Shown here: positions 1 to 36,422 of the stretch, piece after piece | Layout: each line of letters starts with the position of its first letter | Numbering within the stretch: position 1 is the stretch's first letter | Origin: Pelotomaculum isophthalicicum JI | Lineage (GTDB): Bacteria > Bacillota > Desulfotomaculia > Desulfotomaculales > Pelotomaculaceae | Length of the DNA stretch: 36,422 nt | Assembly: GCF_029478095.1 (NCBI RefSeq) | Contig: NZ_JAKOAV010000035.1 | Span: 1-36,422, forward strand | Reading direction: 5' to 3' | Made by a program: the position numbers and the translations under genes | The notes under the pieces: model-generated | What the model was told of the DNA's origin: nothing | The model's input: only the letters and a program-made list of their open reading frames with translations | Database searches by the model: none

Positions 1-124
1 GCGTTACTCACCCGTCCGCCACTAAGGTTACAATTCGCAAGCTTCCTCGTAACCTCCGTTCGACTTGCATGTGTTAAGCACGCCGCCAGCGTTCGTCCTG
101 AGCCAGGATCAAACTCTCCATTTA
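1..124 (-). rRNA. rrs: 16S ribosomal RNA, 5' end (partial)
   Basis: Read on the minus strand, this stretch contains the universal bacterial 16S 5' sequence (AGAGTTTGATCCTGGCTCAG, at 98-117), followed by the conserved region with GACGAACGCTGGCGGC and GTGCTTAACACATGCAAG. It runs off the left edge of the window near the GGGTGAGTAACGC block, around E. coli position 110-120. The mature 5' end at about 124 is set by placing the A of AGAGTTTG at position 8. The rest of the rRNA operon lies to the left, outside the window. Confidence 0.97.
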
Positions 125-282
125 TATCTGAATAGTTTGTTTTCTTGGCTCTTTTTCTTCTTTCGGAATGTACTGCTCGCTTCTAGCTTTCGCTTCGACG
201 AGAGTCATGTGCTTTCAGTAGCCGGTTGTCTATCGCCGGCAGTCTTATTGATGCGCTAATAAATTCGCGCCTGCAATTTATT

Positions 283-310
283 CTGACTACTGACTACTGA
301 CTTCTGACTA
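283..310. repeat. Four tandem 7-bp repeats in the 16S leader
   Basis: CTGACTA is repeated at 283-289, 290-296, 297-303 (CTGACTT) and 304-310, followed by a partial CTG. It lies in the transcribed leader between the rRNA promoters and the 16S gene. Seen directly; function unknown. Confidence 0.85.
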
Positions 311-330
311 CTGTGATTTCCATCCATCCA

Positions 331-350
331 CTGTTTAGTTTTCAAAGACC
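331..350 (-). promoter_or_regulatory. boxA-like rRNA leader element
   Basis: On the minus strand this reads GGTCTTTGAAAACTAAACAG, very like the TCTTTGAAAACT element found in Gram-positive rRNA leaders and spacers, which takes part in antitermination and processing. It lies between the promoters and the 16S gene, as expected. Just upstream (363-379) is a small hairpin (GCCGCT, A-rich loop, GGCGG) that may belong to the same leader. Confidence 0.55.
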
Positions 351-390
351 TCTTGCTCGTTCACCGCCTTTTTAGCGGCGACATCTGCTA

Positions 391-419
391 TCTTATCACT
401 TTTCACCGGCTCGTGTAAA
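391..419 (-). promoter_or_regulatory. Possible rRNA promoter P2
   Basis: The minus strand has TTTACA (414-419) and ATAAGA (391-396) with a 17-bp spacer. The -10 box is weak, but its position between P1 and the leader fits the tandem promoters usual for rRNA operons. Confidence 0.35.
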
Positions 420-475
420 CAGGTATTTGTTGGTCCATTTACCTTTCATTTTACCCGCGCCGCAACGTTTATTAA

Positions 476-503
476 TTTATCATAAGCCGTCGTATTCTGT
501 CAA
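476..503 (-). promoter_or_regulatory. rRNA operon promoter P1
   Basis: The minus strand has a perfect -35 box TTGACA (498-503) and GATAAA (476-481) with a 16-bp spacer. It is about 350 bp upstream of the 16S gene and just downstream of the yunB stop codon. The rest of 125-539 holds the leader elements listed separately and no gene. Confidence 0.6.
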
Positions 504-539
504 GGCGTTTTATAATATTTTTAACACAAATAATATTTT

Positions 540-1196
540 TTATTTGCCGGACACATTGCCCAAAATACCACCCGGCAACGTCACAAAGGTATCTGGAATA
601 CTGCCGACTATGATATTCTCTGTCAACGGCATTTGAGTAGATATTACCGCTTCGCCGGATTTAGACGGCACAACGATGCGCACGTTCGTATCCAGGTTGA
701 GGTAGATTGTATGCTTGGTCTGGTTAATACCGGCCGATTCGAATTTATCAGTTATATTAAACTTGACCGATCCCACTTGCATAATACTATACCTTAATCT
801 AGGCCCACTATTAGCGAAAATAGGAAATCCGAACACCTGGCCAATGGGAATGCTAAAAGACTGCCACCTCAAGTTTTCTAATGCTTTTTGCGCGGCCATT
901 GAGGTGTTTGACGCAATCCTGTTTACTCTGAGCGTATCAGCCTGCATCAAGGTTATTCTACCCTCGTTGTCCTTATGAATATATATCAAATCCTGATAAC
1001 GAATATTTTCACTCGTAGCCTCTTCATGTAATGACTCCTGGATCGCCTCGGTAACCAGCTGAACAGCTTTAACTTCAGCGACGTTAAAAAAAACGTCCCT
1101 TAATTTTATGTCCAACAACATTAATATTCCCATAAGGGAAATACTGACAACCATAATAATAAAAGCTTTCTTGTACGGCCGTCTTCTTTTAAACAT
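540..1196 (-). CDS. yunB: Sporulation protein YunB
   Basis: This 218-aa protein has a basic N-terminus (FKRRRPYKK), one membrane segment at about residues 11-28, and an extracytoplasmic domain. The domain carries hallmarks I recognise from YunB: an INQTKHTIYLNLDTNVRIVVP stretch near residues 158-177 and a C-terminal VTLPGGI segment. YunB is a sporulation protein of endospore formers, made in the mother cell and needed for full spore development in Bacillus subtilis; its biochemical role is unclear. The start is well placed, with GAGGAGGTGA just upstream of the ATG. It lies downstream of tyrS on the same strand, but a strong terminator separates them, so it is probably its own unit. Confidence 0.88.
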   Translation of the reverse strand: MFKRRRPYKKAFIIMVVSISLMGILMLLDIKLRDVFFNVAEVKAVQLVTEAIQESLHEEATSENIRYQDLIYIHKDNEGRITLMQADTLRVNRIASNTSMAAQKALENLRWQSFSIPIGQVFGFPIFANSGPRLRYSIMQVGSVKFNITDKFESAGINQTKHTIYLNLDTNVRIVVPSKSGEAVISTQMPLTENIIVGSIPDTFVTLPGGILGNVSGK

Positions 1197-1275
1197 ATAC
1201 TCACCTCCTCATGTGCCCAAATATCATATCAACATTAATTTATGACTGACGACGCGAAACGATAGCAGAAGGAAA

Positions 1276-1304
1276 TAAAAAAGATCTCTATATAAAGAGA
1301 TCTT
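1276..1304 (-). terminator. Rho-independent terminator of tyrS
   Basis: On the minus strand an 8-bp perfect stem AAGATCTC/GAGATCTT (1281-1288 and 1297-1304) is followed by a T run. It lies about 35 bp after the tyrS stop codon. Confidence 0.85.
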
Positions 1305-1337
1305 TACAACAATATTTTTTAAAGTATTTCTACAGGA

Positions 1338-2564
1338 TTATTTAACGATAAACTGGTGATAAACCTTTTTCCCTTTTTTAATCATCATTTTTCCGTCAAC
1401 AAAATCCTTTTCCTTAAGCATTAAGAACATATCATCCACCTTGTTGCCGTTGACTGACACGCCCCCTTGGGCAATCAACCTTCTTCCTTCTCCTTTGGAA
1501 GAAATCAACCCTGCCAGAAGCATTAAATCCAAAATTCCCGTTCCTCCGGAAACATGCTCCCTGTTTAATGTAGTTGTGGGCACGTTTTCAAAATTATCTC
1601 CGGCGCCGAATAAAGATTCGGCCGCGCTCCTGGCTTTGACCGCCTCATCTTCTCCGTGAATGAGCTTAGTAACTTCATAGGCCAGCACTTTCTTTGCTTC
1701 ATTTATTTGTTCTCCCGGCAGGCTGCCGAGCCTCTTAACCTCTTCCATGGGCAAAAAGGTTAACAGCGCCAGGCAGTTTTCCACGTCCGGATCATTGATA
1801 TTTCTCCAGTATTGATAGAATTCATAAGGACTGGTTTTCTCGGCATCCAGCCATAAAGCGCCGGTTTCTGTCTTTCCCATTTTTTTGCCTTCACTGGTCG
1901 TAAGCAATGTGAAGGTCAAACCATAGGCTTCCACGCCTGCTTTTCTTCTGATCAGATCTGTTCCCGCCAGAATATTAGACCACTGATCATCTCCGCCTAA
2001 CTGTATGACGCAATTATATTTTCTGTATAATTCCAAGAAATCATAAGCTTGCATCAACTGATAGTTGAATTCTAAAAACGTTAGGCCTCTTTCCAATCTG
2101 TTCTTATAACTTTCCGCCGTCAGCATCCTGTTAACAGAAAAATACACGCCTATTTCCCTGAGAAAATCTATGTAGTTTAACCGCAGCAGCCACTCCCCGT
2201 TATCAACCATGATGGCCCGTTCTTCATTAAAATCAATAAATCTTGACAGTTGTTTCTTAAAACACTCACTGTTGTGCCGGATAGTTTCCGGCGTCATCAT
2301 TTTTCTCATGTCGGTTTTGCCGCTCGGGTCCCCCACCATGGCCGTTCCACCGCCAATTAAAGCGATCGGCCGGTGGCCTGCTTTCTGCATATAGGACATT
2401 ACCATCAGTTGCAAAAAATGTCCCACGTGCAAGCTGTCCGCGGTCGGGTCAAAACCTATATAAAAAGTAACCTTCTCATTTTTCAATAAATTGATTAAAG
2501 GTTCTTCGTGGGTCATCTGCTTGATATATCCTCTTTCCAGCAAAGTGTCGTATACGCTGCCCAT
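1338..2564 (-). CDS. tyrS: Tyrosine--tRNA ligase
   Basis: This is a class I aminoacyl-tRNA synthetase that charges tRNA-Tyr with tyrosine. The catalytic Rossmann domain contains the HIGH-type motif HVGH in [13 protein letters not shown] and the KMSKS-type motif KMGKT. The C-terminal S4 RNA-binding domain is recognisable by [30 protein letters not shown] moved the start from an upstream in-frame codon at 2612 to the ATG at 2564, because GGAGGGCAGGAT lies directly before it and homologues begin at this point. The resulting protein is 408 aa, normal for TyrRS with an S4 domain. The M55 peptidase gene lies 70 bp upstream on the same strand. I see no T-box leader in the short gap between them. Confidence 0.96.
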
Positions 2565-2634
2565 ATCCTGCCCTCCACAAATATTTACATTTTTATAATA
2601 GTATATATACAATCCCGGTTGTTATCAAACATTT

Positions 2635-3462
2635 TTAAAACAACCCGGGCATATCGCTTATCCAATTCACGAAAAGCGACATTATCCCCATCGCATCAAA
2701 CCAGTCACCGGTAAAGGACACCTCCCTGCCCCCTTTTCGTATCACGCCGGGGATAAGGCATAAGGCGTCGGCATAACCGGGCCAAATTACTTCAATGAGG
2801 ATCTCCACGGGTGATGAGCATCGATAAGGTTGAAAATCACCATTAATGGCCCGTTGCGTGGCAATCTTAGCCGAGTCCCTAATTTCTTTCAACGCTACAT
2901 CAGGATGAATGTTAATGGCGGCGCAATTTCCTATGGCTTCTTTCACCGCCACTTTTTCCACATCCGGCAGTATAGTTTTAATCTCATTTATAAATGCGCT
3001 GTCTCCCGTGGCCAAACCAACCGGAATTCCGAAACAACCGGCAGTGACAGCGGTGATCAGAGCCTCACCGGCAGCAAGCCCGTTTATTTTCAAACTGGTT
3101 ATTCTGGTATCCATGGTATGGGGCAAAACAGCATTCTCCTTGCCGCAGCCGGTATGAAAACCGATCAAGAAAGCAAGGTTGCTCCGCTCAACAGAGTCCA
3201 ACCACATCAACTTCCGCTTGCCGCCCCTGATCAGAGAAGCCTGCCTCGCCAATTTATCAGGAATAATATTTTTTTTATTCCAGTGGATGTCCGACACGAT
3301 TACCGCTCCCGCGCCCCCTGCCAAAGCTCCTTCAATCGCGGCGTTCACCTCTGCCGTCATCTGTTCTCTCAGCCAATAATCTTCGGGTGGTTTATCAGGC
3401 CAACTGACATAACCGGTGACACCTTCTATATCCGCCGCAATAAACACCGTATATGACATCAT
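2635..3462 (-). CDS. M55 family D-aminopeptidase (DppA-like)
   Basis: This 275-aa protein begins with the family signature DIEGVTGY (residues 11-18). D11 and E13 of that signature are expected zinc ligands. Further conserved pieces are VSDIHWNKKN near residue 57, IGFHTG near residue 99 and LPHTMDTRI near residue 112. M55 enzymes (B. subtilis DppA) are zinc aminopeptidases that remove N-terminal D-amino acids such as D-Ala from short peptides. They probably recycle cell-wall-derived peptides and form decamers. Two adjacent ATGs follow GGAGGTAGTTGG; I kept the first. The gene lies between an M24 peptidase and tyrS, all on one strand, which suggests a small peptide-degradation cluster. The exact substrate is not shown by the sequence. 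Confidence 0.9.
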   Translation of the reverse strand: MMSYTVFIAADIEGVTGYVSWPDKPPEDYWLREQMTAEVNAAIEGALAGGAGAVIVSDIHWNKKNIIPDKLARQASLIRGGKRKLMWLDSVERSNLAFLIGFHTGCGKENAVLPHTMDTRITSLKINGLAAGEALITAVTAGCFGIPVGLATGDSAFINEIKTILPDVEKVAVKEAIGNCAAINIHPDVALKEIRDSAKIATQRAINGDFQPYRCSSPVEILIEVIWPGYADALCLIPGVIRKGGREVSFTGDWFDAMGIMSLFVNWISDMPGLF

Positions 3463-3569
3463 CCAACTACCTCCAGTTATTATTTTATCTACTTAAAAAA
3501 ACGAAGGTTCCGGCATGAAAGCAGCGAAACCCTCGACATAGAAATAACGAAATTTGACGCATCAATTAT

Positions 3570-4748
3570 TTAAACATAAATTATCTCTTCATCAAAAACA
3601 GTTAAATTTTCCAACCCGTCTTTTACAACTAAATAAGTATTCTCAACCCCAACCGCGCCATCCGGAAAGACGAACTTTGGTTCGATTGCGATAACCATTC
3701 CTTCTTCCAGCGGGATATCGAATCCGTGGGCGATTACCGGTAGTTCATCCAGTTCAATGCCGATGCCGTGTCCGACAAATGCCACAGGCTCTGGAAAACC
3801 TAAAAAATGCTTTCCGTACGCGCTGTCTCCGGCCATTTGCATCGCCACGTCATAAAGCTTACCGCAAGCCACCCCCGGCCTGGCAACCTTCTTTATCTCT
3901 TTCAAAATATCAATCGCTAAAGCGTGGGCTCCGGCCAAGTGGTCCGGCAGCTTTCCGTGACAAAATATTCTTGTCTGGTCTAACATGTATCCGTCCAGAA
4001 CAAAACTATAGTCTAACAGCACCGGCTCATTCCGGCCAATCATTTTATAGCTGGAACCCTGCGCAAATGCCGGACTGACCCCTTTCCCGCCGACAGAACC
4101 GTCGAAATAGCTGGGGAACGTATTTTTACCAGATAACAAATGAACAAAAAACAGGTCCTGATTCATTCCCCGCACTCTCATTAGACCGGAGTGTCCATTT
4201 TTTCGTGAAGCCGCCGCGATTATTCCGGTCAGTTCCAGCTCAGAAATACCTTCCCGCATGTTTTCTCTAATAAGTGAGAATATTTCCTCGTGGAGTTTCG
4301 AGATATCCCTGAGAATCTCTATCTCGTAAGGTGACTTAACCATCCGCACAGCGCGTATAAGCTGGCTAATGTCAACAATCCGGGCCGGCTCAACCAGCTT
4401 CTGGTAACGAACATAAAGGTTTGCGGGCAACACATCAAGTTCAAATCCCAACGTCTTAAACTGCCCGTAGCCGTATTTTTGCAATACAGCGTTAAATTCT
4501 TTCAGGCTGTCCAGGCTGATGACATTATCCATGGGTGATTCTTCTTTAGCCCGCTCCAGGCTTTTTTTGACCAATAACAACGGCTTGCCTTCCGACGGCA
4601 CAAAAAGATGAGAACGTTGAATGGTTCCTGCGAAATAAAAGAGGTCGGCGTTCTGAACGATTACTGCCCCGTCGATATCATGCTGTCTCATAGCGTTTTG
4701 CAGTTTGGCAATCCTTTGGTCCAACTCGGATTTCGGCGTGTAACGCAA
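3570..4748 (-). CDS. M24 family metallopeptidase (Xaa-Pro dipeptidase-like)
   Basis: This 392-aa protein has the two-domain layout of Xaa-Pro peptidases. An N-terminal creatinase-like domain (about 10-140) is followed by the pita-bread catalytic domain (about 150-390). The metal-binding residues can be placed: aspartates in DYSFVLDGYMLDQTR, the histidine in GHGIGIELDELP, and glutamates in IAIEPKFVFP and GVENTYLV. It should cleave dipeptides or the N-terminal bond before proline in the cytoplasm. It has a TTG start eight bases after GGAGG; the nearby ATG is out of frame. About 190 bp of AT-rich DNA separate it from the holin-like gene upstream, and the M55 peptidase follows downstream. Confidence 0.92.
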   Translation of the reverse strand: MRYTPKSELDQRIAKLQNAMRQHDIDGAVIVQNADLFYFAGTIQRSHLFVPSEGKPLLLVKKSLERAKEESPMDNVISLDSLKEFNAVLQKYGYGQFKTLGFELDVLPANLYVRYQKLVEPARIVDISQLIRAVRMVKSPYEIEILRDISKLHEEIFSLIRENMREGISELELTGIIAAASRKNGHSGLMRVRGMNQDLFFVHLLSGKNTFPSYFDGSVGGKGVSPAFAQGSSYKMIGRNEPVLLDYSFVLDGYMLDQTRIFCHGKLPDHLAGAHALAIDILKEIKKVARPGVACGKLYDVAMQMAGDSAYGKHFLGFPEPVAFVGHGIGIELDELPVIAHGFDIPLEEGMVIAIEPKFVFPDGAVGVENTYLVVKDGLENLTVFDEEIIYV

Positions 4749-4938
4749 AGTTCATACCTCCGCTCGGCAAAGATTATAATTTATTAATTTAATATTAAAT
4801 TTACATTACTATATTTATTTTATTTTGGCAATTATTATATTATTAAGTTAAGTTCGAGCCAATGATAAATAACCGGTTAAAAGGAGAAACCACCCGGCAG
4901 GTCAGGTGGCTTAGCATGCAGAATTGTAAACGCTCTTG

Positions 4939-5337
4939 TCACTTTTGTTCAACTTGCTTTCCCCACTCATCACCCATGGCATCCTTAATTTTACGAAGCG
5001 CTGCTTCTATGAGACCCTTAGCTTCTCCTTCAGTCAGCTTCAGTCCACACTGCGATGACCTGGCAAAAAGCCAGGCTGCTGCTTTCTCGTACTTATCCTT
5101 GCCGTGAATTTCCACGTAAACCTGTTCTACAAACCTAACGGCCAAAGCTGCCAGGTCCTGCTTCGCAAGCAGTTCTTCCTTAACACGCTGCATCTTCTCA
5201 GTACCCAGCCTCCGGCGCAAGTATTCAATAGCCATAGCGGACAACGCGGGTATAATTACATTTAGCAAGGTATTTGTTATATGCGAAAGTTCCAGAGTAC
5301 CGATGATACTCTTAATCAGACTTAATATTCCCTCCAT
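4939..5337 (-). CDS. Phage holin, LL-H-like family (solitary)
   Basis: This 132-aa protein has one N-terminal hydrophobic segment at about residues 18-40 and a charged helical tail. The tail pattern (AVRFVEQVYVEIHGKDKYEKAAAWL, then LTEGEAKGLIEAALRKIKD) is the one I recognise from LL-H-type phage holins, which often have a single membrane segment and this VEQ...GKxKYxxA block. Holins open the membrane for endolysins. No endolysin, tail or other phage gene lies nearby, so this may be a prophage leftover or a domesticated protein. A weak hairpin with a broken T run follows the stop codon (about 4880-4910, minus strand). The family call is from pattern memory only. Confidence 0.7.
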   Translation of the reverse strand: MEGILSLIKSIIGTLELSHITNTLLNVIIPALSAMAIEYLRRRLGTEKMQRVKEELLAKQDLAALAVRFVEQVYVEIHGKDKYEKAAAWLFARSSQCGLKLTEGEAKGLIEAALRKIKDAMGDEWGKQVEQK

Positions 5338-5553
5338 TTAAACCACCCAAAATTATATTTATTCTTAAAATATAATATTGTAAAAGTTACCATTGGTTAC
5401 ATCAGCAATAAAATATACTAAATTATGTTCCAACAACCATTCACAAGCGATGCCATCTGCCAGCCGGATGTCACCCAATTTAAAATAAGCATGTGGCTTT
5501 CCAATCTATGCTAAACTATAGTTAATGACAGGATCAATAATGGAGGTGACGTC

Positions 5554-6411
5554 ATGCGATGCTTTGTTGACTGTGTATACTGTTACCTCAAACAGGCGGT
5601 CACCTGTATGACCATTGCCGGAATAAACGAGGACAGGCAGTATCCAATTTTGTACGAACTGATGGACGACATTAAAATCATGGACAGCAGAAGGACCCCG
5701 GCTGAAAATTCAACGGAACTACTGCAAAAAGTATACAAACTAATAAATAATGATGATCCGTATTTAGAAGCGAAGAAAAAGTCAAATCTCCTGGCCCTTG
5801 AATTATACCCGGAATTGAAGGAATACTTGAAAGGGTCGAAAAGCAGGCTAAATGACGCCTTAAAAATATCTGTGTCCGGAAACGTAATAGACCTGGGCAT
5901 CAATAAAAGTTTTGATATAAACGCGAGTTTAAAACACAGCCTGAATACAGGTTTTTCAAAAGATGACTTCGGTTCATTTGTTAAAAAAATGAATCAAGAA
6001 AATAACATAATCATCTTGGGAGACAACGCCGGCGAAATAGTGTTTGACAAATTATTAATAGAAGAACTGGTATCCATGGGAAAAAAAGTGACCTATATTG
6101 TCAAAGGCGGGCCAGTGTTGAATGACGCCACGATGGAGGACGCCATAGAGGTGGGGATGGACAATATAGCCAGGATTGTAACCACCGGGTCAAACTATCT
6201 CGGCGCGCCTCTGCAAAAGGTATCGGAAGAGACCCAAAAACTGTTAAAGGAAACAGGCCTGATTATATCGAAAGGCCAAGCCAACTTCGAGTCCCTGGAA
6301 CATGAAGAGACAGCTAAAGATAAGGTTTTTTTCCTGCTAAAAATCAAGTGTGAATGTGTCGGTATAGTTGCAGGGGCAAAATTTGGTGATATTGTGTTTT
6401 TTACGCGGTAA
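5554..6411 (+). CDS. DUF89 / ARMT1-like metal-dependent phosphatase family protein
   Basis: This 285-aa protein starts with a cysteine cluster (MRCFVDCVYCYLKQA). It also has the core motif IILGDNAGEIVFDKLLIEEL (about 151-170) and later VKGGPVLNDATMEDA and LIISKGQANFESL. These are typical of DUF89, which includes archaeal AF1104-like proteins and eukaryotic damage-control phosphatases. The family carries out metal-dependent hydrolysis of phosphometabolites; the aspartates and asparagine in GDNAGE bind the metal. The true substrate here is unknown. A strong ribosome binding site (TGGAGGTGACGTC) precedes the ATG. It is the only plus-strand gene in the first 8.8 kb and converges with the next gene with a gap of 7 bp. 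Confidence 0.88.
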   Translation: MRCFVDCVYCYLKQAVTCMTIAGINEDRQYPILYELMDDIKIMDSRRTPAENSTELLQKVYKLINNDDPYLEAKKKSNLLALELYPELKEYLKGSKSRLNDALKISVSGNVIDLGINKSFDINASLKHSLNTGFSKDDFGSFVKKMNQENNIIILGDNAGEIVFDKLLIEELVSMGKKVTYIVKGGPVLNDATMEDAIEVGMDNIARIVTTGSNYLGAPLQKVSEETQKLLKETGLIISKGQANFESLEHEETAKDKVFFLLKIKCECVGIVAGAKFGDIVFFTR

Positions 6412-6418
6412 AGTAAAT

Positions 6419-7258
6419 TCATGAAAAAAAATAGTTTAATTTCGCGGCCTTGAATAAGAATATGAGCACAGCCACGGAGACAATCTGAACTAGGATTAGG
6501 TGGTGCGAGGTAATACCAACTTGCGGTACGAATATGCCGAAGTGACCGATTGCCCAGTTCAATACGATGATCATACCCACCCCAAGAGTTCTATAACGCA
6601 AAGGCATTTTTATGCCAAGAAAAAGCGCTACTATGACACTTACGATGAGATGATATGAACTGGCCAAGATTAACTGTAGTTTCCCCGGGGCGCTAAGCTC
6701 ATAGTAAGCGATTAGCAATTTAAAGAGTTGCCCGCCTCTGTTCACGGCGAAAGTAATGGCGCTTTCAATTGAGAAATACGTCAAGAGAATCATGAGAAAC
6801 CGGAACGGGAGTACTTGCCGCCGCTTTTTGAGACCGTTCCAAAGCCATCCGCTAACGGCATACACGATAATCAACCCAATACCGGTATAAATTGATTTCC
6901 ACCAAAAATGCTGGTAAATGCCAAGCGCCGCAAATAACCAGTCAATACAAGTAAAAATAGCGGCAAAACCCACGATGTAACGCCAGGAAAGCGAATAGGC
7001 ATATATTAGCACTGCCGAAGCGGGGATGATGAAGAAATTCGATATATATGTACCCAGGTAATTGTCCACGCCTGTGGGGAAAATACCCGGCATATAACGG
7101 TATCCGTTCGTGGCAAGTATGACAACTTCAAACGGGTGGATCATGCTGAATATGCTTAGATGCAACACAAGCAGCTTCCAATCTCTCCGGTGTAGTAATA
7201 CCACGGCTAATATTTTACCCACACTGGCTTTTTTAGATGCACGGCCGGAGCGGCGCAT
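6419..7258 (-). CDS. Polytopic membrane protein, CBO0543-like
   Basis: This 279-aa protein has a basic N-terminus and about eight hydrophobic segments spread over the whole length. The pattern of aromatic-rich helices with WRYIVGF, WWKSIYTG and NWAIGHFGIF resembles the uncharacterised CBO0543-type membrane proteins common in endospore formers. No catalytic motif is visible. The ATG at 7258 lies 12 bp beyond the terminator hairpin of the upstream hydrolase gene. Its only ribosome-binding-like sequence, AGGGG, lies inside that hairpin, so translation may depend on read-through transcripts or the start may be slightly further in. Function unknown. Confidence 0.6.
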   Translation of the reverse strand: MRRSGRASKKASVGKILAVVLLHRRDWKLLVLHLSIFSMIHPFEVVILATNGYRYMPGIFPTGVDNYLGTYISNFFIIPASAVLIYAYSLSWRYIVGFAAIFTCIDWLFAALGIYQHFWWKSIYTGIGLIIVYAVSGWLWNGLKKRRQVLPFRFLMILLTYFSIESAITFAVNRGGQLFKLLIAYYELSAPGKLQLILASSYHLIVSVIVALFLGIKMPLRYRTLGVGMIIVLNWAIGHFGIFVPQVGITSHHLILVQIVSVAVLIFLFKAAKLNYFFS

Positions 7259-7296
7259 AAAATATACATAACCCCTGGGTATATTGCCCAGGGGTT
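7258..7296 (-). terminator. Terminator hairpin after the LysM/SleB hydrolase gene
   Basis: A perfect 10-bp stem AACCCCTGGG/CCCAGGGGTT (7270-7279 and 7287-7296) with a 7-nt loop lies 29 bp past the hydrolase stop codon. On the minus strand it is followed by an interrupted T-rich stretch that runs into the start of the next gene. Confidence 0.6.
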
Positions 7297-7324
7297 CCCT
7301 CTAAATGAAATATACTATTTATAT

Positions 7325-8125
7325 CTAGTAAGTAAAAACATGATTACCGATAACCCGGCTCAAAGGTCTGGACCAAAGCCATGAATTCTTTGCATAATTA
7401 GCAAAGAAATAAAGCGCTCCGTTGGTCGGGTCTACCCCGCTCAACGCGTCCTTGGCCGCCTGTATGGATTGGGCACTTGCCGGGTTGTCAATCCATCCGT
7501 TCATGACCGGTTCGAATTGGTAGGTACCGTTATCGTATTGATAAATAACATCTTGAATTGATTTTGGGAAGCCATTACTGTTTAGCCGGTTCAACACCAC
7601 AGCGCCAACCGCCACTTTCCCGGCATAAGGTTCGCCGTCAGCCTCGGCTGTTATTAAACGGGCCAAAAGATCAACATCCGCCGATGACGGTCTCTGGAAG
7701 TTGCCACCCCTGTTTACCTGAGGCATGGGTGCTGCAGTTTTGACGGGTATGCCGGGGATGGCCAGAACCATATCCGGGTAGATGATGGTATCAATTAGGC
7801 CATTAGACCGCATAATATCCTGGTAGCTCACACCAAATCTCTGACCAATTAGATAAAGACTATCCCCAGCCTGGACGGTATAGGAAGCGTCTCCTCCATT
7901 TGATTCACCTTCCGGAACGTAAAGCTGCTGTCCCGGGTAAATCAGAGAATCCTGAATTCCATTAGCCTCCAGCAGGGAATTCAATGAGACACCATAATCA
8001 ATGCTGATAGAATAAAGACTCTCCCCGGGTTGTACGCTGTGAATAGCGGCGTCAGAAGCGGCTGGTACTGCGAACATCCCAAACGACAACAAAAAACACG
8101 CAACGATACGAAAAACAAAAATCAA
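7325..8125 (-). CDS. LysM-containing cell wall hydrolase (SleB/CwlJ-type)
   Basis: This 266-aa exported protein has a signal peptide (about 1-26), two LysM peptidoglycan-binding domains (about 28-71 and 81-124), and a C-terminal Hydrolase_2 domain. The last domain (about 153-266) carries the signatures ITAEADGEPYAGKVAVGAVVLNR and ALYFFANYAKNSW. This domain is found in spore cortex-lytic SleB and CwlJ and in vegetative wall hydrolases. LysM instead of the SleB-type binding domain points to a general or germination-related wall hydrolase. The start is TTG, seven bases after GGAGGGG. Its leader is a c-di-AMP riboswitch, which ties expression to wall stress and osmotic state. A terminator hairpin follows. 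Confidence 0.92.
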   Translation of the reverse strand: MIFVFRIVACFLLSFGMFAVPAASDAAIHSVQPGESLYSISIDYGVSLNSLLEANGIQDSLIYPGQQLYVPEGESNGGDASYTVQAGDSLYLIGQRFGVSYQDIMRSNGLIDTIIYPDMVLAIPGIPVKTAAPMPQVNRGGNFQRPSSADVDLLARLITAEADGEPYAGKVAVGAVVLNRLNSNGFPKSIQDVIYQYDNGTYQFEPVMNGWIDNPASAQSIQAAKDALSGVDPTNGALYFFANYAKNSWLWSRPLSRVIGNHVFTY

Positions 8126-8137
8126 TAATAACCCCTC

Positions 8138-8265
8138 CTCCGGCCTCCGAGGTTAGCTGACGGGTTCGGGTAGAGGGCACCCTACGATTTGCAAATCAAA
8201 CCGATTCACCCCAAAAGAACTTGTCCCCCGTACCCCGGGTTTTCCCAGGGATTCGGCCTTTTCCT
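8138..8265 (-). promoter_or_regulatory. Cyclic di-AMP riboswitch (ydaO/yuaA class)
   Basis: Read on the minus strand, the leader of the wall hydrolase shows the conserved blocks in the right order: GCCGAATCC, GGGGTACGGGGGAC, TTTGGGGTGAATC, a variable stem, then CTACCCGAACCCGTCAGC, TAACCTCG and GGAGGCC. These match the ydaO/yuaA consensus as I know it. GGCC at both ends can form the closing P1 helix. The class senses c-di-AMP and usually turns off wall hydrolases and osmolyte or K+ transport when the ligand is abundant. The 3' end lies just before the hydrolase ribosome binding site. Confidence 0.92.
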
Positions 8266-8269
8266 ATTA

Positions 8270-8297
8270 TTATACATGTTTCCCGTATGCTTGACTA
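8270..8297 (-). promoter_or_regulatory. Promoter of the riboswitch-hydrolase transcript
   Basis: The minus strand has a perfect -10 box TATAAT (8270-8275) and a weak -35 box TAGTCA (8292-8297) with a 16-bp spacer. It would start transcription a few bases before the riboswitch aptamer. Confidence 0.5.
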
Positions 8298-8348
8298 ACA
8301 CTCAATAAATGGTAATATAGGTTTTTAACGTAAACGCATTTAACAAAA

Positions 8349-8385
8349 TTATAACCACCGGTATGATGAAAGTCGGTGGTTATAA
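8349..8385 (-). terminator. Terminator of the small spore-type gene
   Basis: A perfect 12-bp stem TTATAACCACCG/CGGTGGTTATAA (8349-8360 and 8374-8385) is followed on the minus strand by TTTTGTT. It lies about 30 bp after the stop codon of the 38-aa gene. Confidence 0.75.
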
Positions 8386-8415
8386 AAGACAGCCTTCAAT
8401 TTGAGTTTTTACAGT

Positions 8416-8532
8416 CTAAATGCAGCCGCCGAAGCATCCCACGCCAAAAATGAGCAGGATGAAGATCAGGAAAATAATAAACCCGACATTACCAAAACCA
8501 GTTCCAACAGCACCATCCACGCCGAAAGCCAT
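8416..8532 (-). CDS. Small hydrophobic YjcZ-like sporulation peptide (38 aa)
   Basis: This 38-residue ORF begins MAFGVDGAVGTGFGNVG, continues as a single hydrophobic helix rich in I, L and F, and ends GVGCFGGCI. Short proteins with a Gly-rich start and one FIIFLIFILLI-type helix are typical of the YjcZ/YrhC-like spore peptides found in many copies in spore formers. The ATG follows AGGAGTGATATAA, a good ribosome binding site, and a strong terminator follows the gene. The upstream 8533-8834 contains no gene that I can see. It probably carries this gene's promoter and that of the next gene. Confidence 0.72.
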   Translation of the reverse strand: MAFGVDGAVGTGFGNVGFIIFLIFILLIFGVGCFGGCI

Positions 8533-8834
8533 TTATATCACTCCTATTATTTTTTTTGTATAATATGCAGGAGTTAATAAAAGTGTTAACCTATGGCTAC
8601 GCGCCAAAATTAATCTAATGGCATACCTGATTCTCCACTAATTCACACACTAACCCTTAGCATCCCCGAATTTCAATCTGTCCAGCTCCCCAGCATGTTT
8701 TCAATAACTCTGCTACAAATTTCTGAGATATTTTTCCTATTTCACTCCGCTATTTTTTACCAGTTTGCTTATTACCCTACAAATATAAAATACTACATCG
8801 TATAAATAATTAAGACTATTTAGGAGTTGGTTTT
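8533..8834. other. Intergenic region between divergent small genes
   Basis: These 302 bp of AT-rich DNA separate the minus-strand YjcZ-like gene from the plus-strand 75-aa gene. Both genes have ribosome binding sites at its edges. No ORF, RNA gene or strong promoter pair stands out. Confidence 0.5.
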
Positions 8835-9062
8835 ATGGGATACGAAATCAAAGTGACACCTATCTTCCCAAAGGATTTTCAGAAGAAATTTTTCCAGAAA
8901 CCAAAAGCCCCAACCACAAAGAACAACAATCCAAATACTTTCTCACAGATATTGGACATAGCAATTAAAAATACCAACAGTAACCAGAAGGTTTTTCTTG
9001 ACAAGCCAACGACTTCCGCTCGCTTTTCCCAATATAAGGATTTGCACTACATGTTGTATTAG
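8835..9062 (+). CDS. Hypothetical protein (75 aa)
   Basis: This is a small, basic, asparagine- and lysine-rich protein without a membrane segment or recognisable domain. TTAGGAGTTGG lies just upstream of the ATG, which supports real translation. The stop codon lies only 21 bp before the tRNA gene. The tRNA promoter's -35 box lies inside the last codons of this ORF, so the two are transcribed separately or in tandem. Function unknown; it could also be a fortuitous ORF. Confidence 0.45.
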   Translation: MGYEIKVTPIFPKDFQKKFFQKPKAPTTKNNNPNTFSQILDIAIKNTNSNQKVFLDKPTTSARFSQYKDLHYMLY

Positions 9063-9071
9063 TGCTATAAT
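9042..9071 (+). promoter_or_regulatory. Promoter of the initiator tRNA gene
   Basis: TTGCAC (9042-9047) and a perfect TATAAT (9066-9071) have an 18-bp spacer. The tRNA begins 13 bp after the -10 box, as expected for a stable RNA promoter. Confidence 0.75.
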
Positions 9072-9083
9072 GAGTTTTGCTGT

Positions 9084-9159
<76 letters not shown>

Positions 9160-9171
9160 ATTAAACGCAAG

Positions 9172-9213
9172 ACCACTTCGGTGGTTCAAGACCACTTCGG
9201 TGGTTTTTTATTT
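9172..9213 (+). terminator. Duplicated UUCG-tetraloop terminator
   Basis: Two identical hairpins ACCAC-TTCG-GTGGT lie at 9172-9185 and 9191-9204, within a 19-bp unit repeated head to tail (AAGACCACTTCGGTGGTTC). Only the second is followed by a T run. The C(UUCG)G loop is an extra-stable tetraloop. It terminates the tRNA transcript. Confidence 0.85.
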
Positions 9214-9313
9214 TTGAATAATCAGATTCCATTCCCTCTACATAATTCACCTCTGATGTCCTGACTTTATGATTACTTTAAATTGTTATTGCATATAATA
9301 TAAAAAACCACGG

Positions 9314-9359
9314 TGACCACAGTAGCTACATTGACCACAGTAACCACTTATTATATAAT
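9314..9359 (+). promoter_or_regulatory. Promoter and direct-repeat operator of the first TA pair
   Basis: TTGACC (9331-9336) and TATAAT (9354-9359) have an ideal 17-bp spacer. An 11-bp direct repeat TGACCACAGTA occurs at 9314-9324 and 9332-9342, starts 18 bp apart, and the second copy covers the -35 box. This is where an antitoxin or toxin-antitoxin complex would bind to repress its own operon; that role is inferred. Confidence 0.65.
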
Positions 9360-9376
9360 GAAAGTGAGGAATTAAA

Positions 9377-9847
9377 ATGGAATTCCGAAAGGGGGGCCAC
9401 AAAATGCAAATGCAATCTAACTCCATACCAAGGTATAATATAAGAGACACGAAAAAATATTATTCTGAACTCAACAAAATTGCTTTAAAAGGAATTGAAG
9501 TAATAACCTACAACGCAACAAGTGAAAACGAAGAAGTATCACACATCAAGACTTCTTACTTAAATAAGCTTTTAGACAATTTGCCTTTCAACCCTATAGT
9601 TGAATATGATGATGAACTTTGCGTTCATACTGTTTCATTAAATGAAATTAATCTTTATGGCGAAGGTAAAACCGTTGAAGAAGCAGTCGTTGACTTAGTC
9701 AATAGTATAATTGAATTCCTTGCCATTTACATTGAAAAGTTAGATGTGTTTTCTAAAGTTGAGCCTGAATCAAAGCAATTATATCTATTGAAACTTCTTA
9801 GATGCAATGGTGATGGGGAGAAAATAAAGAAAGCGATTGGTTTCTGA
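9377..9847 (+). CDS. PHD-like antitoxin of a type II TA module
   Basis: This 156-aa protein resembles the PHD_like antitoxins (described with RelE/RelB-type TA systems). An N-terminal part (about 15-65) ends in a SYLNKLLDNLPFNP segment. A HicB-like strand-turn block (VEYDDELCVHTVSLNEINLYGEGKTVEEAVVDLVNSI) follows, then a helical tail that can bind the toxin. Two in-frame starts are possible. The ATG at 9377 has GAGGAATTAAA before it; the ATG at 9404 has the stronger AGGGGGGCCACAAA. The stop codon overlaps the start of the toxin gene (TGATG), so translation is coupled. The upstream direct-repeat operator fits autoregulation. Confidence 0.65.
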   Translation: MEFRKGGHKMQMQSNSIPRYNIRDTKKYYSELNKIALKGIEVITYNATSENEEVSHIKTSYLNKLLDNLPFNPIVEYDDELCVHTVSLNEINLYGEGKTVEEAVVDLVNSIIEFLAIYIEKLDVFSKVEPESKQLYLLKLLRCNGDGEKIKKAIGF

Positions 9848-10083
9848 TGCCTATACGATTTTCACATGGTGATATAAAAAAACTTTTAGCCCATTTCAAT
9901 ATGTCATCAGATAAAGGTTCGACTATTTACTATGGTTTGGGTCGAGATGGTATATGGAGAACATGTAAACTTGACTATCATAAAGATCGGGATATTATCG
10001 CCACCGGAACTGCTAAAGCAATAGCCATCTCTCTAAAATTCAAAACCGTCCTAGAAATGAAGAAATACATAGAAAAGCACTAG
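9847..10083 (+). CDS. HicA-like small toxin (stop codon supplied by an IS)
   Basis: This 78-aa protein has the composition of small HicA-like mRNA interferases that accompany PHD-like antitoxins. It has a GDIKKLLAHF helix, a central basic strand region (IWRTCKLDYHKDRD), and a final AKAIAISLKFKTVLEMKKYIEK helix. A toxic RNase role is inferred from family resemblance and gene order only. The start overlaps the antitoxin stop by one base. The TAG stop codon (10081-10083) is the first three bases of the inserted IS4-family element, so the native C-terminus has been cut or changed by at least a few residues. Activity is therefore uncertain. Confidence 0.55.
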   Translation: MPIRFSHGDIKKLLAHFNMSSDKGSTIYYGLGRDGIWRTCKLDYHKDRDIIATGTAKAIAISLKFKTVLEMKKYIEKH

Positions 10084-11680
10084 TGTTGCATTAAATAATT
10101 GAAGAATAGTCAATACTCAAAATAGCTTAAAACAATAAATATATCTCTAAAAATGACCAATTTCCATAAATATCATGGCATTTCATAAAAAAACTCCTTA
10201 TAATAGAGGCATAGCAGGTAATCCTGTCCATAGTCTCTAAAATAAGGAGAAAACGCATGGATAAGGATACCACTAAATCCACATTTAATAAAGTACTAAA
10301 TCAATTTCCGATTAAGAAATTTAACTCTCTAGTTAAAGAAAACGGTTCAGACGAGTATGTCAAAAAGTTATTTACGATTAAATTGCTGTATCTCCTGGTT
10401 TTTGCTCAGATTACCCAAGTTGAGTCTTTGAGGACACTTGCTAAAAAAGTAAAAAACGATGTTGAACTACAGGAAAACCTAGAGCTCGATTCCATAAGCT
10501 TCTCCCAACTATCCAGGCGGCTCAGTGATATTGACAGCGATTTTTGGGGGACAATGTTTACTCACGTGGCCAAGGACGTAATGCAAAAAACCGTTGGCAC
10601 CACCCCTTCTGCGGAACGCATCCATATAATAGATGCCAGCACCATCACCCTCTGTCTTAGCAGTTATAAATGGGCTGATTACCGCAAGACAAAAGCAGGT
10701 GTAAAACTTCATCAATGCCTTGTTTATGATAAAGATAATGATAATGCCTATCCTGATAAAGCTATTCTTACTACAGCCAGAAAATCTGATAAATCACAGC
10801 TGGATGAATTACTAATTATTGATTCTAACGCACTATACGTATTTGACCGGGGCTATGTCGATTACAAGAAATGGGATGACTATTGCGAAGCCGGAATACG
10901 CTTTGTTACCAGGATCAAAGACAATTTTATCATTAACACCATCGATGATACGCCGGTTGACGGTACCAATATGACCGAAAGCATTGTGATACTTGGCGAT
11001 CTTAATACAACAATGATGAGGAATAAGTTACGACTTATTCACACTGTGGATACCACGGGAAGTCCGGTTGTTATTCTAACAAATGACTTTAGCATTAGAA
11101 CTCAGGAAGTATCTGAGATATACCGCCTCAGGTGGAAGGTGGAGCTGTTTTTTAAATGGATAAAACAACATCTAAAAGTAAAAAAGTTTTTTGGTAAAAG
11201 CCTCAATGCGGTATACACTCAGATTTGGATAGCACTTATTACTTTCTGCTTATTACAGCTACTAACCAGGGTGACCCTTAAGGTAAAAAATTCTTTACTG
11301 GATATCCAGCAATTGATCAAAGATAACATGTTCAAGCCCTTTGAAAATATTTTAGAGATTTTACGAAAGCAGCCCACCAGGACTTCTTATGGCAGGCGAA
11401 AGACTGAAGATTACAACTGGCAATTTGAGCAATTGCTAACAGAGATTAAGTATGGGGATACCAAATTCCTTGACAGTTATGATTTAGAGTTGAATTACCT
11501 GTAACCCTAAATAAAGTATATTTGTATAAATGTGGATACTGGATTACCTCTTATGGCGCCGTTGCCTTTTTAGATTATGTGAGAAAAACCTTGTTCAGAA
11601 AATTCTGTCGCCTTTTTTCTTGGCCTAAATTTTTATTATTTTTGATGTTGACTTTTAAAATTAAGTTTTATGCAACACTA
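10081..11680 (+). mobile_element. IS4-family insertion sequence (1,600 bp)
   Basis: The element contains one transposase gene and is bounded by imperfect inverted repeats. The left end begins TAGTGTTGCATTAAA; the right end, read inward on the other strand, begins TAGTGTTGCATAAAA. Thus 14 of 15 bases match. The flanks (GCAC on the left, CTGA on the right) show no convincing target duplication. This suggests an old insertion or a rearrangement of one flank; what follows on the right is not a continuation of the toxin gene. Confidence 0.85.
10257..11504 (+). CDS. IS4-family transposase with DUF4372 N-terminus
   Basis: This 415-aa DDE transposase appears intact. An N-terminal DUF4372-type region (about 1-75) precedes the RNase H-like catalytic core. 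The first Asp is in IHIIDASTITL, the second in ALYVFDRGYVDY, and the Glu lies in the IS4 signature Y-x2-R-x3-E-x6-K, seen as YRLRWKVELFFKWIK near residue 289. The start follows AAGGAGAAAACGC. The gene lies within terminal inverted repeats and may still be active. It is an independent element and not part of the neighbouring TA operon. Confidence 0.95.
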   Translation: MDKDTTKSTFNKVLNQFPIKKFNSLVKENGSDEYVKKLFTIKLLYLLVFAQITQVESLRTLAKKVKNDVELQENLELDSISFSQLSRRLSDIDSDFWGTMFTHVAKDVMQKTVGTTPSAERIHIIDASTITLCLSSYKWADYRKTKAGVKLHQCLVYDKDNDNAYPDKAILTTARKSDKSQLDELLIIDSNALYVFDRGYVDYKKWDDYCEAGIRFVTRIKDNFIINTIDDTPVDGTNMTESIVILGDLNTTMMRNKLRLIHTVDTTGSPVVILTNDFSIRTQEVSEIYRLRWKVELFFKWIKQHLKVKKFFGKSLNAVYTQIWIALITFCLLQLLTRVTLKVKNSLLDIQQLIKDNMFKPFENILEILRKQPTRTSYGRRKTEDYNWQFEQLLTEIKYGDTKFLDSYDLELNYL

Positions 11681-11773
11681 CTGAATACTTTTGCAAAAAC
11701 CCCAGCCTATAAAAACCCTAACCTATAAGACAGAAAAGAACCTCAATCTTCGCGGCTTTCGCTTTCTCACATC

Positions 11774-12043
11774 TCAAAATTTTCGATATATCCTCTGATA
11801 CAGGGTCGGCTCAGTCACCAACTCATCTTTACACATCTTGCACCAGGAATTCATATGTTTAACGGCAAAAATGCGCTCTGTCATGTCTAAGCTGCCCCAT
11901 GATATCAAGCCGGTGTTTAAACGTTCAAACGCATGACCGGCAACTTTTATATACCATGACTTTCTTGAAAGTTTCCCAAAGTACAAGGGTTTCGACAGGA
12001 TCGCGATGCGTATAGATAAAAGTAACCGGCTACTATTGCGGCA
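11774..12043 (-). pseudogene. Truncated copy of an unknown gene (copy A)
   Basis: The DNA at about 11,800-12,030 is clearly homologous (roughly three quarters of bases by eye) to 13,840-14,055, where a longer copy lies. Copy A keeps the C-terminal reading frame (AFERLNTGLISWGSLDMTERIF, then a conserved KMCKDELVTEPTLYQRI end) without the 8-bp deletion seen in copy B. It has lost an internal stretch: GCGTATAGATA joins directly to AAGTAACCGGCTACTAT, which in copy B are separated by about 115 bp. It then breaks off into the Rpn remnant. No known domain recognised; ORF boundaries are approximate. Confidence 0.6.
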
Positions 12044-12599
12044 TGACACCCCACGGTCCCACTGTCACCGTGATCGTAATTGTGATATAATGAGCGACAA
12101 AGAGGCCGATATCGTATACAGACTGCGTATCCGGGGTACCGACGTAATATTCTACGTACTGCTGGAGTTGCAGTCGACCTTGGATCATACCATGCCATTC
12201 CGTCTGTTGCAGTACATGGTCGAGGTGTGGCGGGACGCCTACAACAACACGCCGGAGAAAGAGAGAAAGCGTAAGGGCTTCAGGCTGCCGGCCATCGTGC
12301 CCGCCATTCTTTACAACAGCGAGGGCGGTTGGACGGCCCGCCGAAGCTTTAGGGAATACCAACCCGAACCCTGGGAGGTGGAAAAAATGATCACCAACAT
12401 CGAGCGGACCCTTGATGAGATGCAGAGGCAGGCAAGGACTGAAGGTAAAGCCGAAGGTAAGATTGAGGGTAAGATTGAGGGCAAAGTTGAGACAGCCAAG
12501 GCGGCGCTGAGGGAAGGATTGGACGTTGACGTGGTTTGCAGGATAACCGGGCTGTCCAGGGAAACTGTTATGGAACTGAAGAAAACGCTGGAAAACTGA
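12006..12599 (+). pseudogene. Rpn-family nuclease/transposase-like remnant
   Basis: The ORF is 197 aa, but the homology starts only at about 12,090 (SDKEADIVYRLRIRGTDVIFYVLLELQS), a characteristic block of the Rpn/transposase_31 (PD-(D/E)XK) family. The true N-terminus with the first catalytic residue is missing; the first 28 residues are translated from the neighbouring decayed gene. A central part also seems lost, because RRSFREYQ passes straight to EPWEVEKMITNIERTLDEM. The C-terminal tail contains the family's usual low-complexity EGK repeat (EGKAEGKIEGKIEGKVE) and a small HTH-like end. Intact members are around 280-330 aa. I regard it as a dead fragment. Confidence 0.65.
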
Positions 12600-12619
12600 A
12601 GACGAAGGAACAAGTTTCT

Positions 12620-12660
12620 GGCCCTTACCACATGTCAACGAGTGGTAAGGGCCGTTTTAT
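12620..12660 (+). terminator. Terminator after the Rpn remnant
   Basis: A perfect 12-bp stem GGCCCTTACCAC/GTGGTAAGGGCC (12620-12631 and 12642-12653) with a 10-nt loop is followed by GTTTTAT. It is 20 bp after the remnant's stop codon. Confidence 0.8.
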
Positions 12661-12891
12661 AATCATTAGAATGAAATACCAGGAAGTTGACCGCAATGGA
12701 AATTACCGAGAAATTTATCTAAAGGATAAGAAAAAATACATCGGCAAGTTCCAGATCGCTGCAAACCTCTAGAAAAAATTATTCTTGAATGCCCGGCAAG
12801 ATTTTGTTAAAATTAATTTACAAAATTTATATATAAATAAAGTATAAAATTTTGCAAAACCTCATACTATATTATTATAGACAGGAGAGAA

Positions 12892-13365
12892 ATGGCGGTG
12901 AATGCTATGGCTGATTTTTTACCTCAAGAAATTGTTAACCTTACTAAAGAAGGCAGAGCAGTATCTATTCAAATGCGCGCTTCCGAATGGTTGAGTATTT
13001 TACGAACGAATACAAAATCTGTCTCTGAATTACGTAATGAATTAAGCGAGTTAATTACTATAATTGAAGAAAGTAAAAACGAAAATCAAAGAAATATTTT
13101 TATAGTATCAAAAAATAATCAAAATATCGCAGCTGTCGTTCCACTTTTATTCCTTGAAAATATGTTAAGAGCTCAAGACACATTAAACACTTTAATTGAA
13201 GCATTAGAAGAATATCAAGAAAGCACCCTTCTCGAAGAAGCTTTTAAACGCTGGAATAACGCCGAAAGAAGATATAACCTTGTTGAAACTATAGAAGAAC
13301 TAAAAATTAACCCTGATAAGCTGCTTAACGCTGTACAAAATCAGAAAGGCAGCTTATTAGAATAA
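12892..13365 (+). CDS. Antitoxin-like protein of the second TA pair
   Basis: This 157-aa, acidic, largely helical protein has no family I can name with certainty. A middle block (FIVSKNNQNIAAVVPLLFLENMLRAQDTLNTLIEAL, about 67-105) looks like the Phd/YefM-type antitoxin strand-helix pattern. The position directly before a RelE-like toxin gene, with a TAATG stop-start overlap, also supports an antitoxin role. The start at 12892 follows AGGAGAGAA closely. Its AT content is higher than that of the core genes, as is usual for horizontally acquired TA modules. The pair lies between the two damaged copies of one unknown gene. Confidence 0.6.
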   Translation: MAVNAMADFLPQEIVNLTKEGRAVSIQMRASEWLSILRTNTKSVSELRNELSELITIIEESKNENQRNIFIVSKNNQNIAAVVPLLFLENMLRAQDTLNTLIEALEEYQESTLLEEAFKRWNNAERRYNLVETIEELKINPDKLLNAVQNQKGSLLE

Positions 13366-13805
13366 TGGGTAAAAATGCGATTAAAGTTCTTTTGAGTTTA
13401 ATTAGTAATCGAGAATGGAGCCTTGAGTTTTCAAAAGAAGCTTTAAAGGATCTAAAATTTTATGAAAGAACGGGGCTTCTTGAAACTATTTTGGCTGCTA
13501 TTTTGGAAGGACATAATAATCCATTACCCAAAGAAGACGGTGGTACTGGGCATTTATTAGGTATAGATAAAGACACTGGCGACGGCAGGCCGGCTCTTTA
13601 TTGGAAACTTAGTTCGATTGGCATAAGAATTGTTTATGGTTTAGAGCCTCCCGTTATAGAGGGTGAAAAGATAGTTAAAAAGAAAAATGTTTTAATTTTA
13701 GTTATAGGAAATCGAAGAAACAAAGAAGTTTATCATGATACAATTCGAAGATTAAAACGATACAGACCAAGGTTAATCGGATCAAAATATTTTAAGACTA
13801 AATAA
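13365..13805 (+). CDS. RelE/ParE-superfamily toxin
   Basis: This 146-aa protein has RelE-like features: WSLEFSKEALKDLKFYERTG at the start of the fold (about 18-37), a central RPALYWKLSSIGIRIVYGLE strand pair (about 76-95), and a final NVLILVIGNRRNKEVYHDTIRRLKRY (about 108-133). It is longer than standard RelE (about 90 aa) because of an insertion between the helices and the strands (GTGHLLGIDKDTGDG) and a loop with several lysines. The family acts as ribosome-dependent mRNA interferases or gyrase inhibitors; which one applies cannot be told here. It overlaps its antitoxin by one base and ends inside the restored reading frame of the next, oppositely oriented gene. Confidence 0.75.
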   Translation: MGKNAIKVLLSLISNREWSLEFSKEALKDLKFYERTGLLETILAAILEGHNNPLPKEDGGTGHLLGIDKDTGDGRPALYWKLSSIGIRIVYGLEPPVIEGEKIVKKKNVLILVIGNRRNKEVYHDTIRRLKRYRPRLIGSKYFKTK

Positions 13806-14314
13806 AACAGTTCCGGCCAACTCCAGAAGTAAATATCCTTTGATACAGGGTCGGCTCAGTCACTAATTCCTCTTTGCACATCTTTCGCCAGGAATTTATA
13901 TGTTCAAGGGGAAAAATACGCTCGGTCATATCCAAGCTGCCCCAGGATATTAAGCCGGTGTTCAAACGCATAGCCAGTAACTTTATATACTATACCTTCC
14001 TTTAAAGTTTCCCATAGTAGCAGGGTTTCGACAGGATCGCGATGCGTATAGATATAGCCGGTGCCATAAATCGCAGCGGGACGTGAGCCGTGACAGCCAA
14101 ACTCTTTCGTGTCATCAAAGTAATCCAATGTCTCTCCTATTTCCCGGATATCACAAAATTCTTCTTCTCTCCAGAAGTAACCGGCTACTATTTCAGAAGA
14201 TACGGCAGCCGGTTCTTCATCAATCAAGAACAAAGGTATATTTTCCGGGCTCGGGGGGTTCCATCCCCACCGCCGTCTAAAGTTGAATTCTAATTCAGTC
14301 ATTGATTCAATCAT
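13798..14314 (-). pseudogene. Unknown gene, copy B, frameshifted by an 8-bp deletion
   Basis: The open frame from 14314 to 13904 encodes 136 aa with a WGWNPPSPENIPLFLIDEE start, an acidic middle, and YIYTHRDPVETLLLWETLKEGIVYKV. Compared with copy A at 11774-12043, it lacks 8 bp (TTTAAACG, between two near-identical GTTTNAAC units) near 13,960. This shifts the frame after YAFE and causes early termination at 13904. If the frame is restored, the conserved C-terminus (ISWGSLDMTERIF ... ELVTEPTLYQRI) reappears and the gene would end at 13798, overlapping the toxin gene end by 8 bp. The restored product is about 170 aa. No domain recognised. It could also be read as a shorter functional protein. 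Confidence 0.6.
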
Positions 14315-14656
14315 GATTAAGCAATAACCTTGCCGCCCACCCGTCTTTTAGCGAATAGCAGCCCTCTATGGAAATCACTCTGCTGGCAATTCCAAGCATG
14401 AAACCTTGCAGCATAATTTTATCCTTTCAAAACGCATTCCACCGGCTCGCGCATCTCCACGTTTTGCCCGGCCACATCCCGGCAACATATTGATTATGCA
14501 CACAAAACCTGATATTAACAATAGGGAGAACGCTGCTCCATTTACTAGATATAGATGGATTTCCAAGCATATTCATAATTACCTTAAACCGAAATTCTGA
14601 ATATAATATATAGATGTAGCGGTAAACTCCCACATAAAACAAAGAAGGGGTATCCC
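14315..14656. other. Intergenic region before the lipase gene
   Basis: This holds no convincing gene; the short ORFs on both strands lack ribosome binding sites and domain features. A TATAAT at 14602-14607 with a poor -35 (TTACCT, 17-bp spacer) may be the lipase promoter. Confidence 0.4.
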
Positions 14657-15904
14657 ATGAATTCACCGTCAGACAAAGAGAAAGTGTTGTTTCAGCTCTC
14701 ACTCTATTCAAATCTGGTTTCAGGACAACGAGGCGGAAATCTGGAAGAAAAACTTTATGAGGCAATTCAAGCAAAATTGAAGGATAATCAAGAATACATC
14801 GGCCGGTGGGAAGTAGTTTGGGGACCCGCGGTCAAACAATCCCAAAATGACGGATATGCTGTCAATGCCATGTATGTGGCGCATAGTTTAGATACACCTT
14901 CATGTTATGTGGTCTTAATAGCCGGCACCAACTCGCCCTCGCTATTTGATTGGCTGTTCGAAGACCTGTTGGTTAAACACCAGGTCCCCTGGGTTTTTGG
15001 TGCAGCGCCAAATGCGAAAATTTCGCTAGGCACGGCAATTGGACTCGGAATCATACTAGCTTTAAAACCCAGTGACAACCGTCCAAACGCTGGTAAAAAC
15101 TTAATCAAATTTCTTAAGGATTTGCCCAAAACAGACATTGACTTAACGGTTACCGGCCACAGCTTAGGCGGTGCTTTGTCGCCGACGCTTGCTCTATTGT
15201 TAAAAAATATTCAATTAAACTGGGACAGTGAACGTAAAGTTAAAATATCTTCTATGCCAACCGCGGGGCCTACGGCTGGGAATAGCGCCTTCTCTCAATA
15301 TTCAGATCAAATCTTAGAAGAGGTCACTCGCTACTGGAATAAACTTGATATAGTACCGCACGCTTGGAATGAGACAACCTTGGAGCAAATTAAAAGGATC
15401 TATCTCCCGGCTATTCCCGAAGACATAGTCACAGATCGTTTTGTAAATTGCGCCGAACAAGTTGCCTTGAGTGGTGACTATCTTCAAATCAAACCCTGTG
15501 CTCCTCCTTTTGAGGGTGAGATCAACAAGGAGATAATTGATCCAAATAGTCCTGCCTTTATCAATTTCTTTAAGCAAGTGAGATATCAGCATATAGAGGC
15601 TTACGAGAAGTATTTCGCCATTCCCGGTATCGCAACCAACTGCCTCGCGGAATTGTACCGGGATCCCAAAACCATATTCACACCTGCGCTTCAACGCTTC
15701 GCAAAACGAGCAGGACTTTCACTTCCACCCGAATTAACCAAGGATATTTTTACAAATAAATCTACATCTATCCCAATCGCGGGTCAATTAATCGAACTGC
15801 CGACTGAACCTAATGACCCCCGGATGCCGGAAATCGTTGAGCTTGTCACAGCAGAACTTAAAAAGTTGCTCTCATCTGATTATTCGCTTTCGAATAATAG
15901 TTAG
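14657..15904 (+). CDS. Class 3 lipase family protein
   Basis: This 415-aa protein has the alpha/beta hydrolase nucleophile elbow GHSLGG, with Ser at residue 169. The other expected catalytic residues are visible: Asp in RYWNKLDIVPHAW (about 230) and His in VRYQHIEAYEKYF (about 315). Class 3 (fungal-type) lipases hydrolyse acyl esters such as triglycerides or phospholipids. There is no signal peptide and only one internal hydrophobic stretch (LGTAIGLGIILAL, about 123-135), so a cytoplasmic or membrane-attached location is likely. The start has an AAGGGG ribosome binding site. It converges on the pseudouridine synthase gene with 19 bp between stops. Substrate unknown. Confidence 0.88.
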   Translation: MNSPSDKEKVLFQLSLYSNLVSGQRGGNLEEKLYEAIQAKLKDNQEYIGRWEVVWGPAVKQSQNDGYAVNAMYVAHSLDTPSCYVVLIAGTNSPSLFDWLFEDLLVKHQVPWVFGAAPNAKISLGTAIGLGIILALKPSDNRPNAGKNLIKFLKDLPKTDIDLTVTGHSLGGALSPTLALLLKNIQLNWDSERKVKISSMPTAGPTAGNSAFSQYSDQILEEVTRYWNKLDIVPHAWNETTLEQIKRIYLPAIPEDIVTDRFVNCAEQVALSGDYLQIKPCAPPFEGEINKEIIDPNSPAFINFFKQVRYQHIEAYEKYFAIPGIATNCLAELYRDPKTIFTPALQRFAKRAGLSLPPELTKDIFTNKSTSIPIAGQLIELPTEPNDPRMPEIVELVTAELKKLLSSDYSLSNNS

Positions 15905-15923
15905 GAAACACCTTCCTTTTTGG

Positions 15924-16799
15924 TCATGAAAGTATCAACCTCCGCATATCTTCCGGGATCGGGGCGTCAATAATCAACTCGTTACCGGTTATCGGGTGTT
16001 TCATTCCCACCCGGCAGCAATGCAAAGCCTGTCTGTTTATTCCTTCCATACGCCCTCCGTAAAGAGCGTCACCCACTAGCGGATGTCCAATATGGCTCAT
16101 GTGTACCCTGATCTGATGAGTGCGCCCAGTTACCAAGCGCAGCCTTGCAAGCGTGCTGTCCGCCAAATACTGTTTTACTTGATAATATGTTATTGCCCGC
16201 CTGCCGTCAGGGCAAACCATACGTTTTACTTTGCTATCCTTGCAGCGGCCTATGGGCAAGTCGATGGAACCGCTCTCTTGCTCTAAAAAGCCACCCACAA
16301 CAGCAAGGTATTCCCGCCACAATTCACCGGAACTCAGTTGCTGGGCAAGCCGGAACCCGGCGTGAGCATGTTTGGCCACAACCACTAATCCGGAAGTGTT
16401 CCGGTCCAGTCGTGACAAGGGACGAAACACCGGTTCCGTGTTATTGTCAAAATGGTATAAAATTGCGTTGGCCAGCGTGTTCTCCGGCTCGTGTTTTAAA
16501 GGATGCACCAACATGTTATGCGGCTTATTAACAATTAAAAGATGCTCATCTTCATAAGCTATTTCAATAGGTATGGGCTGTGGCAGTACATTTGTATATT
16601 CTTCAAACCTCAGATTTACGCTTATCTGATCTCCTTCTTGCAAACGCTTGTTTAAATAAGCCGCCTGCCCGTTCACCACAACACCTGACAACCGCTTCAA
16701 CTTGCGGATCGTTGTACGTGAAAAACCAAGGTTTTTTTGCATTATTCTCTCAGCCGTAAGCCCTGCATCCGCAGCAGTGACCTGATAGCTAAGTTTCAA
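15924..16799 (-). CDS. RluA/RluD-family pseudouridine synthase
   Basis: This enzyme isomerises uridine to pseudouridine in rRNA or tRNA. An N-terminal S4 domain (IRKLKRLSGVVVNGQAAYLNKRLQEGDQI) is followed by the catalytic domain. The catalytic Asp is in RPLSRLDRNTSGLVVVAK (usual form HRLDxxTSG; here SRLDRNTSG). Other family motifs are the early NKPHNMLVHP and the late RLVTGRTHQIRVHMSHIGHPLVGDALYGG. I prefer the TTG at 16799, which follows GAGGCAGG, giving 291 aa. A longer reading from a TTG at 16841 adds 14 residues but has no ribosome binding site. RNA target not determinable from sequence. Confidence 0.92.
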   Translation of the reverse strand: MKLSYQVTAADAGLTAERIMQKNLGFSRTTIRKLKRLSGVVVNGQAAYLNKRLQEGDQISVNLRFEEYTNVLPQPIPIEIAYEDEHLLIVNKPHNMLVHPLKHEPENTLANAILYHFDNNTEPVFRPLSRLDRNTSGLVVVAKHAHAGFRLAQQLSSGELWREYLAVVGGFLEQESGSIDLPIGRCKDSKVKRMVCPDGRRAITYYQVKQYLADSTLARLRLVTGRTHQIRVHMSHIGHPLVGDALYGGRMEGINRQALHCCRVGMKHPITGNELIIDAPIPEDMRRLILS

Positions 16800-16887
16800 T
16801 ATACCTGCCTCTTTTCCATACTTCAATTTATAAAATTCCAATTCGAGGTATTATTCACAATCAGCTAAATGGCGATATCAGTATAGT

Positions 16888-17085
16888 TTAAACCAACGAA
16901 AATTGGATCCCATCATCACGAGCTAGTTTATTCATCCGGTCGCCGATGATCATCCTATAATCACGAGAGTCCTTCAGGTACCATTCAAGGACCTTCAGAG
17001 ATGCCGGGAAATACTTGCGGTAAACCTGCCGCAACCGGCCAACCGCTGATGGGTAGGCTGATCCACTCCTAGCACCTCTCATCAT
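16888..17085 (-). CDS. Small hypothetical ORF (65 aa), doubtful
   Basis: This is a basic, arginine-rich ORF without domain, signal peptide or membrane segment. It lies between the pseudouridine synthase and the lipoprotein gene on the same strand. No clear ribosome binding site precedes its ATG. The part from VGRLRQVYRKYFP to the end could be a remnant of a larger protein. It may not be a gene. Confidence 0.2.
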   Translation of the reverse strand: MMRGARSGSAYPSAVGRLRQVYRKYFPASLKVLEWYLKDSRDYRMIIGDRMNKLARDDGIQFSLV

Positions 17086-17112
17086 CTGTAACCGAAGGTA
17101 AAATATCTAAAT

Positions 17113-17790
17113 TTAACTGGGCAGCTTAAAAATCACCTGCTCATCTTTTGAATTCTTACTCACAAAAGCCCTGACCTTATCCGTCATCTTATTCCCCTCA
17201 TTTTTTATGAGTGCCGTATATTCATTAAGAAGCGACGCAAAGGCGGTGCCTTTGTATTTTAGCTGCGAGTCTTCGTAACTTTTTAGGTACTCCTTCGAAA
17301 AAATATTGCTCCCGTCCATCCATTGAAACGAAGATGTGTACTTAAAATTGCCGAACATGTAGTCGTGCAGGTATTCGCTTCTCCATTTACTTATTTCTTC
17401 CCTATACGGCGAGTCTGGATAATCCTCCAGGAACTTGTATGTCGCCGCAATTCTGGCGGCCAATTCGTCAAGACTGATAATTCTTTTATAATCGTCACTA
17501 ACCAGCCCGGCATATGGCATACTTTTCTCCCTGTCTTTTATGGACTTGTAATCTGCAGCCTCCCTATCCCGGTTATTTTTCTGCTCAGTGACCTTTTCGA
17601 CCTCAGCCGGGTTCTTTACAGCGGGCTGAGGAGCGTTAATCGCAGGTTTGACTTCAACCACAGCGTTATCTTTGTCCGGAGAAGTATTATCTTCCATGCC
17701 TTTTAATTGATCTTTTTGGATTGAGCAGCCTGAGAATAACATCGCGGCCAATAATAAACATGCCAAATAATATTTTTTCATCTTACCCAC
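17113..17790 (-). CDS. Predicted lipoprotein, unknown function
   Basis: This 225-aa protein has a basic start (MGKMKKYY), a hydrophobic core and a lipobox LFSGC with the modified Cys at residue 22, so it should be lipid-anchored on the outer face of the membrane. A proline- and charge-rich linker (about 25-90) follows, then a helical domain with KFLEDYPDSPYREEISKWRSEYL, a TPR-like spacing often seen in tetratricopeptide lipoproteins. No enzymatic motif seen. It is transcribed in the same direction as the exporter genes upstream, but 130 bp apart. Confidence 0.8.
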   Translation of the reverse strand: MGKMKKYYLACLLLAAMLFSGCSIQKDQLKGMEDNTSPDKDNAVVEVKPAINAPQPAVKNPAEVEKVTEQKNNRDREAADYKSIKDREKSMPYAGLVSDDYKRIISLDELAARIAATYKFLEDYPDSPYREEISKWRSEYLHDYMFGNFKYTSSFQWMDGSNIFSKEYLKSYEDSQLKYKGTAFASLLNEYTALIKNEGNKMTDKVRAFVSKNSKDEQVIFKLPS

Positions 17791-17924
17791 CTCACTAAAA
17801 ATCTATAGGGAGTGCCGGCAATGATATCAGCACGTTTTAATTATACAATAAGATGTACAATATACCAGCAAGATACTATGTAAAACTGGTTTCTCCCGGT
17901 TGCTTGTCCCCCTTGCAGTCGTTA

Positions 17925-18740
17925 TCAATGACTGATCGCCAGTGAATTCCTTTCATAATCTTTAATCACTTCGTTCACAGCACCGGCTCTTGCTAACCGG
18001 CCGTTATTTAGCCAAAGAGCGCTTTTGCATAAATATTTGACTAATTCAATGTTGTGGCTAATAAATAAAATTGTCCGTCCCTCCCTGGCGAAGGATTTTA
18101 TTTTCTCGAGACATTTTTTCTGAAACGCTATATCCCCAACAGCCAGTACCTCATCAATGAGTAATATATCCGGCTCAAGATGTATGGCCACGGCAAAGGC
18201 AAGCCTGATATGCATTCCGCTGGAAAATCTCTTAACCGGAGTATCCAGGAGCTTCTCAATTTCAGCGAAACTGACAATCTCATCAAATTTAGCTTTTATT
18301 TCTCGCTTGGTCATGCCTAATACAGCGCCGCTGAGATAAATATTTTCTCTTCCCGTAAGCTCCGGATGAAATCCTGTGCCGGCCTCCAACAGGCAGGAAA
18401 GCTTGCCGCTGATTTCGACATAGCCGCCGGTAGGCTCAGTAACCCTTGACAGTATTTTAAATAGAGTGCTTTTACCAGCCCCGTTGCTGCCGACAATACC
18501 CAGCACGTCACCTTCATTAACCTCAAAGGATACATCTCTCAAGGACCAGATTATATCTTCTCCACCGCTTAATAATTCTTCACTGTTGAATTTTGTCAGC
18601 TTTCGCAGACTGAATAGATTTCTGACTGGAGTGCTAATTCCATACATAATGGCTTCACGGAGTGTTCTGGGTCTACTATTGGTAATCCCGATACGGTAGC
18701 ATTTAGACACCTCGTGTACCTTAATAATGGGATTAGCCAT
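17925..18740 (-). CDS. Polysaccharide/teichoic acid ABC exporter, ATP-binding subunit (TagH/Wzt type)
   Basis: This 271-aa ATPase has Walker A GSNGAGKST (about 85), the ABC signature in VKRFSSGMHIRLAFAVA, Walker B ILLIDEVLAVGD, and the switch His in ILFISHNIEL. The DEVLAVGD-F-Q-K-C run and the GAVLGMTKREI segment are typical of TagH/RfbE/Wzt proteins that export undecaprenyl-linked teichoic acid or O-antigen-like glycans. It ends soon after the nucleotide-binding domain, without the C-terminal carbohydrate-binding domain of longer Wzt proteins. It lies 18 bp downstream of its permease gene, in one operon. No glycosyltransferase genes lie nearby. Confidence 0.93.
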   Translation of the reverse strand: MANPIIKVHEVSKCYRIGITNSRPRTLREAIMYGISTPVRNLFSLRKLTKFNSEELLSGGEDIIWSLRDVSFEVNEGDVLGIVGSNGAGKSTLFKILSRVTEPTGGYVEISGKLSCLLEAGTGFHPELTGRENIYLSGAVLGMTKREIKAKFDEIVSFAEIEKLLDTPVKRFSSGMHIRLAFAVAIHLEPDILLIDEVLAVGDIAFQKKCLEKIKSFAREGRTILFISHNIELVKYLCKSALWLNNGRLARAGAVNEVIKDYERNSLAISH

Positions 18741-18758
18741 TACAATTCCCCTTAAACC

Positions 18759-19568
18759 TTAGATGATATCAGCAAAAAAACGTTCCACTTGTTGAAAATA
18801 GAATAAACCTGACCCAAAAAGAATTATGCTGGTTAAAACAGAAACCAGAATAATGTGCCAAGGAAAAGGGATAGTCCCTAACAGAGCGGCCCGAAATCCC
18901 TCAATTACTCCAGCCACCGGATTTAACGCGTAAAGAAGCTGGTATTTTACCGGCACCATAGATGCCGGGTAAACAATTGGTGACGCAAACATCCACAACT
19001 GCAACAAAAATGGAATGGTCACCGGAATATCCCGGTATTTTGCGCTCAAAGCCGAAAGGAACATTCCGGCGCCGCTTGCGGCAAAGAACATTATAATAAC
19101 TAATAATGGAAAAAGTAGTGTCAAAACAGTGGGGTAAATATGGAAATAAAGCATAATACCGATTAACACCACGAAGGCAATGGAAAAGTCCAGTAAACCT
19201 GCCAGCGCAGGAGCCAGCGGTATGAGCAGGCGCGGAAAATAAACCCTGGATATTAATTTCATATTTCCAATCAAGCTATTGCCGGAACGTGTTACAGTGC
19301 TGGCAAAATATTGCCAGGCAATCATTGCGGAAAAGTAAAAAACAGGATAGGGAATACCATCAGATGGGAGTTTAGCCAACTTACCCATAAAAACAGTAAA
19401 AATGATCATTAAAAAAAATGGCTGAATAACTGTCCATAGTCCGCCAAGAACGGTTTGCCTATAACGTACTTTTATTTCTTTGGCGACCAGGAAATATAAT
19501 AATTCCTTATAGCTGCCCAATTCTTTTAGGTCTATTAACTGCCGGCCTTTCCTGGGCCTGATCATCAA
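18759..19568 (-). CDS. Polysaccharide/teichoic acid ABC exporter, permease (TagG/Wzm type)
   Basis: This 269-aa ABC-2 type membrane protein has six hydrophobic segments. It carries the family pieces LKELGSYKELLYFLVAKEIKVRYRQTVLGGLWTVIQPFF near the N-terminus, and FLLQLWMFASPIVYPASMVP and LNPVAGVIEGFRAALLG in the second half. With the adjacent ATPase it should form a 2+2 exporter for lipid-linked glycans such as wall teichoic acid or other cell-surface polysaccharide. The ribosome binding site is weak (AAAGGAAAAC, about 16 bases upstream). Confidence 0.93.
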   Translation of the reverse strand: MMIRPRKGRQLIDLKELGSYKELLYFLVAKEIKVRYRQTVLGGLWTVIQPFFLMIIFTVFMGKLAKLPSDGIPYPVFYFSAMIAWQYFASTVTRSGNSLIGNMKLISRVYFPRLLIPLAPALAGLLDFSIAFVVLIGIMLYFHIYPTVLTLLFPLLVIIMFFAASGAGMFLSALSAKYRDIPVTIPFLLQLWMFASPIVYPASMVPVKYQLLYALNPVAGVIEGFRAALLGTIPFPWHIILVSVLTSIILFGSGLFYFQQVERFFADII

Positions 19569-19893
19569 AATTGTTCTGTTTTCCTTTTTTGCGGCCTGTC
19601 GAATAATAACTCATTTACCTCTTTATACAGAACATGCTATTGGCAAAAAAGTAATTTGTCCCCCAAAAGCTAAAAGGTATTAAAATAGACCTGTCTAAAA
19701 AACTACTTCCTCCGGTTTTTTATTTTATGAACTACATTTAAAATAAGTGAATTCTAATAATCTTCACTTTACCAGGTAAAATATATATCCCCTGTCATAT
19801 ATAGCGCTTTAAACTATAACGCAATTATCATTTTGACTAATTTCTTGACTGAGCAGGTTATTTATATTTATTATGTTCAAAGGGGTGATGCGA
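19569..19893. other. Divergent intergenic region
   Basis: About 325 bp of AT-rich DNA lie between the exporter operon (minus) and the TPR gene (plus). On the plus strand TTGACT (19845-19850) lies 17 bp before TTATTA (19868-19873). This may be the TPR promoter, although it is very close to the gene start. No ORF seen. Confidence 0.4.
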
Positions 19894-20571
19894 ATGAAAC
19901 TATTCGGCATATACATGATATTGTCCCTTTTGACCGGCAATCCCCTTCTATCCCTGGTCATCCTATTGCTGATTATTTTTTTTGCTGAGCAACGTTTTGT
20001 CGGGATCCTGCCGGATTTTTCCGCAATTTGGCGGCGGAAAAACAAGGCCAAGCGCTTAAAGAAAGAGATCAGGTTAAACCCGGCTAACGCCGAAGCCTGT
20101 CTGGAATTAGGAGAGATTTATTTCCGGCGGGGAAAATACGAGCAAGCTTTATCTTTTCTGGAAAACGCGTCCGATAAGATGGCTGGACACCCTCTTTTTC
20201 ATTTCTACCTCGGCGCGTCATATTACAACCTTGGAAAGATTGAAGAGGGAAAAAAAGAGCTTGAAAAAGCGATTGAGGCAAATCCCAAGGTCAGCTTTGG
20301 GGAGCCCTATTTATTCATCATTAGAATCTGCCTGGAAGAAAAGCAATCAGACGCAATAATTGATCATTTTTTTCATCAGCTTTTGCTGTACGGCTCACCC
20401 AAAACATTTTATCAGGCCGGTAAATTGTTTCTAAGCAACGGTGATAGAGAAAGAGCAAGGCTACTATTCAGGGAAACTATAGAAATCTATGACGCGTGCC
20501 GGGGAGCATTGCGGCGCTTTTACAGAAGATGGGCGGTTCTGTCAAAAATCGCCCTGTTGTCTATGCAGTAA
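19894..20571 (+). CDS. TPR-repeat membrane-anchored protein
   Basis: This protein of about 225 aa has an N-terminal hydrophobic region (LFGIYMILSLLTGNPLLSLVILLLIIFFAE), then tetratricopeptide repeats starting with NPANAEACLELGEIYFRRGKYEQALSFLENA and HPLFHFYLGASYYNLGKIEEGKKELEKAIEANP. TPRs are protein-interaction scaffolds; no catalytic domain is visible. I moved the start from an upstream ATG at 19873 to 19894, because AAAGGGGTG (19879-19887) lies at the right distance before it. It is similar in design (membrane segments, then TPRs) to the gene at 34110, which may be a distant paralogue. Confidence 0.8.
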   Translation: MKLFGIYMILSLLTGNPLLSLVILLLIIFFAEQRFVGILPDFSAIWRRKNKAKRLKKEIRLNPANAEACLELGEIYFRRGKYEQALSFLENASDKMAGHPLFHFYLGASYYNLGKIEEGKKELEKAIEANPKVSFGEPYLFIIRICLEEKQSDAIIDHFFHQLLLYGSPKTFYQAGKLFLSNGDRERARLLFRETIEIYDACRGALRRFYRRWAVLSKIALLSMQ

Positions 20572-20621
20572 CTGAAGCTATTCAGACCAGTGTGCAACAG
20601 GCTAGCGTCAAGGGTATATTA

Positions 20622-20630
20622 TGGTATAAT
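20622..20630 (+). promoter_or_regulatory. Extended -10 promoter of tcdA
   Basis: TGGTATAAT is a perfect TATAAT preceded by the TGn extension, 30 bp before the tcdA start. No good -35 box is visible, as is common for extended -10 promoters. Confidence 0.55.
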
Positions 20631-20659
20631 CAAAAAAAGATAGCAAGTTGTGAGGTTAA

Positions 20660-21427
20660 ATGCTAAACGAATTTTCAAGAACTGAATTACTAATTGGGAA
20701 AAAGGCAGTAGAGAAGTTGGCGCAGAGTATGGTCGCCGTTTTTGGCATAGGCGGTGTGGGAACTTATGCGGTCGAAGGGCTCGTGCGAGCCGGTGTCGGT
20801 AAGTTTATGCTGGTGGATGACGACTGCATATGCCTCACCAATCTCAACAGACAACTTCACGCTACCAGGAAGACGGTAGGCAAGCCCAAGGTTGAGGTTA
20901 TGCGGGATAGAATTCTAGATATTAATCCGAAGGCTGATGTAGTCACCCGTCAAACATTCTATATGCCGGAACATGCCCGGGAGCTAGTCAAACCGGAGTA
21001 CGACTACATCGTCGATTCAATCGATACGGTAACTGCCAAGATCGACTTAATCCTGAACGCCAAACAGCAGAACATTCCGATAATAAGCTGCATGGGGGCC
21101 GGCAACAAACTTGACCCGACTAGATTTGAAATTGCTGATATATATGAAACTTCTGTATGCCCCCTGGCCAAGGTAATGCGCAAAGAACTGAGAAAAAGGG
21201 GGATAAACGCTCTTAAGGTCGTTTATTCGAAAGAGGAGCCGATCAGCCCCATAGAAACTGACGAGTCCAGCTGCCGGTTCAATTGTATTTGCCCCAAGGG
21301 CACAACCAGAAAATGTACAGTTCGTCACCAGATTCCGGGCAGCATATCATTTGTACCCTCAGTGGCAGGTCTGCTGATGGCGGGCGAGGTCGTAAAGGAC
21401 TTGATTAATCCTTTGAAGAACATTTAA
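20660..21427 (+). CDS. tcdA: tRNA threonylcarbamoyladenosine dehydratase
   Basis: This 255-aa E1-like enzyme has the nucleotide-binding GIGGVGTYAVEGLVRAG (about 30-46), the DDDCICLTNLNRQLHA ATP-site block, and VDSIDTVTAKIDLI. It ends with the TcdA-type VPSVAGLLMAGEVVKDLI. The enzyme uses ATP to dehydrate t6A37 in ANN-decoding tRNAs to the cyclic form ct6A. It is distinguished from MoeB and ThiF by the SCMGAGNKLDPTRFEIADIYETSVCPLAKVMRKELRKRGI stretch. The start has GTGAGG a few bases upstream and an extended -10 promoter. Length is normal. Confidence 0.92.
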   Translation: MLNEFSRTELLIGKKAVEKLAQSMVAVFGIGGVGTYAVEGLVRAGVGKFMLVDDDCICLTNLNRQLHATRKTVGKPKVEVMRDRILDINPKADVVTRQTFYMPEHARELVKPEYDYIVDSIDTVTAKIDLILNAKQQNIPIISCMGAGNKLDPTRFEIADIYETSVCPLAKVMRKELRKRGINALKVVYSKEEPISPIETDESSCRFNCICPKGTTRKCTVRHQIPGSISFVPSVAGLLMAGEVVKDLINPLKNI

Positions 21428-21494
21428 TATAATTCGTTCTTGAATTCGTTCTTGATTTTTGGATTCGAATCGAAAAAAAGGAGTAGTTGTTTCA

Positions 21495-21848
21495 ATGCGG
21501 GCAAGAAAATATACATCAATAATTCTTACGCTGGCGTTTATTATTTTGTCTGTTACAGGTATTCAAATGCATATGATGCATGTAACATCGGAACCGCATG
21601 GGCCGCGTGGGCCACATGGACCGTTTGGAACAGAAGGAGTTGGGAATTCTCCGGTTATAAATGAGTCTGGGAAAAGCAATATTTCTACCGGCACTTTACC
21701 CACGAAATCCGAAGATGGTTTTTATCCTAAAAGGCTGCATGAATTGGCGGGATATACGTTTATTATCGCGGCACTGGTTCATTTAAAATTGAATTACAAA
21801 ACTCTCATTTCGCACATTGGAATAAAAAAAAGCAAGGTGCGTCTTTGA
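21495..21848 (+). CDS. DUF4405-type membrane protein
   Basis: This protein of 117 aa has two hydrophobic helices (about 8-25 and 85-105). Between them lies a His-, Gly- and Pro-rich segment with HMMHVTSEPHGPRGPHGPFG. The second helix region (KRLHELAGYTFIIAALVHLKLNYKTLISHI) has the conserved H...H pattern of DUF4405, a family related to the two-helix haem-binding cytochrome b units. Haem or metal binding is possible but not shown. The start at 21495 was chosen because AAAGGAG lies about a dozen bases upstream; an earlier in-frame ATG at 21459 lacks such a site. It is the last gene before the large transposon. Confidence 0.65.
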   Translation: MRARKYTSIILTLAFIILSVTGIQMHMMHVTSEPHGPRGPHGPFGTEGVGNSPVINESGKSNISTGTLPTKSEDGFYPKRLHELAGYTFIIAALVHLKLNYKTLISHIGIKKSKVRL

Positions 21849-21990
21849 TTCCGATTGGACTCCTTAGTTAATGCTGCCTATCACCAATTCGTTCCAGACA
21901 TAATATATATCCCCAATCCCCTGGCCAAACCATTTGAAGGAAAATATTTCGTGGGATATGCGGATAATTTGACCTTCGGTTATCATTTAA
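21849..21990. other. Left flank of the transposon insertion
   Basis: This 142-bp stretch has no gene. Before the insertion it would have been continuous with the 3' end of the DEAD-box helicase gene now at 32023. No terminator hairpin is evident for either neighbour. Confidence 0.45.
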
Positions 21991-21998
21991 ATTTTTAG
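21991..21998. repeat. Left target-site duplication (ATTTTTAG)
   Basis: These eight bases directly next to the left terminal inverted repeat are identical to 32019-32026 next to the right one. Eight bp is the duplication size reported for ISL3-family transposition. Confidence 0.85.
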
Positions 21999-22022
21999 GG
22001 GTATTCGGATTATCGTGTTGAT
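21999..22022 (+). repeat. Left terminal inverted repeat
   Basis: 24 bp starting GGGTATTCGGATTATCGTGT, identical to the reverse complement of 31995-32018. Beyond it the two ends share further weaker similarity (ACCTAAA against TTACCCTAAA). Confidence 0.9.
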
Positions 22023-22049
22023 ACCTAAATTTTGAAACCAGCGGATAAA

Positions 22050-22069
22050 TCGGATTATCGTGTTGATTT
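22050..22069 (+). repeat. Internal third copy of the terminal repeat
   Basis: TCGGATTATCGTGTTGATTT repeats 20 bases of the right-end repeat in the same orientation as the left end, starting 45 bp inside it. It matches the right end slightly further than the outer left copy does. It may be a second transposase-binding site or a relic of an earlier end. Confidence 0.85.
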
Positions 22070-22220
22070 TACAATAGATTACTGGTAATTATATTTCAAA
22101 TTTTTTGTTTAACCCTCACTAGGCTCGGTAACAGCAAAATCTCAGTTATCTTAACTAAAATAGTGGATGTCTGATCACTAGATCGATCGGCAGTAAATAT
22201 ATTTATTGAGATAATAAAAC

Positions 22221-22262
22221 AGCCATTTTCCTTGCGCACAGGAATATGGCTATTTTTATTTT
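22221..22262 (+). terminator. Terminator inside the transposon left end
   Basis: The stem AGCCATTTTCCT/AGGAATATGGCT (22221-22232 and 22240-22251) has one mismatch and is followed by TATTTTTATTTT. No gene lies between the transposon end and this hairpin, so it would block transcription entering from outside. The remaining stretch, 22070-22593, has no ORF. Confidence 0.75.
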
Positions 22263-22523
22263 AAAAATTCTTTTAACGTACAGTTTACCGAATTAGAAAA
22301 TACATTATGTCATTTTTTATCTGCTAAGTAATTAAGATTTTGCTTTTTATGAAAGTTGCTTTCCCGACTATAAAATTTTATTAATAGATAAGAAAAAATG
22401 TCAAAATGTGTAGAGATTTGTCGGTAATTATTGCCATGGAATATGCAGGAATATAGAAAATAATCTTGAATGTTTAGGAGATTTGTCATTAATAAAACAA
22501 AAATAACAAGCCGGTGCGAAACA

Positions 22524-22554
22524 AAATCGTTTTAATACATTGATAAAACGATTT
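22524..22554 (+). promoter_or_regulatory. Hairpin in the RHS gene leader
   Basis: An 11-bp perfect stem AAATCGTTTTA/TAAAACGATTT with a 9-nt loop lies 40 bp before the RHS start codon, flanked by CCGG on both sides that can extend it. It has no T run, so it is more likely a regulatory site or mRNA structure than a terminator. Confidence 0.5.
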
Positions 22555-22593
22555 GCCGGTTAACCGCCCACTACGAGAAAGGGGATTATCAGT

Positions 22594-22962
22594 TTGAAAA
22601 AAATCTTAATTTATTTGTTAATATTATCTCTCCTAGTAAACATACCTCTTCCGGCCTTTGCCCAAAGCAAATATATATCTGCGGGACAAGATACTACTAT
22701 CCCTACCGCCCTTACAGGCATAGAAAATAAGGATGGCTCAGAGAACTCATTGCCTCAAACTGATAAAGACCGGTCGGTATCCAAAAAAGTTTACGAAGAC
22801 ATGACAAATATTGAACAACAACCCCCGATAAACGATGAACACATAGTACTTGACTCTTATTCACATGAATCAGTTGAAAGTTTCAAATACGGCCACTCCG
22901 CATTCTATAACACCCTCAAAGAAAAAAACAAACTGGATATTTTAGATAAAACATCTAAATGA
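22594..22962 (+). CDS. N-terminal part of the RHS gene, with signal peptide, ending at an in-frame TGA
   Basis: This 122-aa reading starts at a TTG preceded by AGAAAGGGG. Its first 23 residues are a clear signal peptide (KKILIYLLILSLLVNIPLPAFA followed by Q). The rest is low-complexity with SVSKKVY- and SAFYNTL-type units. The TGA at 22960-22962 is in the same frame as the large RHS reading that follows, and there is no other stop codon between here and 28422. The same motif family (SVSGEVY, TVSNEVY, PISAELYN) continues on both sides of the TGA. I therefore see one gene of 1,942 codons with codon 123 changed to TGA. The stop may be a mutation, a sequencing error or, less likely, a recoded codon. 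Confidence 0.75.
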   Translation: MKKILIYLLILSLLVNIPLPAFAQSKYISAGQDTTIPTALTGIENKDGSENSLPQTDKDRSVSKKVYEDMTNIEQQPPINDEHIVLDSYSHESVESFKYGHSAFYNTLKEKNKLDILDKTSK

Positions 22963-23019
22963 AAGCCAATATCAGCAGAATTATATAACAGTCTCATTCA
23001 AAATAACAGACAAGACCTT

Positions 23020-26000
23020 TTGAACAAATTATTAGCTCAAGGGCGAACAGTATCAAATGAAGTATATAATACAGAACAGTCAGTGTCAGGTGAGGTATAC
23101 CAACTTCAAAATAAGTCCGCTAGTGAAATAATTAATCAAAAAAAGGATAAATCAGTTATAGAAATGGTATACGGAAATCAAGAAAAATCCGTACCCAGTA
23201 CATTAAACAATACAGCGGATCAGACGATGTATACAATGGCAATGCAGTCCAGCACAGACCAATCGTGGTATAACACATTAGTAGGTCCATCCGCCACGAA
23301 CGGGGTTAACAATGAACAATATTCCGCCTGGTCTGATACAGATGAAATAGTATCACCCCAGACCGGTGACCTAACGATCAAACAAACAGACATTAAACTC
23401 CCGGGCAGAAACGGCCTGGACTTAAATATCAGCAGGATTTACCAGAGTAATCAAGCATTATGGGGGGATAGACGATTAGCAGGAGACGGCACCGGATACA
23501 ATGATTATTCAACATATTATCAGAACAGGTACGACCTCGGTTTGGGCTGGGCTTTCGGGTTTCCGTCCGTCCAGGTGGAACAGCAGGGTTGGAGAAAAGA
23601 ACTTTACTATCATACCGGTGATGGGAGCATATACCACGTTAATTTTTCCGCCGGAACGTACAGCAACCTGGAGAACTATTACGCTAAAGACGCAAAGTTT
23701 GATAACGATACCGGCTTTTCCAACGGACAGGTTACATCCCAGTATTCTTTTACCACGGCCGACCAGACTAAAAGGTATTTTGCCGCAGACGGCCGTCTAC
23801 TGGGCGTTGTAGACCGCTTTGGAAACCAAATTACATTCAAACATACAGAAAAGCCTGTAGCCAACTACGCCCCTAACAATGACTTTGAATATCCGGAGTA
23901 TTTGGGTGTTTGGTCAACCGAAGGGAGATCTTATCTTCAGTCGCCATTTTACTATGATCAGACATTTGGCAAAGATGATAACACTTCATTGAAGTACCAA
24001 GGTAGCGGAGAAAAAAGTGCATTTTCAAGCTACATACCAGTATTACCAAATACCAAATACTATCTAAGCGGGTATATGAATAATCAATTTACAAGGGGTT
24101 GGGCTCAGCTTGCGTATCGTGTATATGATTGGAATTATGACCTTATTCAATATGGTGCTACTAGCCCCAGTAACCAAAATATATGGGAGCAATTAGCTAC
24201 GCAAACAATTGAAACCAATTCAGACGCAAGATATGTTCAAATAGAATTCTGTACTTTTAATTTACCAAACGGCACTGTAAGCGGCACATCATGGTTGGAT
24301 AAAGTAAGATTTGACCGGGCTTGGCCGTTGATTTCCGAAATTACCGACAGCATCGGGCGAAAAGTGACTTTCACATATAACGATACGCTTTATCAAGACG
24401 ATAACACTTACAGTGCGGGAACAATTACCGTTAATGTTGCTGATCCCTCGGCGACAAATAACTATACCTTAACCTATGACAAGAGCCGTGGAGAAACCGC
24501 GTATCATTGGGTTTCATATGACCAATATGGATATCTAGTAGGATGGAACGAACAGAGGAGATACCCGATACTTATATCATATTATAATGGAGAATTGTAC
24601 AATTTGTATGGATATACAACTCCACTCGAATATTTTGATTATCATGATTCATATAAAAACGATAATTCCGGCAGTATGTATCGATCTTTATTATACTGTA
24701 TGGAACTGAGGGGTTCTGAAACAAGATATGATTATCAAATGACAACAAAATGGTTGGGGGATTATGGGTTTTACGAAACCCATAGAATTTCCAACAGATT
24801 TGAAAAAAATTACTACGATAGTGATTATTATTATATTGGTTACCAAGGTAATTATTATCACCGTTCCTATTCATATAGCGGAAACTATAACGGAACTGTA
24901 TACGATAATGAAACAGGGTATCCTAATAACCTGTTCAAAAATCCAAATTACTATTTTACCAGCACCATGCAGCAGGACAATGGCTTGACTATTAAAGAGA
25001 CATACAAAGGTAATGAGACATATAAAGGCCAATTGAAGTATAAAGAGGAGAAATACAACAACTCCAGCGGGGATAAAGAGTTCACCTACTGTGATGAATA
25101 CGATCCTAATTTTCTGGATAACGTCACCAAGATTAGAATAGAGCAATATAACGCCAATAACAACGTCAATATACTATACCAGGGATACACATATAACGAC
25201 TGGGGCGGTATGGCTTCAGAAACAACTCTGCTGACATCGGAGCAGTGGAGCGACGCTACCGTTAAAAGCCAACATACCACCAGCTATACTTATGATCCGA
25301 CCTATAAGTTTCTGACGTCAAAAAGTTATTACCTGAAGCCCGGGTTAATGTTGACCGAGTCGATTAACTATGACACTCTGGGGCGCATTATTTCCACAAC
25401 CGACACCAAGGGTGAGACCACCGATTACCAGTATGGGGACACAAACCATCCGGGTAATTTCACCAGAGTAAACGTCCGTTACAGTGACGGTCGGAACAGC
25501 GCAACCGATTATAACTATTCCGGTGCTTATTTTGCCTTTCCCACAACCGTCACAAATTACTACACAGAGGAAGGAGTCCAGAAAACCAGCACAACCCAAA
25601 AAAGTTATGAATTTATCTGGGGCAACGTGGCCAGTGAAACAGATGCTCTTGGCAATGTATCCAGTTACAGCTACGATACACAAGGAAGGATCAAAAAAAT
25701 AACCCACCCGGCATCAACAGGTCAAAGCGGAAATTATGTGGTGGAGGATAACTTTGACTATGCCAGGTATGTAGAGGAAACTTTCTTTGGAGGACAGAGG
25801 CTCCTTAGAGTTAGAAGCTATAAGACTAATAATGGCTCCACATTCTCAGATACCTATAACTATTATGATGATCACGGTAAAATGCTTTTATCTAAGTATT
25901 ATGATTACGAATCCACTTATTGGATCCCCACGGTATATGGATATAACGATTACGGACAGTTAAGCTCACTAAGAGTTATTGGCAATGTGACAAACTATTT

Positions 26001-28422
26001 GAGCGACGAATGGGGCCGGTTGCAGAAAGTTACCGACCCACAGGGGAATTATTATAACTTTGATTACGATATAATCAACCGTACCAAGACCACCACATTT
26101 GTTCCTGTAGACACTGGCGTAGCCGAAAACCATTACATTGAAACAAGCGACCAGTGGGGCCGGACAATATCTAGAAAAGGCTTTCCCGACGGGCCGAGCG
26201 GGCCCACTGTGGTTGAAGAAAAGTACGAGTATGACTCTGAAGGCAACCTAACCAGACAAACAGACGCCAATAACAATATCACATTATATGGTTATGACGC
26301 TTTGAACAGACTAAACAAGGTTACCAACGCCCTAGGTGAGACTACTGACTATGATTATGACCGACTGGGGGATCTTACCTGGATTAAACAATATCAGGGT
26401 ACAAGCACCTTTTCCACAGTGAAACAGTATAGCGAAAGAGGCGCATTGGTGTCCAAACAGCCCCCGGCGGGGCAGCCCACCACCTGCAAATATAACGCCA
26501 ACGGTTTGCCAAAAGAGGTAATAGACGCCTCCGGTAAAAGTACGACCATGCAATATTATCAAGACAATAAACTCGCCGAGAGAAGGGCTAACCATGACCG
26601 TATAAATTACTACTACAGCCCCCTGGGAGGTGTGGAGAAATACCAGCCCGTAAACGACACTACCGGAAACGGTGAGGCGTTAACCTATGATTATTATTAC
26701 GGCACCGGACTTGTCAAACATAGAACAATTAGCGGTTATGTCGTTGGCTTCATTTATGATGATTTTGGGAACAAACGAAATGATTTCTATCCTTCTGGTT
26801 TTGGTACGTATTACAGTTATGATAATTTGAACAGGTTAACAAGTGTTTACGATTTAAATACTGGAAAATCCTTCACCTACGAATACTACGGCGACGGGAT
26901 GGTCAAGGCGGTCAACTATCCCCAGTTGGCCAACGGGTCAATCATCCGCACCGAATATACTTACGACAACATCAATCGGCTAAAGACCATGAAAAACTTG
27001 GTTGGTGGACAAGTTGTCACACAATATAGCTACGGTTACGACAGCAACGGCAATATTACCTCGGCAACTGAAAACGGCCAGACTACAAATTACACTTACG
27101 ATGCCTTAAACCGGCTTACCGGGGTACAAAGACCGGACGGTACAACCATCAGTTATCAGTATGACACCAGGGGTAACAGGATATCATCAAGCAATAATAT
27201 GTCGAATACGGTTATTCCCAGAATATTAAGCTATAACAATTGGGATCAGTTGGCCACATTTACCTCCAGCGGAACTGCGTATAACTACTACTATGATCCT
27301 GAAGGATTGAGGTGTAAAAAGGTTACCCTTTCTGGTACTACGAGATACCATTATGATAACGCAGGCAGAGTTATCGCTGAGTCAAATGAAAGCGGTGCCT
27401 TCACAGCAGAGACAATCTGGGGAGACAAGGCACTGGCACGTAAAGTAAGCGGTAACTATTGCTACTACTTGTACAACGGTCACGGAGACGTAACCCAGGT
27501 TATAGACCAAAACGGGAATGTAGTCGACAGCTACACTTATGACGAGTGGGGAAATATAACTTCCAAGCAGGAACAGTTGCCGCAGCCGCTTAAGTATGCA
27601 GGAGAGTATTACGACGACGAGAGTGGGCTGTACTACCTGAGGGCAAGATATTACGATCCAAGTGTTGGAAGATTTATATCTCAGGATTCAGTTGAAGGGA
27701 GCATTACCAATCCTCTGAGTTTGAATCTTTATACCTATGTAAGAAATACTCCGGTGATTTATGTTGATCCGAGTGGTTGTTATCTAGTAGGGCTAAGAGA
27801 GTGGATTACAAATCATGAAGGAGAGGTAGAGTGGGATGCTGAAAGCAGATCAGCTGTAACATATTTAGAGCGAGATGGCCGACGATATACTTATCAATAT
27901 TATATTGACGATTATATTGTTGAAGATGACCATATAATGGTTGATGATGCCCAACTTTTGCGTGAATATAATCTTGATGGTTCTGTTGATGTAATTGGTC
28001 CTACTGATGAAGAAATATTGCAATTTGCACAGGAGATGGTTTTTACCGGTGGTTTAGGTACGTTGGAAAGACGGGGGGTTGGTTCACTAGCTGGGAAGGC
28101 TGCAGGTAGAGCTTTAACTACTCCTGCCCGTCTTGTACAAGAAGGTCAAACTGCTGTTATTGGGAAAATGAGTGATTTGAATGCACCTGGTGCAATAGGT
28201 AGTGCCGAATTTAAGGTTGCTGATTATTTACCAGACATGGGAAGTCCAAAAGCAAATTGGGCGCAGAATTCTGGTATCCTTAGAAGTATAATGAAAGTAG
28301 GAAACCCTATTAAGGATGTATCGCCTTATCCCATGAAGAACGCAGGTTTCTTGGGAGCAGAAAGAAATCTACTTGAATCTAAAGGATGGTTCTATAATAA
28401 CGGCTACTGGTATGCACCATAG
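23020..28422 (+). CDS. RHS/YD-repeat polymorphic toxin, main part (1,800 aa)
   Basis: From the first possible internal start (TTG, no good ribosome binding site), the layout is: motif-repeat linker (1-100); DUF6531-like region (SPQTGDLTIKQTDIKLPGRNGLDLN, about 112); a carbohydrate-binding-like insert (FEYPEYLGVW to SWLDKVRFDRAW, about 288-435); and dozens of YD repeats such as YDALNRLTGVQRPDGTTISYQYD. The RHS core (AGEYYDDESGLYYLRARYYDPSVGRFISQDS) ends with VDPSG at residue 1586. The family folds into a shell that holds a C-terminal toxin. The last 214 residues here form the variable toxin region, with ANWAQNSGILRSIMKVGNPI and FLGAERNLLESKGWFYNNGYW near the end, no assigned activity. An immunity-type gene follows by 20 bp. 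Without the upstream part the product lacks a signal peptide. Confidence 0.88.
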   Translation: MNKLLAQGRTVSNEVYNTEQSVSGEVYQLQNKSASEIINQKKDKSVIEMVYGNQEKSVPSTLNNTADQTMYTMAMQSSTDQSWYNTLVGPSATNGVNNEQYSAWSDTDEIVSPQTGDLTIKQTDIKLPGRNGLDLNISRIYQSNQALWGDRRLAGDGTGYNDYSTYYQNRYDLGLGWAFGFPSVQVEQQGWRKELYYHTGDGSIYHVNFSAGTYSNLENYYAKDAKFDNDTGFSNGQVTSQYSFTTADQTKRYFAADGRLLGVVDRFGNQITFKHTEKPVANYAPNNDFEYPEYLGVWSTEGRSYLQSPFYYDQTFGKDDNTSLKYQGSGEKSAFSSYIPVLPNTKYYLSGYMNNQFTRGWAQLAYRVYDWNYDLIQYGATSPSNQNIWEQLATQTIETNSDARYVQIEFCTFNLPNGTVSGTSWLDKVRFDRAWPLISEITDSIGRKVTFTYNDTLYQDDNTYSAGTITVNVADPSATNNYTLTYDKSRGETAYHWVSYDQYGYLVGWNEQRRYPILISYYNGELYNLYGYTTPLEYFDYHDSYKNDNSGSMYRSLLYCMELRGSETRYDYQMTTKWLGDYGFYETHRISNRFEKNYYDSDYYYIGYQGNYYHRSYSYSGNYNGTVYDNETGYPNNLFKNPNYYFTSTMQQDNGLTIKETYKGNETYKGQLKYKEEKYNNSSGDKEFTYCDEYDPNFLDNVTKIRIEQYNANNNVNILYQGYTYNDWGGMASETTLLTSEQWSDATVKSQHTTSYTYDPTYKFLTSKSYYLKPGLMLTESINYDTLGRIISTTDTKGETTDYQYGDTNHPGNFTRVNVRYSDGRNSATDYNYSGAYFAFPTTVTNYYTEEGVQKTSTTQKSYEFIWGNVASETDALGNVSSYSYDTQGRIKKITHPASTGQSGNYVVEDNFDYARYVEETFFGGQRLLRVRSYKTNNGSTFSDTYNYYDDHGKMLLSKYYDYESTYWIPTVYGYNDYGQLSSLRVIGNVTNYLSDEWGRLQKVTDPQGNYYNFDYDIINRTKTTTFVPVDTGVAENHYIETSDQWGRTISRKGFPDGPSGPTVVEEKYEYDSEGNLTRQTDANNNITLYGYDALNRLNKVTNALGETTDYDYDRLGDLTWIKQYQGTSTFSTVKQYSERGALVSKQPPAGQPTTCKYNANGLPKEVIDASGKSTTMQYYQDNKLAERRANHDRINYYYSPLGGVEKYQPVNDTTGNGEALTYDYYYGTGLVKHRTISGYVVGFIYDDFGNKRNDFYPSGFGTYYSYDNLNRLTSVYDLNTGKSFTYEYYGDGMVKAVNYPQLANGSIIRTEYTYDNINRLKTMKNLVGGQVVTQYSYGYDSNGNITSATENGQTTNYTYDALNRLTGVQRPDGTTISYQYDTRGNRISSSNNMSNTVIPRILSYNNWDQLATFTSSGTAYNYYYDPEGLRCKKVTLSGTTRYHYDNAGRVIAESNESGAFTAETIWGDKALARKVSGNYCYYLYNGHGDVTQVIDQNGNVVDSYTYDEWGNITSKQEQLPQPLKYAGEYYDDESGLYYLRARYYDPSVGRFISQDSVEGSITNPLSLNLYTYVRNTPVIYVDPSGCYLVGLREWITNHEGEVEWDAESRSAVTYLERDGRRYTYQYYIDDYIVEDDHIMVDDAQLLREYNLDGSVDVIGPTDEEILQFAQEMVFTGGLGTLERRGVGSLAGKAAGRALTTPARLVQEGQTAVIGKMSDLNAPGAIGSAEFKVADYLPDMGSPKANWAQNSGILRSIMKVGNPIKDVSPYPMKNAGFLGAERNLLESKGWFYNNGYWYAP

Positions 28423-28442
28423 TAAGAAAGAGTGGCGATAAT

Positions 28443-29042
28443 ATGGGTAATAGTAAAAATAGGATAATGCTTGGTTTCCAGGATGCGGTTAAAAAGTATT
28501 TTGCTTTTCTTGAAGACCAGTATGGGTTTAGGTGTAATTATTCCGATTTGTATATTGTGAAATTCAGTTCTGGTAAAGTTTTTTTAAACATCTATCACGA
28601 GAGAATTTCTTATGAAATTTACATTGTAATTGGTATATTACCTGAGAATTATAATAATCAATTGAAAGCAAATTTAAGTGATATTTTAGAAATGTCAGGT
28701 ATAACAAATGAACGGACATTCTACCAGGCTAGTAATAAAAATGATATTTATGTGGTTATTAAAAAGCTTTCAGATTTGGTAAGGATATATGCAAATGATG
28801 CTCTTAATGGTTCTATTGATTACTTCAAAGCAATATTAGAGGAGAGAATACAAAGACAACAAAACAAATTGATTTTACAAGAACTTAAAGTAGCGGAAAA
28901 AAAAGCCAATAGCGCATGGGATAGTAAAGACTACAAAAAGGTAGTAGAAATATACTATCGATTTGAAAAATATTTAAGTTTAGTTCAAATTAAGAGATTA
29001 GATTATGCTAAGAAAATGATTTCCGAACATATGAAGGATTAA
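28443..29042 (+). CDS. Probable cognate immunity protein
   Basis: This 199-aa cytoplasmic protein starts 20 bp after the RHS stop codon and has no signal peptide or membrane segment. A beta-rich N-terminal half (FQDAVKKYFAFLEDQYGF, then IVKFSSGKVFLNIYHERISYEIYIVIG) precedes a long charged helical C-terminal half. I do not recognise the family with certainty. The immunity role is inferred from position: genes directly after the variable end of RHS toxins usually neutralise that toxin. Like the toxin region it is clearly AT-richer than the RHS repeats, which suggests the two were acquired together. Confidence 0.6.
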   Translation: MGNSKNRIMLGFQDAVKKYFAFLEDQYGFRCNYSDLYIVKFSSGKVFLNIYHERISYEIYIVIGILPENYNNQLKANLSDILEMSGITNERTFYQASNKNDIYVVIKKLSDLVRIYANDALNGSIDYFKAILEERIQRQQNKLILQELKVAEKKANSAWDSKDYKKVVEIYYRFEKYLSLVQIKRLDYAKKMISEHMKD

Positions 29043-29064
29043 TTAAAAAAGTAGAATTAGTGTT

Positions 29065-30552
29065 ATGGCAAAATCTTGTGATCTAACTATTGAGAGTATT
29101 TATATCTTAGGATTCTGTAAAAGGGAGATAGCGGATCCGAATATTACAATTTCTAATCTTTACCCGACCGGAGTAATACTTAGCTGGACTGCTGCCACTG
29201 ATAACGTGGGAGTAGCCAGCTACACAGTATACCGGGACGGCACACTGTTGGGTACTGTAAATGGTACCAGTTATAACGTAACCGATTTGACACCAAACAC
29301 AAGCTATACCTTCAAAGTTGAGGCAGGTGATATGGCTGGTAATTTCAGCACCAACGGCCCCAGCGTAATGGTGACTACATCATTCTTAGAAGTCGTCAAG
29401 CCGTTTAACTGCAATGGTTACAGTTACACGCAAAGCACCAAAACCTTAAAGATCTTCTTCAGCAAACAATCAGCTACCACCAATGAATTTGATGCATATG
29501 GGAGCCAGTTTGTAGTTACAAGGCAATATGACAGCTCTAACCCGGCGTTCAGTTACTCCAGAAATACGGGAAGCGGCTACAGTGGTGTTAGTGACAGCAA
29601 CCTCAACAAGGGCACAACCGTTACCATGACCTTTGATGATGCACTTAGTGCCGATGAGCTTTACGATGTAACAATCAAAGCGGCCACCGTCGCTGACGAC
29701 GACTTATTGACCCTGGGCAACTATCGGAACAGGAGCGACTTCACCTTTACCTTCAGGACTCCTATTTCGGGGGATACAACCTTCAGTAATACCGTGCCAG
29801 TGATCACTTCTACGGTGTTACCTTCAAACGTGGCCTATGAGTCCGACTTCGGTATCATTTTTGACCGGCCAGTTTGCTCCATCAGCGCTGCCACCTTATT
29901 GAGTCTGACTGATCCCAATAGCCTGGTGGCAAACTATAAAAAGGGTGGAACAACCGTGGTCTATGACAGCGTCATCGACGCGGGTGCCGTTCCCGGCGCA
30001 GAGAACTACAAACCATTTGCTAACACCGCGAACACCTATTTCTTCTTCCCTGAGGCCTCTTCAATTGATGATGATAATACTATCACCTATTGGCGGGATA
30101 ATTCCACCGGCACCCACAGCTATGCCCTGGACATACCGCCTGTCACCGACATTAGCGGAAATTCCTTTACTCATGCCCAACTCGGCACGATCAGTTTCAG
30201 CTCACTTAACAACGACCTCCCCGCCTGGCTGGACAAAAGGCCCACGGTTGATACTCCAACCAGCACCACGCTGACGGTGCACTGGAACGCCAGCGGCATC
30301 ACCAATTCTAGCGCAATCGAAGCGTATGACGTCTACTATTCCACCAACCAGTGGACGGGCTTTATGAAAATTAATATAAGTGACATCACCGGTACCGCTC
30401 CTTTCTCATTCGTGGCCGGGGACACTATGGATAATAGTGCATATGAGCTAAGCCCTTGTACCACTTATTACTTCCGAGTCGTGCCCAAGAATACCACCTA
30501 CACCCTTGAAGCGGGTTTCTCCGTGGCCGGATCAGGTTTTACGACCTCTTAA
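29065..30552 (+). pseudogene. FN3/Ig-like surface protein, 5'-truncated
   Basis: The 495-aa ORF contains a fibronectin type III domain (about 24-105; ILSWTAATDNVGVASYTVYRDG and LTPNTSYTFKVEAGDMAGN). Two bacterial Ig-like (Big_5/SbsA-like) stretches follow (about 112-240 and 240-380), then a second FN3-like domain (about 385-495). Such proteins are normally exported and larger. Here there is no signal peptide, no ribosome binding site before the ATG, and the first about 21 residues (MAKSCDLTIESIYILGFCKRE) do not look like part of any domain. Base composition also rises from AT-rich to about even at about 29,125. I read this as the C-terminal part of a larger surface protein joined to foreign DNA. 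It may or may not be translated. Confidence 0.6.
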
Positions 30553-30581
30553 AACAATGTGAAATAAGCTGTTATTCTCAG

Positions 30582-30606
30582 CCCCGGCCGTCAGGCTGGG
30601 GTTTTT
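30582..30606 (+). terminator. Terminator between cargo and transposase
   Basis: The 8-bp stem CCCCGGCC/GGCTGGGG (30582-30589 and 30594-30601, one GU pair) has a GTCA loop and is followed by TTTTT. It separates the cargo genes from the transposase gene. Confidence 0.85.
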
Positions 30607-30646
30607 AAAAGCCTCGGGATTTTTTAATTAAGGAGGCATTTAACCG

Positions 30647-31411
30647 TTGAACATCTTAAACCTTTCAAACTTTAATGTACAAGGCGTTACAGAAAATGAT
30701 CTTGATTACTGCATTACGGTGGAGACAGCATCTCCACCGTTTTACTGCCCTCACTGTGGTTCGGTAGTTAAGAATAATCTCACACGTTTTGGGCGAAAAA
30801 ATCAAATGTTTATGGATCTACCCATGCATGGAAAGCGTGTTGGCATTTTAGTATTACGTCAGCGTTATCGCTGCAACGATTGTAATACAACGTTTTTAGA
30901 AGTCCTGCCGGATATGGATGAGAAACGACAGTTAACAAAACGCCTTATTAAATATATAGAAGAACAATCACTTAAACGTACATTCTTGAGTATTTCTGAA
31001 GATGTTGGTGTAAATGAAAAAACAGTTAGGAACATTTTCCGAGACTATGTTAATCATCTCGAAAAAACTATACGCTTTGAAACTCCACAGTGGCTTGGTA
31101 TAGATGAAATTCATATTATTAAACCGCGCTGTGTTATTACCAATATAAAAGAGCAGACAGTTATCAACTTACTACCATCACGTAACAAGGAAACACTTAT
31201 TCGCTACCTTATGAGCCTTCCAGACCGGGAGAGAATCCAGTATGTTTGTATGGATATGTGGGAGCCATACCGGTCTGCTACAATAGCTGTCCTGCCAAAT
31301 GCAAAAATAATCGTTGATAAATTTCATATTGTCCGGATGGCCAACCAAAGCCTGGAATATATTCGAAAGAGCGTCAGAGAAAGCTTAACCCCAAACAGCG
31401 CCGGATACTGA
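30647..31411 (+). CDS. ISL3-family transposase, N-terminal part (frame 0)
   Basis: This 254-aa reading has a TTG start ten bases after a perfect AGGAGG. The N-terminal zinc finger is present (CPHCGSVV and CNDCNTTF, about residues 32-88). An HTH region follows, then the first two catalytic aspartates, in WLGIDEIHI and YVCMDMWEPYRSA. It continues as DKFHIVRMANQSLEYIRKSVRESL, where homologues go on to the KQRR-LMHDR region. Instead this frame runs into TPNSAGY and stops at 31411, one base overlapping the next ORF. The normal sequence (PKQRRILMHDRY) is recovered by a -1 shift at 31390-31396. Alone it lacks the catalytic Glu. Confidence 0.85.
   Translation: MNILNLSNFNVQGVTENDLDYCITVETASPPFYCPHCGSVVKNNLTRFGRKNQMFMDLPMHGKRVGILVLRQRYRCNDCNTTFLEVLPDMDEKRQLTKRLIKYIEEQSLKRTFLSISEDVGVNEKTVRNIFRDYVNHLEKTIRFETPQWLGIDEIHIIKPRCVITNIKEQTVINLLPSRNKETLIRYLMSLPDRERIQYVCMDMWEPYRSATIAVLPNAKIIVDKFHIVRMANQSLEYIRKSVRESLTPNSAGY
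31390..31396 (+). promoter_or_regulatory. Canonical -1 slippery heptamer (C CCA AAC)
   Basis: In the frame of the upstream ORF the bases read ACC CCA AAC AGC. CCCAAAC fits X XXY YYZ, so a -1 slip keeps pairing at CCC AAA and continues as CAG CGC CGG, exactly restoring the conserved ISL3 sequence. A simple loss of one A from CCCAAAA would give the same picture. I see no strong downstream hairpin. Confidence 0.5.
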
Positions 31412-31989
31412 TGCATGACCGGTATATTTTATTAAAAAGGCGCAAGGATCTTACAGGAATGGAGCTTATGAAGCTTGAATCCTGGACACTTAACTATCCG
31501 GAACTGGGCATGGCACATGAGTTGAAAGAGTCATTTTATGAGATTTGGGAAATCGAGAACTCTAAAATGGCCAATGAAAAATATCAGGACTGGTTAAAAC
31601 AGCTTCCTCACACCTTGGGATTGGCTTTTCAGCCACTTGTTACTGCAATAAGTAACTGGCATAAAGAAATATTCGATTATTTTGATCATCCCAGCCGTCT
31701 TACTAATGCTTATACGGAGTCGCTTAATAACCTAATCAAGGTAACAAATCGCATTGGCAGGGGGTACTCTTTTGAAGCTCTTCGAGCACGCATTCTTTTT
31801 ACTGAAGGTTTACATAAGCAGCAAAAGCCGAAATACCCCAAGAGGTCGTTCTTGAGGGATCCCAGTCTCTTGATAAACAATATGCTGTTAAGAGAAGTAA
31901 TTAATGAGGATAAGATATATCTCCATAAATGTAATTACGGTGTGGACATATCAACATTGATCCGTTATTTGGGAGAAGGCTTATTTTAG
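31411..31989 (+). CDS. ISL3-family transposase, C-terminal part (-1 frame)
   Basis: This 192-aa reading starts at an ATG overlapping the stop codon of the upstream part (TGATG). It carries the rest of the DDE domain: MHDRYILLKRRKDLTGMEL, LKESFYEIWEIEN, and the catalytic Glu in LTNAYTESLNNLIKVTNRIGRGYSFEALRARILF. Joined by a -1 frameshift, the two parts give a protein of 447 residues, normal for ISL3 transposases. Translational coupling at TGATG could also make the C-terminal half separately. The stop codon lies five bases before the right terminal repeat. Confidence 0.85.
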   Translation: MHDRYILLKRRKDLTGMELMKLESWTLNYPELGMAHELKESFYEIWEIENSKMANEKYQDWLKQLPHTLGLAFQPLVTAISNWHKEIFDYFDHPSRLTNAYTESLNNLIKVTNRIGRGYSFEALRARILFTEGLHKQQKPKYPKRSFLRDPSLLINNMLLREVINEDKIYLHKCNYGVDISTLIRYLGEGLF

Positions 31990-31994
31990 GGTAA

Positions 31995-32018
31995 ATCAAC
32001 ACGATAATCCGAATACCC
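31995..32018 (-). repeat. Right terminal inverted repeat
   Basis: 24 bp, exact reverse complement of 21999-22022. Confidence 0.9.
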
Positions 32019-32026
32019 ATTTTTAG
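32019..32026. repeat. Right target-site duplication (ATTTTTAG)
   Basis: Identical to 21991-21998. On the minus strand it contains the TAA stop codon of the DEAD-box helicase gene (32023-32025), so the target was the very end of that gene. Confidence 0.85.
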
Positions 32027-33474
32027 TAAGTACGGTTTCCAAACCGGTTTTTCCCCTTGAACCCGCCAGTCCTATCGGCGCTTTTTTTGCCACTTCCACC
32101 TCTAAAGTATCCTCTCTCTCTTTGACTTGCAATCTTGTTTTTATTTTGTCTTACTCTGAGCGGTCTTTCCTCGGTCAGTATAACAGGGGTCCGGTCGGAT
32201 TCTTTCGTGAGCGCCTTTAACGCTGCTGCAAGAAGAGTAACTGCATCATTTTCTTTCAGCAAACCCTCTGCCAACCCCTTGTAATTTCCAGTATCCCCAT
32301 TTTCCACGGCAAGCAGGAGCCTATCAATTGCCTGGCGTTGTTGCCATTCAATCGCCTCTTTTATTGTTGGTATGGGTTTCCGAGTTATTTTCCCTCCGGT
32401 CATTTTTTCAATAATTTTTAAGTGATGAATCTCCCTCGGCGTGACAAAAGTAATTGCCTTGCCTGCTTTACCGGCACGGCCGGTACGGCCGATACGGTGG
32501 ACATAACCTTCCGGGTCCTGGGGGATGTCGAAGTTATATATATGGGTCACATCGCTGATATCCAAGCCCCTGGCGGCAACATCTGTGGCCACAAGCACTT
32601 CAACAGTACCTTCCCTGAACCGCCGCATCACAAAATCCCGTTTGGACTGGGCAAGATCTCCGTGGAGAGCTTCGGCCGAATAGCCGCGTTTAATCAATGC
32701 CTCAGAAATCTCGTCTACCCTGCGCTTGGTCCGGCCAAAGACAATGGAACGGTCCGGCGACTGGATGTCCATCAATCGGCAGAAAACATCGAATTTTTGT
32801 CTCTCTTCGACTTCAATATAGCTTTGTTCAGTGTTTGGGACAGTAACCTGCCTGCCTTCAGTCCTGATCACTTCCGGGCTCCTCATGAACCGCCGGGCCA
32901 AGGCTTGGATCGGACCGGGCATTGTCGCGGAAAAAAGCAAGGTCTGGCGCTCCTCGGGAACTTCCGCAAGGATGGTTTCAATATCCTCAATAAAACCCAT
33001 ATTCAGCATTTCGTCAGCTTCATCCAACACTACTGTCCTGACCTGGTTAAGGCGGATTGTTTTTCGACGCATGTGGTCCATGAGACGGCCAGGCGTTCCC
33101 ACGATAATATGCGGTCTGTTCTTAAGTGCCCTAACTTGACGGGTAATATCCTGACCGCCGTAAATCGGCAGCGTACGGATACCCTTCACCTGCCCGATTT
33201 TGTTCAATTCCTCGGCCACTTGTATGGCCAATTCACGGGTAGGGGTTATGACAATCCCCTGGATCGGTTCCCGTTCAACATCGAAGAACTCAATCATAGG
33301 GATACCAAAAGCTGCTGTTTTACCTGTCCCGGTGTGGGCTTGACCAATCAGGTCCTTCCCATTTAACCCCATAGGAATAGCCTTCTCTTGTATGGGTGTC
33401 GCTTCTTCGAAACCCATATTATTAATAGACCGCATCACCGGCCCGGTCAAACCAAAATCACTAAATGTTGCCAA
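32023..33474 (-). CDS. DEAD-box RNA helicase (CshA-like)
   Basis: This 483-aa ATP-dependent RNA helicase has all core motifs in order: Q motif [26 protein letters not shown], motif I AHTGTGKT, Ia PTRELA, GG and [44 protein letters not shown] and [13 protein letters not shown] basic Gly/Arg-rich C-terminal tail ([11 protein letters not shown]..., [12 protein letters not shown]) probably binds RNA. CshA-type helicases work in mRNA turnover, ribosome assembly and cold adaptation. It has a TTG start with AAAGGGGAAG upstream. The transposon inserted directly at its stop codon; the protein is intact, but its native 3' untranslated region is now 10 kb away. Confidence 0.95.
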
Positions 33475-33621
33475 TCTTTTATCTTCCCCTTTACTACTGT
33501 AATTTAACTGCTAATATCTTTCAATATACACATATAAGTATACCCATGCTATTTCTTTATCTTTCCGCATAATATTACCTAGCTCAAGGGTCATCTTTTC
33601 CAACAACTCATATAAAGAAAG

Positions 33622-33655
33622 AAGGGATTATCGCTATTCAAAGCAATAACCCCTT
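33622..33655 (-). promoter_or_regulatory. Imperfect hairpin upstream of the helicase gene
   Basis: The stem AAGGG-TTAT-GCT/AGC-ATAA-CCCTT has two single mismatches and a 6-nt loop. It lies 150 bp upstream of the helicase start, without a clean T run on either strand. It may be a weak terminator or part of a helicase leader. The rest of 33475-33724 and 33926-34109 shows no gene. Confidence 0.35.
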
Positions 33656-33724
33656 GAATTTCACAGCTCTTTATTTTACACTATTTCCGGTTCTTGTGCA
33701 ATCTTTTTGTTCTGGGTTGAGTCA

Positions 33725-33925
33725 CTAATCATCCAGATATCTATTTCTGTTATTTATAAAATCCTTATAAATTTGATAATAATCCGTTTCTTCATACTCC
33801 ACTTGCCGCACAGGAATATTATCGAAACTGTATATAACAACTCCGGGAAGCGCAAGTAAAGCTCCTTCCTTCAATAAAACCTTCCGTTCAGCTTCACTTT
33901 CCGCCGCATTCCAACCACTACCATC
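33725..33925 (-). pseudogene. C-terminal remnant of an AAA/ABC-type ATPase gene
   Basis: An open stretch of 66 codons after a stop codon, without its own start, ends ALLALPGVVIYSFDNIPVRQ, then VEYEETDYYQIYKDFINNRNRYL. This matches the typical end of predicted AAA ATPases of the COG3910 kind (SPILLAYPGA-IYSFD-GPI-VEYEETEHYQ-T--FLNNPERYL), which follows the switch-His motif. Everything upstream (Walker motifs) is absent or decayed. It is a gene relic. The family call is from memory of the pattern. Confidence 0.55.
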
Positions 33926-34109
33926 TTAATACGCTTAAGGTTAATAGCCTATCCATTTTCGCCTTTCCAGCAACTTCTTACCGAATACCGCCAGCGTTAT
34001 TGCAATCCCCTCATATTGAACAGCGATGAATCATATTTTTCAAGTAGCAGAGTAATTCTTTTATCTACTCAACCTTATCGGAACCCAGCTAAAAGGTGGT
34101 GGAGATAGC

Positions 34110-34721
34110 TTGCGAAAAAAAGAATTTTACTTTGTTTTGCTCCTTTTTACGATTATTATTACGGCTAACTGGCTGGTAAGAAAGGACGCTCGTTTGATAG
34201 CAATAAGCATCCTTTTTGTTATATTGTACGTGTTGTTTTACGGCACTGAAATTGTAACGGCATATTACCTCTACCTCGCCGACCGCTCATTTAAAAAATG
34301 CGATGATTCAAAAGCTGTAAATTATTATTGGAAAGTCCACCAGATTGCCCCAGGAAAAATCACCAGAACAGCATCACTTGCCATCATTAAAAATATCGAG
34401 GGGAAATGGGACGAGGCTGAAAAATTATACCGGGAAGTTTTGCGTTTGCGCCCCAACGACATCCGACTGCAATACAACCTGGCTGTCACACTTATAAATA
34501 AAGGCTGTTACGATGAGGCTCGTACAATCCTGATACTGCTCACGCACCTTTACCCGCGTCTGTACTATCACCACGCGACCCTCGGCGAGGTCTTAATGCG
34601 CCAGGGCCGGTATGAGGAAGCATACCGCCATTTATCCATGGCATTGCGCATAAATTCTAGTGAAACTAACATTAGAAACAAACTGGAGGCAGTAGTCAGC
34701 AAACTTAAAGATGAGAGATGA
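34110..34721 (+). CDS. Membrane-anchored TPR protein
   Basis: This 203-aa protein has two membrane segments close to the N-terminus (about 6-22 and 29-52), then TPR units. The clearest are GKWDEAEKLYREVLRLRPNDIRLQYNLAVTLINKGCYDEARTIL and YYHHATLGEVLMRQGRYEEAYRHLSMALRINS. It has a TTG start after GGTGGTGGAGATAGC. The TPR part should face the cytoplasm and act as a binding platform; partners unknown. It has the same overall design as the gene at 19894. It converges with the LuxR-type gene, 20 bp between stops. Confidence 0.82.
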   Translation: MRKKEFYFVLLLFTIIITANWLVRKDARLIAISILFVILYVLFYGTEIVTAYYLYLADRSFKKCDDSKAVNYYWKVHQIAPGKITRTASLAIIKNIEGKWDEAEKLYREVLRLRPNDIRLQYNLAVTLINKGCYDEARTILILLTHLYPRLYYHHATLGEVLMRQGRYEEAYRHLSMALRINSSETNIRNKLEAVVSKLKDER

Positions 34722-34741
34722 ATACTGGAGTAAAATATTTT

Positions 34742-36157
34742 TTATTTAGAAGCTTTAACTATTTGCAGCAATTCCTTACGATTGGATGTCCCGGATTTTC
34801 GTAAAATATTCCGCACGTGAAATTTAACAGTATGACGGGAAATAACTAGCTTTTCAGAAATCTCGCTGTCCGTACATCCATTGTATATCAGTTCATAAAC
34901 CTTTTTTTCAGTATTTGTAAGGTCATACCAAAAAGCCGGAATTTCCCGGTCCAATTTATCGTCACCGGCTTTCACATCATTGCCGCCGCGATTTTTTTCA
35001 TCAAAATTATTAAGGGAAACATTCTTATCCTGTTCATATTGTTGTAAAGGCCGGAGGAACCAGATTATTAGGGGATTAATGATGAATAAAAGACAAGCGC
35101 CAAATACCGCGGTAGTGGAACTTGACAAGGGACTGGGCAGTAATTGCACGTCTAATGCTATACCCGGCGCTGTTATAAAAAACAAAGACACGCCAAGTCC
35201 TAGCCCGAAAACCTTCCGGCAATTCAGCATTTTTGTCAATCCGCGCAGTGTAAGCCAGTAATAGAGATCCGTAGCGCAAAGCCCGGCAATTAGCAACAGC
35301 AGTGTGATAATAGTTTCCACGGGACGGTCGAGGCCAATTATAACAGTTGCAAGACCAAGACCTAATAAACTTAACGCTACAGGACCCAGCCATATATAGG
35401 AGAATTTTCTGGCGTATAAAGCAAGCGCAAAATAGAAGACCGCATATATAAAAGAATCAAGACCAATAACTTCCGGCCACCGTGAGTAAAAAAGGGGCAT
35501 AATCACCCTGAACCAAAGTCCCCCGGAAAAGTAAGCGGCCGCTGAAAAAGCAATGACGCTGAGAATGATACCAGTTTTATTTATTCTTCCAGGTTCTTCA
35601 TTAGTTAAGTTACTTGTGAGATGTTTATTACTAATATTGAGTGCGCCTAATAGCGGCGCCAGTCCGGTAAAAGAAGCAACGATCTTAATAAATGGGTAAG
35701 ATAAAAAATGTGTAAAACCAGCCAACCCCAGCAGTAGATTAGCTGCCGTCATGGCCAAACCGATTGTTATTACCGGGTTTTCTTCATTTAAAAAAACCGG
35801 CACCCAGGCTAACACCAGATAGGCTGAGATAAGACCGAGAATACCACTGATGATATACGGGTTAACAGAGGGAAAAAAAGTCCATATACACGTCAGGGCC
35901 CAAATTATCGATCCTGTGAAGGTGACAATTCTTTTTTCACTTGAAATGCTTGGAGGAAGAAAGGCAAAAACAAATAGCCCCAGACCATGACAAAAGGTGA
36001 AAACGTGTCCCAGGATGTATGCTTTAGGACCAAATATCTCTTCCAAAAAAGGGCCGTGCATAGGATATGAGAGAATCCAGGTAAAAATAAGGGCAAGCGC
36101 TAGGGCATTTAGGATCGAATCAGTTAGCGCTAACTTAATTTTCTGGGAAACTGTCAT
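34742..36157 (-). CDS. Membrane-integrated LuxR-type transcriptional regulator
   Basis: This 471-aa protein has about twelve hydrophobic helices in an MFS-like arrangement (about 10-380), a charged linker, and a C-terminal LuxR/GerE helix-turn-helix. The last is LTNTEKKVYELIYNGCTDSEISEKLVISRHTVKFHVRNILRKSGTSNRKEL (about 411-462). The layout suggests a membrane sensor that binds DNA directly, as in one-component regulators found in anaerobic Firmicutes and Actinobacteria (Eggerthella-type). Ligand and target genes are unknown; the next gene upstream runs the same way. I placed the start at the ATG at 36157. A longer reading from a GTG at 36226 begins inside a palindrome and lacks a ribosome binding site; the site before 36157 (AAGAAAG) is weak too. 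Confidence 0.85.
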   Translation of the reverse strand: MTVSQKIKLALTDSILNALALALIFTWILSYPMHGPFLEEIFGPKAYILGHVFTFCHGLGLFVFAFLPPSISSEKRIVTFTGSIIWALTCIWTFFPSVNPYIISGILGLISAYLVLAWVPVFLNEENPVITIGLAMTAANLLLGLAGFTHFLSYPFIKIVASFTGLAPLLGALNISNKHLTSNLTNEEPGRINKTGIILSVIAFSAAAYFSGGLWFRVIMPLFYSRWPEVIGLDSFIYAVFYFALALYARKFSYIWLGPVALSLLGLGLATVIIGLDRPVETIITLLLLIAGLCATDLYYWLTLRGLTKMLNCRKVFGLGLGVSLFFITAPGIALDVQLLPSPLSSSTTAVFGACLLFIINPLIIWFLRPLQQYEQDKNVSLNNFDEKNRGGNDVKAGDDKLDREIPAFWYDLTNTEKKVYELIYNGCTDSEISEKLVISRHTVKFHVRNILRKSGTSNRKELLQIVKASK

Positions 36158-36223
36158 TGTTATAATCTTTCTTGCTAAATTAATCTTCCGTAAAATATAA
36201 CATATTTTGTCGAACGAAAAAAT

Positions 36224-36237
36224 CACCCGATCGGGTG
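36224..36237. repeat. Perfect 14-bp palindrome CACCCGATCGGGTG
   Basis: It lies 67 bp upstream of the LuxR-type gene and has AT-rich runs on both sides (TATTTTTTATG on the plus strand, ATTTTTTCG on the minus strand). It could be a two-way terminator or an operator for the regulator. Close by (36259-36280) GGGGTAGGT occurs twice. Confidence 0.5.
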
Positions 36238-36298
36238 TATTTTTTATGTTTTCCGCATGGGGTAGGTAGTTGGGGTAGGTTTTTTTACCTGATATAAT

Positions 36299-36321
36299 AA
36301 AAAAGCCGCCCTATCGGGCGG
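36299..36321 (-). terminator. Terminator of the gene entering from the right
   Basis: On the minus strand a 6-bp GC-only stem CCGCCC/GGGCGG (36306-36311 and 36316-36321) is followed by a T run. It lies 12 bp after the stop codon of the partial zinc-ribbon gene. Confidence 0.85.
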
Positions 36322-36332
36322 TTCTTCCTTTT

Positions 36333-36422
36333 CTAGAAGATATCTTCTAAGCTGTTTTGCCATGGCTCTTTAGGACGCATTTCTCCTCCGCATTTTTCGC
36401 AGACAAACCTGGGAGGTACCGT
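36333..36422 (-). CDS. C-terminus of a zinc-ribbon protein (partial)
   Basis: The last 29 codons of a gene that continues beyond the right edge. The visible end is PPRFVCEKCGGEMRPKEPW followed by a short acidic tail. The CxxCG knuckle suggests half of a zinc ribbon, whose other half would lie outside the window. The direct fit of stop codon and strong terminator supports it. Function cannot be given from this piece. Confidence 0.6.
   Translation of the reverse strand, partial: TVPPRFVCEKCGGEMRPKEPWQNSLEDIF

Follow-up and report, generated by a model that had tools for sequence, protein, structure and literature searches.

A 10-kb ISL3 transposon with Rhs cargo and a split transposase gene in Pelotomaculum isophthalicicum

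Genes and ends of the element

The window, which is the whole stretch of 36,422 nt from Pelotomaculum isophthalicicum JI that was analysed, contains an ISL3 transposon of 10,020 bp (21999-32018) with a single transposase gene at its right end and a left end located 8.6 kb upstream of that gene. The cargo between the left end and the transposase consists of three genes, for a Rhs protein, a putative immunity protein and a fibronectin type III protein (Table 1). By its transposase, ends and target-site duplication the element belongs to the ISL3 family.

Table 1. Features of the ISL3 element and its borders, in window coordinates.
Feature	Position	Strand	Remarks
Left 8-bp target-site duplication	21991..21998	.	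ATTTTTAG
Left terminal inverted repeat (LE)	21999..22022	+	24/24 match to RE in reverse complement
Subterminal repeat of the terminal-repeat core	22050..22067	+	18/18 match, placed 51 bp inside LE
Signal-peptide-like N-terminal part of the Rhs gene	22594..22962	+	in-frame TGA at 22960-22962 ends the ORF
Rhs/YD-repeat protein, remaining ORF of 1800 aa	23020..28422	+	PF05593 RHS_repeat, 1.2e-41
Rhs C-terminal tail past the Rhs core, putative toxin domain, 214 aa	27778..28422	+	
Putative immunity protein, 199 aa	28443..29042	+	directly downstream of the Rhs tail
Fibronectin type III protein, 495 aa	29065..30552	+	PF00041
Transposase part 1 (Zn ribbon, HTH and start of the DDE domain)	30647..31411	+	PF14690, PF13542, PF01610 (positions 1-106)
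C CCA AAC heptamer at the frame break	31390..31396	+	most likely a chance slippery-like motif
Transposase part 2 (remainder of the DDE domain)	31411..31989	+	PF01610 (positions 102-240)
Right terminal inverted repeat (RE)	31995..32018	-	similar sequence just past the transposase in many relatives
Right 8-bp target-site duplication	32019..32026	.	3' end of the DEAD-box helicase gene

The transposase gene is found in two frames that overlap by 90 nt, and apart from the frame break both parts are open. The DDE_Tnp_ISL3 domain (PF01610, length 240) is divided between the two parts, and the scores of PF01610 in both parts and of PF13542 and PF14690 are above the cut-offs. Part 1 also reaches 185.5 bits with the whole-protein model NF033550 (transpos_ISL3, cut-off 180), while part 2 gives 94.5 bits and falls under that cut-off, as is expected for only a portion of the protein. 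Part 1 has two Asp motifs, with codons at 31103 and 31253, and part 2 a Glu motif, with its codon at 31717; these are presumably the catalytic residues. Direct reading gives the frame-0 codons ACC CCA AAC AGC GCC GGA TAC TGA at the break and PKQRRILMHDRY as the translation of the second frame, and the TGA stop of the first ORF (31409-31411) shares one base with the ATG start of the second (31411-31413). The original prediction, made from the letters of this region, had described a transposase broken at a C CCA AAC heptamer, rejoined by a -1 step, with a TGATG overlap of stop and start and with the catalytic Glu only in the second part. The split, the -1 step that would rejoin the frames and the overlap are borne out by the sequence. 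What it missed is that the transposase lies at one end of a 10-kb element.

The left end was first detected as a 24-base inverted match when the transposase region was searched against the DNA of its own genome. The terminal repeats begin with GGGTATTCG, and thus have the GG start that together with an 8-bp duplication is listed for the ISL3 element ISArsp7 in PMC6305408. On the plus strand of the window the sequence ATTTTTAG occurs only at the two positions directly outside the repeats, where the duplication is 8/8, and the DEAD-box helicase ORF, on the minus strand, ends at 32023 within the right copy. With up to 3 mismatches the 24-bp terminal repeat is found only at these two places in the 3.6 Mb of the genome, and it was not found in the same-species genome G015 or the same-genus genome G016. 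Nor was any other copy of the element detected in these three genomes, and searches of the own genome gave one match for each transposase part and no other transposase of this kind. The subterminal repeat inside the left end is a probable second transposase-binding site. A core copy of at least 13/18 is located at +51 to +62 in 6 of the 9 relatives tested, and shuffled controls had a copy in this band in 8 cases out of 4500. Since the subterminal repeat is placed as in the relatives, position 21999 is a credible left end.

The frame break in the transposase

Loci homologous to the transposase were collected from genome contigs (57), from searches of the class and the phylum (7) and from viral contigs (10), 74 in all. 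Nine of them do not align across the break site, and among the remaining 65, which include repeated copies, 64 run through the site in one frame and one (L027) is shifted; the motif CCCAAAC is not present around the site in any of the 65. Another comparison of the junction gave 50 loci in the same frame and one shifted; of these 51, L064 is only distantly related and does not belong to the 74. The closest relatives show 64-69% identity in part 1, and the comparison is therefore strong for the family but blind to very recent history. In the 3.4-kb element of the same-order genome G081 (about 65% identity) the gene is open through the site for 436 aa with no stop, and in Planococcus kocurii (about 65%) an annotated ISL3 CDS of 1338 bp continues uninterrupted through it. 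The locus with 69% identity, L043, is in a single frame at this site and decayed elsewhere.

The shifted locus L027 belongs to Candidatus Enterovibrio escacola. It has a -1 shift at the same place, with a different sequence there and without the heptamer, and a further frame change downstream; two sister copies in the same genome (L029 and L030) are in a single frame at the break site. L027 is an independent -1 lesion in a decayed copy. Frame changes occur somewhere in the transposase gene in 11 of the 57 genome-contig loci, indicating that decay of this gene is common.

ISL3 transposases normally have a single ORF, and the deviation of the present copy looks like damage to one copy and not like another family plan, because nearly all aligned relatives are in a single frame. 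The original prediction had left two possibilities, programmed frameshifting or the loss of one base, to be decided by comparison with homologues. That comparison gives an intact single frame across the site in all aligned homologues except L027, and since these are also free of the motif, the lost base is favoured and the frameshifting alternative finds no support. The split is most likely the loss of one nucleotide, whichever base it was, in a short C/A run of an ordinary single-frame transposase gene, or an assembly error, and the heptamer is most likely a by-product of that lesion.

An assembly or sequencing error, which would leave the transposase intact in the organism, is unlikely but has some points in its favour, namely that the lesion is the only one in an otherwise open gene and lies in a short C/A run, the assembly being a draft with 93 contigs. 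The run is, however, short, and there is a second lesion within the same element, the in-frame TGA in the Rhs gene.

Transposase synthesis by programmed -1 frameshifting is known from the IS3 elements. If it occurred at C CCA AAC it would yield the complete transposase, with transposition regulated by the short form or by a part 2 restarted at TGATG. The heptamer is in the right phase within the 90-nt overlap and joins the two overlapping frames, stop and start overlap by one base, both parts are otherwise open, L027 is also shifted by -1 at the same place, and frameshifting that arose recently in this lineage would be beyond the reach of relatives with 64-69% identity. In the accessible part of PMC4066793 it is considered very likely that IS elements make use of some heptamers of low efficiency ending in AAAC (A_AA.A_AA.C and G_GG.A_AA.C). 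The same part names V_VV.A_AA.R among the most efficient motifs in E. coli, which places the present motif, ending in A_AA.C, outside the most efficient class. Stimulators are there given as SD-like sequences 6-17 nt upstream or a structure usually 5-8 nt downstream, which are not always present in prokaryotes. None of the SD-like motifs listed in PMC4066793 is found in the 30 nt upstream of the heptamer. The sole hairpin begins 1 nt past the heptamer (z -1.34, with 17 of 200 shuffles equally stable), and a fold begun 5 nt past the heptamer is weaker than the shuffles (z +1.53), so that neither an SD-like motif nor, among structures other than pseudoknots, a correctly spaced hairpin was found. 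When the codons of the gene itself were sampled 20,000 times, 16% of the trials had at least one in-phase XXXYYYZ heptamer in an overlap of 90 nt, and 29 heptamers of the in-phase type are present in 35 homologous genes; the heptamer alone is therefore insignificant, although the split itself is real. The literature searched gave no report of programmed ribosomal frameshifting of an ISL3 transposase. With aligned homologues that, L027 apart, need no shift and that all lack the motif, with no stimulator found among the features examined and with a chance expectation of 16%, programmed frameshifting was rejected as very improbable.

Cargo and insertion site

The Rhs protein contains RHS/YD repeats and a Rhs-associated core (TIGR03696 Rhs_assc_core, 3.3e-24, residues 1507-1586). 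The signal-peptide-like part, where the signal peptide was judged by eye, is separated from the long ORF by the in-frame TGA, and the Rhs frame with its export signal is accordingly not continuous. The two pieces share the same frame, and variants of one motif (SVSKKVY, TVSNEVY and SVSGEVY) are found on both sides of the stop, which suggests that they are one broken Rhs gene.

The last 93-94 residues of the Rhs tail are about 75% identical to an ORF in genome G050, where this separate ORF of 152 aa, with a long Rhs ORF at a distance of about 2 kb, is directly followed by a homologue of the 199-aa protein with 46% identity. That the tail and the 199-aa protein have homologues as neighbours in G050 speaks for a putative toxin-immunity pair, with the activities predicted from gene arrangement. 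No transposase match was found in the 12 kb surrounding the pair in G050. The 199-aa protein is present in two of 113 genomes scanned in the class (G000 and G050), with weak matches in two others of a phylum sample of 398 genomes, and the tail matches three of the 113 (G000, G050 with residues 121-214, and G058 with only residues 3-68). Neither protein matches a Pfam or NCBIfam family at E <= 0.001, and with the limits relaxed to 5 there are only weak matches under the cut-off; against solved structures the tail gives three weak matches (E 0.076-0.71). PADLOC gave no match for the Rhs, putative immunity or fibronectin type III proteins, PHROGs had one family for the Rhs protein (residues 1485-1587) and none for the putative immunity protein, and a plasmid search gave no match for the putative immunity gene.

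The fibronectin type III gene has a paralogue in the same genome, with 83% identity between 29397-30605 (1.2 kb, terminator included) and C33:11203-12420, and part of the cargo therefore looks native to the lineage. In the C33 region (11036-18842, L077) an ORF of 443 aa covers the paralogue and is followed by an ORF of 1975 aa. This locus is possibly the kind of resident source from which part of the cargo came.

A site that apparently is free of the element is found in the same-genus genome G016. The matches to the ThiF region (window 20605-21408) and the DEAD-box region (32022-33671) are there located 58 bp apart on one contig, and the joined flanks of the window show 76% identity to contig C54 over 134 bp across the joint, where the left flank contributes only 24 bp, of which 8 are the duplication. 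The DUF4405 region further to the left (window 21473-21808) has its match on another contig of G016. Over window 20605-21808 the ThiF match adjoins the DEAD-box match on C54, and the TPR and DUF4405 matches are on C32. The gene order on the left side thus differs in G016, which points to a second rearrangement close to the insertion site. Contig C229 (L067) of the same-species genome G015 starts at window position 32019, the first base of the right duplication, and is 100% identical from there onward. A contig break of this kind could result from mixed occupied and empty sites, and the insertion may therefore be recent or polymorphic.

The least probable of the alternatives is that the Rhs block belongs to the resident chromosome and that the distant left repeat is a chance occurrence or the remnant of another copy; it would fit the fibronectin type III paralogue with its terminator, but is contradicted by identical 24-bp repeats that have matching 8-bp duplications exactly outside both and occur nowhere else in 3.6 Mb, by a left end with the subterminal site of the relatives, and by the G016 flanks, which lie close together with the block absent.

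Related elements and proposed origin

End pairs together with duplications of 7/8 or 8/8 were found in 27 distinct related elements of 1.9-6.1 kb, and the window element is the largest of the set examined. The general plan of the relatives is left end, further DNA, transposase and right end, with 0.6-4.7 kb from the left end to the transposase; a genuine passenger may be absent from the shortest of them. The 59 non-window loci contributed 15 end pairs, the 17 longer stretches 9 and the 10 viral loci 5, of which 2 are repeats. Five loci with no match to part 2 were left out of the 59-locus search, and 44 of the 59 have no end pair, in part because the flanks were limited to 3 kb. The count of 27 leaves out L107 and L108, which repeat L023 and L028 with the same length, ends and duplication, and L117, which is the 6,114-bp element of L087 at another site. 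One Enterovibrio genome accounts for five of the 27 (the copies L030, L044, L048, L053 and L056), and because of these and other near-copies the 27 are not independent cases. With a slightly looser search, end pairs were obtained in 31 of 81 loci (stretches and repeats included) versus 2 of 81 in a control with reversed upstream DNA, so about two of the related elements could be due to chance.

The passengers vary between the relatives, and the ten passenger proteins chosen from the ORF list are examples and not a census. L010 carries an ArsR regulator and an MFS transporter, and L028 a YopX protein. Three elements with end pairs and 8/8 duplications contain linked pairs of genes, namely a SacI-like restriction-modification pair (L011, 989-2982), an XcyI-like restriction-modification pair (L089, 14366-16226) and a HepT-like/nucleotidyltransferase (NTP_transf_2) pair (L021, 995-1689). 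The cargo of these three hints at a possible link between this ISL3 clade and addiction-like genes. An ORF of the size of Rhs is absent from the 24 other elements with listed ORFs, and Rhs cargo has thus been seen once.

Passenger-carrying members of the family are known. In the part of PMC6305408 that was available, ISPst2a/b are described with passenger genes, ISPst2 consisting of a transposase, a permease and an ArsR regulator, and its Table 3 gives ISArsp7 with ISL3 repeats of the GGCTCTTCG type and an 8-bp duplication. The window element is like these in family, repeat type and duplication, and like ISPst2 in having passengers, but measures 10 kb against 1,451 bp for ISArsp7 and 2,985 bp for ISPst2 as given there, and has Rhs cargo and a broken transposase. 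Another comparable case is an element of 6,114 bp on plasmid pA30H1 of Planococcus sp., with a transposase 65% identical (part 1), the same type of ends, an 8/8 duplication and cargo between the left end and the transposase, which is also present in Paenibacillus naphthalenovorans with another site sequence. Its cargo differs, with genes for ArsR, a cation transporter, a heavy-metal P-type ATPase and a DUF4346 protein. L011, L089 and L021 resemble the window element in plan, ends, duplications and linked poison/antidote-like pairs but are only 3.4-3.5 kb and have SacI-like, XcyI-like and HepT-like/NTP_transf_2 genes instead of Rhs.

Movement of a polymorphic toxin-immunity system by a transposon is described, in the accessible text of PMC6350997, for the CDI composite transposon of Burkholderia thailandensis; that transposon spans about 210 kb and is flanked on both sides by IS2-like elements, whereas the window contains one ISL3 unit with a single transposase. 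Gram-positive Rhs/WapA toxins, as far as the available part of PMC12704120 describes them, likewise are Rhs proteins with a variable C-terminal part, to which the window adds an immunity-like gene downstream; the Rhs gene of the window differs in being located inside an ISL3 transposon, with a putative toxin and with a frame interrupted near the N-terminus. The megatransposon of PMC12056078 was considered as a parallel and rejected, being IS1182-like. A Rhs cassette in an ISL3 element is not described in the accessible parts of PMC9846239 and PMC9709138, and no description was found in the literature searched, which covers the field in part and lies mostly outside subscription papers. The combination may therefore be new, while passenger-carrying ISL3 elements and a transposon-borne polymorphic toxin are known.

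With a probability of roughly 0.8, the window contains one ISL3 transposon of 10 kb that moved as a block, whose transposase gene later lost a nucleotide and whose Rhs gene gained a stop, with the heptamer as a by-product. The transposase would bind both ends, at two sites on the left and one on the right, and when intact would have moved the whole 10,020-bp block in one event. The fibronectin type III paralogue suggests that a block native to the lineage was captured, which might have occurred if, for example, two neighbouring copies lost their inner ends. Afterwards a single nucleotide would have been lost from the transposase gene at 31390-31396, and the in-frame stop would have arisen in the Rhs gene. 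Since the search of the genome gave no further transposase of this kind, the copy is probably immobile now, and we see in it a decaying cargo-carrying ISL3 element.

A wider idea, which we put forward tentatively and consider rather doubtful, is that this ISL3 clade captures DNA between its double-site left end and the transposase, with a preference for retaining poison/antidote cargo (restriction-modification, HepT/nucleotidyltransferase and Rhs/immunity) by which loss of the element would be punished. If true, the window element would be the largest member of the clade so far and the first with a Rhs cassette. The locus illustrates that decay can leave behind an attractive slippery site, and that a split gene may prove to be part of a 10-kb mobile unit once the true ends of the IS are located. 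Provided that the reading of the cargo is correct, ISL3 elements with a single transposase would offer one route for the movement of Rhs toxin-immunity cassettes.
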